A stretch of DNA of 64,000 bases from Pedobacter cryoconitis. GTDB lineage: Bacteria > Bacteroidota > Bacteroidia > Sphingobacteriales > Sphingobacteriaceae. The stretch covers positions 124,001 to 188,000 of the forward strand of contig NZ_JACHCC010000011.1 of the NCBI RefSeq assembly GCF_014207135.1. The letters run 5' to 3'. Shown piece by piece: positions 1-64,000 of the stretch (position 1 is the first letter of the stretch; every line of letters starts with the position of its first letter). A program made the position numbers and the translations under genes. The notes under the pieces were generated by a model. The model was not told the DNA's origin. It was given only the letters and a program-made list of their open reading frames with translations, and did no database searches.

Positions 1-315
1 CAGGCATTTATATTGGTGGACAAAAATGGGAAAACCGAAAAAATGGTAGGTGCGCTCAGAGATATTACCATCAGAAAGGATTACGAAAAACGATTATTAC
101 GAAAAAATAAAATGCTGAAAGAGATCGCATGGAATAATTCACATGAGATCCGCCGGCCTTTAAGTAATATATTAGGTTTAACAGAACTCATGAATGCAGA
201 CCCGGATACTCCCCCCTCACATGCTGAAATGCTGATGATGTTAAGTAAATCAGCTACAGAACTCGATGATATTATTATTAAAATAAACACATCCCTTAAA
301 GACATCAAATTTTAG
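1..315 (+). CDS. PAS/PAC domain protein with C-terminal DHp-like helix, no ATPase domain (5' partial)
   Basis: The reading frame is open to the first base, so the gene starts left of the window. The visible 100+ residues begin in the end of a PAS/PAC module (VGALRDITIRKDYEK), followed by a DHp-like helix with SHEIRRPLSNILGL, which resembles the H-box of HisKA sensor kinases. The protein stops about 65 residues later, with no N, G1 or G2 boxes and therefore no HATPase domain. PAS proteins ending in such a truncated DHp module are familiar in Bacteroidetes (recalled knowledge). They may act as dimerisation or phosphotransfer partners rather than autokinases. It ends convergently with the molybdopterin oxidoreductase gene, 19 bp away. 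Family assignment is good; the role is unknown. Confidence 0.75.
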   Translation, partial: QAFILVDKNGKTEKMVGALRDITIRKDYEKRLLRKNKMLKEIAWNNSHEIRRPLSNILGLTELMNADPDTPPSHAEMLMMLSKSATELDDIIIKINTSLKDIKF

Positions 316-334
316 ACAGCTCTCGTAAAGCCAT

Positions 335-1123
335 TTACAGACCAGAGTAATAATCATACCCCTGCTCGGCCCAGTAATCACGTGGACGCTGGTTACTGAA
401 ATTGATCATCCCAATTCTTTTCAGGTTTTTTATTCCATATTTAACAGGAATGATTAATCTTAAGGGTGCGCCATGTTCTTCAGTTATCGGCTTATCATTC
501 ATCTCATAAGCGAGTATAGTCTGAGGATGTAAAGCACTTTCCATATCCAGTCCTATATAATATTCTCCGTCCGGTGTTTCCATCCCGACATATCCCATCT
601 TAGCCTGGTCGTGTAATTGATAATAATCAATAAAATCAATAAACCTCAGACCCGCCCAATGCTGTATCTGGTCCCAACCTTCCACACATTTAAAATCATA
701 GACAATTTCAGTTTTCGGTAAGGCCTTCAGGTCTTCGATATTGATCTTCAACACCTCTCCTTTCTTTTTAACTAAGGATAACTGCCATCTGGATACATCA
801 AAACTCTCATCCGTTAATCCAATGTCACTATTTACTCTAACCACCCTGGCGGCTCTCTCTTTTGGATAGGTTTTGACCACATGGTCATTGCTAAAGATTC
901 TCCTGAAAAACAACTCAGTTTTATTCAGTGCCCTTCGCAATGGCTGACGTGCCCCGCCTGTAATTCCGGCCTTTTCTTCCGGCGAATTATAAAGCCATTT
1001 CCAGCCACCGAAAGCTGCCCCGCCAGCTACAAAAAAGGTAGCGAATGATATAAAATTACGCCGTTTGATTTTCTTCTCTATGCTCAGTTCAACTGGCTGA
1101 GGTTTATTTGCGGTCGTTTTCAT
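335..1123 (-). CDS. Molybdopterin-dependent oxidoreductase, MsrP/YedY-like
   Basis: 262 aa with a twin-arginine-type N-terminus (KRRNFIS followed by a hydrophobic stretch, residues 20-40), so it is probably exported folded with its cofactor. The sulfite-oxidase-type Moco domain follows. Cys146 in FKCVEGW is the expected molybdenum ligand, and EHGAPLRLIIPVKYG near the C-terminus is the conserved pterin-binding segment. CVEGW is closer to YedY/MsrP than to true sulfite oxidases. By family knowledge such enzymes reduce methionine sulfoxide or other S- and N-oxides in the periplasm. It is the last gene of a three-gene operon, overlapping the cytochrome b gene by 20 bp; that protein probably delivers its electrons. 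The physiological substrate is inferred, not shown. Confidence 0.85.
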   Translation of the reverse strand: MKTTANKPQPVELSIEKKIKRRNFISFATFFVAGGAAFGGWKWLYNSPEEKAGITGGARQPLRRALNKTELFFRRIFSNDHVVKTYPKERAARVVRVNSDIGLTDESFDVSRWQLSLVKKKGEVLKINIEDLKALPKTEIVYDFKCVEGWDQIQHWAGLRFIDFIDYYQLHDQAKMGYVGMETPDGEYYIGLDMESALHPQTILAYEMNDKPITEEHGAPLRLIIPVKYGIKNLKRIGMINFSNQRPRDYWAEQGYDYYSGL

Positions 1124-1868
1124 CTGATTTTTTTGTTTTATCAGTTACCTGAGGTTTCTTTACTATTTTCTTTGGCTTCGGCTGTACCTTTTTAATTGCA
1201 GGTACAGGCACAGGTTCTAATTCCTTCACTTCAAAACCAGAGATCACGGACCTGAAGTTATTCCACCCGGCAAGCACAACCTGCATCACATGGATCATAA
1301 AAAACAGGACATAACCAAGAGTCAGTACAAAATGAATAATCCTTGCAAAATGATAACCTCCACATATCCAGGTCAACCAGTATAACTGCACTGGTTTGTA
1401 GATAGCAAGACCAGTGATTACAGAACCAAAACCCATGATAATAATAGCAGTATAGGCAATCCGCTGAGCTGCATTATATTTTTTCTGCGGAGGACTGAAT
1501 TTCCTGATATGGAGATCATGTAAAAGTACCTGCCAGGCTTCTTTAAAAGAGTGGCGGTTGGGAACCAGCTGTCTCCATTCTCCAGAGATCAGTGTATACA
1601 ACAAGTAAAAGATTCCATTTAAGGTAAAAAACCACATAAACAAGAAATGGAAGGCCATTCCTTCTGCCAACCGGGCTGGGATATGCAGCAACTTATAGAA
1701 CCAGTCTGGAAAGAAATGAATAAAGGTATACCCAAATATCTCAATTTTATAGGCATCATTTGCCCAGTAAATTAACATTCCGCTCCAGATCATAACCAGG
1801 AGGATAGGAAAATTCACCCAATGAGTCCAGCGCATCGCTAAAGGATGCTTTTCATGAATCACTTTCAT
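1104..1868 (-). CDS. Cytochrome b561-type membrane protein (electron donor)
   Basis: 254 aa with about four membrane helices. Histidines sit at the usual b-heme positions of the Ni-hydrogenase/formate-dehydrogenase cytochrome b561 family: HPLAMRWTHW at the N-terminus, and ARIIHF and FMIHVMQ in the last helices. A Lys/Pro-rich cytoplasmic tail (KKVQPKPKKIVKKP) follows. It overlaps both neighbours (ATGA overlap with the DUF1223 gene, 20 bp with the Moco gene), indicating translational coupling. Its likely job is passing quinol electrons to the exported molybdoenzyme, as MsrQ does for MsrP, although it does not look like an MsrQ homologue. Confidence 0.85.
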   Translation of the reverse strand: MKVIHEKHPLAMRWTHWVNFPILLVMIWSGMLIYWANDAYKIEIFGYTFIHFFPDWFYKLLHIPARLAEGMAFHFLFMWFFTLNGIFYLLYTLISGEWRQLVPNRHSFKEAWQVLLHDLHIRKFSPPQKKYNAAQRIAYTAIIIMGFGSVITGLAIYKPVQLYWLTWICGGYHFARIIHFVLTLGYVLFFMIHVMQVVLAGWNNFRSVISGFEVKELEPVPVPAIKKVQPKPKKIVKKPQVTDKTKKSDENDRK

Positions 1869-2635
1869 TTGTATCTTGTTGCTGCAATAATTTCACCGTC
1901 AGTATCATGCTGTAAAAAGGCAATCAATCCATATTTTGCAGCATCCGTATGCTGTGGAATATCCAGACTGGCTGTCCCGCTGTTCTTACCGTTAAGAGGA
2001 ATCTGTTTGAGCTGACGTACTATTTGAATATGTGACAATAGATGACCACCGTTTTCTCCGCTTTTAACTCTCGTCTGTGCCGAATGCTGTACAAGAGCCA
2101 GCAGCAAATCCGTATGCCCGTCTGCTCCGTTTGCCTGGTAGTGTAACCTGAATTGTCTGCCACTTGTATCCACCTGATCCAGTATTAATTTTGCTGCAGA
2201 GATCTTTCGTAAACTGCTCTTAATCGCGTTTCGTAAAGTGGTTTCTTCCGATCCGACAAACTCCTGCTGTCCGTTCACCACTATCTGAGGTGTATATACA
2301 GATCTCAGGTTCAGCCAGCTGGCATATTGATTTTGTCTTTTGGAATAATCCGCATTACTATATACGTCTTTCCAGCCCAGACGGTTCCAGTAATCAACAT
2401 GAAAAGCTAAGATATAAACTGGCTGACCTGTCTCCTCCCGTTGTATTCTGGCGACCAGTTCATCGGCTGGAGGACAGCTTGAACAACCTTCAGAAGTAAA
2501 AAGTTCAATTAATGCAAATCCTTTATCATTATTCCCGACAGCTGTCTTGCGAAAACTGGCAATTGCAATTGCACCCGATAATAGTATAGCAGTACCCAGA
2601 CAGCCGACTATAAAAAATATTTTGATTACTTTCAT
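1865..2635 (-). CDS. DUF1223 family thioredoxin-like exported protein
   Basis: 256 aa. An N-terminal hydrophobic segment (residues 5-27) serves as signal or anchor. The DUF1223 core starts with FALIELFTSEGCSSCPPAD, where Cys51 and Cys54 form a CxxC redox motif in a thioredoxin-like fold. The family's biochemical role is not established; position suggests a periplasmic thiol redox function. It is the first gene of the operon with cytochrome b and the Moco oxidoreductase. On the minus strand it is preceded by an ECF-type promoter (TTGTAAGG, 15 bp, CGACAA) that is divergent from the sigma factor's own promoter, so it should be induced by that sigma factor. Confidence 0.85.
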   Translation of the reverse strand: MKVIKIFFIVGCLGTAILLSGAIAIASFRKTAVGNNDKGFALIELFTSEGCSSCPPADELVARIQREETGQPVYILAFHVDYWNRLGWKDVYSNADYSKRQNQYASWLNLRSVYTPQIVVNGQQEFVGSEETTLRNAIKSSLRKISAAKLILDQVDTSGRQFRLHYQANGADGHTDLLLALVQHSAQTRVKSGENGGHLLSHIQIVRQLKQIPLNGKNSGTASLDIPQHTDAAKYGLIAFLQHDTDGEIIAATRYK

Positions 2636-2651
2636 GATAAGATTTCCTTAT

Positions 2652-2680
2652 TTGTCGGCTTGTATAGTAAATCCTTACAA
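2652..2680 (-). promoter_or_regulatory. ECF sigma promoter for DUF1223-cytb-Moco operon
   Basis: On the minus strand, TTGTAAGG (2680-2673) is followed after exactly 15 bp by CGACAA (2657-2652), 17 bp before the ATG at 2635. The same two boxes with the same spacer precede the sigma gene and the Met-rich peptide gene. Assignment to the adjacent ECF sigma is an inference from repetition and synteny. Confidence 0.75.
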
Positions 2681-2703
2681 TAAATTTAAACAAATTGTAA
2701 GGA
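2672..2703. repeat. Inverted repeat formed by two back-to-back -35 boxes
   Basis: TCCTTACAAT (2672-2681) and ATTGTAAGGA (2694-2703) are a perfect 10-bp inverted repeat with a 12-bp AT-rich centre. Each arm is the -35 element of one of the divergent ECF promoters, so the symmetry comes from the divergent promoter arrangement. A dimeric repressor site remains an alternative. Confidence 0.8.
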
Positions 2704-2723
2704 ACAGTCTAATTGCCCGACTA
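2695..2723 (+). promoter_or_regulatory. Autoregulatory ECF sigma promoter
   Basis: TTGTAAGG (2695-2702), a 15-bp spacer, then CGACTA (2718-2723), 19 bp upstream of the ATG at 2743. Because a TTG at 2713 falls inside this promoter, the ATG at 2743 is the better start of the sigma gene. The match to the two other local copies implies autoregulation. Confidence 0.75.
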
Positions 2724-2742
2724 CTATAATTTATCATCTTCT

Positions 2743-3348
2743 ATGTCCAGTCAAAAACATACAGAATCTTCATCGTCCGAAACGCATACTATTGATCCGC
2801 ACCTATGGGTAACTCATCATGCAGACTACCTTTACAACTATGCAATTACAAGGATTAACGAAGAAGAGCAGGCAAGAGATCTTGTCCAGGAAACTTTTCT
2901 GGCAGCACTGGAAAGAATAGACCGCTTTGAAGGGAGAAGTACTGAGCGTACCTGGTTAACTGCTATTTTAAAAAACAAGATTATAGACATCTACCGCAAA
3001 AAGTCTTCTGGTCTGAAGAATATCACCATAGACAGCGGTGCAGAACAAAATGACCAGGATTTTTTCGATCCAGATGATGGTCACTGGAAGAAAGCACACA
3101 GGCCTCAGCCATTTGGAATAGAAGATACAACGGATGCTTTGAACGCTAAAGAATTCAATTCTATCTTGAAAAGATGTATGCAGAAACTTCCTGGGCTCTG
3201 GTTATCCGTTTTTACGATGAAACATATGGACGATGAGTCCACAGATTTTATTTGCAGCGAACTGAAAGTGACCCCTTCAAATTTCTGGGTAATTATCCAC
3301 CGGGCAAAACTAAACCTGAGAGCCTGTCTGCAAAAAAACTGGATTTAA
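2743..3348 (+). CDS. ECF-family RNA polymerase sigma factor
   Basis: 201 aa from the ATG at 2743. An in-frame TTG lies 10 codons upstream but would sit inside the promoter. Region 2 is recognisable (HADYLYNYAITRINEEEQARDLVQ, then ETFLAALERIDRFEG and TWLTAILKNKIIDIYRKK). After an acidic linker with FFDPDDGHWKK comes region 4 (LPGLWLSVFTMKHMDDESTDFICSELKVTPSNFWVIIHRAKLNLR). FDPDDGHW-type linkers are typical of one subgroup of ECF factors paired with small zinc-finger anti-sigmas (recalled). The anti-sigma candidate lies 10 bp downstream. The regulon probably includes both divergent arms. Confidence 0.92.
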   Translation: MSSQKHTESSSSETHTIDPHLWVTHHADYLYNYAITRINEEEQARDLVQETFLAALERIDRFEGRSTERTWLTAILKNKIIDIYRKKSSGLKNITIDSGAEQNDQDFFDPDDGHWKKAHRPQPFGIEDTTDALNAKEFNSILKRCMQKLPGLWLSVFTMKHMDDESTDFICSELKVTPSNFWVIIHRAKLNLRACLQKNWI

Positions 3349-3358
3349 AGAAACTGAT

Positions 3359-3634
3359 ATGAGCGCGCTAAAAAACATTATATATAACTGCAGGAAAGCT
3401 ACTTTTCTGATTGAAAAGAAACAGCTGTCCCCCCTTACCTTTCAAGAAAAAGTAGAATTAAGAATTCACCTGACTGGCTGTTCTTTTTGCAGGTTATTTC
3501 AAAAACAGAGCATCAGTATAAACCTGATGGTACATGAGCTTTTTCATACAGCAAAGCCTACAGAAAGAGGACTGGATGAGACCTATAAAAAAGAGTTACA
3601 GGAACGCATAGAAAATGAGTTGAATAAAAATTAG
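3359..3634 (+). CDS. Small zinc-finger (ZAS/zf-HC2-like) anti-sigma factor
   Basis: 91 aa, soluble, no membrane helix. It has the H-x3-C-x2-C signature of zinc-binding anti-sigma domains (His37, Cys41, Cys44 in HLTGCSFC), with a further Cys11. In ZAS proteins such as RsrA, oxidation of the zinc-bound thiols releases the sigma factor. By analogy this protein is a plausible direct sensor of an oxidant acting on thiols. It begins 10 bp after the sigma gene and is surely co-transcribed. The rest of the protein is poorly conserved, so the identification rests on motif and position. Confidence 0.75.
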   Translation: MSALKNIIYNCRKATFLIEKKQLSPLTFQEKVELRIHLTGCSFCRLFQKQSISINLMVHELFHTAKPTERGLDETYKKELQERIENELNKN

Positions 3635-3640
3635 AATTTA

Positions 3641-3669
3641 TTGTAAGGTCTGTCCATGGTCTGCGACTA
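3641..3669 (+). promoter_or_regulatory. ECF sigma promoter for the Met-rich peptide gene
   Basis: TTGTAAGG (3641-3648), 15-bp spacer, CGACTA (3664-3669), 29 bp before the ATG at 3699. It is identical in both boxes and spacing to the sigma gene's promoter. The peptide and probably the peroxiredoxin can thus be transcribed strongly on their own. Confidence 0.75.
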
Positions 3670-3698
3670 AGGGAGAAACATTCACAAAATTTAAAATC

Positions 3699-3962
3699 AT
3701 GAAAACTCAGAATCTAAGATCAAACCTAAAAAAAGGCATAATGGCCGCAGTCATCACCTTTTGTTTTGCAATCACTACTCAGACCAAAGCAGCTGAACAC
3801 CCATTACAAAAAGACACTACAAAAATGGCATCATCTAAAATGAGTAAAATGTCAAAAGGTAAAATGAGTTCAAAAAAGATGGATAAAATGGCCCCTTCTA
3901 AAATGTCAAAAAGCAAAATGAACACAAAAAAGGTGGATAAGATGGCACCTTCCAAAATGTAA
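3699..3962 (+). CDS. Exported Met/Lys-rich repeat peptide (MXKDX-like, MrpX-like)
   Basis: 87 aa. A Sec signal peptide (about residues 1-32, ending TQTKAA) precedes a 55-residue mature chain built of short repeats such as SKM, KKMDKMAPSKM and SKSKM. It contains ten methionines, every one preceded by lysine, no cysteine, and almost no hydrophobic residues besides Met, so it should be unfolded. Similar low-complexity exported peptides are named pentapeptide MXKDX repeat proteins. In Azospira the functionally analogous MrpX acts as a sacrificial periplasmic methionine sink for hypochlorite, regenerated by a YedY-type reductase. The same partners surround this gene, so that role is inferred. Metal binding by Met residues is the main alternative. 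Confidence 0.8.
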   Translation: MKTQNLRSNLKKGIMAAVITFCFAITTQTKAAEHPLQKDTTKMASSKMSKMSKGKMSSKKMDKMAPSKMSKSKMNTKKVDKMAPSKM

Positions 3963-3973
3963 GATATTCAACG

Positions 3974-4009
3974 AAATATCCTGGAGGCTCAGGTCTCCGG
4001 GATATTTTT
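3974..4009 (+). terminator. Hairpin terminator/attenuator after the Met-rich peptide gene
   Basis: AAATATCCTGGAG and CTCCGGGATATTT pair (one G-U) around an 8-nt loop, followed by a short T-run. It lies between the peptide stop and the peroxiredoxin ATG 13 bp further on, so it probably limits rather than abolishes read-through. Confidence 0.7.
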
Positions 4010-4021
4010 AAAACATAAATA

Positions 4022-4600
4022 ATGAAACAATTTGTACTCCTCATCACTACAATACTATTTACCCTCAGCCTGGCTGCACAAACCGGAAAAAAAACAGGTG
4101 ATAAAGCCCCTCAGTTTTCGGCCAGAGACAATGCAGGCAAAACTATTGATCTTAAACAATTACTGAAATCGCATAAATCTGTAGTTTTATTTTTTTACCG
4201 CGGACAGTGGTGTCCCTATTGCAATCTGCATATCAAACAATTACAGGACTCTCTTCAACTGCTTACGGCCAAAGGAGCGTATGTCATTGGTGTCACTCCC
4301 GAAACCGGAGAGAATATTACTAAAACTATTGAGAAAACCCATGCTTCCTTTTCTATCATACAAGACAAAGGGTATAAAATCATGACAGCCTATAATGTAA
4401 AATTTGTCATGGATGAGGGTTTAGTTACTAAATACAAAGGATATGGTGTAGATCTGAATAAAAACAATGGAAACTCAGATCATGTCCTACCCGTTCCGGC
4501 AACCTATATCATAGACCATACCGGAAAGATATCTTTTGTTCATTTCGATAAAGACTACAAAAAACGAGCAGCAGTATCCACTTTACTGAAACAGCTTTAA
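4022..4600 (+). CDS. Exported peroxiredoxin (AhpC/TSA-like)
   Basis: 192 aa. Signal peptide (residues 1-19, LFTLSLAAQ) followed by a thioredoxin-fold peroxiredoxin domain. The active-site region is FFYRGQWCPYCNLHIKQL, with Cys64 as probable peroxidatic Cys and Cys67 as a CxxC partner. The C-terminal part has the usual ATYIIDHTGKISFVHFD strand. It should reduce peroxides or act as a thiol oxidoreductase in the periplasm. It lies 59 bp after the Met-rich peptide gene behind a hairpin, so it may be partly driven by the same ECF promoter; no separate promoter was recognised. Confidence 0.85.
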   Translation: MKQFVLLITTILFTLSLAAQTGKKTGDKAPQFSARDNAGKTIDLKQLLKSHKSVVLFFYRGQWCPYCNLHIKQLQDSLQLLTAKGAYVIGVTPETGENITKTIEKTHASFSIIQDKGYKIMTAYNVKFVMDEGLVTKYKGYGVDLNKNNGNSDHVLPVPATYIIDHTGKISFVHFDKDYKKRAAVSTLLKQL

Positions 4601-4638
4601 TTCAAAACAAGTGCCCGGATCCGGGCACTTGTTTTGAA
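4601..4638. terminator. Perfect 38-bp palindromic terminator
   Basis: Arms of 19 bp (4601-4619 and 4620-4638, centred on GGATCC) are perfectly complementary, with GTGCCCGGA inside and AAAACAA/TTGTTTT at the base, directly after the peroxiredoxin stop. It can terminate in either direction. Confidence 0.85.
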
Positions 4639-4669
4639 GAATAAGACCAGGGGTCTGAATGTACTTTGG

Positions 4670-4724
4670 TTCGGACTTTGTTCGGAGATTGTTCGGATTT
4701 TGTTCGAACAACATTCGAACGGAA
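4670..4724. repeat. Five 11-bp tandem repeats (TTCGGANNNTG-like)
   Basis: Units starting at 4670, 4681, 4692, 4703 and 4714 read TTCGGACTTTG, TTCGGAGATTG, TTCGGATTTTG, TTCGAACAACA and TTCGAACGGAA. The first three are near identical and the last two keep TTCGAAC. The 11-bp period is close to one helical turn. The array sits between the peroxiredoxin terminator and the end of the solute-binding protein gene. Function unknown. Confidence 0.8.
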
Positions 4725-4780
4725 TTGAAGAAAACACGAATGTGATCTGAACCAATTACCTGTATGAGTAAAACCTAATA

Positions 4781-5698
4781 TTAAGGCAGATCAAATCCGT
4801 ACTTCTTGTAAACAGCATTCGCTTCTGCACTAACCAGGAACTTCATAAAGTCCTTAGCTGCCTGTGGATGCGGTGCATTTTTCAGCTCCCCGGCAATATA
4901 TTGTGCATGAATATTTTCCTTTTCCGGGATTTCAATCATTTCGACAGGATGATTGATCATTTTCTGATAATAAGCTTCACTGTACCATACCGGAGCAGCG
5001 TCACTCTGATTATATAAAATCCGCATCGGTGACTGACGGTGATGGATTTGCGTAAGATAGGTAGACTGGTCTTTCACTTTGGTTTTCATTACCGCTGTCT
5101 TTAATTGTTCACCACCCGCCTTAACATAGGCTTCCTCAATACGTTTACCAATACCTTCGAAATCAGGGTTCGGCATACTTATCCTTAGATCTTTACTTCC
5201 CAAATCTTTTAACCCTTTAACTTTCTTCGGATTACCTTTCTGCACCAGGATCGCCAATTTGTTTCTTGCATATAAGGCCGTTTGACTGAACCATTCCGGT
5301 GTCTGGTCAATCCGGTTTTTACCGGCAGTGTAAACATCCGGTTTTAATGTGATCCTGAGATTTCCAATCACTATACTTCCTGTTTCAATCTGTCTGGCCA
5401 GTATGCCAGGAGGCAGAGTTTCAGCAAATACCCGCTGATATTGAGGATAAGCCTTTTTAAAAGCAGCAATCAGATCGTCAATGCACATGAACTGATTACC
5501 CGCAAAAAACACAACCAGCTGCGGATCATTAATATCCCCAAACAAATCCGGGACATTATCAACACCTGGCACTGTAAACTGCAATGCACTTTCAGGAGGA
5601 GTATTCCAGGGAGGATCAAAACGGTGTTCCTGAGCTATAGCTGCTTCAGAAAGACAAAACATCGCAGCAATACCAAAAATTATATAGTTTAATTTCAT
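4781..5698 (-). CDS. Periplasmic solute-binding protein (type 2, ModA/sulfate-binding-like), orphan
   Basis: 305 aa with a signal peptide (residues 1-22, ending AAIAQ). The core resembles periplasmic binding protein type 2 folds for oxyanions: LVVFFAGNQFMCIDDLIAAFKKAYP at the N-terminus, LAILVQKGNPKKVKGLKDL in the middle, then HPQAAKDFMKFLVSAEANAVYKKYGF at the C-terminus. No permease or ATPase gene is nearby, so it is unlikely to serve a normal ABC importer here. It is the third gene of an operon with an exported DsrE protein and a TsdA-like cytochrome. A role in binding a sulfur oxyanion or delivering metal oxyanion is conjecture. Confidence 0.7.
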   Translation of the reverse strand: MKLNYIIFGIAAMFCLSEAAIAQEHRFDPPWNTPPESALQFTVPGVDNVPDLFGDINDPQLVVFFAGNQFMCIDDLIAAFKKAYPQYQRVFAETLPPGILARQIETGSIVIGNLRITLKPDVYTAGKNRIDQTPEWFSQTALYARNKLAILVQKGNPKKVKGLKDLGSKDLRISMPNPDFEGIGKRIEEAYVKAGGEQLKTAVMKTKVKDQSTYLTQIHHRQSPMRILYNQSDAAPVWYSEAYYQKMINHPVEMIEIPEKENIHAQYIAGELKNAPHPQAAKDFMKFLVSAEANAVYKKYGFDLP

Positions 5699-5735
5699 CT
5701 GTTTATATTATTGTTTTTCGTCTTTTTATACTTTT

Positions 5736-6191
5736 TTAAGGATGTACAATTGCCCAGCCCTGCTGCTGAAGGATAATAATCTCTCCGTTACCACTGGGTG
5801 CATAATTGATAAAATCGTACAAAGTACTTTTTTCAATATGTCTTTCCTTCAGTGTGTTCTCGCATTGTACCAGTAAAACACCCCTGTCCTGCAATTCTTT
5901 TAATGTTTTCTCAAAAACTCCGTTTTTATCATAAACGGCGACCCCATCTCCAAAGGCAACCAATTCCAGCTCCAGTTTCCCCTTAAGGCGAGGGTCATCA
6001 AGCGCATTTTTCATATTCCTCAGTGTACCACCAATTTTCTTTTCATCACCGCTATTCAGCATGTAAACGGCCTTGTAATGTTTCAGGACAGCTTTTGCAC
6101 CGGTATATACTGCCGGTTTTGTCTGTGCAAAACTTGTTTTTACGCCAGCCATTACTACAAGCAGGCTGCAAATCAGGATCATCTTCTTCAT
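5736..6191 (-). CDS. Exported DsrE-family protein
   Basis: 151 aa. A signal peptide (residues 1-22, KTSFAQ) precedes a DsrE/DsrF-like domain (YKAVYMLNSGDEKKIGGTLRNMKNAL; LELVAFGDGVAVY; GVLLVQCENTL). Cys in VQCENTL occupies the position of the persulfide-carrying cysteine in the family. Most characterised DsrE proteins carry sulfur in the cytoplasm; this one should be periplasmic. It starts 4 bp after the TsdA-like cytochrome gene, which points to handling of sulfur intermediates outside the cytoplasm. The exact reaction is unknown. Confidence 0.8.
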   Translation of the reverse strand: MKKMILICSLLVVMAGVKTSFAQTKPAVYTGAKAVLKHYKAVYMLNSGDEKKIGGTLRNMKNALDDPRLKGKLELELVAFGDGVAVYDKNGVFEKTLKELQDRGVLLVQCENTLKERHIEKSTLYDFINYAPSGNGEIIILQQQGWAIVHP

Positions 6192-6195
6192 GTTT

Positions 6196-7251
6196 CTATT
6201 TTTTTTTCTTTGATTTATAATAGTCCGCTATGGGTTTAAACGGGCCATATTTATGTTGTTGTGCAATAAATTGATCACCATATGGCCCGAATGGTGCATC
6301 TATAGGTTTTTTAGACAGATCCGGATAATCTTTTTGCTGATCTTTATGTGGCCTGGGTTGTGAATTGACAAAAGCTGCCAGGTCCCATGCTTCCTCATCA
6401 CTTAGCTGCGGATCTTCATAAGTCGCTCCGTATGGCATATTGTTTTTTACAAAACCAGAAAAATTAGCGAGTCTGTACATTCCTGCAGCATCATTATAAC
6501 TATGTTTCCCCCACAACGGTGGATAGGTATAACTTTTCTGATCCGCAGCACGCAAACCGTCTCCGTTCTTACCATGACAGGAAACACATTTTGAAGCATA
6601 TAAGATCTTCCCCTTAGCAGGATCAGCCGGTCTGTCCAGATACTTTAATTTCCCGCAGCCCGTTCCAAAAACCGGGTTCCCTTTTTTCAACCCCGAACCC
6701 AGCCATTTTAAATAAGCCAGCATAGCCTGTACTTCTTTCCCCGAAGGATCAGGAGCTTTCCCAGCCAGGCTCCGTTCAAAACACTCAGCAATCCTGCTTG
6801 AGGCAGGTACAACAGTACCCGATCTGTTACTTTTTTTCGGATAACTGGCAAAGAAAACTGAATAATTATTCCCGAAAGTTTTTGTTCCTCCCTGAAGATG
6901 ACAATTCTGACAATTCATCCCGTTAGAAATGGTCGCAACTGAGCCATTTGGCCCAAAATATCTGGCTGTATTGACAATCAGCTCTTTTCCATAACGGATT
7001 GCCTCTCCCTCTTTTCCTGCCGGTATAGTATTTTCTTCAGGAGCTGCCCAATTCTCCTGAGCGGAGGATTTCGTAGCAGATGAAATAACTGTATGAGTCT
7101 CCTCTTGCCGCTTTGGTTCTGTCTCTTCCCTCCATATAAAAGTACTGATCAGTATCGCGCTACAAACCATAAAAAGTAAGGAAGCCACAACTACCGATCT
7201 TGCCGTATAAACCAGTGCTTTTTCTGTTTCATTAAGGTTATGCTCTGACAT
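6196..7251 (-). CDS. Membrane-anchored diheme c-type cytochrome, TsdA-like
   Basis: 351 aa. One N-terminal membrane helix (about residues 15-40) anchors a periplasmic domain with two CxxCH sites, CQNCH (114-118) and CVSCH (222-226). Between them, RSGTVVPASSRIAECFERSLAGK strongly resembles thiosulfate dehydrogenase TsdA and its relatives, where an additional Cys is a heme ligand; Cys157 in ECFERS is the candidate. The family converts thiosulfate to tetrathionate or the reverse. It is the first gene of the operon with DsrE and the solute-binding protein. Whether it is a dehydrogenase, a tetrathionate reductase or another cytochrome cannot be told from sequence alone. Confidence 0.8.
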   Translation of the reverse strand: MSEHNLNETEKALVYTARSVVVASLLFMVCSAILISTFIWREETEPKRQEETHTVISSATKSSAQENWAAPEENTIPAGKEGEAIRYGKELIVNTARYFGPNGSVATISNGMNCQNCHLQGGTKTFGNNYSVFFASYPKKSNRSGTVVPASSRIAECFERSLAGKAPDPSGKEVQAMLAYLKWLGSGLKKGNPVFGTGCGKLKYLDRPADPAKGKILYASKCVSCHGKNGDGLRAADQKSYTYPPLWGKHSYNDAAGMYRLANFSGFVKNNMPYGATYEDPQLSDEEAWDLAAFVNSQPRPHKDQQKDYPDLSKKPIDAPFGPYGDQFIAQQHKYGPFKPIADYYKSKKKK

Positions 7252-7381
7252 AGTTTAAAATTTCTATATCAAAGATGAGGTTAACTGGAGCGCGTTCATA
7301 AATACTAAAAGTAATGAGAGATTACCTAAAGTAATATCAGCAAAATAATAAGCTAAATCGAATAAATAATGATTTTGTTAC

Positions 7382-8737
7382 CTATTTTTTGAAATAGATT
7401 TTGTACCGGGACAACTTTTGTTTTAAGGAGCTTTGACTAGTCCTGGAATTGACAGGATCAGGTTCACCAAACTTAAACTGATGATCAAAAATTTTCGGGA
7501 CAGCAATTCTTTGCGCACTGTAAATACCAGTCTGACCACTAAAGAAATAAGATGTGAAACAGGCTATAGCAAAAAACAAAGTATATTCACTACCGAAGAG
7601 TTCAATACCCATCATCGTACAGGCCAGTGGTGTATTGGTCGCCCCTGCAAAAACGGCAATAAATCCTAAAGCAGCGAACAGACTTACAGGCGCATTCAAT
7701 AGTCCGGAAAGTGTGTTACCCAGTGTTGCTCCTATATAAAACAAAGGAGTGACTTCACCTCCTTTAAAACCGGTTCCTAAGGTTAATCCGGTATAGATTA
7801 TTTTCCATAGCCAGCTCCATGTATCTGCCCCCCCATGAATAAAAGCCGATGGAATCGTTACCGCGCCCGGGTACTCCGCATCGACTCCCAAACTCAGGTA
7901 ATCGGGCTTACCGATAAGATAGGTAAGTGCTATAATAATTAGTCCACCAGTCAGTGGGATCATCCATTTCACTTTAAACAGAAATAAAAATAATTCTTTG
8001 ATGCGGTGAACCGTCACAGAAAACAAATAACTGGCCAGGCCAAAAACAACTGAAGCAGCAATCACCTTACTGAGCAGAAAAAGATCCAGCGGCAAATAGT
8101 CAGACAAAAAGTATGGTGCTCTGGGTAAGATATCAATATGATAAGCTGTATGATGAATTTGCCATGCCGCTACAGTCAGGTTACCAATAACACTTGCAAC
8201 CAATGCAGGAAACAAAGCATCGTATTTAATCCTTCCTAAAGTAAGGACCTCCATGGCAAAAATAGCTCCGGTAACCGGTGTACCAAAGACAGCCCCAAAT
8301 CCTGCAGCAATACCTGCAGTGAGTATCATTTTAGTATCGTTCTCATTCAATTTAAACCATTTTCCAAACAAAGAAGCAATACTACCTCCTATCTGTACAG
8401 CTGTACCTTCTCTACCTGCCGAACCGCCGAACAAATGGGTAATCAACGTAGTGATCAGAATTACGGGGGCCATACGCCATGGCACACCTCCACCTGATTC
8501 ATGGATTTCTTCCATAATCAGATTGTTCCCTTTTTCAGAAGACTTCCCGATAGACTGATAAATCAAATGGATTAAAATTCCGGCAAAAGGCAATAGAAAA
8601 AGCAGCCATTTATATTCAAAACGGAGATGGATGACAGCACTGAGTGACCATAAAAAGAAGGCTACAACTGTTCCTATGGTCATAGCAACAGGGAGAATCA
8701 GAAGTGTCCAGCGAATTAAATGATTGAAAATTTTCAT
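7382..8737 (-). CDS. CLC-family fluoride/proton antiporter-type transporter
   Basis: 451 aa, about ten or more hydrophobic segments, with CLC motifs: ESGGGVPWRMAP (residues 80-91), GGSAGREGTAVQIGG (GREGT at 108-112) and LGTGFKGGEVTPLFYIGA in the C-terminal half. There is no CBS domain. GREGT in place of GREGP is found in the fluoride-exporting CLC-F branch (recalled). The leader carries a fluoride riboswitch, which supports fluoride rather than chloride as substrate. Transcribed alone on the minus strand; the ATG at 8737 lies directly after TTTGTAGGTATAT. Confidence 0.88.
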   Translation of the reverse strand: MKIFNHLIRWTLLILPVAMTIGTVVAFFLWSLSAVIHLRFEYKWLLFLLPFAGILIHLIYQSIGKSSEKGNNLIMEEIHESGGGVPWRMAPVILITTLITHLFGGSAGREGTAVQIGGSIASLFGKWFKLNENDTKMILTAGIAAGFGAVFGTPVTGAIFAMEVLTLGRIKYDALFPALVASVIGNLTVAAWQIHHTAYHIDILPRAPYFLSDYLPLDLFLLSKVIAASVVFGLASYLFSVTVHRIKELFLFLFKVKWMIPLTGGLIIIALTYLIGKPDYLSLGVDAEYPGAVTIPSAFIHGGADTWSWLWKIIYTGLTLGTGFKGGEVTPLFYIGATLGNTLSGLLNAPVSLFAALGFIAVFAGATNTPLACTMMGIELFGSEYTLFFAIACFTSYFFSGQTGIYSAQRIAVPKIFDHQFKFGEPDPVNSRTSQSSLKQKLSRYKIYFKK

Positions 8738-8790
8738 ATATACCTACAAATATCCTGTACCAATGAACTGTATTGTTCATCAGGTTAATG

Positions 8791-8843
8791 TTTGTAGGCG
8801 CCATCAGCTTTTTAGGGCGGTTAAATCGGAAGACACCATTTCC
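8791..8843 (-). ncRNA. Fluoride riboswitch (crcB motif)
   Basis: Read on the minus strand, GGAAATGGTGTCTTCC (8843-8828) forms the first hairpin, followed by ATTTAACCGCCC and then GCTGATGGCGCCTACAAA (ending 8791). These are the hallmark elements of the fluoride riboswitch. Loop bases GGUGU can pair with GCGCC near the 3' end as the known pseudoknot. It lies 54 nt upstream of the CLC gene. The 3' CCTACAAA is exactly complementary to TTTGTAGG (8750-8743) just before the start codon, suggesting translational switching. Confidence 0.88.
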
Positions 8844-8890
8844 GTTTATACAAATATAGAAATGTTATCAGAAAATACAAATAATCGGGT

Positions 8891-10396
8891 TTAGCCGGGC
8901 TGTTTATAGAGTCCTAAAGCTGTTAATGTTGGATTTAGCCTCGAAGCAATTATTTTCAGTCTGACCTTCTGCGCCAGCACAGGTTTAAAACGAATCAGAC
9001 GTTTGGCACCAACTGTAGTTCCATCGGTTATTACCTCCCAGCTTTTACCATTAAAGTATTCCAGACTGAATTTTTCGATACGCTGACCAACAGTGATATT
9101 CTCTTTGAGTAGCAGAACATCAAAAAGTTGTGGCTTTGGTAATGTCAATTCAATCAACCCTGTTGTATCATTCGCTTTTGTTGTCCAGTAATTTTTCAGG
9201 TTTCCATTGAGCAAGGCTCCTGTATTTATTCCGTTAGAAGAACTGATCTTTGCTCCTTTGGCCAGGTTATTCTTAAACGTCTGGTCAAGCGTTCTTTTCC
9301 ATGCCATCAGGTTTTTCTGGTCATGTTCATTGATCAGACCTCTCTGATCCGGCGGAATATTAAGCAGTAATACTGAATTACGACCTACAGAGCTATAATA
9401 GATATCAGTTAATTTCTCAGGTGATTTAACTTTAAGATCTTCTGTCTCATGATAAAACCATCCCGGACGGATAGATACATCAGTTTCACTGGGATACCAG
9501 ACTAATGTTTTCGCATCGCGGATTTTGTCCCTGCTCCCCAGATCATCTCCGGTCATATCTCCCTTTGGAGCAAAAATGATGTCCTTTTGCGAGTTATCGG
9601 CTATACTTTGATTGGCGAGCCCGTTCATAGGCACAGTGCTCCACTCTGTTAAACGGCCATAACCACTTTCAGTTCCCACCCAACGTACATCTGGTCCCAT
9701 TACTGCAATAACGGCGCCGGGCTGCATTTTACGGATCAGATTATACCAGGCATCAAAATGATAAACTGGTTTTTTACCATTTGGTCCTTCTCCGTTTGCT
9801 CCGTCAAACCAAACCTCATCCACCTTGCCATAATTTCCAAGCAGTTCAGTCAGCTGGTTTAAAAAGTAAGCATTGTATTTTTCAGTATCACCGTAATCAG
9901 GATTATTTCTATCCCATGGGGAAAGATAAATTCCAAACCCTACCCCCTGCTGATGACAGGCATCAGCAATTTCTCTGACTACATCTCCCTTCCCGTTTTT
10001 CCATGGACTATTTTTCACGGAATGTTCCGTGTATTTACTTGGCCACAGACAAAAACCGTCATGATGTTTAGCTGTAATAATCACCTGTTTAATCCCAGCC
10101 TCCTTACAGGTACGTACCCATTGGGCAGCATCCAGCCGGGTTGGATTAAATAATTTCGGATCCTCTTTTCCATCACCCCATTCTCTGTTGGTAAAAGTAT
10201 TCATCCCAAAATGAAGAAAACCTGTTACCTCCAGTTCCTGCCAGCGTAATTGTCTGTCTGAAGGTGTCAGATTAGCAGCTTTCCGGATAATATCATGTTC
10301 AGAATCAGTTGCACTGATTGTTACATAACTTTGCTTTTGCTGGGCATAGGCCGCAGTACTCCAGCTTAAAGCCAGTACCAATAAGCCCTGTTTCAT
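8891..10396 (-). CDS. GH29 alpha-L-fucosidase
   Basis: 501 aa from the Met that begins MKQGLLVLALSWSTAAYAQQ, a clean Sec signal peptide; an ATG six codons upstream (10414) is possible. The GH29 barrel is clear: WQELEVTGFLHFGMNTFTNREWG, AGIKQVIITAKHHDGFCLWPSKYT, and EVWFDGANGEGPNG carrying the nucleophile Asp. The C-terminal ~140 residues form a beta-sandwich resembling an F5/8-type module (YWTTKANDTTGLIELTLPKP). The arrangement resembles GH29-B enzymes acting on alpha-1,3/1,4-fucose, but subfamily and linkage need testing. It follows the GH109-like gene on the same strand, with a hairpin between them. Confidence 0.9.
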   Translation of the reverse strand: MKQGLLVLALSWSTAAYAQQKQSYVTISATDSEHDIIRKAANLTPSDRQLRWQELEVTGFLHFGMNTFTNREWGDGKEDPKLFNPTRLDAAQWVRTCKEAGIKQVIITAKHHDGFCLWPSKYTEHSVKNSPWKNGKGDVVREIADACHQQGVGFGIYLSPWDRNNPDYGDTEKYNAYFLNQLTELLGNYGKVDEVWFDGANGEGPNGKKPVYHFDAWYNLIRKMQPGAVIAVMGPDVRWVGTESGYGRLTEWSTVPMNGLANQSIADNSQKDIIFAPKGDMTGDDLGSRDKIRDAKTLVWYPSETDVSIRPGWFYHETEDLKVKSPEKLTDIYYSSVGRNSVLLLNIPPDQRGLINEHDQKNLMAWKRTLDQTFKNNLAKGAKISSSNGINTGALLNGNLKNYWTTKANDTTGLIELTLPKPQLFDVLLLKENITVGQRIEKFSLEYFNGKSWEVITDGTTVGAKRLIRFKPVLAQKVRLKIIASRLNPTLTALGLYKQPG

Positions 10397-10445
10397 TTTA
10401 TGGTTTGATATCATCAGGATAAGTTTAAGCTTCTTCAGAAAAACA

Positions 10446-10480
10446 AGACCGGTTACCCTGAAAGGATAACCGGTTCTTTT
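10446..10480 (-). terminator. Hairpin between GH109-like and GH29 genes
   Basis: On the minus strand GAACCGGTTA and TAACCGGTC pair around an 11-nt loop, followed by TTGTTTTT. It lies 17 bp after the GH109-like stop and upstream of the fucosidase start, so fucosidase expression depends on read-through or on its own promoter. Confidence 0.7.
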
Positions 10481-10497
10481 AAACTGTATGTTATAAA

Positions 10498-11850
10498 TTA
10501 ATAATCATCATTCAGTGCAAACACAGCCTGCCTGTTCATCCATTTTCCTCCAGTGAAATCAGGGAAATCTATAGTTTCATTTCCTAATTCAATGGATTGC
10601 TCACTTAAAGGTGTAATTGCGCTCCATGCAGCTGCATCGTAAACATCCAGAGGAGTTGGTGTTCCTCGTTTCGCAGATTCAATAAAGGCATGTAAAACGA
10701 AGAAGTCCATTCCCCCGTGTCCAGCACCTTCTGCATCACTGCTATATTTCTTCCATAGTGGGTGATCATATTTCTCCAGCCATTCTTTTGCACTGTCCCA
10801 CTGATGTGGTTTACTTTTTCCTTCTACATAGATACTGTTGTTGATATCCATCCATAAACCATTCGTACCCTGAACGCGGAAACCTAAAGAATATGGTCTT
10901 GGAGAGTTAGTATCATGTTGAAGAATAATGGTTTCTCCATTCGCACAATCAATAGTTGTAGTTACAATATCTCCCAGTCTGAAATTAACTTTTGCATTTG
11001 GATGGCTCTCACCTGCATGGTCTACAATATATTTATGCAAACCTCTTGATTTTGTCGCAAATGAATTCAGTTTAAGGAACCTGTTTCCTCTGTTGATATT
11101 AATACACTGAGCAACTGGCCCGATACCATGAGTCGGATATAATTCTCCGTTACGGTGTACAGAATGGTTAGTTCTCCATCTGGCTTCCGAGAACCCTTTT
11201 TCATTGAACTCTACGCCTCCACCATAAGGTTTTACCCCATCATTGAACTTCACTTCTCTCAGGTCATGCTGATACCCTCCCTGTAAGTGGAGGATCTCGC
11301 CGAAAATGCCTTGTCTTACCATATTTAAAACAGCCAGGACATCTCTTCTGTAACAAACATTTTCGAGCATCATTACCTGCGCATCATATTTTTCCGCAGC
11401 ATGAACCACATCCCAGTGATCCTGAAGGTTGATACCTAATACAACTTCAGTAGCTACATATTTTATACCCGCTTCAATAGATCCTATAATCATCGGTTTG
11501 TGCCATTCCCATGGAGTAGCAATCAATACAGATTTGAGATCTTTTAACTGAAGCATTTTTTTCCAGGCATTGTTATCACCTGTATATATCTTAGGCATTG
11601 GCTTACCACTTTTAGTGATCATTGCCTTTGCCATATCCAGCATTCTTGGATCTACATCACAGATCGCAACTAATTCAACGTCATCCCGTTTTAAAAGTAA
11701 AGCCAGGTGATTTTGTCCGCGCAACCCAACACCCATCATCGCTATTTTAAGCTTCTCGCCTGCATAGTTTGCAAAAAGCGTTTTATCTGGCAGGATTGTC
11801 AACGCAGCAGCAGTAAGTGTCGTTGATGTTACAAATTCTCTTCTGTTCAT
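10498..11850 (-). CDS. Gfo/Idh/MocA-fold protein, GH109-like (alpha-N-acetylgalactosaminidase candidate)
   Basis: 450 aa. A twin-arginine N-terminus (MNRREFVTSTTLTAAAL) suggests Tat export of a folded NAD-bound enzyme. A Rossmann motif follows (KIAMMGVGLRGQNHLALL, VELVAICDVD), then ATPWEWHKPMIIGSIEAG. The C-terminal domain contains ELYPTHGIGPVAQCININRGNRF and EGAGHGGMDFFVLHAFIES, which resemble characterised GH109 enzymes using an NAD-dependent mechanism. A dehydrogenase acting on another sugar cannot be excluded. It shares an operon and a LacI-box-containing upstream region with GH29. GalNAc release would fit the kinase at 20157. Confidence 0.82.
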   Translation of the reverse strand: MNRREFVTSTTLTAAALTILPDKTLFANYAGEKLKIAMMGVGLRGQNHLALLLKRDDVELVAICDVDPRMLDMAKAMITKSGKPMPKIYTGDNNAWKKMLQLKDLKSVLIATPWEWHKPMIIGSIEAGIKYVATEVVLGINLQDHWDVVHAAEKYDAQVMMLENVCYRRDVLAVLNMVRQGIFGEILHLQGGYQHDLREVKFNDGVKPYGGGVEFNEKGFSEARWRTNHSVHRNGELYPTHGIGPVAQCININRGNRFLKLNSFATKSRGLHKYIVDHAGESHPNAKVNFRLGDIVTTTIDCANGETIILQHDTNSPRPYSLGFRVQGTNGLWMDINNSIYVEGKSKPHQWDSAKEWLEKYDHPLWKKYSSDAEGAGHGGMDFFVLHAFIESAKRGTPTPLDVYDAAAWSAITPLSEQSIELGNETIDFPDFTGGKWMNRQAVFALNDDY

Positions 11851-11891
11851 AATTGTTTTTGTTCAGATTATTGGTTAGCTATATTTATATT

Positions 11892-12449
11892 TCAATTGTG
11901 TGTGTGTAATCCTTCTATGCGTAAAAAATTGAATGGCTGTTCTGCTAAAATCATCCCTCCGTCCCAGTCTTCAGTAGCGTACTGTTTTGATTTTAAAGCC
12001 GAAAGGGTCAGACCAGCTCTGTCCATAATTTTCAGTTTCGCGAAACTCATTCCCGGCCCCAAAGGGTTAACTGCTAAAATCAGTTGAAACCCACCAAATA
12101 ATTTAGCCCTGTCTATGATTCTTTCATCGACCAGGTCATTGATAAATAGATAACCATCAGCTTTCAAACCAATCCTGATGTTATTGGTTTTATCATGCTG
12201 AATCCCCAGTGTTAAACAGGTTTCCTGATTATCCGGACAATCCAGATCCAGTGTAATGGTAAAGGCATGCGAAGTAGAGAGATCCAGTTTATCTTCTCCG
12301 GTTAAATCTGTCCACTCTTTATAAACCCTGGACAACTGATCTGTTTTTAAATGGACAGGTGTTTCCAGCACAGGATCCGGCTCTGGAGTTATGGGTTCCT
12401 GGGCAGCACTTCCTTTAAAAAGAATATTAAAGATTTCTCTTCTATCCAT
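11892..12449 (-). CDS. Hypothetical protein with RR-type N-terminus
   Basis: 185 aa; I do not recognise the family. The N-terminus MDRREIFNILFKGSAAQ looks like a short twin-arginine-like start but lacks a convincing hydrophobic core, and a proline-rich linker (PITPEPDPVLETP) follows. The rest predicts mostly beta strands (AFTITLDLDCPDNQETCLTLGIQHDKTNNIRIGLKADGYLFIND), reminiscent of a concanavalin/laminin-G-like sandwich. It is the first gene after the LacI-box promoter region on the minus strand and 41 bp before the GH109-like gene. A carbohydrate-binding or accessory role is a guess. Confidence 0.6.
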   Translation of the reverse strand: MDRREIFNILFKGSAAQEPITPEPDPVLETPVHLKTDQLSRVYKEWTDLTGEDKLDLSTSHAFTITLDLDCPDNQETCLTLGIQHDKTNNIRIGLKADGYLFINDLVDERIIDRAKLFGGFQLILAVNPLGPGMSFAKLKIMDRAGLTLSALKSKQYATEDWDGGMILAEQPFNFLRIEGLHTHN

Positions 12450-12534
12450 TGGTTATAATCTCAGGTCAGGTTTCGTGAATACAAGGTATAAATTTTCTCT
12501 CCAAGCAATTAAGCTATATCGTGTAATTATCACG

Positions 12535-12544
12535 CAAACGTTTG
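12535..12544. promoter_or_regulatory. LacI-family operator candidate 1
   Basis: CAAACGTTTG core within GCAAACGTTTGT, 85 bp upstream of the minus-strand operon start (12449). One of five similar sites in the window; the regulator is probably the LacI protein at 19044. Confidence 0.65.
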
Positions 12545-12741
12545 TCTGAATTAGAACGGGGCCATTATTTGCCTATATCTGGCATCACAAAACGATGTTT
12601 TATCAAAAACCAAAATGAAAATGAGCCAATTATTACACTTTACCAGGTCTTTTTACAGAATTAACGTTTTTTACCATCATCAGGATAAAAAAAACGGCAC
12701 CTTTTTAGCTTCTCTCCCTTTAAAGCCTATATAAAACATAT

Positions 12742-12751
12742 CAAACGTTTG
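12742..12751. promoter_or_regulatory. LacI-family operator candidate 2
   Basis: CAAACGTTTG within TCAAACGTTTGCG, 125 bp before the SusC ATG at 12876. With site 1 it brackets a 426-bp divergent intergenic region (12450-12875) that otherwise shows only AT-rich promoter-like sequence and no credible gene. Confidence 0.65.
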
Positions 12752-12875
12752 CGTTGATTTAGACCCCTGTAAATTCTGTACGCTACTATTTGCTCTCTAT
12801 CTTTCAAAAATACTTGATGGAAAGGCCAGATATTTCTTATCCACAAGTACACTAACCAAACAAATCTTATCACGC

Positions 12876-15800
12876 ATGACTAAAGTCTACACACTAACCA
12901 ATCTGGTTTTTAATTGGGTTATGCCACCCATCGGTAAGCTAAAGCAGCTTTCCTTCAATCAATTCACCAAGGCAATAGCTATCGTATTACTTACACTATG
13001 CTCTGGCGCTGCCTATGCCCAGTCGCCGATCACCGGAAAAGTTGTCGATGAACAAGGCCTCCCACTGCCAGGGGTATCTGTTAAAGTAAAAAAAACAGCA
13101 AATGGTACTATTACGAACAGCGATGGAAAATTCGTAATTAAAGCAAACAACGATGTAATTCTGGAATTTACTTATCTAGGTTATGTACAGCAGGATGTTC
13201 CTGTAGGGGGAAAAAGCGTAATCAACGTAAATCTTACTCCTGATGCAAAACTAATGGACGAAGTAGTTGTAATGGGTTATACCTCGAAGAGTAAATCACA
13301 AATCGTGAGTTCTGTTTCGACGGTTACCTCAAAGCAATTACTGGACGTAACCAGTAACAGTACTGCCAATCTTTTACAGGGAAAAGCATCTGGTGTGGTT
13401 GTATCTTCTTCATCTGGACAACCAGGTGCATCGACGAGCATCCGGATCAGGGGTACTGGTACTTTTAGTGCCGGTGCAGAACCCCTTACTGTAGTTGATG
13501 GTGTCATTGGTGGTACTGCCAATCCAAGAGATATTGAATCTATTACAGTATTGAAAGATGCAGGTGCCACAGGTCTTTATGGTTCAAAAGCAGCAAATGG
13601 AGTTATCGTCATCACAACCAAACAAGGGAAAAGTGGTAAAACCAAGGTTAACTATAGCGGATCTTATGGGATCAACAATGCTTCTCAGGGAAATTTTAAA
13701 CTGATGAATGGTCAGCAACTGCTTGACTACAGCACCTATCTGTATACCAATGATTACAATGCAAAAAGGACTAACTATATCAAACAGCTTTCTGCAACGA
13801 CTCCTAATCCTACGCAACAACAGATTGATGCTTATTTGACCAGTAAAGAGCTTCCATTAACTAATGCAGCTTATTTATCAGGTTTCTTACCGACAAGCCC
13901 TGTAAATAATACGGACTGGAGAAAAGAAGCTTTTAAACAAGCTTATACCAATAGCCAGAACATCAATGTTTCAGGTGGTGATGAAAGGACCCACTTTTAC
14001 GTAGGTGCCGATTATTATAAAGAGAAAGGTACATTAATTAATACCGGACTGAGCAATGTCAATTTTAGGGTTAACCTGGATCACAAAATCACTGACCGTC
14101 TGAAAATTACCACGAGAATCAATGCAGGTTTTGGTAATAGTACTAACGATCAGAGCGGCGCACTTTACCAGGCTTATACGAACGTACCCTGGGATAATCC
14201 ATACAATGCTGACGGAAGTGCGAGATATATTGACCAGGCTTCTCAATGGTATGGACGTGACCATAGCAATTTTGTATTCTTAAAGAATTACAATCTTGAT
14301 AATATCAGAACACAAACTCTGGCTGGTGATTTAAAACTGGAATATAAAATCAACGATTGGCTGAACTTTGCTACTTCCAACAGATATACCACTTCAAATT
14401 CTAGAGAAGAAATTTTAGTGGATGCCCGCACACCAGAGGGAAAGTCAAATCTGGGGTCACTCAGAAATACCTATAACTATACCAATTCCTTTCTGACATC
14501 CAATTTATTCAATGCTGCCCGCAGTTTTGGAAAACACAACTTATCGGCAATCGGAGGTTTTGAATTTCAACAGAATTATTTAGATGGAATTGATGGAACG
14601 GGGTACGGTATCCAGCCTGGCCTGAGTGTACTTGATGCCACAGCCACACCTACCTTATTATCCGGAAACAAATCAAAAAGCCGTTCAGTATCAGAGCTTT
14701 TCATGGGTGATTACAATTATGACAACCGCTATTTCGGAACAGTTTCCTTACGTAATGATGGTTCCTCTAAATTTGGTGTGAATCATAAGTTTGGCTTGTT
14801 TTATTCCATTGCCGGCGGATGGTTGATTTCCAATGAAAAATTCTTCAAATCTCAGGTGGTTACTAATTTAAAACTGCGTGCGAGTTATGGAGTTACTGGA
14901 AATACACAAAATGTGGATTATAATGCAATTGCCTATTATCTGTTTAAAACTCAGTATGCCAATGTACCTGGTGGAGTACCTTATGCTATTGGTAACCCTA
15001 ATTTAACCTGGGAAACTCCTACAACTATCAACGTAGGGGCCAATATCGGTCTTTGGAACAGAATAGAATTAAATGTCGATGTTTATCAGCGTACCAACAG
15101 AGATCTGATTATCGATGTTCCACTTTCAGCAGCTTCCGGTTTCTATACATTTCCTCAGAATATCGGTTCTGTCAGAAACAGAGGTATTGATATAGAGTTA
15201 AACACTAAAAACCTTATAGGAGACTTTAAATGGAATACCAGTTTCAACATTGGGATTAACAGGAATAAAGTACTCAGCCTGTATGAAGACCAGCCGATCA
15301 GTGCATTCACCAATCAAAACATTGCTGTAGGCCGTGATGTCAATTCATGGTATATGAGAGAATGGGCCGGTGTAGACCCAGCTAACGGCGATCCACTTTG
15401 GTACGTCACAAAAAAAGACGCTGCGGGAAATAGTTATACCACTACGACTAACAATTACAATGCGGCCGAAAGAAGATATGTTGGCACTTCTTCCCCAAAA
15501 TTCACTGGTGGAATGGGAAATGAGTTTACTTATAAGAATTTCAGTTTAAATGCATTTTTCAATTTCGTGTATGGTAGCAAAATCTACAACTCCAACCGCG
15601 AAGTGTTTGATGCTGACGGGGCCTATCCTCAGTATAACAGTATGGTATTACAGGATGGCTGGAACAGATGGGAAAATCCTGGAGACATAGCAACCCATCC
15701 TAAGGCAGTGGTTAATGGTAACAAGTTATCGAATAAACCATCATCCAGATTCCTTGAAGATGGTTCGTATGTAAGGTTACGTAATATTACCCTGGGTTAC

Positions 15801-16010
15801 AACTTCCCAGAATCTATCACCAAAAAACTTAAGATTTCCAATCTGAGAGTATATGTAAGCGGGGACAATCTGGTTACGCTGACTAAATTTTCAGGAATGG
15901 ATCCAGAAGTTTCCGATTCGTACGGTGGCTCTGACCCTGGCCCTGGTATAAGTGGCACGAAATACCCAATCAGCAAAAAGATATTATTTGGTGTTAATAT
16001 AGGTTTTTAA
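12876..16010 (+). CDS. SusC/RagA-family TonB-dependent outer-membrane transporter
   Basis: 1044 aa. A long basic N-terminal segment is followed by the signal core (FTKAIAIVLLTLCSGAAYA, ending near residue 49), then a carboxypeptidase-regulatory-like domain (ITGKVVDEQGLPLPGVSVKVK). The plug has VVVMGYTSKSKSQ and SITVLKDAGATGLYGSKAANGVIVITTK, and a beta-barrel runs to a terminal Phe (KILFGVNIGF). It lacks an STN signalling domain, so it is not a FecR/ECF type. It imports oligosaccharides together with the SusD protein 26 bp downstream. Expression is probably set by the upstream CAAACGTTTG sites. Confidence 0.95.
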   Translation: MTKVYTLTNLVFNWVMPPIGKLKQLSFNQFTKAIAIVLLTLCSGAAYAQSPITGKVVDEQGLPLPGVSVKVKKTANGTITNSDGKFVIKANNDVILEFTYLGYVQQDVPVGGKSVINVNLTPDAKLMDEVVVMGYTSKSKSQIVSSVSTVTSKQLLDVTSNSTANLLQGKASGVVVSSSSGQPGASTSIRIRGTGTFSAGAEPLTVVDGVIGGTANPRDIESITVLKDAGATGLYGSKAANGVIVITTKQGKSGKTKVNYSGSYGINNASQGNFKLMNGQQLLDYSTYLYTNDYNAKRTNYIKQLSATTPNPTQQQIDAYLTSKELPLTNAAYLSGFLPTSPVNNTDWRKEAFKQAYTNSQNINVSGGDERTHFYVGADYYKEKGTLINTGLSNVNFRVNLDHKITDRLKITTRINAGFGNSTNDQSGALYQAYTNVPWDNPYNADGSARYIDQASQWYGRDHSNFVFLKNYNLDNIRTQTLAGDLKLEYKINDWLNFATSNRYTTSNSREEILVDARTPEGKSNLGSLRNTYNYTNSFLTSNLFNAARSFGKHNLSAIGGFEFQQNYLDGIDGTGYGIQPGLSVLDATATPTLLSGNKSKSRSVSELFMGDYNYDNRYFGTVSLRNDGSSKFGVNHKFGLFYSIAGGWLISNEKFFKSQVVTNLKLRASYGVTGNTQNVDYNAIAYYLFKTQYANVPGGVPYAIGNPNLTWETPTTINVGANIGLWNRIELNVDVYQRTNRDLIIDVPLSAASGFYTFPQNIGSVRNRGIDIELNTKNLIGDFKWNTSFNIGINRNKVLSLYEDQPISAFTNQNIAVGRDVNSWYMREWAGVDPANGDPLWYVTKKDAAGNSYTTTTNNYNAAERRYVGTSSPKFTGGMGNEFTYKNFSLNAFFNFVYGSKIYNSNREVFDADGAYPQYNSMVLQDGWNRWENPGDIATHPKAVVNGNKLSNKPSSRFLEDGSYVRLRNITLGYNFPESITKKLKISNLRVYVSGDNLVTLTKFSGMDPEVSDSYGGSDPGPGISGTKYPISKKILFGVNIGF

Positions 16011-16036
16011 GGTTTAACCCTAATTAGAAATTAAGA

Positions 16037-17524
16037 ATGATTAATAAATATAAAACAATTGTAGCCATGGCATTACTTGTGTCCGCTACAGCATGCAAAA
16101 AGGATCTGATACTTAATCCATATAATGGAATCCCCAATGAGAATGTAGTGACCACACTGGAAGGTCTGCAGGCAGCCACTATTGGTACCTATAGTTACAT
16201 TAAGGATCCATATTATGTCCGTAACTATCATATTTTCACTGAATACCCAAGTGATAATGTTTCCTTAAGCGGAACAACTACAGACCCTCTGTTTTATGCC
16301 TATAACTATCAGCATCAGAAAAATCAGAGTAATGTTTATAATTTCTGGCGTAAAGCATACCAGGCTATATTTGGCACAAACGTAGTCATAGAAAAGGTAA
16401 CAGAAAGCCAGGATGCCGTAAAAAATCAATTATTGGGTGAAAATTACTTTTTAAGGGCAATGGTCCATTTTGAGCTTGTGGAGTTATTTGGCCGCCCGTA
16501 TACTGATGATAATGGTGAATCTCTTGGAGTGATGATCAAAACCAACAGTGATACTAAAGAATTACCTGCCAGATCAAAAGTAAAAGATGTTTATGCTTTA
16601 GTAATAAGTGACTTACAGAAGTCGATCAAACTAATGAACAGTACAAAAAACAATAACTTTGCTTCAAAAGAAGTAGCGATGGCACTTTTAAGCAGAGTTT
16701 ACCTTTACATGGGGGATTACAAAAATGCATTTGATTATGCTGACCAGGTAATTAAAACCGGTCGTTATACCTTAACTGCTTCAGCCAATTATCCAAAGTA
16801 TTTCACCAGCGCACCGGAACAGAATTTCGAAACCATTTTTGCAATTAAACACACGCTAAAAGATGACCGTCTGGATGATGCAATTGGTTCGATGTACTGG
16901 GGTGGTGCAATCGGTTACGGAGAGATGTATGCTTCTCAGAGTTACAGGGCTCTGGTCAACAAATTCCCTCAGGATCTGCGTAATTCATTTGTTGTTCCTC
17001 AGTATGAGAAAAATGATGATGGTTCAAATAAACTTGATGCACAAGGTAACCCTATACTTCAGAAAAGAAATGGCTATCCAAAATACTTCATTAATAAATA
17101 CTCTTTCCAGGACGGATATGAAACCTTGAGTTCTCCGGTAGTACTAAGGTTGGCAGAGATGTATTTAACCAGAGCAGAATGTGCTTTCCAACTAGGTAGA
17201 CCAGCGGATGCATTAGCCGATGTCAATATCATCAGAAGCCGGGCAGGATTGACAGGGGACGCTTTATTCTCTTCAGGCAACATGATGGGTTATACCAGTG
17301 TACTGGATGTGATCCTGGATGAAAGACGTCTTGAATTTGCATTTGAATCACAACGCAAATTTGATGTTTTCAGAAATAAAAGAACGATGAACAGAGATTA
17401 TCCCGGTACACACCTTGCTTCTGGCCAGACTATACAGGAAATCGCCTACACTGATCCACGTGTTATTTTCTTTATTCCGGAAGACGATATGGTTTTAAAT
17501 CCTAACCTGGTTCAGAACCCCTAA
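16037..17524 (+). CDS. SusD/RagB-family surface glycan-binding lipoprotein
   Basis: 495 aa. Lipoprotein signal with Cys20 (LLVSATACKKD). The SusD helical core is recognisable: LLGENYFLRAMVHFELVELFGRPY, EVAMALLSRVYLYMGDYKNAFDYADQVI, and the C-terminal SSPVVLRLAEMYLTRAECAFQLGRPADALADVNIIRSRAGL with LDERRLEFAFESQRKFDVFR. It caps the SusC transporter encoded just upstream and binds the glycan at the cell surface. The specificity cannot be read from the sequence, but the surrounding enzymes suggest GalNAc/fucose-containing glycans. Confidence 0.95.
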   Translation: MINKYKTIVAMALLVSATACKKDLILNPYNGIPNENVVTTLEGLQAATIGTYSYIKDPYYVRNYHIFTEYPSDNVSLSGTTTDPLFYAYNYQHQKNQSNVYNFWRKAYQAIFGTNVVIEKVTESQDAVKNQLLGENYFLRAMVHFELVELFGRPYTDDNGESLGVMIKTNSDTKELPARSKVKDVYALVISDLQKSIKLMNSTKNNNFASKEVAMALLSRVYLYMGDYKNAFDYADQVIKTGRYTLTASANYPKYFTSAPEQNFETIFAIKHTLKDDRLDDAIGSMYWGGAIGYGEMYASQSYRALVNKFPQDLRNSFVVPQYEKNDDGSNKLDAQGNPILQKRNGYPKYFINKYSFQDGYETLSSPVVLRLAEMYLTRAECAFQLGRPADALADVNIIRSRAGLTGDALFSSGNMMGYTSVLDVILDERRLEFAFESQRKFDVFRNKRTMNRDYPGTHLASGQTIQEIAYTDPRVIFFIPEDDMVLNPNLVQNP

Positions 17525-17528
17525 TTTT

Positions 17529-17564
17529 TATAGTCAGTCTGATTGATGAATCGGACTGACTATA
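17529..17564. repeat. Strong 16-bp stem-loop between susD and the DUF3472-like gene
   Basis: TATAGTCAGTCTGATT pairs with AATCGGACTGACTATA (one G-U) around GATG. No T-run follows, so it is more likely an mRNA stability or processing element than a terminator; it could lower expression of the downstream gene relative to susCD. Confidence 0.65.
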
Positions 17565-17586
17565 ACCTAAACCCAAAAAACAGTCT

Positions 17587-18912
17587 ATGAAAACTCTGGT
17601 ATTATCCCTGTCATTAATCGCCCTGCTGACTGGAACTGCCTGCAAAAAAAGTATTGTCGAAAGTAGCAGTACAGGCGCTACAGGGCCAAAAATCGCCATT
17701 GCCTTAGGTGGAAACGCCTGGGTTAAAAAGACCGCAGCAGCAAACGAAGTCATTAATGCAAATGGCCTGGCCAACTGGACCAGTACAGCTTCTGTAACCA
17801 GTATTTATTTCAGAACTGAAAAACCAGGGAACGTTACTTTGTCCCTGCGTATGAAAGTGCCTTCGGGAAAGAGCACATTTAAAGTATCGGTAGGTACCAG
17901 TTCAATTACAAAAAGTGCATCAAATGCAGCCTTTGACACCGTCGCTATTGGCAATTTTAACATCCCTGCAAAAGGCTATGTTAAAGTTGATTTACAGGGA
18001 CTGACTAAAACCGGTAGTTACTTCGGTGACGTTTCAGATCTGATCATCAGCGGGCAGCCTGTTACAGACTCTCTTTCCTATGTAAAGGACAATATCGACC
18101 AGCGGTTTTACTGGGGCCGCAGAGGACCTTCTGTGCATGTCAATTATACCCTGCCTGATGCGATTAAAAATAACGTAGAGTGGTTTTATAATGAGATTAA
18201 TGTACCTGTTGGCATGGACCCTGTAGGTTCATATTTTATGTCCAATGGATTTGGAGAAGGTTATTTCGGTATCCAGGTTAATTCGGCTACCGAGCGCAGA
18301 GTTTTGTTCTCGCTCTGGAGTCCATTTCCGACAGATGACCCATCCACTATACCAGATGACAAAAAAATTAAACTGATCAAAAAAGGTACAGGTGTCACCA
18401 CTGGCGAATTTGGAAACGAGGGTTCCGGTGGACAAAGTTACCTGATTTATCCCTGGACAGCCGGCAAAACTTATGCTTTCCTGACCCGGGCACAACCAGA
18501 TGCGACAACCAATAAGACAGTATATACTTCTTATTTCAAACCCGCTGACGGAAACTGGATACTGATTGCAAGTTTTGAACGTCCTGCTACAAATACCAGA
18601 TTGAAAAGTCTATATTCTTTCCTGGAAAACTTTAATCAGGATATGGGAAATATTGAACGCCGGGCCAATTATGGCAACCAGTGGGCAGTAGATACCCAGG
18701 GCAACTGGACAGAAATCACCGCTATGAAATTTACCGGTGATGATATTGCGAACAGAGGATACCGGAAAGATGTAGGCGGAGGTGTAAACGGCAACCAGTT
18801 CTTCTTAAGAAATGGTGGTTTCTTTAGTGATGCGACTACTTTAAAGCAAAATTTCAGCAGACCATCTGCTGGTACTCCTCATCCGGTAATTGATTTTAGT
18901 CAGTTACCTTGA
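17587..18912 (+). CDS. DUF5077/DUF3472-like lipoprotein of a SusCD locus
   Basis: 441 aa. Lipoprotein signal with Cys19 (LLTGTACKKS). The first ~150 residues form a beta-rich module (IALGGNAWVKKTAAANEVINANGLANWTSTA), matching what I recall of DUF5077. The rest (VHVNYTLPDAIKNNVEWFYNEINVPVG; YFMSNGFGEGYFGIQVNS; RVLFSLWSPFP; NGNQFFLRNGGFF) resembles DUF3472. Such proteins occur beside SusCD and are probably surface glycan-binding or accessory proteins; no catalytic activity is known to me. Last gene of the susCD transcript, closed by a strong terminator. Confidence 0.72.
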   Translation: MKTLVLSLSLIALLTGTACKKSIVESSSTGATGPKIAIALGGNAWVKKTAAANEVINANGLANWTSTASVTSIYFRTEKPGNVTLSLRMKVPSGKSTFKVSVGTSSITKSASNAAFDTVAIGNFNIPAKGYVKVDLQGLTKTGSYFGDVSDLIISGQPVTDSLSYVKDNIDQRFYWGRRGPSVHVNYTLPDAIKNNVEWFYNEINVPVGMDPVGSYFMSNGFGEGYFGIQVNSATERRVLFSLWSPFPTDDPSTIPDDKKIKLIKKGTGVTTGEFGNEGSGGQSYLIYPWTAGKTYAFLTRAQPDATTNKTVYTSYFKPADGNWILIASFERPATNTRLKSLYSFLENFNQDMGNIERRANYGNQWAVDTQGNWTEITAMKFTGDDIANRGYRKDVGGGVNGNQFFLRNGGFFSDATTLKQNFSRPSAGTPHPVIDFSQLP

Positions 18913-18961
18913 TTCTCTGTTCAGTTATTATGAACAAATATCATTTGATAATAAAACAATT

Positions 18962-18994
18962 AGCCCCCGCAATAAAGCCGGGGGCTTTTTTTTT
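18962..18994 (+). terminator. Rho-independent terminator of the susCD operon
   Basis: AGCCCCC and GGGGGCT form a GC-rich stem around a 10-12 nt loop, followed by nine Ts. It separates the susCD operon from the LacI-family gene. Confidence 0.88.
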
Positions 18995-19043
18995 AGTAAC
19001 ATTAATTCCGTATATTAAAAGATAATTGCAACATTTGATACAA

Positions 19044-20072
19044 ATGTCAGATAAACCAACCACTATAAAAGAAATAGCCAAACTTCTCGACATCTCAGTT
19101 TCTACTGTTTCGAGAGCATTAAATGACCATTCCAGCATAGGTCTGATCACTAAAATGCGTGTAAAAAAGATGGCTAAAGAGCTCAATTACGAACCAAATC
19201 AACGAGCTATACAGTTTTTACAAGGTAAATCACATACCATAGGTGTTATTTTACCAGAGCTTGCCGAATCCTTTTTCTCTGCAGCCATCAGCGGAATTGA
19301 GGATATAGCCTACAAAAGGAATTATACCGTACTGCTTGCCCAGTCACATGATGATGCCGACAGGGAAAAACTACTCATCGAAAAAATGAAGATGCAGCGT
19401 GTAGATGGGTTACTGATCTCGGTATCCAAAACAACAAACACCTACGAACACCTGGAAGCTTTCAAAAAATCAAATATTCCCATCGTATTTTTCGATCGTA
19501 TCCCTCCTGTTAAAAATATCCATTTTGTAGCTTCCAACCTCGAATCCGGAACTTTTGAAGCTGTAAATTTCCTACTCAAAAAAGGACACCGGACCATCGG
19601 AATGATTAATGGTCCTACCAATTTAGTAGCCAGTACAGAAAGAAAAAATGGCTATATCAAAGCTATGACTTCGCACAGGCTAAAATTTGATCCATCCTTA
19701 ATGCTTAATTGCGATCTTACCGAAGCAGGAACTATCGAAGCCATGGATAATTTTCTCAATCATAAACGCAAACCTACAGCGATAGTAACTTTTAATGATT
19801 ACGTAGCTTTATTTGCTATTAGATATGCCCGGTCCCTGAATATAGAAATCAACAAGGATATTGATTTTGTAAGTTATGCCAACCTGCCTTTAATCAATTA
19901 TATGGACTACACTCCTATCGCCTCTGTAGAGCAGTTTCCTTATAAGCAGGGCAAGAAAGCAGCAGATATCTTACTGGACCTGATCAACAAACCAAAAGGA
20001 GATTCAGAAATAGAAACGGCTTATTACAATGTAGTTGTAGAATCAGAACTAATTATTGGAAAGGATAAATAA
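19044..20072 (+). CDS. LacI-family transcriptional regulator
   Basis: 342 aa from the ATG at 19044; in-frame TTG codons upstream at 19026 are less likely. The N-terminal HTH and hinge helix are canonical (TTIKEIAKLLDISVSTVSRALNDHSSIG, then KMAKELNYEPNQRAIQFLQGKSHTIGVILPEL). A periplasmic-binding-protein-like ligand domain follows, ending in EQFPYKQGKKAADILLDLI. The CAAACGTTTG palindromes at 12535, 12742, 20080, 36045 and 36190 have the typical shape of LacI-family operators. It probably represses or activates the surrounding glycan genes in response to a sugar; the effector is unknown. Confidence 0.93.
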   Translation: MSDKPTTIKEIAKLLDISVSTVSRALNDHSSIGLITKMRVKKMAKELNYEPNQRAIQFLQGKSHTIGVILPELAESFFSAAISGIEDIAYKRNYTVLLAQSHDDADREKLLIEKMKMQRVDGLLISVSKTTNTYEHLEAFKKSNIPIVFFDRIPPVKNIHFVASNLESGTFEAVNFLLKKGHRTIGMINGPTNLVASTERKNGYIKAMTSHRLKFDPSLMLNCDLTEAGTIEAMDNFLNHKRKPTAIVTFNDYVALFAIRYARSLNIEINKDIDFVSYANLPLINYMDYTPIASVEQFPYKQGKKAADILLDLINKPKGDSEIETAYYNVVVESELIIGKDK

Positions 20073-20079
20073 AATTACA

Positions 20080-20089
20080 CAAACGTTTG
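20080..20089. promoter_or_regulatory. LacI-family operator candidate 3
   Basis: CAAACGTTTG in ACACAAACGTTTGCAC, 8 bp after the LacI stop codon and 67 bp upstream of the kinase-like gene. Confidence 0.65.
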
Positions 20090-20156
20090 CACAACAATCT
20101 GATAGCGAAATTGATTAAGTTTGATTCTACAAAATAAAACAAAATTCGCTTAATAT

Positions 20157-21200
20157 ATGTTTGATAAGATTTTACCGTTGTACGGAATTCAACCTGTTGA
20201 AAGTGACGTACAATTATTTGGAGATGGTCTAATCAATCATACCTGGAAAGTAACTACTAAATCGAATGGTTATATTTTACAGCAGGTCAATCAATCTGTC
20301 TTTAAAAGGCCAATGGATATAGATGAGAATGTGTCAAGACTAAAGTCTTACCTGAATAAAACACATCCTGAATACCTTTTTGTTTCCCCTATTGCCGGTA
20401 CTTCCGGCAATTCTTTAATTGAAACTCCGGAAGGTTATTTCAGGTTATTTCCGTTTGTTGAGAATTCACATTCACTGAATGTATTAAATAAAAAAGAAGA
20501 AGCATATGAAGGGGCCAAGCAGTTTGGAAGGTTTTCTAAACTACTCAATGATTTTGATGTTACCCAACTGCATATTACCCTTCCCGATTTTCATAATCTG
20601 ACCCTACGCTTTAGCCAGTTTATCTCGGCTGTTGAAAACGCTCCTGCTCAAAGAAAAGAGCAATCTACAGATCTGATCAACTTTATTATGGCGCAGAGAG
20701 ATATCGTCACCATTTATCAGAATATAGTAGAGCGGAAAGAGATCCCTCAAAGAGTAATTCATCACGACACCAAAATCAACAATGTACTCTTCGATCAGCA
20801 AAATAAAGGAATCTGTGTGATAGATTTGGATACAGTAATGCCTGGCTATTTTATCAGTGATGTAGGAGATATGATGAGAACATACTTATCTTCCGCAAAC
20901 GAAGAAGAAACTGACCTGGCTAAAATAAATGTCCGGAAAGACTTCTTTAAGGCCATTTATGATGGTTATATGAAGGAGATGGGTGATGTGCTGACGGCCA
21001 CTGAAAAACAATATTTTATTTATGCTGGCAAATTCCTGATTTATATGCAGGCTATCCGTTTTCTGACTGATTATCTCCAGAACGATATTTACTATGGCGA
21101 GAAATACGAAGGTCAGAATTTAAACAGGACAAAAAATCAGGTTACCCTGCTTAAAAAATATCTCGAACTTGAGCCTGAACTGAAAGAAATGATCAGCTAG
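20157..21200 (+). CDS. APH-fold sugar kinase (N-acetylhexosamine-kinase-like)
   Basis: 347 aa, cytoplasmic. The aminoglycoside-phosphotransferase fold is shown by the catalytic loop IHHDTKINNVLFD (HDxxxxN, residues 203-209) and the metal-binding DLD segment at 223-225 (VIDLDTVMPG). N-terminal FGDGLINHTWKV and FRLFPFVENSHS match what I recall of N-acetylhexosamine 1-kinases in Bacteroidetes. It would phosphorylate GalNAc/GlcNAc released by the locus, in keeping with the GH109-like enzyme. A LacI-type operator lies in its promoter. Choline or aminoglycoside kinase activity is unlikely in this setting but not excluded. Confidence 0.75.
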   Translation: MFDKILPLYGIQPVESDVQLFGDGLINHTWKVTTKSNGYILQQVNQSVFKRPMDIDENVSRLKSYLNKTHPEYLFVSPIAGTSGNSLIETPEGYFRLFPFVENSHSLNVLNKKEEAYEGAKQFGRFSKLLNDFDVTQLHITLPDFHNLTLRFSQFISAVENAPAQRKEQSTDLINFIMAQRDIVTIYQNIVERKEIPQRVIHHDTKINNVLFDQQNKGICVIDLDTVMPGYFISDVGDMMRTYLSSANEEETDLAKINVRKDFFKAIYDGYMKEMGDVLTATEKQYFIYAGKFLIYMQAIRFLTDYLQNDIYYGEKYEGQNLNRTKNQVTLLKKYLELEPELKEMIS

Positions 21201-21236
21201 TTACCCCAACGCTACTGATCAGGCTAATGTCGAGAT

Positions 21237-21278
21237 GATATAGATTTGGAGTGTTCCAGGACATTCCAAACCTATATC
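21237..21278. repeat. Imperfect inverted repeat between kinase and GMC genes
   Basis: GATATAGATTTGGAGTGTTCC faces GGACATTCCAAACCTATATC with small mismatches, giving an extended hairpin. There is no T-run. It may be a processing or attenuation element or a regulator site; the remainder of the 143-bp gap shows nothing else. Confidence 0.5.
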
Positions 21279-21343
21279 AAACTAGTGTTCCATGAATGGG
21301 GCACCAATTTTGTTTAAGGTTAAGATCAATCACAAATGATCAG

Positions 21344-22909
21344 ATGGACCGCAAACAATTTATAAAAACCAACATTGCATTAGGTATTGGATTAACGGCT
21401 TCAAAAATTGGATCAGCATTTCCTTTACCTACCCAAAAAGAAGATGAACATCATCGTGTCATTGTTATTGGTACTGGTTATGGTGCCGCAGTTGCAGCCT
21501 TACGCCTGGCAGAAAAAGGAATAAAAGTTATAATGCTCGAAATGGGCATGGACTGGCCCGCCAGAAAAGATTATAATACTTTTTCCAAACTGCTTTTTCC
21601 TGATAAACGATCTACCTGGTTAAAAACCAGAAGTATTCTCCCCTTTGCCAACATTTTCACCTTCAAAAAATATACCGGTGTACTGGACAGAATGGATTTT
21701 GATGGCTTAAAAGTCTATGCTGGCAGAGGCGTCGGAGGAGGCTCATTAGTTAACGGAGGAATGGCCGTAGTGCCCAAAAGAACTTATTTCGAGCAAATTC
21801 TTCCGGCAGTGAATGCCAATGAGATGTACGATAAATATTTTCCTCTGGCTAACCGGATGCTGAAGGTAAACAGCATATCCCCTGCTTTTTTCGAATCGAC
21901 CCCCTATTATAAATTTACACGCACAGCCAGGGATCAGGCACACGCAGCAGGCTATAAAACCACCTTTGTACCTAATGTATATGATTTCGGTTATATGGAA
22001 AAGGAAAGCCGCAACGAAGTTTATCAATCAGCTTTAAATGGCGAGGTAGTATATGGTAATAATGCAGGGAAGCAGAGCCTGGATAAAACCTATCTGGCAG
22101 CTGCCCTAAAAACAGGAAATGTTGAGATCAGACCACTTCATCAGGTAAATGCTATTTTTAAAACCGGTACAGGATATAAACTGGTGGTTGACAAGATTAA
22201 TACCGGAGGCCATGTTGACTTCGTTAAAGATTTCCATTGTGACTATTTGTTTGTCTGTGCCGGAAGTATCGGCACTTCACAATTAATGGTTAAAGCCAAA
22301 GCTACCGGGGCCTTACCGGAACTGAACAATGAAATTGGAGAGGGCTGGGGAAATAATGGAAATGTAATGGCAGGCCGGAACTTTATTAAACAAGGCACCG
22401 GCAGTAAACAATCATGTATTCCTACTATGGCTATCGATGACTGGGATAATCAGGATCATCCATTATTTGCCGAGATCTCACCAATGCCTATGAAAATGGA
22501 AACCTGGACTTCTCTTTATCTGGTTATCACTAAGATTCCCGACAGGGGAAAGTTTATTTATAATCCATTGACAAATAAAGTTTCTTTGAAGGTTCCTGAA
22601 AATTTCGGTTCAACTGCTACCGCCACTGTAAAACAACTGATGGAAAAATTAAATCATGCCAACGGAGGTACAAACGCCGGACTGTTATTTAAAAAAGGAA
22701 TTGATGAAAAGATCTGTTATCACCCTTTAGGCGGCTGTGTATTAGGTAAAGCAACAGATCTTTATGGCAGGTTTAAAGGATATCACAAGCTCTATACCTG
22801 TGATGGTTCATTACTACCCGGAAGTACCGGCGTAAACCCATTTGTAACGATTACGGCTATTGCTGAGCGAAATATAGAAAAGATTATAGCGCAGGATTTT
22901 TTAAGCTGA
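21344..22909 (+). CDS. GMC-family flavin oxidoreductase (cholesterol-oxidase-like)
   Basis: 521 aa from MDRKQFIKTNIALG, which looks like an export signal; a longer start at 21296 adds an unlikely leader. The FAD-binding motif is HRVIVIGTGYGAAVAALRLAEKG. GRGVGGGSLVNGGMAVVP and the C-terminal CYHPLGGCVLGKATDLYGR plus GSTGVNPFVTITAIAERN are characteristic of bacterial cholesterol-oxidase-type GMC enzymes. The substrate here is unknown; a sugar or alcohol oxidase for the locus is possible. It ends convergently with the beta-galactosidase gene. Confidence 0.8.
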   Translation: MDRKQFIKTNIALGIGLTASKIGSAFPLPTQKEDEHHRVIVIGTGYGAAVAALRLAEKGIKVIMLEMGMDWPARKDYNTFSKLLFPDKRSTWLKTRSILPFANIFTFKKYTGVLDRMDFDGLKVYAGRGVGGGSLVNGGMAVVPKRTYFEQILPAVNANEMYDKYFPLANRMLKVNSISPAFFESTPYYKFTRTARDQAHAAGYKTTFVPNVYDFGYMEKESRNEVYQSALNGEVVYGNNAGKQSLDKTYLAAALKTGNVEIRPLHQVNAIFKTGTGYKLVVDKINTGGHVDFVKDFHCDYLFVCAGSIGTSQLMVKAKATGALPELNNEIGEGWGNNGNVMAGRNFIKQGTGSKQSCIPTMAIDDWDNQDHPLFAEISPMPMKMETWTSLYLVITKIPDRGKFIYNPLTNKVSLKVPENFGSTATATVKQLMEKLNHANGGTNAGLLFKKGIDEKICYHPLGGCVLGKATDLYGRFKGYHKLYTCDGSLLPGSTGVNPFVTITAIAERNIEKIIAQDFLS

Positions 22910-22934
22910 GCCCCTGAAAGAGACTCAGCTTAAA
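22900..22934. terminator. Bidirectional hairpin between convergent genes
   Basis: TTTAAGCTGAG and CTCAGCTTAAA are a perfect 11-bp inverted repeat with a 13-nt loop. It overlaps the GMC stop codon and lies just after the GH2 stop at 22940. Confidence 0.75.
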
Positions 22935-22939
22935 TGAAT

Positions 22940-25900
22940 CTATTTGATCGGTTTAATCCAATAACTATACTCCTGTTCAAGAAAAGGAATACGGTATTTC
23001 TCTAAAGGCTCAGAACCCCATGAATCAATCCCCTGTACGCCTGACTGCTGCGCGTCCATATGTACAAAAATGTTATTTCTCACGGTTAATTCGCCAGAGT
23101 GATATTGCTTTTTATCCTGTTCAGGATCTAAATCATTAAGACTGTAAGGTAAAGCTGAAAAACTTAGCAGATTCTTTTCATAAATGAACTGCAAGCCCTT
23201 CCCTTGCTGATTGGTGAAATTCACCCAGCGTACATCTGTCTTATTGCCACTTTCCTGCGGACGTGCATAAGCAAAATACTGATCCTTCACCTGCTGCTTG
23301 TACAGGCCTACTAAAGAAGCTGTTTTTCTGTCCCAGTAATTCTCCCATGGGCCTCTGCCATAAAACTCGATGTGTTCAAATTCCTTTTTCAGTTCCAGAT
23401 CGGTACCCATTCTTAATAAAAGCGGATATTTTCCTTTCACAACGTAGAAATGATTATTTACTTTTAAAGTTCCGTCAGCAAAAACGGTAATGGCAGATTC
23501 TTGTGTCGCCTCTCCGTTTAACAACTCCTTTTTAAAGTTAGCGGTATAACTTCCATCGGCGTTCTGATCCAGACTGGCCGAAAGTAATTTCGCATCCTGG
23601 TAAGCATTCCGCCATTTACGCAGACTTCTGTTAAAACCAGCACCAATATCATTATCTGTAGGGGCCCTCCAATAGGCAGGTACAGGTCCCTCCTGTAATA
23701 ATTGAACCTGCTGTAATAAATAGCTTTTTAAAACACCGGCTTTTGCATCAAACTCTATTTTAAAATCTTTGCCCGAAACCAGGTAGCTACTTTCAGTCTT
23801 GCTGACCTGCAACTGTCCCTTCGCAATAGATTTCTCTGACTGCTCCACTTTATTTAATGCAAATTGTTCATAAGCTACTTCATATCCTTTTTCCAAAAAA
23901 GGTTCAGCTTCTTTAAGTACATAATGTACATTCAGGAAATACTCCTTACCAGGCTGTGTCTTATATTTCAGGGGCAAATCAATTGTAACCTGCTGACGCG
24001 GACCTGCTGCAAGACTGGTAACTGTACCCTTCTCAATCTGTTTTCCATTTTCTATCACCTCCCAGTTTAATTGCGTGTTTTTAATATCTCTGAAGAAATA
24101 GCTGTTGGTAATAGTCAGTCTGTGATCGCCCGAATAAGTAGTTTTGATAAACTGCTGGACTTTTTTAACCTCTACTGCCATTGGGGTCAGTTCCCTGTAA
24201 GCAGTAACTACCCCTTTAACACAAAAATTATTGTCACTGAAATTTTCATTCACAGGCCCTTCCAGTGGAAAGTCTCCTCCATAAGCGAGGATCCGTTTTC
24301 CATTTTTAATGGTATCCAGTCCCTGGTCAATCCATTCCCAGATGAAACCTCCCTGTAACTTCGGATGATTTTCAATCGCATCCCAGTATTCTTTATAGTT
24401 TCCTAAACTATTTCCCATAATATGTGCAAACTCACTCATAATCAAAGGGCGTTGCTCTTTTCCTTTAGAGTAGGCAATCAGCCAGTCGGGATCAGGATAC
24501 TGTGGAACTATCATGTCCGTATTAAAGTCTTCTTCTGCCCGCTCATACTGTACTGGCCGTGTTGTATCAGTCTTTTTCAGCCACTCATATCCCTCATACA
24601 TATTGGTTCCGTTACCCGCTTCATTACCCAGGGACCAGGTCACCACAGAAGGATGATTTTTGTCTCTTTCGTACATCCTGCGGATCCGTTCGAAATGGGC
24701 ATTACGCCAGGCTTTGTCATTGGCAAAGGTTACCTCAAGATCATAACCACGACCATGAGATTCGATATTAGCCTCGTCAACTACATATAAACCATACTGA
24801 TCACAAAGCTCCATCCAGTAAGGGTCTGGCGGATAGTGAGAATGACGAACTGCATTGATATTGAGTTTTTTCATCATCTCCATATCCTTCCGCATATCGG
24901 CATGTGTTAAAGTATGTCCCTGTCTGGCATTATGCTCATGTCTGTTAACTCCTTTAAGAAAAACACGTTTACCATTAACCAGAAAGTCGCTTCCTCTGAT
25001 CTCTACGCTACGGAAACCTATATGCTGCGGAATAACCTGGATTATAGCTCCCTTACTATTTTTCAGTGTAATATTTAAGGTATACAGATAAGGTAGCTCT
25101 GCCGACCATTGTTTAACCGATGGAATTTCCTTTTTGAAATCCAGCTGTTTATGGTAATTACCTAATACAGCCTGTTGTGCAGAAGATTCTTTCCAGATTG
25201 ACTTTCCTGTTGCATCCGTTAAATCCAGTGCTACTGAAAAGCTATCTGGCTTGCTGTGCATGGTCCTCTGATCTAATCTGTAATTATCAACGTTCAGCTG
25301 CACATCTAATATACCATTGGTATAATTCTGAGTTAAACCTGCATTTATCCTGAAATCACGGATGTCCAGTTTAGGGGTTGAATAAAGATAGACTTCACGT
25401 TCTATCCCTGAAATACGCCACATATCCTGGCATTCCAGATAACTACCATCACTCCAGCGATATACTTCTAAAGCCACCAGATTTTTTCCTGGTTTAACAT
25501 ATTTGGTCAGATCAAACTCAGCAGCCAGTTTACTATCTTCGCTATAACCTACTTTTTTACCGTTTACCCAGATATAAAAAGCTGATTTCACAGCTCCCAA
25601 ATGGATGAATACTTGTCTTCCATCCCAGTTTGCAGGAATATCAACCGTCTTCCGGTATGAACCTACGGGATTATTATCTGCGGGGATATCAAAGGGAGGA
25701 TTTAAACGCGCCCCTCTTTTTTTTTGTCCTGCAAATTCATAAGGCTGATTCACATAAATTGGTAAACCATAACCGTTTGTTTCCCAGTTTGCAGGTACTT
25801 TAAAGTCTTTCCAGCCAGAATCATTATAATCTGTTTTATAAAAATCCAATGGTCTTTTAGCAGGATCCTGCACCCAGTTAAATTTCCAGGTTCCATTTAA

Positions 25901-26110
25901 GCTGATAAAATAAGCTGAACTTTCTTTTTGTCCTTTAGCTGCCAATGCATCGCTTTCGTAAGCATAGGCGCTGGAACGCATGGGCATCCGGTTCACTGCC
26001 ACCACATCAGGGGTCTGAAGTTCTGATGGGAGCATTTGTGCCTTTAAAGCGGAGGTACCGGTAAGTAGTACAACCAACCCTAAGAGCTTTGAGTTAATTG
26101 AAGATTTCAT
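22940..26110 (-). CDS. GH2 beta-galactosidase (LacZ-type)
   Basis: 1056 aa with an N-terminal signal peptide (LLGLVVLLTGTSALKAQ). All LacZ domains are present: sugar-binding jelly roll (NGTWKFNWVQDPAKRP), two Ig-like domains, and the TIM barrel with VNRHEHNARQGHTL, VVTWSLGNEAGNG (acid/base Glu) and LIMSEFAHIMGNS (nucleophile Glu). The C-terminal small-chain domain follows (YWRAPTDNDIGAGFNRSLRKWRN; EFYGRGPWENYWDRK). It should remove non-reducing beta-galactose in the periplasm. It is 26 bp downstream of the sulfatase, the last gene of the minus-strand run. Confidence 0.93.
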   Translation of the reverse strand: MKSSINSKLLGLVVLLTGTSALKAQMLPSELQTPDVVAVNRMPMRSSAYAYESDALAAKGQKESSAYFISLNGTWKFNWVQDPAKRPLDFYKTDYNDSGWKDFKVPANWETNGYGLPIYVNQPYEFAGQKKRGARLNPPFDIPADNNPVGSYRKTVDIPANWDGRQVFIHLGAVKSAFYIWVNGKKVGYSEDSKLAAEFDLTKYVKPGKNLVALEVYRWSDGSYLECQDMWRISGIEREVYLYSTPKLDIRDFRINAGLTQNYTNGILDVQLNVDNYRLDQRTMHSKPDSFSVALDLTDATGKSIWKESSAQQAVLGNYHKQLDFKKEIPSVKQWSAELPYLYTLNITLKNSKGAIIQVIPQHIGFRSVEIRGSDFLVNGKRVFLKGVNRHEHNARQGHTLTHADMRKDMEMMKKLNINAVRHSHYPPDPYWMELCDQYGLYVVDEANIESHGRGYDLEVTFANDKAWRNAHFERIRRMYERDKNHPSVVTWSLGNEAGNGTNMYEGYEWLKKTDTTRPVQYERAEEDFNTDMIVPQYPDPDWLIAYSKGKEQRPLIMSEFAHIMGNSLGNYKEYWDAIENHPKLQGGFIWEWIDQGLDTIKNGKRILAYGGDFPLEGPVNENFSDNNFCVKGVVTAYRELTPMAVEVKKVQQFIKTTYSGDHRLTITNSYFFRDIKNTQLNWEVIENGKQIEKGTVTSLAAGPRQQVTIDLPLKYKTQPGKEYFLNVHYVLKEAEPFLEKGYEVAYEQFALNKVEQSEKSIAKGQLQVSKTESSYLVSGKDFKIEFDAKAGVLKSYLLQQVQLLQEGPVPAYWRAPTDNDIGAGFNRSLRKWRNAYQDAKLLSASLDQNADGSYTANFKKELLNGEATQESAITVFADGTLKVNNHFYVVKGKYPLLLRMGTDLELKKEFEHIEFYGRGPWENYWDRKTASLVGLYKQQVKDQYFAYARPQESGNKTDVRWVNFTNQQGKGLQFIYEKNLLSFSALPYSLNDLDPEQDKKQYHSGELTVRNNIFVHMDAQQSGVQGIDSWGSEPLEKYRIPFLEQEYSYWIKPIK

Positions 26111-26136
26111 CTGTGTATTTTGTGTGTTTATGGTGG

Positions 26137-27543
26137 TTAATTTTTGTTAAAGTTCCATTCCGGAACATCCGAAGACCGGTGTGCCTGAGCAGCTATTTTC
26201 TCCATCTGCCTGATCAGATCAGGTTGCCCCGCTGCAAGATCTGTTTTTTCAGCCGGGTCTGCTTCCAGGTTGTATAACTCCCATCTGGCAGACTCAGCGT
26301 GATTTGCCTTGTTCTTTACGCCTTTCCATTTTCCTTTTCTGATTGCTTGTCTGCCTCCATCTTCATGGAATTCCCAGTAAAGATATTCGTGTTGTTGCTG
26401 TTTTCTTTTTGAAACCAGTGTAGGTAAAATAGAAATCCCGTCAACAGCAGCAGGTACCGGTTGTTTAATCAGATCGGCAAACGTAGGCAGGAAATCCCAG
26501 AAAGCACCTGTCTGATTACTGCGTTTTCCCTTTTGAATTACCCCGGGCCAGCTAACGATCATTGGTTCACGCATCCCTCCTTCGTAAAGTGATCTTTTAA
26601 TCCCTCTCAGACTACCACTGCTGTTAAAAAAATCAGGATCATTCCCGCCCTCCCGGTGAGGCCCGTTATCACTGGTAAAAACAATCAGTGTGTTTTTGTC
26701 TAAACCCAGTGTCTTTAATTTTGCGATGACCTGACCAACATAGGTATCGAGAATAGTGACCATAGCTGCATAGGCAGCATGCGGATAAGCTTGCGGCTGA
26801 TAACCTTTCCCATCCCATTTTTGAGGAATTGCCCTGGGTTGCTCTTTAAAAGCTGCCTTATATTTTTCGAATACTTCATTGCCCGCAGGTAACTGTAGAC
26901 CTGCATGTGGTAAAGTATAAGACAGATACATAAAAAAGGGTTTAGTCTGATTGGCCTCTATAAATTTTAAGGCTTGCTTCTGGATCAACTCTGGTGCGTA
27001 TTGATTCAGTGCTGTAAAATCATTTGGTAATACGACCTTTTGATCGTTGTCCCATAAATGATCAGGGAAATAGTTATGAGACTGACGCTGGCAATTATAA
27101 CCAAAAAACCTGTCAAAGCCCTGGTTTAACGGATCTCCGGAAGATCCGACAAATCCTAAACCCCATTTACCAAAATCGCCTGTTATATAACCTGCATTTT
27201 TAAAGATTTTAGCGATGGTCATTGTAGAATCCGGCAATGGCCGCTGTCCTTCTGGTTCTATTTCATAATTTCCCCGTATAGGTGTATGACCAGTATGCTG
27301 CCCGGTCATTAAAGAAGAACGTGAAGGCGCACAGACAGAGGTGCCTGCATAAAACTGGGTGAATAACATCCCGTTTTGTGCCAGCAGATCAATATTCGGT
27401 GTTTTAATCAGCTTCTGTCCATAAGCTCCCAGGTCACCATAACCCATGTCATCGGCGAGAATAAAAATGACATTAGGTTTTTGTTGTGCTTTCAAACCTG
27501 AGCAAGTAAAGATTAACAATATAAGCGCAGCTATTCTATTCAT
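26137..27543 (-). CDS. Exported sulfatase, Cys-type (family S1)
   Basis: 468 aa with a signal peptide (residues 1-19, SGLKAQ). Metal ligands DD at 31-32 (IFILADDMGYGDLGAYG). The modification signature CAPSRSSLMTGQHTG starts at Cys71 and fits CxPSR, so Cys71 must become formylglycine. KWGLGFVG, TLPHAGL and FTSDNGPH complete the alkaline-phosphatase-like core. It removes sulfate esters from a glycan; the sugar and position are unknown. A formylglycine-generating enzyme with an intact Cys pair is encoded 7 kb upstream in the same locus. Confidence 0.92.
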   Translation of the reverse strand: MNRIAALILLIFTCSGLKAQQKPNVIFILADDMGYGDLGAYGQKLIKTPNIDLLAQNGMLFTQFYAGTSVCAPSRSSLMTGQHTGHTPIRGNYEIEPEGQRPLPDSTMTIAKIFKNAGYITGDFGKWGLGFVGSSGDPLNQGFDRFFGYNCQRQSHNYFPDHLWDNDQKVVLPNDFTALNQYAPELIQKQALKFIEANQTKPFFMYLSYTLPHAGLQLPAGNEVFEKYKAAFKEQPRAIPQKWDGKGYQPQAYPHAAYAAMVTILDTYVGQVIAKLKTLGLDKNTLIVFTSDNGPHREGGNDPDFFNSSGSLRGIKRSLYEGGMREPMIVSWPGVIQKGKRSNQTGAFWDFLPTFADLIKQPVPAAVDGISILPTLVSKRKQQQHEYLYWEFHEDGGRQAIRKGKWKGVKNKANHAESARWELYNLEADPAEKTDLAAGQPDLIRQMEKIAAQAHRSSDVPEWNFNKN

Positions 27544-27637
27544 ATCTCCAAATTTAATCTTCCATTTTCATTAATAAATCCCACCGGAAACTCCGGCAGG
27601 ATCAGGAACAGATAAAAATACAACCCCGTCGGGTAAA

Positions 27638-29311
27638 TTAGTATCCAGGATTTTGCTTCAGTACACCCTTTGATAAATCAATCTGTGTCTGTGGAACCGG
27701 CATTAAATATAATTTGTCACTCCAGGTACGTTGCTGTGCCTGTGTATTTTTGATATTATTAATAGTGATCATAACCTGAGGAGCAGTTTTCCATCGGCGG
27801 ATATCCATATAACGCTGACCTTCAAGCGCTAATTCTACCCTACGTTCGTTACGGATCAGCTCTCTCAATGAACTTTGATCTGCATATTTTGCACGGTTTA
27901 CCACTGGCATTCCGGCACGTGTACGAATCGCATCCAATGCATCATAAATGCTGCCATCAGGTCCGCTGCTTTCATTTTTAGCTTCTGCGTAGGTTAATAA
28001 AACCTCAGCGTAACGAATTAAAATCACATTCGAATAACTATCCACCTGATCACGGAAAATCTTAGGATCAACCAGTTTGCGGAAATTATACCCAGTCTGA
28101 GACATATTAGAAGCCCCTTGTACCCAGGTAAATTTATATCCATCCTGCATCGCATTCCAGGGCGCATTTTCAAATAAAATACTGGCATAAAAACGTGGAT
28201 CACGATTTTTGTATTCATTGGCAAAAGCAGGGTCTTTAGCCGTGTACCAGGCCGCACGTTGTGCCGGATCTGTAGGGCTTACTGCATCTCCTGTTTGATA
28301 ACTGGCATAACTGTCTACTAATGCCTGAGTTGGCGCGATTGAACTCCAGCCGCCAATCGTTCCCGGAGGCAATAAAGTATTGATCGTGTTCGCGTCTACC
28401 TGTTTAATATACTGACGGTCCAGGATAACTTCTGAATTACCATTATTGGCCTGATAAAACAAGGATTCATAACTACGAAGACCCAAACGGAATTTACTTT
28501 CATCTGTTTTATCTGCAAAATTCACCCACTGGCTATAATCATCTTTCGCCTGTACATCAGTTTCAGCAGTCACTTTAAACAGACTATAGCCTAATCCCAT
28601 CACCTGGCTGGCTGCATCAGCGGCCTGCTGCCACTGGCCATCATACAGATAGGCACGGGCTTTTAAAGCTAAAGCAGCTCCTTTGGTAATCCTGCCTTTT
28701 TCGTTTGGTTTTCCTCCACCATAGCTCTGTGGTAAAATCTTAGACACTGCATCCAGCTCATCGAGTACAAATTTCAGCAAATCTGCTTTAGAAGTCTGTG
28801 CTACGTTTTCATCTCCGATAGCCACTACGTGTGTCAGTAAAGGAACCGCACCAAACCGGCTTAGTAAATTGAAATAATTAAGGGCCCTGATAAAACGGAC
28901 TTCTGCCTTATAACGATCAAGTAAGGCTTTGTCTATGGCTGTTACTTTATCTGCATTATCCAGGAAATAATTTGCCCGGCGGATTCCGGTAAAATCCCAA
29001 CCCGCTGTGGTAGCATCCACAGTAGAGGTAATCACGCCCGAAGAAGCGTCTGTAGCTATACTTTCCCAGGGATACTGAGCATGTGCATTATCAGACATCC
29101 CATCATTATAAAGAATACCAAATGCATCTGCTTCTGCCGGTAATTTAGCATAAACACCCATCACAGTCTGGTAAACATCGTTTTCATTTTTCCAGAAAGT
29201 ATTTTCAGAGAGCTGATTTAAAGGTGGTCTTTCCAGAAAGTCTTTTTTACAGGAAGTAACTGAGCATAAAGTCAATAGCCCTGTAAGTATATATATTGAT
29301 GATCTTTTCAT
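27638..29311 (-). CDS. SusD/RagB-family glycan-binding lipoprotein
   Basis: 557 aa. Lipoprotein signal with Cys21 (LLTLCSVTSCKKDFLERPP). Core features: LDRYKAEVRFIRALNYFNLLSRFGAVPL, GAALALKARAYLYDGQWQQAADAASQVM, and the C-terminal SNVILIRYAEVLLTYAEAKNE plus IRNERRVELALEGQRYMDIRRWK. Encoded 17 bp after its SusC partner. It presumably captures the sulfated or galactosylated substrate of the downstream sulfatase and GH2 enzyme. Confidence 0.95.
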   Translation of the reverse strand: MKRSSIYILTGLLTLCSVTSCKKDFLERPPLNQLSENTFWKNENDVYQTVMGVYAKLPAEADAFGILYNDGMSDNAHAQYPWESIATDASSGVITSTVDATTAGWDFTGIRRANYFLDNADKVTAIDKALLDRYKAEVRFIRALNYFNLLSRFGAVPLLTHVVAIGDENVAQTSKADLLKFVLDELDAVSKILPQSYGGGKPNEKGRITKGAALALKARAYLYDGQWQQAADAASQVMGLGYSLFKVTAETDVQAKDDYSQWVNFADKTDESKFRLGLRSYESLFYQANNGNSEVILDRQYIKQVDANTINTLLPPGTIGGWSSIAPTQALVDSYASYQTGDAVSPTDPAQRAAWYTAKDPAFANEYKNRDPRFYASILFENAPWNAMQDGYKFTWVQGASNMSQTGYNFRKLVDPKIFRDQVDSYSNVILIRYAEVLLTYAEAKNESSGPDGSIYDALDAIRTRAGMPVVNRAKYADQSSLRELIRNERRVELALEGQRYMDIRRWKTAPQVMITINNIKNTQAQQRTWSDKLYLMPVPQTQIDLSKGVLKQNPGY

Positions 29312-29328
29312 TTTTTTATATTTTAGGA

Positions 29329-32300
29329 TTAGAAACTTGCATTAATACCAAATGACAGGGTTTTGATCCCCGGATAACCGCCACGACCCGAAGCTGATTC
29401 AGGATCATAATCGGCCAGACGTTTATCAGCCATAATTGTAAATGGATTATTGGTCGTACTGTAAATTCTCAATCTTGACATACCAAATTTCTTGCTGACC
29501 TGCTGCGGAATGGTATAACCCAATGTAATTCCTCTGACTCTGAAATAAGCCCCGTTAAATAACCAGAAAGAAGATACCGGCGTATAATTTTGTCCACCGG
29601 CAGCAGTAGTCAGAATGCGGGGAAAGTCAGCATTAGGATTAGGATTTGCAGTCGTCCATCTGTTTAACCATTGTTCCTTGACATTGGCACCGTTAAAGAA
29701 AGGGTAAGCAGCTTCATTGTTTAAGTACGTTTTTACATTAGCCACACCATAAGTGATTACACTAAAATCAAATCCTTTGTAACTGGCGCTGATGTTAAAA
29801 CCATAGTTAAACCAGGGTACATCATTTCCTAATACTTTACGGTCACTTGCGTCTATTTTCCCATCTCCGTTCAGATCTTTATATTTAATATCTCCGGGGC
29901 CGGTTGCTGAAGACTGGAAGGCATGATTTTTAACATCAGCAGCATCTACAAATAGTCCTTCAGCCTGGTAGCCATAAAATGAACCGATAGATTCTCCGAC
30001 CCTCTGGATATAGGTGCCATCGAAATTATCCCTGCCATCTCCCAGTTGGGTAATTTTATTCTTGATAACTGAGAAATTTGCACCTACACTGTAAGTGAAA
30101 TCATTCCCGATTTTATTATTGTGTGTCAGTGCAAGTTCAAATCCTTTGTTCCGGGTAGATGCCCCGTTTACGTAAGGAAGACCGCTGCTTGTAGAAGTTG
30201 TACTTGTATTTACGCCAATAGTTGAGAGTGTAGAAACTCTTAATAACAGATCTTTGGTATCTTTAACATAATAATCAGCGGTAATATCCAGTTTCCCTTT
30301 AAACAAACTCATATCCACACCAAGATCAGTCATATATACTTTTTCCCATGTGGTGCTGTAATTAGGGATGTTGTTCTGCCATACTCCACCTTGTGGCACA
30401 CCTTCAAAACTGTAGGCATATCCAGTATTTAACAGGTTATAATAGTTGCCTGGGGCAACAACATCCTGATTACCCAATGAACCGTATGAACCACGTAGCT
30501 TTAAATTACTAACCCAGTTGACATCCTTCATAAAACTTTCTTTCGAAATATTCCAGCCTGCTGAGAAAGATGGAAATACTGCTTTGCGGATATCAGGACT
30601 GAAACGGGATGAATAATCAATCCTTGTATTGACTTCAAAGAGATATTTATCATTGAAAGCGTAGTTAAAACGGCCGAATACAGAACGCATTGCCCATTCT
30701 ACCTGGCCACTCGTATTGGCCTGTCCGTCAGCATCAGAATTGATATCTTCAGGATTAGAAGATCCGCTCCCCACTGTAGTCATATCATTGTTAGGGAAAT
30801 TTTTTCTTCCCAGGAATGCTGTTCTGTAAACATTACTTTCCTGACTTCCACCGATGGTTATTTTCCCGTAATGTTTGCCAAAAGAACGTTCGTAATCAAC
30901 TGTTCCCTGTACTAATAACTCTCGTCTTTTACGATAGTATTCCTTCATATCATTTACTGTATTTGCAGTCGAAGGAATAGCTACACCCGTTAAAAAATTA
31001 TTAATCGGGGTTGTCGTGTTATTAAAGGCAGTTGAATTGCCATCAGTAAATTTAAAAGAGGCCAAAGTATTAACGGTTAGCCCTTTCAATGGCGTCAAGG
31101 TTGCATTGGCTGCGGTTTGCAGATAATTATCCCTGTCCCATCCCCATCCACCTTCCTGTATAGCACGTAACTGGTTACGGCCTGCAGTATTTGCATTGAC
31201 AACTCCATTATCTATAGAGCCCCATTCTCCATTGCTCTGGCGAAGTACAGAGGTAGGCAAAGAACGGTTTAATTCAGTCCAGCTCAGATCACCTTTGCGG
31301 TCAAAATTCTGACTGGTGAAGGATAAATTAGTTCCGACTTTAAGAATACCGGGTACAATTGTCGATTCTGTATTTAACTTACCACCAACTCTTTTCTGAT
31401 TTTTATTCGGGATTAATGATGCCTGTGAAAGATAATTCAAGCCTAAATAACTGCTGGTGGTTTTACCTGGTGAGTTGATGTTCAGACTGATATTACTTTC
31501 CGGGGCTGTTTTACGCAGCACTTCTTTATACCAGTTCGTATTTGGGTACAGGTCTGGCTGAGAACCATCCTGATAAGCCTGAATCTGAGCAGGTGTAAAA
31601 ATTGGTTTCCCCCCTGCATTGGTCAAAGCTTCATTGTATAAATTGGCATAATCCACAGAGCCAACGTATTTGGGTAAACGAGTAGCCGACTGAAAGCCAT
31701 AATCTGCATTGAGCTCTACAATTGTCCGGTCACCTCCGCCACGTCTGGTGGTTACCATAATTACGCCGTTTGCAGCTCTTGACCCATAAAGGGCAGCCGA
31801 AGAAGCGTCTTTTAAAACTGAGATACTGGCAATATCATTAGGGTTCAAAGAAGCGAATTCCTGAGCGATTGCCGGGATACCATCAATTACGTACATCGGT
31901 GAACCTGCACTGGCCAGGCTGCTTCTTCCTCTGATTGAGACTCCTCCTGTTCCGCTTGAAGTACCATCCGAAGCACGGCTGACATCGCCAGGACGCTGTA
32001 GAATAGTTAATCCTGGGGAAACACCCTGTAAGGCATTTTGCAGAGAACTCACTGGGGTTTCTCTAAGTTTCTTAGGGCTTATCGTAGCAATTGCTCCTGT
32101 TAAACTGCTCTTTTTCTGCGTTCCATAAGCGACGACAACTACTTCATTCAGATTACTGGCCTGGACAGCCATTCTGATGATTAATGGAGCACCTGAACCA
32201 GCATTGACTTCCTGAGTGATATAACCCAGATAGGAAACAACCAGAATGGCTTTTTCATCTATATTAACCAGTTTGAATTGTCCGTTTGCATCTGTAATAC

Positions 32301-32685
32301 CACCTTGAGCGGTTCCTTTTACTTTAATAGTAGCACCAGGTATCCCTTCTCCCTTTTCATCGACAACTTTACCTGTAATATTAATATTTGCTTTTACAGC
32401 TGATGGTTTTTCCACTACAGCTTTTTTCTCCTGTATTACAACTGTTTTAGCTGTAATCGTATATTCGAGAGACTGGTTAGCGAAAACCTGTTTGAGGGCA
32501 TCTTCAAGACTTGCTTCTTTAACCTCTATATTAACTGGTCTGGCCAGCTTAAGATCTTTCCTGATAAAAAATATGTCATAGCCACTTTGCATTTTTATTT
32601 CATTCAGGATTTTCTCCAGCGGGGCATTTTTGCGTGATAAAGTAATCCGGTTTTGCGCAAAAGCCATCGCATTGAGCTGGAGCAC
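29329..32685 (-). CDS. SusC/RagA-family transporter with STN domain; N-terminus apparently frameshifted
   Basis: 1118 aa in this frame, beginning at a GTG. The first residues (LQLNAMAFAQ) are only the end of a signal peptide, whose start lies in another frame (32697-32786). An STN domain follows (ITLSRKNAPLEKILNEIKMQSGYDIFFIRKDL; EDALKQVFANQSLEYTI). Next come the carboxypeptidase-like domain (ITGKVVDEKGEGIPGATIKVKG), the plug (ISVLKDASSAALYGSRAANGVIMVTTRRG) and a barrel ending KTLSFGINASF. The STN domain fits signalling through the FecR and ECF sigma encoded just upstream. Everything after the signal region is intact, suggesting a recent mutation or a read error. Confidence 0.88.
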   Translation of the reverse strand: MLQLNAMAFAQNRITLSRKNAPLEKILNEIKMQSGYDIFFIRKDLKLARPVNIEVKEASLEDALKQVFANQSLEYTITAKTVVIQEKKAVVEKPSAVKANINITGKVVDEKGEGIPGATIKVKGTAQGGITDANGQFKLVNIDEKAILVVSYLGYITQEVNAGSGAPLIIRMAVQASNLNEVVVVAYGTQKKSSLTGAIATISPKKLRETPVSSLQNALQGVSPGLTILQRPGDVSRASDGTSSGTGGVSIRGRSSLASAGSPMYVIDGIPAIAQEFASLNPNDIASISVLKDASSAALYGSRAANGVIMVTTRRGGGDRTIVELNADYGFQSATRLPKYVGSVDYANLYNEALTNAGGKPIFTPAQIQAYQDGSQPDLYPNTNWYKEVLRKTAPESNISLNINSPGKTTSSYLGLNYLSQASLIPNKNQKRVGGKLNTESTIVPGILKVGTNLSFTSQNFDRKGDLSWTELNRSLPTSVLRQSNGEWGSIDNGVVNANTAGRNQLRAIQEGGWGWDRDNYLQTAANATLTPLKGLTVNTLASFKFTDGNSTAFNNTTTPINNFLTGVAIPSTANTVNDMKEYYRKRRELLVQGTVDYERSFGKHYGKITIGGSQESNVYRTAFLGRKNFPNNDMTTVGSGSSNPEDINSDADGQANTSGQVEWAMRSVFGRFNYAFNDKYLFEVNTRIDYSSRFSPDIRKAVFPSFSAGWNISKESFMKDVNWVSNLKLRGSYGSLGNQDVVAPGNYYNLLNTGYAYSFEGVPQGGVWQNNIPNYSTTWEKVYMTDLGVDMSLFKGKLDITADYYVKDTKDLLLRVSTLSTIGVNTSTTSTSSGLPYVNGASTRNKGFELALTHNNKIGNDFTYSVGANFSVIKNKITQLGDGRDNFDGTYIQRVGESIGSFYGYQAEGLFVDAADVKNHAFQSSATGPGDIKYKDLNGDGKIDASDRKVLGNDVPWFNYGFNISASYKGFDFSVITYGVANVKTYLNNEAAYPFFNGANVKEQWLNRWTTANPNPNADFPRILTTAAGGQNYTPVSSFWLFNGAYFRVRGITLGYTIPQQVSKKFGMSRLRIYSTTNNPFTIMADKRLADYDPESASGRGGYPGIKTLSFGINASF

Positions 32686-32696
32686 TGCAGTTAAAA

Positions 32697-32786
32697 TCAG
32701 GGTAATGATAAACTCTTAGTAGCTCCATATTTTTTTTGACTCCTACAGGGATCCCCGTACGAATTAAAAGCTATTTTTTCGTGCAT
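32697..32786 (-). pseudogene. N-terminal signal-peptide fragment of the SusC gene (-1 frame offset)
   Basis: From ATG at 32786 the frame reads MHEKIAFNSYGDPCRSQKKYGATKSLSLP and stops at TGA (32699-32697). The SusC frame is open only after a TAA at 32718-32716, giving FIITLILTAVLQLNAMAFAQ. One extra base between 32715 and 32700 would join them into a normal basic-plus-hydrophobic signal peptide. No good slippery heptamer lies in that interval. The leader before the ATG is rich in AACCAA, as in the other SusC genes here. Confidence 0.75.
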
Positions 32787-32853
32787 TGGTTTGTTTGGTT
32801 TTGGTTGATAATCTTGTTGGTTTGTTTGATTTGAATTAAGAGGTGGTAAAAGT

Positions 32854-34014
32854 TCAGGACATAACAATAACCCTCCTTCCCTCAATTTTAAATTTCATTT
32901 TCCGGGTTAATTCTAAGATTTTAAGGACTTCGGTCAGGCTTCTGGATCTTGAAATAGATCCGCCAAAAGAGATATTATCAAAATTTCCTTCGTAAACAAC
33001 TTCTACATTATACCAGCGGCTTAATTTGCGCATGGATACTTCGAGATCTTCTCCGTTAAAAGTGAAATAACCATTTTTCCAGGCAATGACATTATCGGTA
33101 TCTACATGATCTACTTTAAATGTATTCTTTGCCACTGTCGACTGTTGTCCAGGACTGAGTAGCTTTGGTGCCTGATTTTGAGTGCCGGTCAATACCTTTA
33201 CACTGCCTTCGAGCAAGGTAGTTCTGGTTGCATTTTCATCTTTGTAAGCATTGATATTAAAATGTGTCCCCAATACCTGTACCTGCTGCTGAGCAGTGAC
33301 CACAGTAAAAGGTTTCTTCTTATCTTTTGACACTTCAAAATACCCCTCTCCGGTCAACTCTACCCTTCGCTGAGTACCCGCAAAATGTGTCGGAAATTTT
33401 AAAGAAGAAGCGGCATTCAGCCAGACCTTCGTCCCGTCCGGCAAATCAATCTGATATTGTCCGCCCGGGGGTGTTTCAATAGTATTAAACTCCGTTTTTC
33501 CCGCATTTTTTAATTTAGCTGAATTTTTAACGGTATAGACTAATTGCCCGCTGGCTGTTTTGGTTATACTTATACCAGACTGCTCAGCAATCTGGCCATT
33601 GGTCGTATCTGTTAAACTGATTTTTTTTCCATTCGACAGCGTTAGGAACGCTTTATTTCCGCCCGGCTGAACAGACCCGGCAAGCTGATTATTTTCTTTT
33701 GGCAGAGCGGACGATATAGAACCCGATGAGAAATATATTCCTGTTCCGGACATCAACAGAACAGCTGCAGCCAGATACCACCATTTTACATTTTTTCGTG
33801 GTGAAGACCTGAAACTAAGCCTTGTCTTTATTCTTGCGTTTAAATCCGCTCCCAGACTATCCAGAGTACCCTGCTCCTCTATAACGAGTTCAGTGTCATC
33901 AAAAGAATTATACCAGGTATTAAATATAATCTTCTCCTCTTCAGTAATTGTACCGTTACGCCACTTTTCAGCAAGTTCTGATAGTTGGTCTTCGGTTGGG
34001 ATGGAACTCATCAT
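32854..34014 (-). CDS. FecR-family anti-sigma factor
   Basis: 386 aa. A cytoplasmic sigma-binding N-terminus (MMSSIPTEDQLSELAEKWRNGTITEEEKIIFNTWYNS) is followed by one membrane helix (about residues 74-92, WWYLAAAVLLMSGTGIYF). The periplasmic FecR domain follows (GGQYQIDLPDGTKVWLNAASSLKFPTHF; RRVELTGEGYFEVSKDKKKPFTV), then a C-terminal STN-interacting module (FTFNGEDLEVSMRKLSRWYNVEV). It should relay occupancy of the SusC STN domain to the ECF sigma encoded 64 bp upstream. Confidence 0.95.
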   Translation of the reverse strand: MMSSIPTEDQLSELAEKWRNGTITEEEKIIFNTWYNSFDDTELVIEEQGTLDSLGADLNARIKTRLSFRSSPRKNVKWWYLAAAVLLMSGTGIYFSSGSISSALPKENNQLAGSVQPGGNKAFLTLSNGKKISLTDTTNGQIAEQSGISITKTASGQLVYTVKNSAKLKNAGKTEFNTIETPPGGQYQIDLPDGTKVWLNAASSLKFPTHFAGTQRRVELTGEGYFEVSKDKKKPFTVVTAQQQVQVLGTHFNINAYKDENATRTTLLEGSVKVLTGTQNQAPKLLSPGQQSTVAKNTFKVDHVDTDNVIAWKNGYFTFNGEDLEVSMRKLSRWYNVEVVYEGNFDNISFGGSISRSRSLTEVLKILELTRKMKFKIEGRRVIVMS

Positions 34015-34078
34015 AATGGCTGTTTATACTAAAGCCAAATCAATTCCGGAAATCCCTTAGTCCGGTAGCAGATTTATT

Positions 34079-34690
34079 TCATAAAAAAAGAAGTGATTTA
34101 GCCATCGCTGATAAATAGCTGAATTTGATCCGTATGGTTTTTCTTGCTTTGGCCAGGTGTGCCTCAACGGTCTTTTCAGCTATATTGAGTTCTTCAGCAA
34201 TCTGTTTCTGACTATACCCCTCTTCGTGCTTAAGTTTAAAAACCAGCATGCACTTTTCGGGCAATACCTTGATAGTTAAAGCCAGCTGGCTTTGCAGTTC
34301 ATTATAATTCAGCTGATCCACAGTAGATTCATCAGCCAGGGAACTGAATACCGAGACTTCTTTCTTTAACCTGTTCTCCCTGTTTCTTTTAGCCAGCCGG
34401 TTAATCACTTCAAACTTTACTGCTACTGAGAAATAATTCAGGAATCCTTTGGTTAATACAAACTCGTTGCGTTTTCTCCAGAGATTACAGAAAATATCCT
34501 GCACAATCTCTTCGGCCTCATAAGTGTCATCTGTTCTGTGACGTGCCACAACGTATAACCTTTCCCAATATCTTTTATAAATTTCATTAAATGCAGCCTC
34601 ATCGTCAACCTGTATCAGACCAGACAGCTCCTGATCTGAAAGTGTACCATAGGATATGGTATTTCTAACAGCTGATAATGAATGAAACAT
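34079..34690 (-). CDS. ECF RNA polymerase sigma-70 factor of the SusC/FecR system
   Basis: 203 aa. Region 2: DDEAAFNEIYKRYWERLYVVARHRTDDTYEAEEIVQDIFCNLWRKR. Region 4: LPEKCMLVFKLKHEEGYSQKQIAEELNIAEKTVEAHLAKARKTIR. This is the Bacteroidetes-specific type paired with FecR anti-sigma and STN-bearing SusC. It is 28 bp downstream of the FGE gene and probably in the same transcript; it should activate the susCD-sulfatase-GH2 block. Confidence 0.95.
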   Translation of the reverse strand: MFHSLSAVRNTISYGTLSDQELSGLIQVDDEAAFNEIYKRYWERLYVVARHRTDDTYEAEEIVQDIFCNLWRKRNEFVLTKGFLNYFSVAVKFEVINRLAKRNRENRLKKEVSVFSSLADESTVDQLNYNELQSQLALTIKVLPEKCMLVFKLKHEEGYSQKQIAEELNIAEKTVEAHLAKARKTIRIKFSYLSAMAKSLLFL

Positions 34691-34718
34691 CTTCTATTTG
34701 ATTTTTAGGTATAAAGAA

Positions 34719-35870
34719 TCAGGTTCTTTGTCTGGATTTTGAAGAAACACACCTGAATCCTGTGTTTTGCAGACCTGTATCTGGTGATGATTTCATCCGG
34801 GCTGTCACTCTGTATCCTTTACAATAGGATTCATTACACATAAATGATCCGCCTCGTGTTACCCTTTTTGGAATCAATGGCTCTGCGGGGTCAAAGCTCT
34901 TAACAGGTCCTTTCGGGTCAGCCGTAATTTTATTGGCGAGTGTCTGATAATAGTTTTCATCATACCAGTCAGCCACCCATTCCCATACATTGCCTGACAT
35001 ATCGTACAGGCCATAAGGGTTTGCAGCAAAGGATCCAACAGGTGCCAGACCATAGAAATGATCCCAGTTTGTATTTTTATCAGGGAAACTCCCCTGCCAG
35101 GTATTCGCTTTTGGTTTGCCTTTTTCAATAGGTTCATTTCCCCATGAATAGGCAGCATCTTTGATTCCGCCACGGGCTGCATATTCCCACTCAGCTTCTG
35201 TAGGTAATCTTTTGCCAGCCCATTTTGCATAAGCCTGGGCATCTTCCCACGAAACCTGTGTTACAGGATAATTTTCTTTCCCCTTAATATTACTGTCCGG
35301 ACCATTAGGATGACTCCAGTCAGCACCTGGTGTCCAGCTCCACCAAAGGCTGGCATTATTTAATGGAACAGGGTGTGAAGGAGGTGTGAAGGTGAGTGAT
35401 GCAGGAACCAGAATTTCATCGGGTGGTTTCGGCGTACCTTCAGGTAATTGTTTTTTGAGTTCGTTCCAGTCTGGTTTGCGTTCAGCGACTGTAACATATC
35501 CCGTAGCTTTCACAAAGGCGCTGAATTGTGCATTGGTAACTTCTGTTTCATCCATCCAGAAACCATTCAGTTTCACTTCATGAGCGGGATATTCATCCAT
35601 CCTTCCCTCTTTGTCCCTTGCGCCCATCATAAAATTTCCAGTTGGAATCCAGATCATTTTAGCTGAAGAAATCCCATCTGTTTTCAAAACGGGTTTTAAC
35701 TCCTGATGAACTATCCTGGCACCATAGCGGGTTGGTAAATTACTACTGCACGAAGAATCTGTTGTATGATGTACCGTCGCAACATGCTTCTCCTCCTTTA
35801 CCTTTTGTTTACAGGATAAGCCAAAAACTAATGGCAGCAGACAAAAAGTTTTTTTATTCAATTTCTTCAT
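34719..35870 (-). CDS. Formylglycine-generating enzyme (SUMF1-type), predicted lipoprotein
   Basis: 383 aa from the Met giving MKKLNKKTFCLLPLVFGLSCKQK, a lipoprotein signal with Cys20; the longer frame to 35945 adds 25 unlikely residues. The FGE-sulfatase fold is plain: IPTGNFMMGARDKEGRMDEYPAHEVKLNGFWMDETEVTNAQFSAFV, VTQVSWEDAQAYAKWAGKRLPTEAEWEYAARGG, YDMSGNVWEWVADWY. Near the C-terminus, GGSFMCNESYCKGYRVTAR keeps both active-site cysteines known from human and bacterial FGEs. It should oxidise the CxPSR cysteine of the locus sulfatase. Predicted export implies it acts in the periplasm or outer membrane. Confidence 0.88.
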   Translation of the reverse strand: MKKLNKKTFCLLPLVFGLSCKQKVKEEKHVATVHHTTDSSCSSNLPTRYGARIVHQELKPVLKTDGISSAKMIWIPTGNFMMGARDKEGRMDEYPAHEVKLNGFWMDETEVTNAQFSAFVKATGYVTVAERKPDWNELKKQLPEGTPKPPDEILVPASLTFTPPSHPVPLNNASLWWSWTPGADWSHPNGPDSNIKGKENYPVTQVSWEDAQAYAKWAGKRLPTEAEWEYAARGGIKDAAYSWGNEPIEKGKPKANTWQGSFPDKNTNWDHFYGLAPVGSFAANPYGLYDMSGNVWEWVADWYDENYYQTLANKITADPKGPVKSFDPAEPLIPKRVTRGGSFMCNESYCKGYRVTARMKSSPDTGLQNTGFRCVSSKSRQRT

Positions 35871-36044
35871 ACACAATTTACAGGTACCAGCATAGGGTAG
35901 CCTTATCACAGCTCTGATCAAATTTGATGCAATTGTACATGGCAAATCTGGTCAGGAATGGATCTGGTTCAGCAGGTAAAATATATTCTGGCTATGAAAC
36001 TAAGATACTGGCATGCAGAACTATTAAAAAGAATGAGGGCTACG

Positions 36045-36054
36045 CAAACGCTTG
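36045..36054. promoter_or_regulatory. LacI-family operator candidate 4
   Basis: CAAACGCTTG in CGCAAACGCTTGCAC, 175 bp upstream of the FGE start. One base departs from the CAAACGTTTG core but the flanks (GC...GC) are the most symmetrical. The 35871-36231 stretch holds this site and site 5 and no credible gene. Confidence 0.55.
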
Positions 36055-36189
36055 CACAACTATCCATTCAAAAGCCTGGAAATACTGCTTTTTTACCTGG
36101 TGTGATATAAATTAAATGGAAAATCAAGTTAATTAATGCCTTTTTAAGAGATTGAAAGTATTAGAGAAACTGGGGATAAAATATCCACA

Positions 36190-36199
36190 CAAACGTTTG
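36190..36199. promoter_or_regulatory. LacI-family operator candidate 5
   Basis: CAAACGTTTG inside the perfect 12-bp palindrome ACAAACGTTTGT, between the truncated hemoglobin stop and the FGE-sigma-FecR operon. Most likely part of that operon's control region. Confidence 0.65.
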
Positions 36200-36231
36200 T
36201 TTTCAAGAATAAACAACGTTTTAGCATTGAA

Positions 36232-36618
36232 TTACATAATTACTCGCCCTGCTCCTCCTGTCATCCCGCGTAAACGACGCAAAAACATTTCGGCCATGAG
36301 AACAGCTCTGTTTTTAGCATCTTCAGCCATTTCACCTTCAAAATTCTCATCAATAGTTTCGTTGAATAGGCTCAGCCAACGATCAAAATGCGCCGCATTG
36401 ATTGGTAAAGGGGCGTGTTTGGCAAATGGATTCCCGCGGAAGCCAGGAACACCAAATAAAGCTGCATTCCAGAATTGATACATCTTTTCCAGATGAGGGG
36501 CCCAATCTTCAATTGCATCTGCGAATACAGGACCAATTAACTGATCCTGGGCTACCTTATGATAAAATTTATCTACAAACAGCCTGATATCTTCCAGATT
36601 TTTAATGTCAGCTTTCAT
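36232..36618 (-). CDS. Group III truncated hemoglobin
   Basis: 128 aa. Matches trHb3: DIRLFVDKFYHKVAQDQLIGPVFAD, WAPHLEKMYQFWNAALFGVPGFRGNPFAKHAPLPI, and AAHFDRWLSLFNETID, where His77 is the proximal heme ligand. No signal peptide, so cytosolic. Roles suggested for the family are NO/O2 chemistry or electron transfer; none is proven for group III. It is a single gene, divergent from the small-protein genes that start at 36764. Confidence 0.92.
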   Translation of the reverse strand: MKADIKNLEDIRLFVDKFYHKVAQDQLIGPVFADAIEDWAPHLEKMYQFWNAALFGVPGFRGNPFAKHAPLPINAAHFDRWLSLFNETIDENFEGEMAEDAKNRAVLMAEMFLRRLRGMTGGAGRVIM

Positions 36619-36763
36619 ACTGCAAATCTACGCAAGAAGAGCGGAATATATTTCTAAGAAAAAAATATCTTTAAGAAACATATTCATGTAACATTCATAA
36701 GAGAATCAACAGTTAATTTAGGAAACATTTGGTTTTTAAATTTAAAATCAGAGATTTGTTTCA

Positions 36764-36910
36764 ATGGATTTATTCAGGCACATCGTTTATACACTTCGAC
36801 TGGCAATTGCATCTTTAATGCAACCTGCCCGTGTTTTGCGTTGCCGCACTATTCCTATCCAATCTAACTCAGGATACTTTCTTAAGAAAAGTAAAGACTT
36901 TATTCAGTAA
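36764..36910 (+). CDS. 48-aa microprotein A, ends SKDFIQ
   Basis: ATG at 36764 opens 48 codons: basic, Arg-rich N-terminal half (FRHIVYTLRLAIASLMQPARVLRCR), ending GYFLKKSKDFIQ. The next small gene also ends G-F-x5-SKDFI-[QN], and both are followed by an imperfect GC hairpin and a T7 run 43-45 nt after the stop. The parallel layout suggests real, duplicated units. No family recognised; a regulatory RNA that happens to contain an open frame is the alternative. Confidence 0.45.
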   Translation: MDLFRHIVYTLRLAIASLMQPARVLRCRTIPIQSNSGYFLKKSKDFIQ

Positions 36911-36959
36911 GTCCCGGCCAACTACAGGTTTGGGGCCAGCATAAAGCCTCCGTTTTTTT
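36911..36959 (+). terminator. Terminator-like hairpin after microprotein A
   Basis: CCCGGCCAAC and GTTTGGGG pair imperfectly around TACAG, and TTTTTTT follows at 36953-36959. Confidence 0.5.
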
Positions 36960-36979
36960 AATCTTAATTTATTCTGTTA

Positions 36980-37138
36980 ATGAATCCTTTTTATACACAC
37001 CATACCATTTATACTATGCTTGAAATCTCTTACATCAATGAGATTAAAGCTTCGTATGCCATGTATAACCAGATGGTAAGTGTTCATTATCATTTTGGAT
37101 TTCACTCTCAAACGACCAGTAAAGACTTTATCAATTAG
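36980..37138 (+). CDS. 52-aa microprotein B, ends SKDFIN
   Basis: ATG at 36980, 52 codons, Tyr/His/Met-rich (FYTHHTIYTMLEISYINE; SVHYHFGFHSQ), ending TSKDFIN. Its last codons share a 14-nt identity (AGTAAAGACTTTAT, 37119-37132) with microprotein A (36890-36903), and the hairpin/T7 arrangement downstream is the same. Little similarity elsewhere. His residues could bind metal. Unknown function. Confidence 0.45.
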   Translation: MNPFYTHHTIYTMLEISYINEIKASYAMYNQMVSVHYHFGFHSQTTSKDFIN

Positions 37139-37189
37139 GCCCCAACCACATCCTGGTTCGGGGCGTTCAGGAAAATCACCTCTTTTTTT
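37139..37189 (+). terminator. Terminator-like hairpin after microprotein B
   Basis: GCCCCAACCA pairs with TGGTTCGGGGC (one bulge) around CATCC, and TTTTTTT follows at 37183-37189. Confidence 0.6.
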
Positions 37190-37207
37190 ACTGAATTAAT
37201 AAGTTTT

Positions 37208-37387
37208 ATGATTGAAAAATTCAGATCCATATCCTGGATCGGCTTAGGCTTGATATGCATTTTCTGTTTAAACCTGATGCTGGTTATTATGGCATTCATC
37301 GCTGATAATCAATGGCTCGATCTGTCAGCTATTCTTGCATCCGCGATTAACATACTCTGGTACAAAAGATTAAACCACAAACAATAA
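37208..37387 (+). CDS. 59-aa two-helix membrane protein
   Basis: ATG at 37208 gives MIEKFRSISWIGLGL and two hydrophobic helices (WIGLGLICIFCLNLMLVIMAFIA and LSAILASAINILWY) separated by DNQWLD, with a basic tail KRLNHKQ. Composition is typical of a small inner-membrane protein. It ends 23 bp before the GreA-like gene, suggesting co-transcription. No family recognised. Confidence 0.6.
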   Translation: MIEKFRSISWIGLGLICIFCLNLMLVIMAFIADNQWLDLSAILASAINILWYKRLNHKQ

Positions 37388-37410
37388 TTAACCAAATTAA
37401 AAATATCTAT

Positions 37411-37794
37411 ATGAAGACAGTACAATTAATGATCGTTAAAAAAGAACTCGATCTCTTAAAAAAACACCTTAAAGATTCTAATCTTTCCGATTATAATAAA
37501 ACCCAGCTGCTGGCAGAATTAGACTCTGCAATGGTGGTCAAAGAGAGTGAATTACCAGACGATGCCGTATGCATCGGATCTGAAGTTGAAATTCAGGAAG
37601 TAGTGACAGGAAAGAAGTATACTTTTCAGATTGTGCTTCCCGCAGAAGCTAATATGAAAGTAAATAAAATGTCTGTTTTCGCCCCAATCGGAACTGCTTT
37701 ATTAGGGTACAGGGCAGGATCGGAAGTTCAGTGGGAAATGCCGGACGGGCTGAAAACATTCTCCATTCTGAAAGTAAGCCATCAAAACAAATAA
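37411..37794 (+). CDS. GreA/GreB-family (C-terminal domain) RNA-polymerase-binding protein
   Basis: 127 aa. A short coiled segment (LLKKHLKDSNLSDYNKTQLLAELDSAMVV) precedes the GreA/B C-terminal FKBP-like domain (VCIGSEVEIQEVVTGKKYTFQIVLPAEANMKVNKMSVFAPIGTALLGYRAGSEVQWEMPDG). The N-terminal coil is shorter than in GreA and lacks an obvious acidic tip, more like Rnk. It probably binds the RNA polymerase secondary channel, with uncertain cleavage activity. Followed by a strong terminator. Confidence 0.85.
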   Translation: MKTVQLMIVKKELDLLKKHLKDSNLSDYNKTQLLAELDSAMVVKESELPDDAVCIGSEVEIQEVVTGKKYTFQIVLPAEANMKVNKMSVFAPIGTALLGYRAGSEVQWEMPDGLKTFSILKVSHQNK

Positions 37795-37823
37795 CTTATG
37801 GACTGGTATGCTTTCTATCAAAA

Positions 37824-37860
37824 AACTCCCTGCTAATCAGAATTAACAGGGAGTTCTTTA
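37824..37860. terminator. Terminator between GreA-like and SusD genes
   Basis: AACTCCCTG and CAGGGAGTT are a perfect inverted repeat, extended by TAAT/ATTA, with T-rich sequence on the plus side and an A-run on the other, so it serves both convergent genes. Confidence 0.82.
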
Positions 37861-37880
37861 TTTAAGTATAGTAATCAGCC

Positions 37881-39407
37881 TTAATAACCTGGATTATTCG
37901 GTAACAGGTTAGGATTAACATCTGTTTCCTGTTTAGGTAAAGGAAACAACAGTTGTTTTTCTGCAAATGTTGCTCCGAATACAGTTTTGTGACCTACAAA
38001 GTTGTCCCAGTTGCCTGTAACGTCATTGTGTACTTTTCTGGTTCTGATCATATCAAACCACATTTTATTCTCAAAACACAATTCGAAATTACGCTGTGCC
38101 CAGACTTCCTGTTCAAAAGCAGCTTGTGATAGTGCGCCGATAGGTGCCAGGGTTGCTCTTCTTCTGATATCGTTCACATATTGAATAGCTGTACTGTTCG
38201 GTCCTCCCTCAGCGCGGTTTGAAGCTTCTGCATACATTAATTCTACATCCGGCAAACGATATATTGTATAATTCAAATCAGATTTAGCAGTACTGGTTAC
38301 TGCCTGTACATCAAACCATTTATAGATATATGGCCCTTTAAAGGTAACAGTCTGACCAGTTTTTATATTTGCATAATTGGTATAGAAAAACTGCTTTTCC
38401 GCCACCCTTTTATCACCCGGGGCAAAAGAACTGATAAACTGTGTTGTCGGGTATACAGATCCATATTCATCCGAATATTTAGAAATACCGGAATAGTTTG
38501 GGATAGTCAGTGCGGTCAGCGGATTTGTAGCAGGAGTAGCAGCTGCAGATTGAACAGCAGCTGCAAATTGTACCTGGAGAATAAATTCACCATTGTTCTT
38601 ATTTCCCGGCACAATCATGTCTGTATATTCAGAAAACAGGCTATATCCTCCGGTCTGTACTACTGCCAGTGAACGTTTAGCTGATTCAGCATAAAATTGA
38701 TTTCCTCCATTGATCGCTGCACCAGCATAAGTTAAATAAACGTCTGCCAGTATTGATTTTACAGCTCCCATAGATACTTTTCCAGATCCATCACGCCATG
38801 GCAGAGTAGATTTCTCTGCCTCGAGCAGGTCGGGTATAATGATCGAATCATAGATATCCTTTGCTGGTGTCCTTGCTATCTTAAGATCCAGGTTTTTAGG
38901 GATCTGGGTAACTTTAGGTACTGCACCATACATCCTTACTAAATAGAAATAATACAGCGCTCTCAGCGTACGCGCTTCAGCCATCAGGTTGGTTTTATCT
39001 GCCTCACTTAATCCCGCTGCATTAATCTGTGGTATTTTTTCGATGGCTAAATTGCAGGCGCCAATCCCCAGGTACATTTGCTGCCACCAGGTATCAATAT
39101 AAAATGAAGTAGGATCATAAGTCAGATTCTGAAAACTGGCAGCCCCTGTCTGTCCCAGATCACTATTTGCTTTTCCTGTCATAAACTCCATCAGGTTCCA
39201 GGTATTCCCTCCATAGGATGATGGCTGGCCCGTTACCACACCCTGCAAATACTGATAACTTGAACTGGCAAAAGCCCTTGCTACTTTCGCACTCGAAAGG
39301 TCTGACTCCGGCGTAATAAAATTGGTCGGCTTTTCCTCCAGAAACTTCTTGCAGGAACAGGTCATCAAAACCAATATGGCGAGTATTATATTATGTGATG
39401 TCTTCAT
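37881..39407 (-). CDS. SusD/RagB-family glycan-binding lipoprotein
   Basis: 508 aa from MKTSHNIILAILVLMTCSCKKFLEEKP (lipobox Cys17/19); the longer frame to 39437 would overlap the SusC gene and adds an unlikely leader. SusD features: MAEARTLRALYYFYLVRMYGAVPKV, VKSILADVYLTYAGAAI, YRLPDVELMYAEASNRAEGG and WAQRNFELCFENKMWFDMIRTRKVH. Partner of the SusC encoded 10 bp upstream. Neighbouring alpha-mannosidase and isomerase genes suggest a mannose-containing ligand. Confidence 0.95.
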   Translation of the reverse strand: MKTSHNIILAILVLMTCSCKKFLEEKPTNFITPESDLSSAKVARAFASSSYQYLQGVVTGQPSSYGGNTWNLMEFMTGKANSDLGQTGAASFQNLTYDPTSFYIDTWWQQMYLGIGACNLAIEKIPQINAAGLSEADKTNLMAEARTLRALYYFYLVRMYGAVPKVTQIPKNLDLKIARTPAKDIYDSIIIPDLLEAEKSTLPWRDGSGKVSMGAVKSILADVYLTYAGAAINGGNQFYAESAKRSLAVVQTGGYSLFSEYTDMIVPGNKNNGEFILQVQFAAAVQSAAATPATNPLTALTIPNYSGISKYSDEYGSVYPTTQFISSFAPGDKRVAEKQFFYTNYANIKTGQTVTFKGPYIYKWFDVQAVTSTAKSDLNYTIYRLPDVELMYAEASNRAEGGPNSTAIQYVNDIRRRATLAPIGALSQAAFEQEVWAQRNFELCFENKMWFDMIRTRKVHNDVTGNWDNFVGHKTVFGATFAEKQLLFPLPKQETDVNPNLLPNNPGY

Positions 39408-39417
39408 TTGATTTAAT

Positions 39418-42400
39418 TTAAAAGGTAAGTTGTACACCTAAATTCCATACACGAGGTCTTGGTGTAGAAAAGAAATCTAAATTTTGCGAGAATGAGGCAT
39501 TAGAACCGTAAGTCTGATTGAAAGTATCTACTTCCGGATCATAACCAGTGTACTTGGTAATAATAAATAGGTTCTGAACATTCGCATAAACTCTTAAACG
39601 ATTTATGTTCAGTCTTTTATTGATAGCTTCAGGGAAGCTATAGCCTACTATAAAATTCTGACCACGGATGAAAGAACCATCTTCTACCCACCAGCTGTCA
39701 AAATGTGAATCCTGGGCAAACTTATAATTACGTACCTGAGAAATTGATGTATTCTGGTTCTGCGGAGTCCAGGCATTTAAAACGGTCGCCAGACTGTTTG
39801 CAATAGTCTGTCTGTCTTCTGTCGAATGTTTGAAGTTAGCCGCAGTATTTACACCCTGAACGAAACGGATGTCAAAGGATAAATCCCAGTTTTTATATTT
39901 AAAAGTACTGCTGAAAGTACCGGTCCATTTAGGATAAGCCTGACCTATAATACTGTAGTTTACGCTGCCATCAGCATTGTATAAATACTTTCTGTCCCCA
40001 GGTTTTAATCCATGGGATGCTGCAAGCGCAGCCTCAGAATCACTATAGGTACCCAGACGTGTCATTCCATAAAAAGATCCTATAGGTTGACCGACGCGGA
40101 TTACATAATTCTGTCCAAGGAAGTTCGGACCCGGGAAAATATCAGCATTGCCATCATTCAGCTTAATTACTTTATTTTTATTAGCTGAGAACAGGAAGTT
40201 GGTAGACCAGGTAAAATCCTTTGTTTTAACGTTGACAGTATTCAGGCTGATTTCAACTCCCGAATTTCGGACTGAACCCACATTTTTATAAACGTAAGCA
40301 TTGGTAAAACCAGCTGACCATGGAATAGGTGTCTGTAACAACAGATCCTTGGTCACACGATTATAGTAATCTAAAGTCAGGTTAACCCGGTCATTAAACA
40401 TACCCAGCTCAACACCTCCATCAAACTGAATGGATCTTTCCCATTTCAAATCAGGGTTACCAATATAACTAGGTAATAAAGTGGACTGTGCTGTTCCTCC
40501 TAAAACTGTTGTACTCGGCTGGATTTGTGCCAGTGAACGTGCATCCCCTATTTCCTGGTTACCAGAAACACCATAACTGGCCCTGATTTTCAGATTGGAG
40601 ATCGTTTTACTGCTCTTCAGGAAATCTTCCTGTGAAACACGCCACGCAGCTCCTAATGAAGGGAAGAAAGCATATTTATTGTTTTTACCAAATCTCGATG
40701 AGCCATCATAACGGCCGGTAGCTGTAAAAAGGTATTTCTCATCTATGTTATAGGTTGCCCTTGCGTAAAAAGAACTCAGTGCAGATTTACTATCCTGCGA
40801 TTCATTTGCACTTCTTACCGAACCTGCCTGCTGGTAATGCCACTGAAAGATATCATCTATGAAGTTCTGCGTCTCAGAACGAACTCTTTCATAACCGGAC
40901 TGTTGTAATGAAACCCCAATTAAAGCTGTTAGTTTCTGACGGTCATTTATTTTCTTGTTCCAGGTTAAATAATTCTCTGTCTGCCAGTAATAGTTATCAT
41001 AAGCATTGATATTTGCTACACCACCCTGATCGGCTGATAAATGATACAGATTCTGAGAAGAGTAAAAATTGTTTTTTTGAGAACTCAGATTATAACCGAA
41101 ATCAGTTTTAAAATCCAGATCACTGGTGATATGGAATAAGCCATAAACATTACCCAGCATCTGCATAGTATTGTTAATGGTGTACCGGTTATTCGCAATA
41201 TCAATAGGATTTGGTGCACCTTCCAGACCTGCAATATCAAAATTTCCCGCATAAATACCATTCGGGTATTTTATAGGTACGATAGGCACTTCCTCTGCTA
41301 CTGCTCTGGCTACATTTAAGCTACCATTACCATCTGTAACCAGGCGTTGTATACTTTTGATCAGATTGACATTACCACCGATTTTCAGCCAGCTTTTAAC
41401 ATCATTATCGAGGGTCATTTTCACAGAATAACGCTTAAATCCAGATGTAGGAGCCAATCCTTTCTGGTTCAGATATCCTAATGATAAACTGTAAAGTGTC
41501 TTATCATTACCACCCTGAACATTTAACTGGTGATTTTGAGAGAAAGCCGGTTTATAGGTTTCCTTTTCCCAGTTTGTATCATAAAGCGGTTTATCATTTG
41601 TGTCAAATAATAATGGAAAGTTAGCATGATTCAATGCTACAGGCGGAGTCCATACTCCTCCGGCAGGATCGAACTTCTGCCCGTTTGCATAAGCCTGGTT
41701 ATAAACCTGCAGGAACTCAGCAGAGTTCAATGTACGTACATGCCTGTATAATTCACTGACATTAGCATTGGCTTCATAACTAATCTGTGTTCCATCTCTT
41801 CTTCCGCGTTTGGTGGTAATCATAATTACCCCATTCGCACCTCTTGAACCGTAGATTGCTGTAGAAGAAGCATCTTTCAGTACCTCGAGTGAAGCCACGT
41901 CATTTGGGTTAATAGAGTTCGGATCAACTCCTGCTACCCCATCAATTACATACAAAGGATCAATATTTGAGTTGATAGATCCAATTCCTCTTACCCGTAC
42001 TTTCGCTGCCGTACCTGGCGCCGCGCTGTTCAGACTTACCTCAACACCAGCTATTTTCCCCTGCAAAGCCTGAGAGATATTGGCTACTGGTTTATCCATC
42101 AGCTGATCCCCTTTAATGGTAGCAACTGCCCCCGTAAGATCAGATTTTTTAACTGTACCATAGCCGATTACGACAACTTCATTTAAGTTATCGGCCTTTT
42201 CATCCAGCTGGATATTGATCGTGCTCCGGCCGGCTGCGTTCCTCTCCTGAGGGGTATAACCCGTGTAGGAAAATACCAGAACAGCCTGTCCATCTGGTAA
42301 TTGTATCTGATAGTTTCCATTAACATCCGTCAATGCACCGATAGCTGTGCCCTTGACCTTCACACTAACGGCCGGTATAGGTAAATTGTCCTTAGAACCG

Positions 42401-42486
42401 GTCACCTTTCCGGTAATTTTAAGTTGTGCCATCGCCTGTAAAGACAGCAGCGAGAGCAGAATGGAGTAAATAAATGTTCTCTTCAT
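39418..42486 (-). CDS. SusC/RagA-family TonB-dependent transporter
   Basis: 1022 aa. Signal peptide (SILLSLLSLQAMAQ), carboxypeptidase-like domain (LKITGKVTGSKDNLPIPAVSVKVKG), TonB-box-like EVVVIGYGTVKKSDL, plug with LEVLKDASSTAIYGSRGANGVIMITTKRG, and a barrel ending VWNLGVQLTF. No STN domain, so regulation is probably by the nearby GntR protein rather than a FecR/sigma pair. Its leader (42515-42533 on the plus strand) is a run of AACCAA-type repeats without a Shine-Dalgarno sequence. Confidence 0.95.
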   Translation of the reverse strand: MKRTFIYSILLSLLSLQAMAQLKITGKVTGSKDNLPIPAVSVKVKGTAIGALTDVNGNYQIQLPDGQAVLVFSYTGYTPQERNAAGRSTINIQLDEKADNLNEVVVIGYGTVKKSDLTGAVATIKGDQLMDKPVANISQALQGKIAGVEVSLNSAAPGTAAKVRVRGIGSINSNIDPLYVIDGVAGVDPNSINPNDVASLEVLKDASSTAIYGSRGANGVIMITTKRGRRDGTQISYEANANVSELYRHVRTLNSAEFLQVYNQAYANGQKFDPAGGVWTPPVALNHANFPLLFDTNDKPLYDTNWEKETYKPAFSQNHQLNVQGGNDKTLYSLSLGYLNQKGLAPTSGFKRYSVKMTLDNDVKSWLKIGGNVNLIKSIQRLVTDGNGSLNVARAVAEEVPIVPIKYPNGIYAGNFDIAGLEGAPNPIDIANNRYTINNTMQMLGNVYGLFHITSDLDFKTDFGYNLSSQKNNFYSSQNLYHLSADQGGVANINAYDNYYWQTENYLTWNKKINDRQKLTALIGVSLQQSGYERVRSETQNFIDDIFQWHYQQAGSVRSANESQDSKSALSSFYARATYNIDEKYLFTATGRYDGSSRFGKNNKYAFFPSLGAAWRVSQEDFLKSSKTISNLKIRASYGVSGNQEIGDARSLAQIQPSTTVLGGTAQSTLLPSYIGNPDLKWERSIQFDGGVELGMFNDRVNLTLDYYNRVTKDLLLQTPIPWSAGFTNAYVYKNVGSVRNSGVEISLNTVNVKTKDFTWSTNFLFSANKNKVIKLNDGNADIFPGPNFLGQNYVIRVGQPIGSFYGMTRLGTYSDSEAALAASHGLKPGDRKYLYNADGSVNYSIIGQAYPKWTGTFSSTFKYKNWDLSFDIRFVQGVNTAANFKHSTEDRQTIANSLATVLNAWTPQNQNTSISQVRNYKFAQDSHFDSWWVEDGSFIRGQNFIVGYSFPEAINKRLNINRLRVYANVQNLFIITKYTGYDPEVDTFNQTYGSNASFSQNLDFFSTPRPRVWNLGVQLTF

Positions 42487-42605
42487 AAAGTTTGTTTTTA
42501 GTTTTCAGGTATTTATTGGTTGATTGGTTGGTTCAAAAAAAACAAGGTTGTCCTAATTACCTTTATGATATTATTTGTATGAAGTATATGCTGAATTATA
42601 ATCTA

Positions 42606-43901
42606 CTAGTTTTTACCTGCCCATTGTCTTAAGGATCCGATGGCATCAAACAATACCCCAGCCTCACCTCTGAAATCTCCCGACCCCTTAGCCTGACCAG
42701 ACTGAACATTGTACCATTCATAAAATCCCTGGTGAGCAATTGCACGGTCTACCATAGGTTGTAATTCGGCATAAGCTTCTTTAATCAGACCATGAGCTAC
42801 CAGCGCATTAATCATTCTTCCGCCAAACCAGGTCCAGTCTCCACCATTCTGATAGGTGTAAGGAAGCATGTTTGGAAATTCTTTTTCCGGATAAGGAGGA
42901 TAAACAGTCAGGCCAATTGTTGCGTGTTTCTCTTTGGCCGCAGCAGCCACTAGCTGATGATTAATATTTTCTATCTCCTTCCTGGTGTTGAAACCAGCTA
43001 AAATGGCACAGACTGATCCACCGGAGTATAAAATCTGATCTTCATTAAATGCTTTGGAAAAAGGACTTCCATTAAGATATAAATGCGGTCTGTATTTTTG
43101 AAGATCATTCATCCACAAGTATTTACGAACGTTCGTTTTAATACCCGCTGCCACTGATGCCCAATCCTTTTGGGTCTGGTAATTAGCTGGTTTCATGTCC
43201 AGAAAATCATGAATAGCCATAACGAACATCGCATTGTCGTAGATATCGATGGTCCATTTGGTATGTTCGTTGATCGCCACTCCCCAGCCCTTTTCTGGCT
43301 GGACATCACCCCAGTCTATCGTAGTAGCCCCTTTCACCAAACCATATTCGGATGACCATCTGTCCTTTAGCAGATAAAAGAATGAATCTTCTATTCTTTG
43401 CAAAATGGTTTTAGCTACGATACGTTCAGAAAGGATAGAAGTATCTCCGGTAGCCAAGATATATTTTCTGACAGCCTGTACCAGTGATGATTCCTGATCT
43501 GTTTCGACAGTATTTTTATGAGCAGCCCAACCAGGTAACAGCGCAGAATAGCGATATTTATATCCCCCATTAGCTTTTGCACTATCTACCACTCCATCTA
43601 CGATATTACCATCGTTTCCCTGGATTTTAAAAAACATCAACAGCATGCTTTTCACTTTTTCCCTGGATTGTACCTTCAGGGAACCATTGATAAAAGTATT
43701 AAAGTCTCTGATCCAGACCTCATCATAGGAAGTTCCTGCAGAAAACCCGGTAAGCAGCTTCAATGCCCGGTTTTGTATAGTATCTAAGCGACTGTCTTTC
43801 AATATGGTTTCGGCCATGGCCGACCGCTTTGCTACCTGGGCGGTAGAATTCATTGATAAACAACAAAAAGCAGCAGAAAAAAGTAGTAAAGATCTTTTCA
43901 T
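42606..43901 (-). CDS. Exported (alpha/alpha)6-barrel glycosidase-like protein
   Basis: 431 aa with a signal peptide (LLLFSAAFCCLSMNSTAQ). YDEVWIRDFNTFINGSL, ALLPGWAAHKNTVETDQESSLVQAVRKYI, TTIDWGDVQPEKGWGVAINEHTKWTIDIYDNAMFVMAIHDFLD and YTYQNGGDWTWFGGRMINAL are the kind of conserved blocks found in six-hairpin glycosidases (amylo-alpha-1,6-glucosidase/GH63-like). Asp/Glu in WIRDF and GDW are catalytic candidates. I cannot place it in a numbered GH family. It lies 119 bp upstream of the SusC start on the same strand and opposite GntR. Confidence 0.6.
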   Translation of the reverse strand: MKRSLLLFSAAFCCLSMNSTAQVAKRSAMAETILKDSRLDTIQNRALKLLTGFSAGTSYDEVWIRDFNTFINGSLKVQSREKVKSMLLMFFKIQGNDGNIVDGVVDSAKANGGYKYRYSALLPGWAAHKNTVETDQESSLVQAVRKYILATGDTSILSERIVAKTILQRIEDSFFYLLKDRWSSEYGLVKGATTIDWGDVQPEKGWGVAINEHTKWTIDIYDNAMFVMAIHDFLDMKPANYQTQKDWASVAAGIKTNVRKYLWMNDLQKYRPHLYLNGSPFSKAFNEDQILYSGGSVCAILAGFNTRKEIENINHQLVAAAAKEKHATIGLTVYPPYPEKEFPNMLPYTYQNGGDWTWFGGRMINALVAHGLIKEAYAELQPMVDRAIAHQGFYEWYNVQSGQAKGSGDFRGEAGVLFDAIGSLRQWAGKN

Positions 43902-43990
43902 TCAGTTTTATTTAAATAGGATAAATAAAAGCCACCAACAGGCTTACAATGAAAAAATTGGTGACAGTTTATATTTGGTTGATTAATTAT

Positions 43991-44258
43991 TATGTACAAA
44001 CATATAAGTATTATAGGTATTTCCAAATTTTTGAAAGACAATTTTCAATTAAATTAAAACGTTTTATCATTATCCTTCAAATTAGTCTATTTCACTGAGA
44101 TTTAAGTTATAACAAGATAAGTAACAATTCTAACACAAAATTTTTCTTTCCTAATCTCTAATTGATCGACTCTATTAATTTCAACAAAAACAGAATTGGA
44201 ATTCACTCGGCTCCATAGAATTTCGCACCTACATTCAAATTTGGTATGTATGTACAAA
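43991..44258. promoter_or_regulatory. Divergent control region with two TATGTACAAA direct repeats
   Basis: The 10-mer TATGTACAAA occurs at 43991-44000 and 44249-44258, near the two ends of the 399-bp AT-rich gap between the glycosidase-like gene (starts 43901) and gntR (starts 44301). AAAACGTTTT (44057-44066) is a further palindrome. No gene is credible here. The repeats are candidate GntR operators. Confidence 0.45.
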
Positions 44259-44300
44259 AAGGTTACTTTCGCGATCAATAATTGAATAATTATTTCCAAC

Positions 44301-45038
44301 ATGAATATTTCCATTGATCATAAAAGTCATATTCCGCTTCATATCCAGGCTGAACAGTTACTAAGAGAACTCATTAAAGACCCTGCTTATCAGGCCGGTA
44401 AGCTACTACCTAATGAAGTTGACCTGGCCAAAAAGCTCGCCATCTCCAGAACGACCCTCAGGCAAGCCATTAATAAACTGGTTTATGAAGAATTACTGAT
44501 TAGAAAAAAGGGATATGGCACAAAGGTCGCGACTTCTAAAATAAGCTCTAAATCAATGAACTGGCTCAGTTTTTCTCAAGAAATGAAGACCAGAGGTATC
44601 CCTGTGAGGAACTATGAAATGCATTTAAGCTGGGTATATCCCGAAGAAACAATCGCTAATTTTTTTGATATCAAAACAGACAAGAAGATCCTGAAGCTCG
44701 AAAGACTGAGAGGTGGATCTGACGGTGCATTTGTGTATTTCATCTCTTACTTCCACCCCAGAATCGGCCTTACCGGCGAAGAAGATTTCAAACAACCCTT
44801 GTATGAAATGCTTGAACAGGAGCATTCAGTGATTGCTAATTTATCTAAAGAAGAGATCAGTGCGATATCAGCCAGTAAATTTATTGCCGGTAAGCTGGAA
44901 ATAGACAATGGTAGCCCTATACTGTTCAGAAAGAGGTTTGTATACGATCAGGGAGACCGGGCTATGGAATACAATCTAGGTTATTACAAGGCTGAAAGCT
45001 TTGTTTACACCGTAGAAAGCCGCAGAAATAGCAGTTAA
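44301..45038 (+). CDS. GntR-family regulator with UTRA domain (HutC type)
   Basis: 245 aa. N-terminal winged helix: HIPLHIQAEQLLRELIKDPAYQAGKLLPNEVDLAKKLAISRTTLRQAINKLVYEELLIRKKGYGTKVA. C-terminal UTRA sensor: LSWVYPEETIANFFDIKTDKKILKLERLRGGSDGAFVYFISYFHPRIG and ISAISASKFIAGKLEIDNGSPILFRKRFVYDQGDRAMEYNLGYYKAE. UTRA domains usually bind sugars or sugar phosphates; mannose 6-phosphate or a related sugar would fit the neighbours. Likely controls the divergent glycosidase-SusCD block and the ManA-GH38-MFS genes. Confidence 0.93.
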   Translation: MNISIDHKSHIPLHIQAEQLLRELIKDPAYQAGKLLPNEVDLAKKLAISRTTLRQAINKLVYEELLIRKKGYGTKVATSKISSKSMNWLSFSQEMKTRGIPVRNYEMHLSWVYPEETIANFFDIKTDKKILKLERLRGGSDGAFVYFISYFHPRIGLTGEEDFKQPLYEMLEQEHSVIANLSKEEISAISASKFIAGKLEIDNGSPILFRKRFVYDQGDRAMEYNLGYYKAESFVYTVESRRNSS

Positions 45039-45073
45039 ACTCAGGTCTTAGTATTTTTTTCTGACTGAATAAA

Positions 45074-45100
45074 AATTCATTTTGAATATTCAAATGAATT
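45074..45100. repeat. Inverted repeat between gntR and the isomerase gene
   Basis: AATTCATTTTGAAT faces ATTCAAATGAATT, differing by one inserted T. It may be an operator for the ManA-like operon or a weak terminator of gntR. Confidence 0.5.
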
Positions 45101-45140
45101 GTCATATGTTTGGACATTATAACATAACACCAACCAAATA

Positions 45141-46946
45141 ATGACTGATTCCAGAAAAGACGGGATAACCACAGCTAAAAATAAGCTCCGTAACACCGGG
45201 GAATTTATTATTCCAGGCAAGAAAGTGAAAAATGAACAGGGCAAGTATGACATCTTTCCTGCTTTTAACATTGAAGGAGCCATCAATAATGGCTTTGACA
45301 GTCTTGCTCATTGGATAGCCTGTCAGGGACAGCACATTATTATTGATGGTTATTCAGGGGTTTACTGGGACCTGTTTATCCATGAACTGGATTATCAGCT
45401 AATCAAAAATGGCAAAACTGCCCGCTGGATCAATATTGATACTGCCTTAAAAAGTCCGGAGAAAATCGATGTATTAATACAGGATAACCTACAATTGGCA
45501 GACCCCGTATTTGGTAAATTATACGAAGGAGAACTAAGCGACTTTTTTGACCAGGACAAATTAAATCTGATCAGACCAGAGCACGATGAGTTTACTATTA
45601 TCTATGGTTGTGGTGCCGCATTGGCTAAACTGGATGCAAAAATCATTTACATAGATGTCCCCAAAAATGAAATACAATTTCGTTCCAGAACCGGACTAAT
45701 ACTCAATATCGGAGATAGAAAATCCAATGATCCGAAGCTCCAGTATAAACGATTTTATTTTATAGACTGGCCGGTTTTAAATAAACATAAACGAAGATTA
45801 CTCGCTAAGCTGGATATTATTGTCGATGAACAGCGGATTACTGAAATCAGCTGGATAGAAGGCAAACCTTTCCGCGCCGCACTAGATACAATATCGAAAC
45901 ATTCGTTCAGGGCCAGACCTTGGTTTGAACCTGGTGTCTGGGGTGGTCAGTGGATGAAGAAAAACATAGCGGGATTAAACCAGCAGGCTGTAAATTATGC
46001 CTGGTCATTTGAGCTGATCGCTCCAGAAAACGGAATCATCCTGGAAAATAATGGCAAAATGCTGGAAGTGTCTTTTGACATGCTTCTTTTTAATAACGCT
46101 AAAGCCATTCTGGGTAAAGCAGCCAACCGTTTTGGTTATCAGTTTCCTATCCGGTTTGATTTTCTGGATACCATGGATGGTGGAGAACTATCCCTGCAAT
46201 GTCATCCGACTGTAGCTTATACCAAGACACACTTCGGAGAAGATTTCACACAAGATGAAACCTATTATATCCTCGAACGCCAGGAAGGATCAAAAGTATA
46301 TCTGGGATTTCAGGAAAATATAAACAGCACAGCATTCAGAACTGTACTGGAAGATAGCTTTAAAAACAATATTCCAGTTGCAGTAGAAGAATATGTGCAG
46401 TCCTTCCCTAGTCAAAAACATGATCTGTTTTTAATTCCCAATGGTACTGTCCATAGTTCCGGCAAGAATAATCTGGTGCTGGAAATCAGTGCAACCCCCT
46501 ATATTTTCACTTTTAAAATGTATGACTGGTTACGTCCTGATTTAAATGGAAAACCCAGACCATTGAATATTGACAGGGCTTTTGCAAACCTTGATTTCAC
46601 AAGAAAAGGAGAAAAAGTCACCGATACACTAATTTCCAGACAGACTGTGATTAAACAAGGCACTGACTGGCAGATCCTTGATCTGTCAACCCATCCTGAT
46701 CATTTTTATGCAATCCACCGATTCGAATTTGCAAGTACTGTTGAAGCAGATACAGAGGGCCAATGCCATATCTTAAGCCTGGTGGAAGGGGATTCAATCA
46801 TCGTCAAAACAGGAGAACTTGAACAGGAGATCAATTTTGCGGAGACTTTTATAATTCCTGCAGATGCGATCAATTATCAATTGATTAATCAAGGTAAAGG
46901 ACAGGCCAAAGTACTGACGGCTTTTGTCAAAGAAGAATGTTGCTAA
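45141..46946 (+). CDS. Class I mannose-6-phosphate isomerase-like protein with kinase-like N-terminal domain
   Basis: 601 aa, about 200 longer than normal ManA. From about residue 255 the cupin isomerase fold is visible: FRARPWFEPGVWGGQWMKKNI, GGELSLQCHPTVAYTKTHFGEDFTQDETYYIL (zinc-ligand-like Gln/His/Glu) and FLIPNGTVHSSGKNNLVLEISATPYIFTFKMYDWLRPDLNGKPRPL. The N-terminal ~240 residues (QGQHIIIDGYSGVYWDLFIHELDYQLIKNGKTARWINID; RPEHDEFTIIYGCGAALAKLDAKIIYIDVPKNE) look like a P-loop uridine-kinase-like fold whose Walker A is replaced by IDGYSGVYW. It probably interconverts mannose-6-P-like sugars. First gene of the operon with GH38 and the MFS transporter. Confidence 0.82.
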   Translation: MTDSRKDGITTAKNKLRNTGEFIIPGKKVKNEQGKYDIFPAFNIEGAINNGFDSLAHWIACQGQHIIIDGYSGVYWDLFIHELDYQLIKNGKTARWINIDTALKSPEKIDVLIQDNLQLADPVFGKLYEGELSDFFDQDKLNLIRPEHDEFTIIYGCGAALAKLDAKIIYIDVPKNEIQFRSRTGLILNIGDRKSNDPKLQYKRFYFIDWPVLNKHKRRLLAKLDIIVDEQRITEISWIEGKPFRAALDTISKHSFRARPWFEPGVWGGQWMKKNIAGLNQQAVNYAWSFELIAPENGIILENNGKMLEVSFDMLLFNNAKAILGKAANRFGYQFPIRFDFLDTMDGGELSLQCHPTVAYTKTHFGEDFTQDETYYILERQEGSKVYLGFQENINSTAFRTVLEDSFKNNIPVAVEEYVQSFPSQKHDLFLIPNGTVHSSGKNNLVLEISATPYIFTFKMYDWLRPDLNGKPRPLNIDRAFANLDFTRKGEKVTDTLISRQTVIKQGTDWQILDLSTHPDHFYAIHRFEFASTVEADTEGQCHILSLVEGDSIIVKTGELEQEINFAETFIIPADAINYQLINQGKGQAKVLTAFVKEECC

Positions 46947-46962
46947 TTTAAGAATCTGTTAC

Positions 46963-49863
46963 ATGAAACCATTCAATACCAAATATAGTCTCCTGCTCAT
47001 TTTCTTCCTCTATAGCTACTCAACTAGCTTTGCTCAGCAGATCAGCCCCGTTTTTAGTGACATACAACTTGAGCCTACTGTTGCCTATCTCAAGTATCAG
47101 GGTCAGAGCAGAAGAATGGTCAGACTACTCTTCAAAAACGGAAAGAATTATCTGGGTGGAAAAATAACTGTGTCTTTTAACGGACTGCAGGAAAACCTGG
47201 AAATTCCGATCAGTAAAACCGGTATATCATTATTTGACATTCCTTTACCTGGAGCTCCTGTCCAAAGGACTACACAGGCAACTATAGCTGTTTTAACCGG
47301 TAAACGTACTTATACAGCACACTGTCTGCTCGAACCAGCAAAAGAATGGAGCATCTATATCCTGCCTCATTCTCATGTGGATATTGGTTATACAAATACT
47401 CAATCCAAAGTTCTCCAGTTACACCTGGAAAATATAGACCAATCTATAGCGCTTGCCGCAAAAACACAAAATTACCCAGCCGAAGCTCGTTTTAAATGGA
47501 CCACCGAGGCGATCTGGGTAGTAGATCATTATCTTGCCCAGGCCACTCAGGAAAAAAAAGACAGGTTCTGGGATGCGGTTAAAAAAGGCTGGATCAATCT
47601 GGATGGTGCTTATGGCAATATCAATACCAGTCTGACCGATTCAAAACAACTGATGCAAATGTTCTCCAGGTCACAGAAACTGGCCAGAGAACAAGGTATT
47701 GTGATTAATACCCTTTTCCAGGGTGATGTTCCAGGCGCTTCCTGGGGCCTGGCAGCGCAGACTGAGCAAACTGGCATCAAGTACTTTTTATCAGGCCCCA
47801 ATGCTTCAGACCGGATCGGGAACCTAGCCAAATGGCAGGATAAGCCATTTTACTGGCTTTCTCCCTCTGGCAAACAAAAACTCCTCTTCTGGCAATGTCA
47901 GCCCTATTCTTTAGGTTATCAACTAAAAGGAAACAAAATCCCGAATTTCTTTACGATCAATGAGCCAAAACCATTTTATACAGGTCACCCATCCGAGAAC
48001 TTTCTCGATCCTTATTTATTCAGTTACCTGGATGAGCTGACACAAAAAGGATTTCCTTATGATATGTCTATACTGACCTGGGCTATGAGTGACAATGCCC
48101 CAATAGATCCCGAACTACCGGATGCCGTTAAAACCTGGAATGAAAAATATGCCTCTCCCCGATTGATCATCACCTCAGTCAAGCAGTTTTTCACAGATTT
48201 TGAAAAGAAGTATGCAGCAACGATCCCTTCATTTGAAGGAGATTACACAGAGTACTGGACCGATGGTGTATCCTCTGCTGCCAAAGAAACTGCATTAAGC
48301 AGGAGACGATCAGATCAGCTTAAACAAGCCGATGCCGTTTGGGCCATCCGTAATAAATCTGCCTACCCGGCTAAAGCATTTGAAGAAAGCTGGACAAACC
48401 TGTTACTATTCAACGAACATACCTGGGGAGCATTTAATAGTGTATCCAATCCCGATGACGAAAAAGTGAAAAGTGAATGGGCTGTTAAACAATCCTATGT
48501 GCTGAAAGCAGGAAACGGCGTTGATACTTTAATGGCAAATGCTTTAGCAACTCCTTCAATCAGGGATAACAAAGTTGATGTCTACAATACACTTTCCTGG
48601 TCGAGGACAGGTCTCGCCTATGTACCCGCATCGCTGAGTAAAGCAGGCGATCTGGTCAAAGACGAAAACGGAACCCCTATTCCTTCCCAGCGGTTAAGTA
48701 CTGGTGAACTGGCTTTCTTAGCCCCGGACATTCCTCAGATGGGGAAAAAGACCTTTAGTATCAATCCAGGTAAAGGTTATTCTAAAGGTTCAGCAGCCCT
48801 GTCAGAAGAAACGCTGAGTAATGGCATCTATAAAATATCCATAGCTAAACAGACAGGTAATATTAAAAGCCTGATTAGGATTTCTTCCGGAAGAGATTAT
48901 GTTGCAGCGGATGCAGCGGGACTTAATCAGTACCTGTATATGCCTGGCGATTCTATAGAAAAGATTCAGACCAGTTCTGCTCCCATAATCACCATCAAAG
49001 AAAAAGGCCCCCTGCTGGTCAGTATGCTGATCAGATCAGCAGCACCCGGTACAGAAGGAATCACCAGAGAGATCAGGCTTACTGATGGTCTTGATCAGAT
49101 TGAACTGATTAATACAATTGATAAAAAAGCAGTCCGGCAAAAAGAAAGTGTACACTTTGCCTTTCCCTTTCATGTTCCGGATGCGCAGGTGCGATACAGT
49201 ATTCCATGGGGAAGTGTAGCTGCTGAGACCGATCAGCTACCATATGCCAACAGAAACTGGTATACCATGCAGAGATGGGTTGACCTGTCCAACAGTTCAT
49301 ATGGCATCACCTGGTCAAGCCCTGACGCCCCACTGTTTGAAATTGGGAAAATCACTACTGCCAACTTACTGGGAGGACTCCCGCATGATCCTTTATGGTT
49401 ATCATTTACCCCACAATCTTCAGCTATTTATTCCTGGGTGATGAATAATTTATGGCATACCAATTTCAGGGCCGATCAACAGGGACTGGTTACATTCCAT
49501 TACTATATCCAGGCTCATGAAAATGCATATAACAGTTACAAGGTCAATCAGACAGGATTACAAAATCATCAGCCCCTGCTGGTTACAACAGCAAATGCAG
49601 TAACAGAAAAAGGGCTCCCGTTTATATTTAAAGGAGATAACATCTATATCGAATCATTAAAAAAATCTGATGATGGAAAATCCATTATCGCTCAGCTGGT
49701 CAATTGCGGCGATCAGCTGAGTCAGGTAAATATCGATCCTAAAAACGGGGCATCGCTCAAAATATGGGAAAGTAACCTTTCAGAAACACGCATAAAGTCA
49801 TTAGAGAACCACTTTAACCTTCCTGCAAAAGGAATAATGACAATTTGTATTGATCAACCTTAA
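46963..49863 (+). CDS. GH38 alpha-mannosidase, exported
   Basis: 966 aa from MKPFNTKYSLLLIFFLYSYSTSFAQQ, a clear signal peptide; the in-frame ATG at 46924 overlaps the isomerase gene and is less likely. GH38 markers: YILPHSHVDIGYTNTQSKV (zinc-binding HxHxD-type block), ARFKWTTEAIWVVDHYL, TLFQGDVPGASWGLAAQ (candidate nucleophile Asp), and LLLFNEHTWGAFNSV. The C-terminal beta domains are complete. It should release alpha-mannose in the periplasm, feeding the downstream transporter. Confidence 0.9.
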   Translation: MKPFNTKYSLLLIFFLYSYSTSFAQQISPVFSDIQLEPTVAYLKYQGQSRRMVRLLFKNGKNYLGGKITVSFNGLQENLEIPISKTGISLFDIPLPGAPVQRTTQATIAVLTGKRTYTAHCLLEPAKEWSIYILPHSHVDIGYTNTQSKVLQLHLENIDQSIALAAKTQNYPAEARFKWTTEAIWVVDHYLAQATQEKKDRFWDAVKKGWINLDGAYGNINTSLTDSKQLMQMFSRSQKLAREQGIVINTLFQGDVPGASWGLAAQTEQTGIKYFLSGPNASDRIGNLAKWQDKPFYWLSPSGKQKLLFWQCQPYSLGYQLKGNKIPNFFTINEPKPFYTGHPSENFLDPYLFSYLDELTQKGFPYDMSILTWAMSDNAPIDPELPDAVKTWNEKYASPRLIITSVKQFFTDFEKKYAATIPSFEGDYTEYWTDGVSSAAKETALSRRRSDQLKQADAVWAIRNKSAYPAKAFEESWTNLLLFNEHTWGAFNSVSNPDDEKVKSEWAVKQSYVLKAGNGVDTLMANALATPSIRDNKVDVYNTLSWSRTGLAYVPASLSKAGDLVKDENGTPIPSQRLSTGELAFLAPDIPQMGKKTFSINPGKGYSKGSAALSEETLSNGIYKISIAKQTGNIKSLIRISSGRDYVAADAAGLNQYLYMPGDSIEKIQTSSAPIITIKEKGPLLVSMLIRSAAPGTEGITREIRLTDGLDQIELINTIDKKAVRQKESVHFAFPFHVPDAQVRYSIPWGSVAAETDQLPYANRNWYTMQRWVDLSNSSYGITWSSPDAPLFEIGKITTANLLGGLPHDPLWLSFTPQSSAIYSWVMNNLWHTNFRADQQGLVTFHYYIQAHENAYNSYKVNQTGLQNHQPLLVTTANAVTEKGLPFIFKGDNIYIESLKKSDDGKSIIAQLVNCGDQLSQVNIDPKNGASLKIWESNLSETRIKSLENHFNLPAKGIMTICIDQP

Positions 49864-49869
49864 GAAATT

Positions 49870-51282
49870 ATGAACCTAAAAAATGAAATCCGAGTATCTC
49901 CGGAAAAACCCACTATCTATCTGGTAGCCATTACCCTGGTTGCTACCCTGGGCGGATTGCTCTTTGGTTTTGACATGGCCGTTATTTCGGGCGTATTACC
50001 CTTTGTCAAACAGCAATTCAGTTTATCTCCTGCAGCCGAAGGCTGGTTTGTCTCTTCGGCCCTGGTAGGCTGTATTATCGGTGTTGCCTTCGCCGGTGAC
50101 CTGAGTGATCGTTTTGGAAGAAAAAAAATGCTGATGCTATCTGCCCTGCTTTTTTTGTTTTCTGCCATTGGAACTGCATCTGCAAACAGCTATACCCTAT
50201 TAATATTAGCCAGGATGCTGGGAGGCATGGGGGTTGGTGTAGCCTCTATAGTTGCTCCCTTATATATTTCAGAAATAGCTCCTGCTACGATAAGAGGGCG
50301 ATTAGTTACCTTTTATCAGCTCGCTATCACTGCAGGAATTCTGGTAGCCTATCTAACTAATGCAGGGTTACTCAACCTCTCTTTAAACTATCAACACCAA
50401 TCTCTAGGTAGCCTTTTAGATTATATGGTGATTAAACAAGTCTGGAGAGCGATGTTAGGGCTTGGTGTTATTCCTTCACTTTTGTTTTTCACTGGACTAT
50501 ACTTTGTACCCGAAAGTCCACGCTGGTTAATCCAGCAGGGTCAGCAGCAAAAAGGTATTGCTATATTAAATAAGATCAGTGGTGTAGCTCAAACCTCACA
50601 GGATATACTTCAATTCAAAGAAACACCTGCAAAAGATTCAGGTTCCTATAAGATACTCTTTACAAAAGAAATGAGGCGGCCACTGCTTATCGGATTATTA
50701 CTTCCACTATTTTCACAATTCAGCGGGATCAATGCAATAATCTATTATGGCCCCCGTATTCTGAATGATGCAGGGATCAATATCAGTAATGCACTGCTCG
50801 GACAAATAGTTTTTGGCCTGGCTAATTTTGTATTTACCCTCGTTGCGGTCTGGAAAGTTGACCAGATGGGCAGGCGTCCACTCTATATTATCGGATCTCT
50901 GGGTGCTACTGCCTCCCTGTTTTTTACCGGCTGGTGTTTTTATAGCGGCGCGACAAATAACATAGCATTGGTTATCAGTATTATTTTATTTCTGGCTTGT
51001 TTCGCTTTCTCTATCGGGCCACTGAAATTTGTCATAGCCTCAGAAATTTTCCCAACCAGCATTCGGGGCAAAGCCATGGGTTTAAGTATTATGGTCATGT
51101 GGGTTGCTGATACTATAGTTGGGCAGTTGACCCCGCTATTGCTGGGCTCGGCAGGTGCCGCAGCTACGTTCTGGTTTTTCTCTGGCTGCTGTCTGCTTTC
51201 ATTTGCAGTCGTTTTTAAACTCGTTCCTGAAACAAAAGGGAAGTCATTAGAAGAAGTGCAAAATATCTGGACAGGACATTAA
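49870..51282 (+). CDS. Sugar-porter MFS transporter
   Basis: 470 aa, 12 hydrophobic segments. Sugar-porter signatures: GGLLFGFDMAVISGVLPFVKQQF in TM1, DLSDRFGRKKM between TM2 and TM3, ARMLGGMGVGVASIVAPLYISEIAPATIRG, YFVPESPRWLIQQGQ, and VPETKGKSLEE at the end. It begins 6 bp after the GH38 stop and is the last gene of that operon. It brings a monosaccharide, probably mannose or fucose, across the inner membrane. Its end nearly touches the convergent SMP-30 gene. Confidence 0.93.
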   Translation: MNLKNEIRVSPEKPTIYLVAITLVATLGGLLFGFDMAVISGVLPFVKQQFSLSPAAEGWFVSSALVGCIIGVAFAGDLSDRFGRKKMLMLSALLFLFSAIGTASANSYTLLILARMLGGMGVGVASIVAPLYISEIAPATIRGRLVTFYQLAITAGILVAYLTNAGLLNLSLNYQHQSLGSLLDYMVIKQVWRAMLGLGVIPSLLFFTGLYFVPESPRWLIQQGQQQKGIAILNKISGVAQTSQDILQFKETPAKDSGSYKILFTKEMRRPLLIGLLLPLFSQFSGINAIIYYGPRILNDAGINISNALLGQIVFGLANFVFTLVAVWKVDQMGRRPLYIIGSLGATASLFFTGWCFYSGATNNIALVISIILFLACFAFSIGPLKFVIASEIFPTSIRGKAMGLSIMVMWVADTIVGQLTPLLLGSAGAAATFWFFSGCCLLSFAVVFKLVPETKGKSLEEVQNIWTGH

Positions 51283-51288
51283 TCTGAA

Positions 51289-52173
51289 TTAAGACTGGAA
51301 GAAATTCGTTGCCAGGCCTTTTATATCCGTTTCCACAACAAAAACAGATCCGCTGTCCGGATATTTTGCAGCCATAGTTGAATCCGGCCATTTACTGGCT
51401 GTGGTAATATAAAGTTCTGTCATATTACTTCCCCCGAAAGCACAGGAAGTAACTAGTGGTGCATTGACCCTCACTACACCAATTAGCTCACCGGAAACCG
51501 GATTATACCTGTTCACACACCCTCCCCCCCATATGGCAACCCACAACATTCCTTCCAGGTCGACACACATTCCATCCGGCAAACAACCCTCTTCTTCAAT
51601 TCTAATGATTACACGAGGATTGGCTATTTTTTTATCAGTCAGATTAAAATCAAATGCTTTGATCTCTTTGTCCAGTGAATCGGTATGATACATCACTGTG
51701 TTGTCCGGTGACCAGCAAACCCCGTTAGAAATACTGATCTGGTCAAGCATTTTAGTCAGCTGACCATCGTAGCAATATAACGAACCCTCTCCTGGTTTTG
51801 CCTCTATATGCATGGTTCCAAACCAAAGACGGCCAAGCGCATCACACTTACCATCATTACACCTGTTTGCTGGTTTATCATCTTCCAGCGTAATCAAAGT
51901 TTTAATTATATGATCCCTTAAATCGATCAGCGCTAATGAACCCTGTATAGCGACAACAACCTGATGGCGGTCTGCCGGAACAATTGTCCCCACCTTTTTA
52001 TCCAGTAAATAGTCTTGTTTCTGTCGTGAAACGGGGTCAAACCAGGCTAGTTTTTCGCCTTCTATATCTACATACAGCAACCGCTGAAGTTCAGGATGCC
52101 AGAATGCAGCCTCTCCCAGCAGTAACTTTTCTCTATGTATAATCTTTGCTTCCCAGTTTTGAACCCTATTCAT
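51289..52173 (-). CDS. SMP-30/gluconolactonase-family sugar lactonase
   Basis: 294 aa, cytoplasmic six-bladed propeller. Key blocks: LGEAAFWHPELQRLLYVDIEGEKLAW, KPANRCNDGKCDALGRLWFGTMHIEAKPGEGSLYCYDG (metal-site Asn/Asp), ISISNGVCWSPDNTVMYHTDS and CLPDGMCVDLEGMLWVAIWGGGCVNRYNPVSGE. It hydrolyses aldonolactones such as L-fuconolactone, galactonolactone or arabinonolactone. It is the terminal gene of the oxidative sugar operon, 2 bp after the SDR gene. Confidence 0.9.
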   Translation of the reverse strand: MNRVQNWEAKIIHREKLLLGEAAFWHPELQRLLYVDIEGEKLAWFDPVSRQKQDYLLDKKVGTIVPADRHQVVVAIQGSLALIDLRDHIIKTLITLEDDKPANRCNDGKCDALGRLWFGTMHIEAKPGEGSLYCYDGQLTKMLDQISISNGVCWSPDNTVMYHTDSLDKEIKAFDFNLTDKKIANPRVIIRIEEEGCLPDGMCVDLEGMLWVAIWGGGCVNRYNPVSGELIGVVRVNAPLVTSCAFGGSNMTELYITTASKWPDSTMAAKYPDSGSVFVVETDIKGLATNFFQS

Positions 52174-52175
52174 TT

Positions 52176-52961
52176 TTAATCCTGCATCAAGGCACTTCTT
52201 CCACCATCAATAAGATAAGTTACACCACTGGCAAAAGCAGCATATTCACTAGCCAGAAAAACACACCAGCCCCCAATTTCTGTTGTCGTCCCCAGTCTTT
52301 TTACAGGATGAAGACCAATCGTTTTTTCCTTTTCCTGCTGAGGATCATCAAAAGAATTGAACCAGGTCTGATTACCTGGCGTATCGATAAAACCCGGGGA
52401 AAGACCTACTGTCCGGATGGCTGGCCCCCACTCTATAGCCAGACTTCTGACCAAACCCGTCAGCGCTGTTTTTGTAATATTATAAGGGAAACAACCTGGT
52501 ATTGAACTGAAAGCATGGTTAGAAGACATGATGATGATAGTTCCATCCTGTCTTTCCAAAGCAGGTTTACAAGCTTTAGCCAGCCGCCAGTGTGAAGTGA
52601 GGTTGAGCTGATGATTTTCCATCCATCGTTCCTCCGAACAATTTTCGGCACCTTCAAAAACGTTAGCACCAGCATTGGAAACCAGTATATCAATCCGGCC
52701 ATAACAGGCTAACACTTCTTCAGTCAGGGCATTGATCTGATCTGGCCGGGTCAGATCTGTACAACTATAAACAGCATCTGCACCGGCTAATTTCATTTCT
52801 TCCAGAAAGGCTATCGCTTCACTACTCTCTTTTGTCTCTAATCCACAGCCCGCAATTTTTGCACCGGCCCTGGCAAAAGCTTTTGCAGCTCCGGAACCAA
52901 TCCCCGAAGTCACACCGGTAATTAATGCTACCTTACCACTCAAATCAATCTCAAAAGACAT
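52176..52961 (-). CDS. SDR-family dehydrogenase (sugar or sugar-acid dehydrogenase candidate)
   Basis: 261 aa classical short-chain dehydrogenase. GKVALITGVTSGIGSGAAKAFARAGAKI binds the nucleotide, NAG appears in ILVSNAGANVF, and the active site is SSNHAFSSIPGCFPYNITK (Ser, Tyr-x3-Lys). The C-terminus has the usual FLASEYAAFASGVTYLIDGG. By position it should oxidise L-fucose/galactose to the lactone or act on a later keto-deoxy acid. It lies 11 bp after the dehydratase gene. Confidence 0.88.
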   Translation of the reverse strand: MSFEIDLSGKVALITGVTSGIGSGAAKAFARAGAKIAGCGLETKESSEAIAFLEEMKLAGADAVYSCTDLTRPDQINALTEEVLACYGRIDILVSNAGANVFEGAENCSEERWMENHQLNLTSHWRLAKACKPALERQDGTIIIMSSNHAFSSIPGCFPYNITKTALTGLVRSLAIEWGPAIRTVGLSPGFIDTPGNQTWFNSFDDPQQEKEKTIGLHPVKRLGTTTEIGGWCVFLASEYAAFASGVTYLIDGGRSALMQD

Positions 52962-52972
52962 AATTATAAATT

Positions 52973-54139
52973 TTACACGTAAAAGCCTGGTCTGGGTACA
53001 AGTACACCAGGATGTTTCTCCATTTCCTCTTCAATTAAATCTACCCCAAGACCCGGTCTCTCTGACAAATGTAAACGACCATTACTGATCATATCCTGAA
53101 TAGGGTGAGTGATGATTTCATCCCTCCAGCTTACATCATTGAACATAAATTCCTGTCTGAAGAAGTTAGGTACCGCAGCACATACCTGTGCGCTTGCCAA
53201 TGTAGATAAGGGGCCATTTGGATTATGGGGAGCCAGTAAAACACTATAAGCTTCCATCATCGTAGCCATTCGTTTCATTTCCGAAGGCCCGCCGCAGCGG
53301 GTAATATCCGGCATCATAATATCACAGATGTTTTTTTCCAGTACCGGCCGGATACCATGCCTGGTATAGTGCCTTTCTCCGACACAGATAGAGACATTCG
53401 AAGGAATACGTTCGCGCATTGCCCTTAAAGTATCAGCACTTTCAGGTCCGGCGGGCTCTTCATACCAGGTTATATCCAGTTCTGCCAGTCGCTGGGCCAT
53501 TTTTACTGCAATCCTGAAATTCAGCATCGCATGAGTTTCAATCATAATATCAAAATCCGGCCCTACAGCATCTCTGACAGCTTTACTGACATTAAAAGCC
53601 AGATCCTGCTGTGCTGCGGTAAGCTGAAGGTTAGAAGCCAGGTCTTCGCCATATAAATAATTCGTATGTGCAAAAGGGTCAAATTTTAATCCAGTAAAAC
53701 CAGCTTCTTTCACCTTTAACGCCTGAGCAGCATAATCAGCTGCATTATGCCCGCCACCGGTAAACCAGTAATTTGCATAAAGCAGGATATCTTTCCTATA
53801 GGCTCCGCCAAGCAATTCATAACAAGGTGTTTTTAAAACTTTACCTTTTAAATCCAGCAAAGCCATATCAATTCCACTGATTGCACACAGACTGGCTCCA
53901 TTTGGTCCGATCCAGTTTAAATCACGGTAAAGTTTTGTCCAGATAAAATCGGTGCGCATTGGATCAAGTCCTATAATCCTCTCTCCTGCATGTTTAGCCG
54001 CATGATAAACAATCGGGCTACCCGGCCAGTTGGTGGCTTCACCCACACCGGTATGCCCTGTATCCGTATAAATTTTCAATAAAGTCCAGTTGTACTTCAC
54101 GCCTTCAACCAACCAGACTTTGACCTCAGTAATCTTCAT
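52973..54139 (-). CDS. Enolase-superfamily sugar-acid dehydratase (MR/MLE family)
   Basis: 388 aa. N-terminal capping domain (MKITEVKVWLVEGVKYNWTLLKIYTDTGHTGVGEATNWPG) and barrel with FTGLKFDPFAH, MIETHAMLNFRIA, TWYEEPAGPES and CVGERHYTRHG (metal-ligand acids), PDITRCGGPSEMKRMA and LAPHNPNGPLS (catalytic His). These blocks resemble galactonate/fuconate dehydratases. It would convert an aldonate to a 2-keto-3-deoxy acid. It abuts the GH95 gene without spacing and is followed by the SDR and SMP-30 genes. Confidence 0.88.
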   Translation of the reverse strand: MKITEVKVWLVEGVKYNWTLLKIYTDTGHTGVGEATNWPGSPIVYHAAKHAGERIIGLDPMRTDFIWTKLYRDLNWIGPNGASLCAISGIDMALLDLKGKVLKTPCYELLGGAYRKDILLYANYWFTGGGHNAADYAAQALKVKEAGFTGLKFDPFAHTNYLYGEDLASNLQLTAAQQDLAFNVSKAVRDAVGPDFDIMIETHAMLNFRIAVKMAQRLAELDITWYEEPAGPESADTLRAMRERIPSNVSICVGERHYTRHGIRPVLEKNICDIMMPDITRCGGPSEMKRMATMMEAYSVLLAPHNPNGPLSTLASAQVCAAVPNFFRQEFMFNDVSWRDEIITHPIQDMISNGRLHLSERPGLGVDLIEEEMEKHPGVLVPRPGFYV

Positions 54140-56413
54140 CTATTTATTTTTTAAAACGACCAATGCACCAGGTTTACAGATCAGCTTCATCAAACCATCT
54201 CTCACACTAATTGCTGCACCGGTATTAGAACTTATCACATACTCCTTAAAAGGTAATTTCAGCTTAATCTCACCATCCTTTTCTGCTTCCAGTCTGACTT
54301 CTCTGACTAAACCATCTTTCCTTTTTGCGCTGACCAGTACGGCACCTTCTGCACGAAGCTGGTTAAAAGACAGATCTTTCCATCCAGATGGTACTGCCGG
54401 CATGATTTCAATAAAACCTGCGTAACTCTGTAACAGCATTTCCTGTAATCCAGCCGCAAAAGCAAAGTTTCCTTCCAGCGTAAAAGGCCGGTAGGTAAAT
54501 TTAGAATACCCGCTTTTGGTCTGATCACCGTTCAGATGGAAACTATTTACAGAACAAAATGCTTTAGCAAATATTTCCAGATCTTTGGCTGCCCCCTCTC
54601 CATCCTTAGCTCTGGCCTTCATATTTCCCATCCAGGCATAAGAATATCCGCACCAATAAGCCGGCCCGATACTATCCAACAGATGGATCGTATTTTTAAT
54701 AACTGTTTGTGCCTGCGCCCCATCTTCCCATTTAATTAATCCCAGGGGATGAATAGCCATTGCACTTGAAAAATGACGATGAGACTGGTTATAAGCCATC
54801 GTTGGGGCAAATTTTAATTCCTGATTTGCAGAAAGGGCGTAGTTATCAAATTGTTCATAAATCCCCTTCCAATGCTGGCTTTCCTGTTTCAATCCCAGTT
54901 CATCTGCCAGCTCAGCAGCAGCTTTAAAGGCAAACTTCATTAAAGCCAGGTCGTAATTTGTATTCTGAGGGAACCAGGCTTCCAGACTATTATCATTAAT
55001 TTCAGGACTTGAACTGATCTTTAACTGACGATATCCCTGCTGATTTAAAATCGTAATATCCTCCAGTAATTTCGCCGTAGCTTTTATCCATGGATAGGCC
55101 TTCTGTTTTAGAAAATCCCGATCCATACTATAGCGCCACTGCAGATAATAATGCTGACCTAACCAGGCAGAAACTGTCGGAGAGAGAGAATATTGTACCC
55201 ATCCCCCCATTTCTGTACCATCCAGTGTGGTTACACCCGGCACAGCAATTCCATCACTTTCAAAAAATGTTTTAGTATACCTTTTATAATTCTCCTTATT
55301 CTTTTCCAGGTAATCCAGATAACCCATAGCTTCTTTCAGGTGATTACCACTATAGGCAGGCCAGTAACTTAACTGCGTATTCAGATCATGATGGTAATCT
55401 CCTTTCCAGGGTGGGAGTCTTCCATTATCAGCAGTCCAGATAGCCTGCAAAGATATAGGTGGTGCCCCGGTTCTGGCAACCGAGCCAAATTTATACTGCT
55501 CCAGATACCATTGTTTTTCCAGTAAAGCATCTGGCAGCTGAATAGCCGATTGTTGCCAGAACTGTTTCCACCAGTTTTGATGAGTCCCAAAATCCGTCGT
55601 AAAGCTACCGGCTTTAGCGGTTACCCCTTTAGCTGTAATATCCTTCCTATCTGTAGTATGTCTGGACGAAATACTCCAGCTGCCTTCCATCGTTTTTCCT
55701 GTTTCTTTCCAGCGTACATTAATCTGGTAGCTAAATCCTCCCCAGCCAGACTGATCATAAGTTATACTATGTCCGTCTTTAACAATGGTTCCTTTCGGAT
55801 AACCCAGTCTGGATAAATCATCTCCGCCGACCGGATCTCCCGAATTCTTAACCTGCCCCTGATATTTTGGGGCAACCAGTTCGACGTCAACATTTTCCGG
55901 AATATGATCAAACTTAAACCAGCCCAAAGATTTATCTGCTGCAACAAATGTCTTCAGAACAACCCCATTTACCCATTTCACCTCACATAAAGCGTCATTT
56001 AAGGAGAGGTTCACCGAAGTTACCTTTCCCCAGTTACGCGTATCAAATTCCAGTGCTCCTCCAGGAATTTTAGATGGGGCCGGTTCCCTGTCATAGGGTT
56101 CATCAAAATATTCCTGCACAATCCCATAGTCCTTTTTGTGTACCTGGTCAATAATCCAGTTATAGCTGAATTCTTTGCGGTGAAGCCCTTTCATTGGCCG
56201 CTGGTCCCATAAGTCCGCCCGGTCCAGTGAGAAATGAAGTTTTCCGTCTTTCTGCAAGACCAAAGCCCCCAGCATACCGTTGCCTAAAGGAATAGCTTCA
56301 TCCCATTGTTTAGCCAGCTGATCAAAATGGAGATTATGACCGGATGAAGGTTGTGCGCTTACCTCTTTAAACAATAGTACAGTGACCAGACAGAAAAATA
56401 ACTTTTTAATCAT
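54140..56413 (-). CDS. GH95-like glycosidase (alpha-L-fucosidase/alpha-L-galactosidase type)
   Basis: 757 aa with a signal peptide (LFFCLVTVLLFKEVSAQ). N-terminal AKQWDEAIPLGNGMLGALVLQKDGKLHFSLDRADLWDQR is typical of GH95 and its relatives. The (alpha/alpha)6 catalytic domain has PPISLQAIWTADNGRLPPWKGDYHHDLNTQLSYWPAYSGNHLKEA, LKISSSPEINDNSLEAWFPQNTNYD and HPLGLIKWEDG. GH95 members act on alpha-1,2-L-fucose or alpha-L-galactose. The adjacent sugar-acid genes could process the released sugar. Family assignment is good, linkage unknown. Confidence 0.82.
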   Translation of the reverse strand: MIKKLFFCLVTVLLFKEVSAQPSSGHNLHFDQLAKQWDEAIPLGNGMLGALVLQKDGKLHFSLDRADLWDQRPMKGLHRKEFSYNWIIDQVHKKDYGIVQEYFDEPYDREPAPSKIPGGALEFDTRNWGKVTSVNLSLNDALCEVKWVNGVVLKTFVAADKSLGWFKFDHIPENVDVELVAPKYQGQVKNSGDPVGGDDLSRLGYPKGTIVKDGHSITYDQSGWGGFSYQINVRWKETGKTMEGSWSISSRHTTDRKDITAKGVTAKAGSFTTDFGTHQNWWKQFWQQSAIQLPDALLEKQWYLEQYKFGSVARTGAPPISLQAIWTADNGRLPPWKGDYHHDLNTQLSYWPAYSGNHLKEAMGYLDYLEKNKENYKRYTKTFFESDGIAVPGVTTLDGTEMGGWVQYSLSPTVSAWLGQHYYLQWRYSMDRDFLKQKAYPWIKATAKLLEDITILNQQGYRQLKISSSPEINDNSLEAWFPQNTNYDLALMKFAFKAAAELADELGLKQESQHWKGIYEQFDNYALSANQELKFAPTMAYNQSHRHFSSAMAIHPLGLIKWEDGAQAQTVIKNTIHLLDSIGPAYWCGYSYAWMGNMKARAKDGEGAAKDLEIFAKAFCSVNSFHLNGDQTKSGYSKFTYRPFTLEGNFAFAAGLQEMLLQSYAGFIEIMPAVPSGWKDLSFNQLRAEGAVLVSAKRKDGLVREVRLEAEKDGEIKLKLPFKEYVISSNTGAAISVRDGLMKLICKPGALVVLKNK

Positions 56414-56420
56414 ACCTTAT

Positions 56421-59324
56421 TTATTTAATCCTGAAGCTTAAACTTCCCTTCAGTTCTTTGTTTTTAATATTGATCCTGTTTTCAGTAAATGGTGTACCAT
56501 AAAATGGTTCGGAACCCGAATTGTTATAATCAGCAATCAATAACTGAATATGCTGATCCTGCAGCCAGCTTCTGGAAGCCTGTTTACCATCCGATAAAAC
56601 CTCTATTCCTGAACCGTTCCCAGTAGTTAAAGCTACACTAAAGATCTGTTCTTTAGTAGACCGGAAATCATTTGAACCTAATGCATTGGCATCATCTTTC
56701 CAATCCTTTGATGGTTCTTTACCGATCTCCTCTACTGCCGGTAACCATCGTGCATTCAATCTGGCCTGCCCTTCAGTTCTCGCAATATCTGCTGGTGCAT
56801 ACGCAGTAAAGTCTCCTTTACGTTTCCAGTCTAATAAATCATAAACTGGCGGCAGTTCCAGCAATAATCCATACTGTCTTGGTTTATCATCCGTTCCCTT
56901 GTAGTGAATACTATAATTGACCTTCACCAGTCCCTTTTTAAGAAAGAAGTATTTTATCATCCCCTCAGCATCCGTATAAGTAGCCTGAACCGAAAATATC
57001 AATGCAGTATCTGTTTGCACAGCTTTAACCTCCTTAGCAAACAACGTATAAAGCGGATAATTTTTCAGCGGATAAATATTATTCTGGTAAGTATCTCCTG
57101 CAACATTAGGTTTACCTCCATCTTCACTATTCATTGGCACAACACAAAACACAGGTCCCTGCGATAATATCAAATCCCCTCCCTTCTTCACACTGGTAAT
57201 TATTCCCGTCAGCTTGCTTAGCGTATAGGTAATATCTCCATCCTGTATAACATAGGCAGCATCATTTTGAGTAAAAGAGAGATTTGAAGGATAGTTAACC
57301 GCTGCATTCACAGCATCTCTGAGCGTGATCCGCTCTTCATCTACAATAAACCCTCTTGGATCTTTGAAAGTCAGTTCAACCTCCCTGCTGTTTTTATCGA
57401 CAGGAATAGTCAGATATCCACTGGAATGCGGATTTATAGCAGTACCGACCTTTAGTTTGACCCCATCTACCTTGCAATCTATGACTATATCTTTCAATGA
57501 TATAAAGTCATACCGGTTCTCTATCTCTAAACGCAGCTGCCGATCGGTCAGCATGAGTTTATCCTTATTTTTAAGCACTACCGGAGAATAAGCTTTTTTC
57601 ATCCCCCAGTATTCGGGTTTAGGTCTTCTCCAGCCATCAACAGGTCCCCATGGGCCATAACCTACAATCCGGCCGTCGGGCATATGGAAAGTATCATCTA
57701 TACCACTCCAGATAGCTCCACCCAGACAGCCTTGATGATTATACATCGTATCATATAACTTAACCAGCGGGGCACCATAGGCTGCCCTTACACCCGGATC
57801 TGTGACTAATTCTCTTCTGTTATAGTCAGAAATATGTGCATACTCTCCAAATAAAGTGGGTCTGCTCATCGTATCTGTAGCCTTTGGCCCATTAATTCCC
57901 GGATAATGATAATTGGCGATATCAGCTTTACTCCCGGCATCGTTATAACCGCCCCAGCACTGATCATGAAACGAAGTTGGCCGGCCCGGATCAAAAGCCT
58001 TAACCACTGCCAGTACTTTTTCCCATAAGGGGCTCCATCTCGATTCATTTCCTAAAGACCAGATGATTACCGAAGGATGGTTTTTACCAGCCTGCATCTT
58101 TTCTAGATTTGCACTGATCATATATGGAAGAAATTTTTCATCCTTATAATTCCATAATTTCCATATTGGTGATGCATCATGCTCTATCCAGGTCAGTGAA
58201 GATTCATCTTCAACAAATAAACCCAATTCATCAGCAGCTTCCAGAAACTCTTCCGAAGGTGGATAATGCGAAGTCCGGATATAATTACAGTTTCCGTCAC
58301 GGAACAATACTGCATCCTTTCGCTCAAGATCTGCTGGAATACTCCTCCCTGTCAATGGATGTACAGAGTGTCTGTTTACCCCGCGTAGTTTAATAGCCGA
58401 ACCATTAACCAAAACATGGTTGCCTTTAATTTCGATCTGCCTGAACCCTACCCGGTGCGAAACACTTTCAGTAGCAACCCCTTTGCGTAGTAAGACCGTT
58501 TCCAGCTGATACAAATAAGGCTTTTCCGTATTCCATTGTTCAGGGTTCTTCACCGGCACCGAAGTTTGCAGAAGTTCTGTCCCTCCGGCATTGATACCAG
58601 AAGTGCTTACCGTTTTCTCCAGTACAATTTTACCCTTTGCATCCTTTAAGCGGTAACGGATCATAGCTGTACCTGAGGCTGTACCTTCATTGACAACTAC
58701 CGTTTTCAGTCCGAGTGTCGCGTGTTTATACTGCTTATCAAAAACAGTAGTTATAGCTATGTCAGACAGGTTAATATCCGGTAAAACAAAAATCGATGCC
58801 TTACGCAAAATCCCTCCGACAGTATGTGCTGCATACTGAGAAGTACAGGCTAGTTTGTCACTGATGGTCAGTGCCTGTACTTCAACAGTAAGCAGGTTCT
58901 TACCCGGTTTAACCAATGCAGTCATATCCCCTTCAAAAGGAACAAAACTACCCTCATGCTCCATCACCTTTGCGCCGTTGAGCCTGACAACAGCATGCGA
59001 ACTGATTCCATCAAACCTGATTTTAATCTTTTGTCCCTTCCAGTCATCCGGAATACTGATTTCGCGGCTGTAAACAGCAGTTTCTCCCTCCGCGACTTTA
59101 AATCCCTGCATTTCCCACTCTCCAGGAACCTTAATATCCTTTTTTTGAGTTTCTCCTTTGATAGAAAAACTCCATATTCCATCCAATAAAATTACAGGTG
59201 TTTTAACCGATCCTGTCACTGATGGCTGCGGAGATAAACGGGCTGGATGATAAGGCTGTGCCTGTACATGAATACTAACCAGCAGCAAACAGACTAAAAA
59301 ACCATATATATTTCTGACTATCAT
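56421..59324 (-). CDS. GH2-family beta-glycosidase (beta-galactosidase-like)
   Basis: 967 aa with a signal peptide (LVCLLLVSIHVQAQ). GH2 domains in order: jelly roll (LLDGIWSFSIKGETQKKDIKVPGEWEMQG), Ig-like domain, and TIM barrel with LRGVNRHSVHPLTGRSIP, YIRTSHYPPSEEFLEAADELGLFVEDE, VIIWSLGNESRWSPLW (acid/base Glu) and PTLFGEYAHISDYN (nucleophile Glu). The C-terminal part is beta-rich and partly LacZ-like. Substrate could be beta-galactose or another beta-linked sugar. It is 10 bp after the RraA gene and 7 bp before GH95. Confidence 0.88.
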   Translation of the reverse strand: MIVRNIYGFLVCLLLVSIHVQAQPYHPARLSPQPSVTGSVKTPVILLDGIWSFSIKGETQKKDIKVPGEWEMQGFKVAEGETAVYSREISIPDDWKGQKIKIRFDGISSHAVVRLNGAKVMEHEGSFVPFEGDMTALVKPGKNLLTVEVQALTISDKLACTSQYAAHTVGGILRKASIFVLPDINLSDIAITTVFDKQYKHATLGLKTVVVNEGTASGTAMIRYRLKDAKGKIVLEKTVSTSGINAGGTELLQTSVPVKNPEQWNTEKPYLYQLETVLLRKGVATESVSHRVGFRQIEIKGNHVLVNGSAIKLRGVNRHSVHPLTGRSIPADLERKDAVLFRDGNCNYIRTSHYPPSEEFLEAADELGLFVEDESSLTWIEHDASPIWKLWNYKDEKFLPYMISANLEKMQAGKNHPSVIIWSLGNESRWSPLWEKVLAVVKAFDPGRPTSFHDQCWGGYNDAGSKADIANYHYPGINGPKATDTMSRPTLFGEYAHISDYNRRELVTDPGVRAAYGAPLVKLYDTMYNHQGCLGGAIWSGIDDTFHMPDGRIVGYGPWGPVDGWRRPKPEYWGMKKAYSPVVLKNKDKLMLTDRQLRLEIENRYDFISLKDIVIDCKVDGVKLKVGTAINPHSSGYLTIPVDKNSREVELTFKDPRGFIVDEERITLRDAVNAAVNYPSNLSFTQNDAAYVIQDGDITYTLSKLTGIITSVKKGGDLILSQGPVFCVVPMNSEDGGKPNVAGDTYQNNIYPLKNYPLYTLFAKEVKAVQTDTALIFSVQATYTDAEGMIKYFFLKKGLVKVNYSIHYKGTDDKPRQYGLLLELPPVYDLLDWKRKGDFTAYAPADIARTEGQARLNARWLPAVEEIGKEPSKDWKDDANALGSNDFRSTKEQIFSVALTTGNGSGIEVLSDGKQASRSWLQDQHIQLLIADYNNSGSEPFYGTPFTENRINIKNKELKGSLSFRIK

Positions 59325-59333
59325 AATTTTATT

Positions 59334-60020
59334 TTACAGGATTCCATATTTTTCAAAAGCTTCCGCAGCACTCATCCCTTCCTGAATCTTCTGCTGCACC
59401 ACTTTTTCTCCCCTGGCTTTTTCAATAGCCAATAAAAAGATCTCTTTCTCAGCAGATGCAGGTACGATACAAACACCGTCTGTATCTCCAACAACAATAT
59501 CACCCGGATTAATTCTTATCCCTTTAATTTCAATCGGCACTCTATAATCTATAACCTTACCCCTGGGTGCCTGATCCTGAGCATATCCACCCCATGAAAA
59601 AGTAGGAAAACCAAGTTCCAGAATACCTTTGGTATCCCTGGAATATCCATTAACCACTGCACCGGCAGCCCCCAGTTTCATTGCTCTGGTACTCATTAAC
59701 TCTCCCCAGAGTGCATATTCGGGTGATGCCCCGCTGCATACATAAACTTCATGCTGCTTCAGGTTATCCAATGCTTCCAGCATCAGGCCGAAGGGTTTGC
59801 CCAGGATCTTATTCTGGTTAACAGCTCCTTCCAGAATATCGGTACATAATACGGTCATCGCTCTTCCGGCAATAAACATACCCTTAGTGAGTGCTTTTAT
59901 CTGCGGAGGAAGAAATTGGTTTAAAAGCCCCATTTTATCCATAATATCGCCGATTACCGCCGTATATAGTTCATCCCGGATTATTTTAAAAAGCGCTTCG
60001 TCAGTATTCCATTCTATCAT
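59334..60020 (-). CDS. RraA-family protein (HMG/CHA-aldolase type)
   Basis: 228 aa. Conserved blocks: TAVIGDIMDKMGLLNQFLPPQIKAL, GAAGAVVNGYSRDTKGILELGFPTF and IRINPGDIVVGDTDGVCIVPASAEKEIFLLAIEKARGEK. Apart from E. coli RraA itself, relatives are class II pyruvate aldolases or oxaloacetate decarboxylases. As the first gene of the operon with lactonase, dehydratase and dehydrogenase, it is the best local candidate for cleaving the keto-deoxy acid. That role is inferred; no other aldolase is encoded in this window. Confidence 0.85.
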   Translation of the reverse strand: MIEWNTDEALFKIIRDELYTAVIGDIMDKMGLLNQFLPPQIKALTKGMFIAGRAMTVLCTDILEGAVNQNKILGKPFGLMLEALDNLKQHEVYVCSGASPEYALWGELMSTRAMKLGAAGAVVNGYSRDTKGILELGFPTFSWGGYAQDQAPRGKVIDYRVPIEIKGIRINPGDIVVGDTDGVCIVPASAEKEIFLLAIEKARGEKVVQQKIQEGMSAAEAFEKYGIL

Positions 60021-60029
60021 AAAGGTTTG

Positions 60030-60174
60030 ATCAGGTTGAACCCAAAATTGAGCTTTATTCCCTATAAATTCTACAACCTAACTGACTATTATTAAAACTT
60101 TTTTACCATAAATAACTCTATTTATCATATTTTAAGGATATTTAGTTACATTAACCAGATAAAGCCAACCTGAT
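60030..60174. promoter_or_regulatory. Divergent RraA/AraC region with 9-bp inverted repeat at its ends
   Basis: ATCAGGTTG (60030-60038) and CAACCTGAT (60166-60174) are exact inverted copies, each about 10 bp from one divergent start codon. The symmetry suggests binding of the AraC-family protein at both promoters. The centre is AT-rich. Confidence 0.5.
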
Positions 60175-60184
60175 TCATCTTACT

Positions 60185-61048
60185 ATGAAACCTCAGTTTA
60201 TAGGAGTTTCAACTCCCCAGCAAAAGAACATATACGTTAAAACAGTTGATAAACCTGTTCTCAATTCACCATTGCATTTTCATGATCTCTGTGAACTCGT
60301 ATGGATTGAAGAAAGTTACGGAAAACGTATTGTAGGTGACAGCGTTGCTGATTTTAAATCAGGAGATTTAGTACTTATGGGGCCAAACCTCCCTCATATC
60401 TGGCATAACGATCCCGTGTTTCATCAGTCAGCTACAGATCTCAGAGCCAAGGCTGTAGTCGTCTATTTTCCTGTGAGTTTTTTAATGAGCCTAAGCGATG
60501 ATGACCCCACGACTTTACTACTTCAGAATTTCCTTCATCAAATCAAAAGAGGCCTGAAATTTCAGGGGAACACCAGAGAACTGCTGATTGACCAGATTCA
60601 GCAGATAAGAAGCACCACCGGCTTAAAAAGAACGGCTATCTTCCTCAGCATGCTCAACATCATGACAGATACCTGTGAATATGAATTCCTGACCAGTAAT
60701 ACTTTTGAAGCCTCTTTAAATGAAATTGATAATAAAAGGATCCATACACTCTATGTATTCCTGATGGAAAACTTCAGTTCAGAAATCTTCTTAAAAGATG
60801 TGGCACAACTGGTTAACCTAAGCCCGAATGCCTTTTGCCGTTTCTTTAAAAAACATACCAGGAAGCCATTTTCCAGATTTTTAAACGAGCTGAGAATTGC
60901 ACATGCCTGCAAACTACTGCCGGATAAAAATCTGTCTATAGCCTATATCTGTTATCAATGCGGTTATCAGAACCTGACCAACTTCAATAAATTCTTCCGG
61001 CTGATTATGGATTGCAATCCAAGTACCTACCGAAACCGTTTTAAATAG
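60185..61048 (+). CDS. AraC-family transcriptional regulator
   Basis: 287 aa. N-terminal cupin sensor (LNSPLHFHDLCELVWIEESYGKRIVGDSVADFKSGDLVLMGPNLPHIWHND) and a C-terminal double HTH (FSSEIFLKDVAQLVNLSPNAFCRFFKKHTRKPFSRFLNELRIAHACKLLPDKNLSIAYICYQCGYQNLTNFNKFFRLIMDCNPSTYRNRF). It is divergent from the seven-gene-type sugar operon and convergent with GH29 with no gap. It probably activates the RraA-GH2-GH95-dehydratase-SDR-lactonase genes in response to a released sugar. Confidence 0.93.
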   Translation: MKPQFIGVSTPQQKNIYVKTVDKPVLNSPLHFHDLCELVWIEESYGKRIVGDSVADFKSGDLVLMGPNLPHIWHNDPVFHQSATDLRAKAVVVYFPVSFLMSLSDDDPTTLLLQNFLHQIKRGLKFQGNTRELLIDQIQQIRSTTGLKRTAIFLSMLNIMTDTCEYEFLTSNTFEASLNEIDNKRIHTLYVFLMENFSSEIFLKDVAQLVNLSPNAFCRFFKKHTRKPFSRFLNELRIAHACKLLPDKNLSIAYICYQCGYQNLTNFNKFFRLIMDCNPSTYRNRFK

Positions 61049-62386
61049 TTATTTCAGTCCGCCCTGCCCCTGGTAAAGACTAAGAGGTTTATCTAATTCC
61101 AGTGCAAGTACCGTCATATATTCATCCTGCACATCTTCCGGAACATTGATAAATACCAGTCCTGGTATTGGACTCCATGATATTTTCCCAACAACTTTAG
61201 GTTCCAGTTTCCTGGAGGTACCAACCACACGGATTGTTTTGATTGTATTTTTCAGTCCTTTTACCATGATATTTCCTGCAACCTTTCCCGGAAGGAATAA
61301 ATACAATACAGTAGAATCTTTAGATAAAGTAGTAGGTCCGTAAAAATGACCTTGTGGTAAACCACCTACTGTGCTGAATATCGCTTCGGCATGTTTCTTA
61401 TTCCATTTCCCCAGTTCTTTCAACACATGAACTTCCTGTTCCGGTATCGTGCCATCTTCTTTCGGGCCGATATCCAGCAACATGTTTCCACCATTACTGA
61501 TCGCATCAGCAAAAATCGCAATGATTTCATATGGAGTTTTCCAGGCAGTGTCCTGCGGCTGGTATCCCCAGTTATTATTAATGGTCATACATAATTCCCA
61601 CCAGTTAAATTTAGGTCTGGTCACTGGGAAATTCTGTTCAGGTGTATCATAATCACCATACCCCTGTAAACGTCCGTTAAGGATAGCCTCTGGTTTAATC
61701 TTTAAAATATTCTGTCTGATAGATGGTGTTTTCCATTCTTCAGCAGAATGCTCCCAGTCTCCGTCAAACCACCATAAATCAGGCTTAAAAGTTTTGTTAA
61801 CCTCATCTATCTGTGCCTGGTTAAAGCTCAGGAAACGTTGCCAGCGTGCCGGATCGTCACTTACTTTATAGCGTGTGCTATCCTTGGTAAAACCCGGATA
61901 GTCAGGGTAACTCCAGTCGATCAAAGAGAAATAGGCCCCTTTTTTGATTCCCTGTTTATCCAGTGCAGCATAAAAAGGAGTCAGCAAATCGCGTTTTGCA
62001 GGTGAATTCTTCACCATGCTATAATGTTTTTGTTTAGTATTCCAGAGTGCTACTCCATCATGGTGTTTAGTAGTCATCACAGCATACTTTGCACCGCTTT
62101 CCTTGATCAGGGCTGCCCACTCTTCCGGATTATACTTAGAAGCAGTAAACCCTTTTAGCTGTGCCATATAATCAGAATGGCTAATCTTTTTATTGTAAAA
62201 ACTCCAGCTCTCATCGATCCCCTTTACCGAATATATTCCCCAATGGATAAATATGCCCAGTTTTGCATCAGCAAACCATTGCATTTTTGTCTTTATGGAG
62301 TCAGGATTGATTTTTGATTGTGCGAATACCGAATTAACCAGTAAAAACACTATAAAACTTAGTTTTAAAAGGAACTTTTTGATCAT
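61049..62386 (-). CDS. GH29 alpha-L-fucosidase
   Basis: 445 aa with a signal peptide (LLKLSFIVFLLVNSVFAQ). GH29 blocks: MQWFADAKLGIFIHWGIYSVKGIDESW, AGIKESGAKYAVMTTKHHDG (sequence AALIKESGAKYAVMTTKHHDG), and FKPDLWWFDGDWEHSAEEW with the nucleophile Asp. A short C-terminal beta domain follows and no F5/8 module is evident, unlike the other GH29 at 8891, so the two probably differ in linkage preference. It lies 61 bp downstream of the right-edge gene on the same strand. Confidence 0.92.
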   Translation of the reverse strand: MIKKFLLKLSFIVFLLVNSVFAQSKINPDSIKTKMQWFADAKLGIFIHWGIYSVKGIDESWSFYNKKISHSDYMAQLKGFTASKYNPEEWAALIKESGAKYAVMTTKHHDGVALWNTKQKHYSMVKNSPAKRDLLTPFYAALDKQGIKKGAYFSLIDWSYPDYPGFTKDSTRYKVSDDPARWQRFLSFNQAQIDEVNKTFKPDLWWFDGDWEHSAEEWKTPSIRQNILKIKPEAILNGRLQGYGDYDTPEQNFPVTRPKFNWWELCMTINNNWGYQPQDTAWKTPYEIIAIFADAISNGGNMLLDIGPKEDGTIPEQEVHVLKELGKWNKKHAEAIFSTVGGLPQGHFYGPTTLSKDSTVLYLFLPGKVAGNIMVKGLKNTIKTIRVVGTSRKLEPKVVGKISWSPIPGLVFINVPEDVQDEYMTVLALELDKPLSLYQGQGGLK

Positions 62387-62447
62387 TAGTTTATTGTTTG
62401 GTCCCTAAACTTAAGATTATCTTAGCATTTTTCCATAAAAAAAACAC

Positions 62448-64000
62448 TTAAGGCTGATACCCCTCATATTTATCTGTTAGCAGATTATGAATAAGTAATG
62501 AATGTGCAGGAATGGTCTGCCCTTTGAAAATAAATGGGCTATTATTAAAATTGGCCGTCACTTCCAGCATTTTTCCAAAGGTCGTCTGCTGGACTAACCG
62601 GTCATTTGTTAACCAACCGAACCCGGTCATTTCTAGTTTCACAGCCATTTCATGCGTTTGAGCGAATATTTTAACCTGTTTTGAGATAATCTCCCTATAC
62701 TTGGTCCAGGCCACCTGATCCAGATGATATAAAGGAGGCACATTATATAAAATCTCCTTCAGTGCCGTATTTTTAATCTCTCCCGGAACCTTCAGACTTC
62801 CCCATTCCCAGTGATGAGAGGTAATTACAGCATCATTGTAAACAAGTTGATACAAGGGTAAATTGAAACGATTATCAAAATAAATATACTGGTATTCCTC
62901 TTTCAGCGGAGCCTGTAAACCATACCTCCCGGGAATACCACCGTCATTGGCATAATAGGCACCGATAAAATATTCTGAGGCTTTATTTTTTCGCATATCT
63001 TCATCATCCCAGGCAATGACAGGCGTAGTCATCCCATGTCCGAAAGCAATCGTATTAGCTGCAAAATCATTCCCTACCTCGGTTCCGATGACCAATTGAT
63101 ACTGGTCCCTGATCCAGGTCATCCGCTTGAGTCTGGCTTCCAGGTCCTGCTGCTGATCAGTCATTCTTCCCGGCGTATAATCGTCCAGAATTTCTCCTGT
63201 TCCGTCACAATCTATAAACCACGAATTGAATTCATGAGCTGTATCTTTCATCAGTCCCTCCATCCTTTGCTGCACTGCCAGTAGCGATAAAACAGGATTT
63301 AACTTTCTTCCCTGACCTAAAAATCCAGTAGCCGGCCGGCCATTTTTCTTCAGCACAAAAGCATTGTCATATAAAGAGGTATCCTCAAATTTTGCAGTCA
63401 GCCATTTTTCGTGCCCAGGCTGATGCATACTATGATAAGAATCGTAAGGCCCAATCAGATAACCGCCTTCTTCTGCCTTCTTTACAAATTCGGGATGGAT
63501 CTCACCTGCTACCCAATCATTTAATCCCAGCCAGGCATGTTTTATACCTGCCTGCTGCATCTCATCAATCATCGTTGTTGGTGCCCCTCCCCAGTCCTTT
63601 ACTGGTTTTAGCAATCCATCATAGGCGTTATATAACAAAGCCTTGTTCAATTGATATAATTCCATCGGATTCCGCTGACCTTTACTGAGCAAAGACCGGG
63701 TTGTAGAATCCAGTTCAATGTCTTTCCAACTGGCGACATTATAAAAGTCCTTTCTTTTCAAAGCCTCATTTAATGCTCTGGATAAAAGTCCCTTTTGATA
63801 CTTGCTAATATATTCGTCCTTTTTAAACTCATCCAGCGCAGCCAGAAATTCCTGACCAGCTTCTGCTCCATTTTCCCCAAACAACTTAAAAATCCATTTT
63901 GTCGGATTCATGGGGACGGCAGCCAGATCATGAATGATTTTGAGCTTCAGCTGTTTCCAGTTCCTGATATCCTCAGCTACAATAAATTCATTGTTCCAGA
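62448..64000 (-). CDS. Glycoside-hydrolase-like protein, family uncertain (5' partial at window edge)
   Basis: The frame stays open from the Met at 63911 to the last base (upstream residues read WNNEFIVAEDIRNWKQLK, then IIHDLAAVP), so the gene begins outside the window; at least 517 residues are visible. Barrel-like blocks: TTMIDEMQQAGIKHAWLGLNDW, EGGYLIGPYDSYHSMH, FNSWFIDCDGTGEILDDYTPG (Asp candidates), LVIGTEVGNDFAAN (Glu candidate) and AVITSHHWEWGSLKVPGE. The layout suggests a TIM-barrel glycosidase distantly like GH101/GH129-type or DUF5696 proteins, which I cannot confirm. It precedes GH29 in an apparent operon. Confidence 0.5.
   Translation of the reverse strand, partial: WNNEFIVAEDIRNWKQLKLKIIHDLAAVPMNPTKWIFKLFGENGAEAGQEFLAALDEFKKDEYISKYQKGLLSRALNEALKRKDFYNVASWKDIELDSTTRSLLSKGQRNPMELYQLNKALLYNAYDGLLKPVKDWGGAPTTMIDEMQQAGIKHAWLGLNDWVAGEIHPEFVKKAEEGGYLIGPYDSYHSMHQPGHEKWLTAKFEDTSLYDNAFVLKKNGRPATGFLGQGRKLNPVLSLLAVQQRMEGLMKDTAHEFNSWFIDCDGTGEILDDYTPGRMTDQQQDLEARLKRMTWIRDQYQLVIGTEVGNDFAANTIAFGHGMTTPVIAWDDEDMRKNKASEYFIGAYYANDGGIPGRYGLQAPLKEEYQYIYFDNRFNLPLYQLVYNDAVITSHHWEWGSLKVPGEIKNTALKEILYNVPPLYHLDQVAWTKYREIISKQVKIFAQTHEMAVKLEMTGFGWLTNDRLVQQTTFGKMLEVTANFNNSPFIFKGQTIPAHSLLIHNLLTDKYEGYQP

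Follow-up and report, generated by a model that had tools for sequence, protein, structure and literature searches.

A candidate oxidant-response regulon in Pedobacter cryoconitis with a Lys-Met-rich exported peptide, an MsrP/YedY-like molybdoenzyme and a zinc anti-sigma factor

The window analyzed here, a stretch of 64,000 nucleotides of the Pedobacter cryoconitis genome, carries near its beginning a compact group of genes and promoter motifs, as follows (window positions, strand, feature).

335..1123, minus strand, MsrP/YedY-like molybdenum-cofactor oxidoreductase (PF00174, 2.4e-27)
1104..1868, minus strand, cytochrome b561-type membrane subunit (PF01292, 5.3e-15)
1865..2635, minus strand, DUF1223 protein, thioredoxin-like, carrying CSSC in EGCSSCPPADE and a signal-like N-terminus (PF06764, 1.5e-58)
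2654..2680, minus strand, exact ECF promoter motif, TTGTAAGG-N15-CGAC, 18 nt upstream of the DUF1223-cytochrome b-MsrP unit; same position in relatives
2695..2721, plus strand, exact ECF promoter motif upstream of the ECF sigma gene; also in relatives
2743..3348, plus strand, ECF sigma factor (region 2, 1.4e-15; similar to TIGR02943 at 156.6 bits, cut-off 162.2)
3359..3634, plus strand, zinc anti-sigma factor of 91 aa, soluble as judged by eye (NCBIfam NF052368, 46.1 bits against a cut-off of 50)
3641..3667, plus strand, exact ECF promoter motif upstream of the peptide gene; also in relatives
3699..3962, plus strand, exported peptide rich in Lys-Met pairs (precursor of 87 aa, mature form of about 55 aa with 10 Met)
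4022..4600, plus strand, secreted peroxiredoxin/TlpA-like thiol protein with GQWCPYC (AhpC/TSA-Redoxin, PF00578, 3e-28)

All the genes named in the preliminary description lie where it had located them. The start codon of the ECF gene was refined to ATG at position 2743; a TTG at 2713 falls within the promoter motif. The genes form three transcription units, DUF1223-cytochrome b-MsrP, ECF-anti-sigma and peptide-peroxiredoxin, each with an exact motif, and the peroxiredoxin gene, 59 nt behind the peptide gene, lacks a separate one. The sigma gene is predicted to be autoregulated through its upstream motif. A promoter common to the three units was absent from the preliminary description.

In the 6.0 Mb genome the exact motif occurs at four sites, three of them at this locus within 1 kb and the fourth 52 nt upstream of a DUF417 gene (PF04224, 125 bits against a gathering score of 27). 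Related loci (n = 80) contained 115 exact motifs, against none in five first-order Markov simulations, and the other eleven spacings (10 to 21), when pooled, gave one exact site. The consensus in relatives was TTGTAAGG[AT]TT-N12-CGACTAA. The 114 distinct exact sites in the 80 named loci lay upstream of genes for DUF1223 (37), the peptide (32), ECF (25), MsrB (7), the cytochrome (2) and a peroxiredoxin-like protein (2), and nine had no assigned gene. Of the 82 genomes that have a close MsrP, 66 carried two or more exact sites, as did 22 of the 209 that lack one (Fisher, 9e-31, a nominal P since the genomes are related), whereas the reversed pattern reached this threshold in 22 and 29 genomes of the two groups, respectively. 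The remaining 16 of the 82 genomes, with fewer than two exact sites, count against a regulon.

The anti-sigma protein had no match in the Pfam search. Its zinc ligands, C11-X25-H37-X3-C41-X2-C44, are all invariant in 11/11 aligned homologues and fit the ZAS pattern C/H-X23-26-H-X3-C-X2-C, as defined in PMC7907618. No hydrophobic segment of the kind expected for a transmembrane NrsF-type anti-sigma was seen by eye in the 91-aa protein. The promoter of Neisseria sigma-E, which controls msrA/msrB, is given as GTMAGBWTT-N12/13-CGTCTAAH (PMC2893595), and the Pedobacter-type consensus agrees with it at 9/9 positions of the -35 element and 6/7 core positions of the -10 element; the final base (H in Neisseria) is mostly G in the Pedobacter-type sites, and CGTCTA was read at two Chitinophaga sites. 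Because the promoter is nearly that of Neisseria sigma-E and the zinc-binding residues of RsrA/MseR recur in the anti-sigma, the switch would be like sigma-E/MseR (RpoE2/HrsE in Haemophilus) and unlike SigF/NrsF. Promoter and zinc-site numbering favour assigning the regulator to this kind over the alternative of an altered SigF/NrsF pair.

The DUF417 family includes E. coli RclC and RcrB, described as HOSCN/HOCl resistance factors (PMC12096828, PMC9600549). When DUF417 genes were picked by family, ignoring the motif, 40 were of a short type, with a lower family-model score, and 30 of a long type. The motif with at most one mismatch was found at 23 of the 40 short-type genes (nine of them without a mismatch; at 20 the motif lay no more than 105 nt from the domain match), while the controls gave 0/40 for the reversed motif at the short type and 0/30 for the motif at the long type. 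In the other 17 of 40 no motif was found within 600 nt; three motif-less short genes (G013, G065 and G073) lie directly behind msrP. In relatives the motif also stands upstream of an exported lipoprotein MsrB (methionine-sulfoxide reductase). Of the 80 loci, 18 had an MsrB-like gene, and in nine of these (seven genomes) it came immediately after msrP in the same orientation. In the Pedobacter genome itself, none of the three MsrB genes and neither DsbD_N gene carries the motif.

The peptide has a signal-like N-terminus (by eye) followed by about 55 residues, and direct counting confirmed the earlier statement that its ten Met are all preceded by Lys (shuffling P = 0.0005, the floor of the test). 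In 43 peptides, 439 of 470 Met sit in Lys-Met pairs; Cys and His are scarce (9 and 26, in part from one probable non-member). The peptide of the window did not match the pentapeptide MXKDX model TIGR02953 (cut-off 41 bits), and four of the eight peptides submitted matched it at 22-30 bits, all under the cut-off. The system was found in three Bacteroidota orders. A Met-rich ORF was present in 42 of the 80 named loci (that of L143 being probably unrelated); by the cut-off used it was missing from 10 of the 47 loci with ECF, and in 5 of the 42 it occurred without ECF within the fetched stretch. ECF was absent from 33/80 loci, partly owing to contig ends. Six MsrP-cytochrome pairs (L065-L070) stand alone, without the peptide, so the parts are separable.

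The molybdoenzyme has an N-terminal helix with RRNFISF, Tat-like by eye, and a MoaA family domain gene for the molybdenum cofactor is present. By profile its nearest solved relative in the PDB is YedY (1xdq/1xdy; 6.5e-22 vs 1.3e-11). The Mo-ligand Cys146, which did not vary across sets of 12 and 57 sequences, lies in CVEGW (CVEAW in YedY); in animal sulfite oxidase the Cys lies within CAGNRR. In a Foldseek search with the model (pLDDT 85.9), YedY came first (1.1e-11), nearly tied with sulfite oxidases/dehydrogenases (chicken sulfite oxidase, 4.7e-11). Sulfite as the substrate is therefore weakened by sequence and not by fold. The cytochrome, whose six His are invariant in 11/11 aligned homologues, is the probable electron donor to MsrP; a b561-type cytochrome was found at the MsrP locus in 78/80 named loci and in the six stand-alone pairs. 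In Pfam at E up to 0.01 it matched PF01292 only, without a match to PF01794, the ferric-reductase-like membrane domain of MsrQ (YedZ). DUF1223 has been assigned to the thioredoxin clan (PMC3091736).

Taken together, these features suggest, with a probability of roughly 0.72, a small envelope-directed regulon responsive to oxidants, in which a ZAS-gated ECF sigma factor would control a Met sink, its recharging by MsrP, and DUF417. In resting cells the soluble zinc anti-sigma would sequester the sigma factor. Reactive chlorine or a similar oxidant may oxidize the anti-sigma Cys (C11 with C41/C44, as in RsrA), with loss of zinc and release of sigma; we infer HOCl as the inducer. The freed sigma would use the motifs to transcribe its own gene, the DUF1223-cytochrome b-MsrP and peptide-peroxiredoxin units and the DUF417/RclC-type gene. 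The exported Lys-Met peptide would be oxidized instead of envelope proteins, and electrons from quinol would pass through the b561-type cytochrome to MsrP, which would reduce the methionine sulfoxides and so recharge the shield, while DUF1223 and the peroxiredoxin-like protein may deal with thiols and peroxides. More tentatively, and perhaps doubtfully, each Lys could capture hypochlorite as chloramine and pass the oxidation to the adjoining Met, and an MsrP fed by b561 and forming a new subfamily could recharge it. The whole would then be a widespread envelope defence of Bacteroidota with a sigma-E/MseR-type switch and DUF417 as a standing partner; the Met-sink strategy of Proteobacteria is under SigF/NrsF instead.

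A general peroxide/disulfide-stress regulon like that of Streptomyces SigR/RsrA, in which the Met peptide is one antioxidant among several and chlorine not the main signal, is possible but somewhat unlikely. It would fit the peroxiredoxin-like and thioredoxin-like genes of the locus, and also one genome (G208) that gave no match for MsrP at E 1e-10, where ECF, anti-sigma, DoxX, full DsbD, peroxiredoxin and DUF417 genes surround five exact motifs. The promoter and regulon of SigR/RsrA differ from those of Pedobacter. SigR/RsrA, as described in PMC2893595, is a redox switch of the ZAS type whose Cys/His positions are numbered as in the Pedobacter anti-sigma; however, the Met sink, MsrP, MsrB and DUF417, the family of the HOSCN/HOCl factors RclC/RcrB, favour Met-oxidizing chlorine or thiocyanate species over H2O2. 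We regard as improbable that the molybdoenzyme acts on another sulfur compound (sulfite or free sulfoxides), the peptide being neither substrate nor partner: it scores under the curated MsrP cut-off (NCBIfam PRK05363, 88.3 bits vs 207), the fold comparison and the stand-alone pairs agree with this alternative, and genes for a SoxA/TsdA-like cytochrome c, DsrE and a ModA-like protein adjoin the locus, but these were at the locus in only 2/80 relatives, and the YedY profile match, CVEGW and the msrB genes directly behind msrP argue against it. Buffering of periplasmic copper or another soft metal by the peptide is still less probable. In its favour, exported peptides rich in Met are able to bind Cu(I). 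Three peptides also gave weak matches to copper oxidases, at chance level (E 0.16-2.3), and the copper-chelating bufferins offer a precedent (PMC12452194). Against it stand the abundance of Lys beside Met, the scarcity of Cys and His, the link to MsrP, MsrB and DUF417, and no copper gene among the genes recognized downstream of the motif (part of the sites were identified).

If the oxidant-response reading is true, defence by sacrificial methionine plus recharge extends from Proteobacteria to Bacteroidota with another regulator and another electron donor. Soil and plant bacteria would meet such oxidants from the peroxidases of competitors and hosts. DUF1223 and DUF417/RclC, families without a known mechanism, would gain testable roles, and the promoter motif offers a means of cataloguing the regulon across further genomes of this group.

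Among known systems, Neisseria sigma-E/MseR and Haemophilus RpoE2/HrsE have, as in Pedobacter, a small soluble ZAS anti-sigma gene behind the ECF gene; among the targets described for them are msrAB and the genes of a DMT transporter, a DoxX-like protein and MtsZ, and neither a Met-rich peptide nor MsrP is mentioned (PMC2893595, PMC7907618). Against the oxidant-response reading, Neisseria sigma-E is described as not induced by the oxidants tried (PMC2893595), and the HOCl sensitivity of the Haemophilus rpoE2 mutant in vitro as not raised. E. coli RclABC and RcrARB have, like Pedobacter, a DUF417 membrane protein within an oxidant response (PMC12096828, PMC9600549), under RclR or RcrR in E. coli and an ECF-type promoter in Pedobacter. 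In Azospira MrpX-YedYZ (SigF/NrsF) and Brucella BcrXQP (BcrS/AbcS), as in Pedobacter, an ECF/anti-sigma pair adjoins an operon that encodes a YedY-type molybdoenzyme and its membrane partner together with a Met-rich peptide (PMC8315932, PMC4623255), and BcrXQP is reported to be induced by HOCl and protective (same sources). The Met-rich exported peptide beside a YedY-type molybdoenzyme and cytochrome b is thus shared with SigF/NrsF (ECF16) systems, and by analogy the effector half may work like MrpX-YedYZ/BcrXQP. The Brucella pair is termed ECF16, with transmembrane helices TMH1 to TMH6 in the anti-sigma and TGTAACC/GCGAA promoters (PMC8315932), a type that the locus motif did not show when compared with the two bcr sites given in that source. 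Azospira and Brucella have a YedZ/MsrQ partner and an MXKDX peptide, whereas Pedobacter has a PF01292 cytochrome and a Lys-Met peptide, a soluble zinc anti-sigma, GTAAGG/CGACTAA promoters, and additional DUF1223, peroxiredoxin and DUF417. The proposal of a Met-rich-peptide oxidant-scavenging system is strengthened, by comparison, through the promoter that its parts share and through MsrB and DUF417 joining in relatives, and is to be revised in that the regulator is probably of the sigma-E/MseR kind and not an altered SigF/NrsF; the ZAS ligands, and PF01292 instead of MsrQ, bear out its view that anti-sigma and cytochrome are unlike those of Azospira. The different regulator and electron donor suggest convergent or modular assembly, and the Pedobacter locus is likely an independently assembled version of the Azospira system.

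The minus strand of the window carries one three-gene unit, in the order DUF1223 protein, cytochrome b (PF01292) and MsrP-like molybdoenzyme, and the plus strand carries an ECF sigma factor with a zinc anti-sigma factor, then a Lys-Met peptide with a peroxiredoxin-like protein. The preliminary description had named these parts correctly, and its count of ten Met, all in Lys-Met pairs, agrees with the peptide, in which each Met within about 55 mature residues follows a Lys. A molybdenum-cofactor gene was also found in the genome. The locus and its neighbours in the window are as follows.

13-315 (+), short PAS/histidine-kinase-like open reading frame (by eye)
335-4600 (both strands), the locus of three units
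4781-7251 (-), consecutive genes for a SoxA/TsdA-like cytochrome c, a DsrE protein and a ModA-like binding protein

The short reading frame has a phospho-acceptor-like helix (NNSHEIRRPLSNILG) and stops without an ATPase domain. The SoxA/TsdA-like, DsrE, ModA-like and CLC neighbours were rejected as parts of the system, being present at only 2 of 80 MsrP loci of relatives (L094 and L095); the first three probably form a separate sulfur-related cluster.

Side-by-side reading of the three upstream regions in the window gave a predicted ECF promoter motif, TTGTAAGG-N15-CGAC, which occurs exactly upstream of each unit; a pattern with a 16-nt spacer misses all three sites. The whole 6.0 Mb genome has four exact sites, three of them in this locus and the fourth 52 nt upstream of the ATG of a DUF417 gene. 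Sites with one mismatch in the same genome (L005-L010) were dropped, because the six examined were mostly intragenic and the reversed pattern was commoner at that level (41 matches against 10). Relatives were compared in two overlapping sets, 40 MsrP loci and 80 MsrP loci (the best 80 of 563 relatives), and motif sites lie at the same genes in both sets, but not in all loci. The 80 loci (1.17 Mb) hold 115 exact sites (114 distinct), five Markov simulations of this search gave none, and eleven alternative spacings between 10 and 21 gave one site altogether. Positions outside the searched pattern are also conserved there, namely [AT]TT after the -35 element and T, A and A after CGAC (82, 97 and 96%).

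In the set of 300 genomes, 142 had a motif site. At least two exact sites were present in 66 of 82 genomes with a close MsrP, in 2 of 9 with a more divergent MsrP and in 22 of 209 without MsrP, the last class including one genome (G131) with a partial match (65% over 103 residues) and others with only paralogs of about 30% identity; with the reversed pattern, at least two sites were present in 22 of 82, 1 of 9 and 29 of 209, respectively. Several extra sites of our own choosing among the matches listed (e.g. L076 and L080) have no sensible downstream gene and look like chance occurrences. The gene set is real and conserved, and its units share one predicted promoter.

Gene content was scored by BLAST with the window proteins and one MsrB. 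Since 26 of the 80 loci are shorter than 16 kb, counts are given for all 80, for the 54 longer than 16 kb and for the 40-locus set, in that order: cytochrome 78, 53 and 39; DUF1223 63, 45 and 23; ECF with anti-sigma factor 47, 37 and 23; Met-rich reading frame 42, 36 and 19; MsrB 18, 13 and 8; DUF417 2, 2 and 1. The peroxiredoxin was found at 28 of the 80 and 25 of the 54 loci, and the complete six-gene core at 34 of the 80, 28 of the 54 and 16 of the 40. The Met-rich totals retain one doubtful frame (L143), which is probably not a member because many of its Met lie outside Lys-Met pairs. The likeness of the peptides to the MXKDX family is weak (four of eight peptides match, below the cut-off, and the window peptide gives no match).

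Carriers include Pedobacter and Mucilaginibacter (Sphingobacteriales), Chitinophaga (Chitinophagales) and Dyadobacter (Cytophagales). Motif promoters, exact or with one mismatch, were present in the four Chitinophaga and two Dyadobacter loci examined, and two of the Chitinophaga sites read CGTCTA, as in Neisseria; neither motif nor ECF gene was found at three other Dyadobacter loci, all of one genome (L105, L143 and L161). The parts also occur apart from each other, which counts against the scheme proposed below. Solitary MsrP-cytochrome b pairs (L065-L070, 51-59% identity), lacking ECF, peptide and motif, are perhaps an unregulated form of the enzyme.

MsrB and DsbD_N-like genes were considered as further regulon members. 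An exact motif lies upstream of a lipoprotein-like MsrB at seven distinct sites in the 80 loci (one such protein, when checked, matched SelR at 1.5e-35), and msrB directly follows msrP at nine of the 80, with gaps of 1-97 nt (two Chitinophaga loci, two of Chitinophagaceae metagenomes and five of Dyadobacter, of which three belong to a single genome). At four loci (L036, at 4873-4910, L038, L055 and L058) some 10 nt separate the end of the motif from the first ATG of msrB, so that the mRNA may be nearly leaderless. The 150-residue DsbD_N-like genes of six genomes of one genus group (L071-L074, L087 and L088; one confirmed by Pfam) were not counted, having a slightly divergent -10 element and a long gap (TTGTAAGG-N15-CGACTATA at about 156-176 nt upstream), which perhaps reflects a second ECF factor or a long leader. 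Neither family is claimed for the regulon of the present genome, because the motif was not found at its own MsrB or DsbD_N genes, a result that also counts against the scheme below.

For DUF417, present in 94 of the 300 genomes, genes were chosen by family and not by motif. A long type (open frames of about 190-240 residues, 160-238 bits) was distinguished from a shorter, lower-scoring one. The short-type test covered 40 of 42 full-length genes (those of G000 and G208, with sites already known, and six partial ones were excluded), and 23 of the 40 had the motif on the correct strand within 600 nt with at most one mismatch, nine of them exactly, although these are not independent events because some genomes are closely related. 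Twenty of the sites are no more than 105 nt away from where the domain match begins, and three are at about 485 nt. The reversed pattern gave 0 of 40, and the 30 long-type loci returned (within L197-L266) had no exact site within 1500 nt and no one-mismatch site within 600 nt. Among the tested DUF417 genes, the motif is confined to the short type. Three of the 17 short-type genes without it (G013, G065 and G073) lie directly behind msrP, the G013 copy containing a stop. In E. coli, two DUF417 proteins of unexplained mode of action, RclC and RcrB, are reported to confer resistance to HOSCN and HOCl (PMC12096828, PMC9600549).

Profile comparison placed the molybdoenzyme closest to E. coli YedY/MsrP (1xdq, 6.5e-22), with a sulfite oxidase second (1.3e-11). 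The enzyme has a YedY-like CVEGW motif but scores under the NCBIfam MsrP cut-off. By fold, YedY and the sulfite enzymes could not be told apart: with a model of pLDDT 85.9, which replaced a poor initial one (62.9), Foldseek placed YedY first (1.1e-11) in a near-tie with sulfite oxidase/dehydrogenase (4.7e-11), and structural Z scores were 17.3 and 16.4. The candidate electron donor is the PF01292 cytochrome, unlike in MsrP-MsrQ; we found no MsrP paired with a cytochrome b561 in the open-licence literature. In 43 peptides, the doubtful L143 frame among them, 439 of 470 Met are in Lys-Met pairs, and 40 of the peptides have a Lys-Met C-terminal end.

A scheme that starts from the observed gene order, promoter sites, zinc-site residues, MsrB and DUF417 linkage and molybdenum-cofactor gene would run as follows. 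An oxidant would open the anti-sigma factor, the freed sigma factor would turn on the regulon, the Lys-Met peptide would take the oxidation, and MsrP would recharge it with quinol electrons. The Lys beside each Met may act as a relay that takes up HOCl as chloramine and hands the oxidation on.

As to the switch, Neisseria sigma-E controls msrA/msrB from the promoter GTMAGBWTT-N12/13-CGTCTAAH (PMC2893595), compared with GTAAGG[AT]TT-N12-CGACTAA here. The key residues C11, H37, C41 and C44 of Streptomyces RsrA, which have counterparts in MseR according to the same source, are identical at identical numbers in the window anti-sigma factor and invariant in 11 of 11 homologues. Haemophilus RpoE2/HrsE belongs with them: HOCl and H2O2 both induce it and MsrAB is under its control, though its mutant resembles the wild type in oxidant resistance in vitro (PMC7907618). 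By its nearly matching promoter and its zinc-site residues, the regulator appears to work like the group of Neisseria sigma-E/MseR and Haemophilus RpoE2/HrsE, and not like SigF/NrsF; this is a likeness and does not imply descent. Neisseria sigma-E did not respond to the oxidants tried (PMC2893595), which counts against the scheme and leaves oxidants as candidate signals of such switches. One relative (G208, L089 at 2348-13730) has five exact motifs around two ECF genes (by eye) and one zinc anti-sigma factor, with DoxX, full-length DsbD, thioredoxin-like (by eye), peroxiredoxin and DUF417 neighbours. Its genome gave no MsrP match, though the switch is present with DoxX, DsbD and DUF417, which counts against the scheme; this set would form a different regulon run by a switch of this type.

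No Bacteroidota version of a Met-sink system was found in the open-licence literature among the matches listed, and the review PMC7464077 mentions neither "bacteroid" nor "mrpx". The reading of the preliminary description, a Met sink with a periplasmic reductase and a thiol sensor, is partly supported by these comparisons; the switch is better placed with the sigma-E/MseR type by its promoter and zinc residues. In its mode of working the present system would resemble the Azospira and Brucella Met-sink systems, but it is not one of them.
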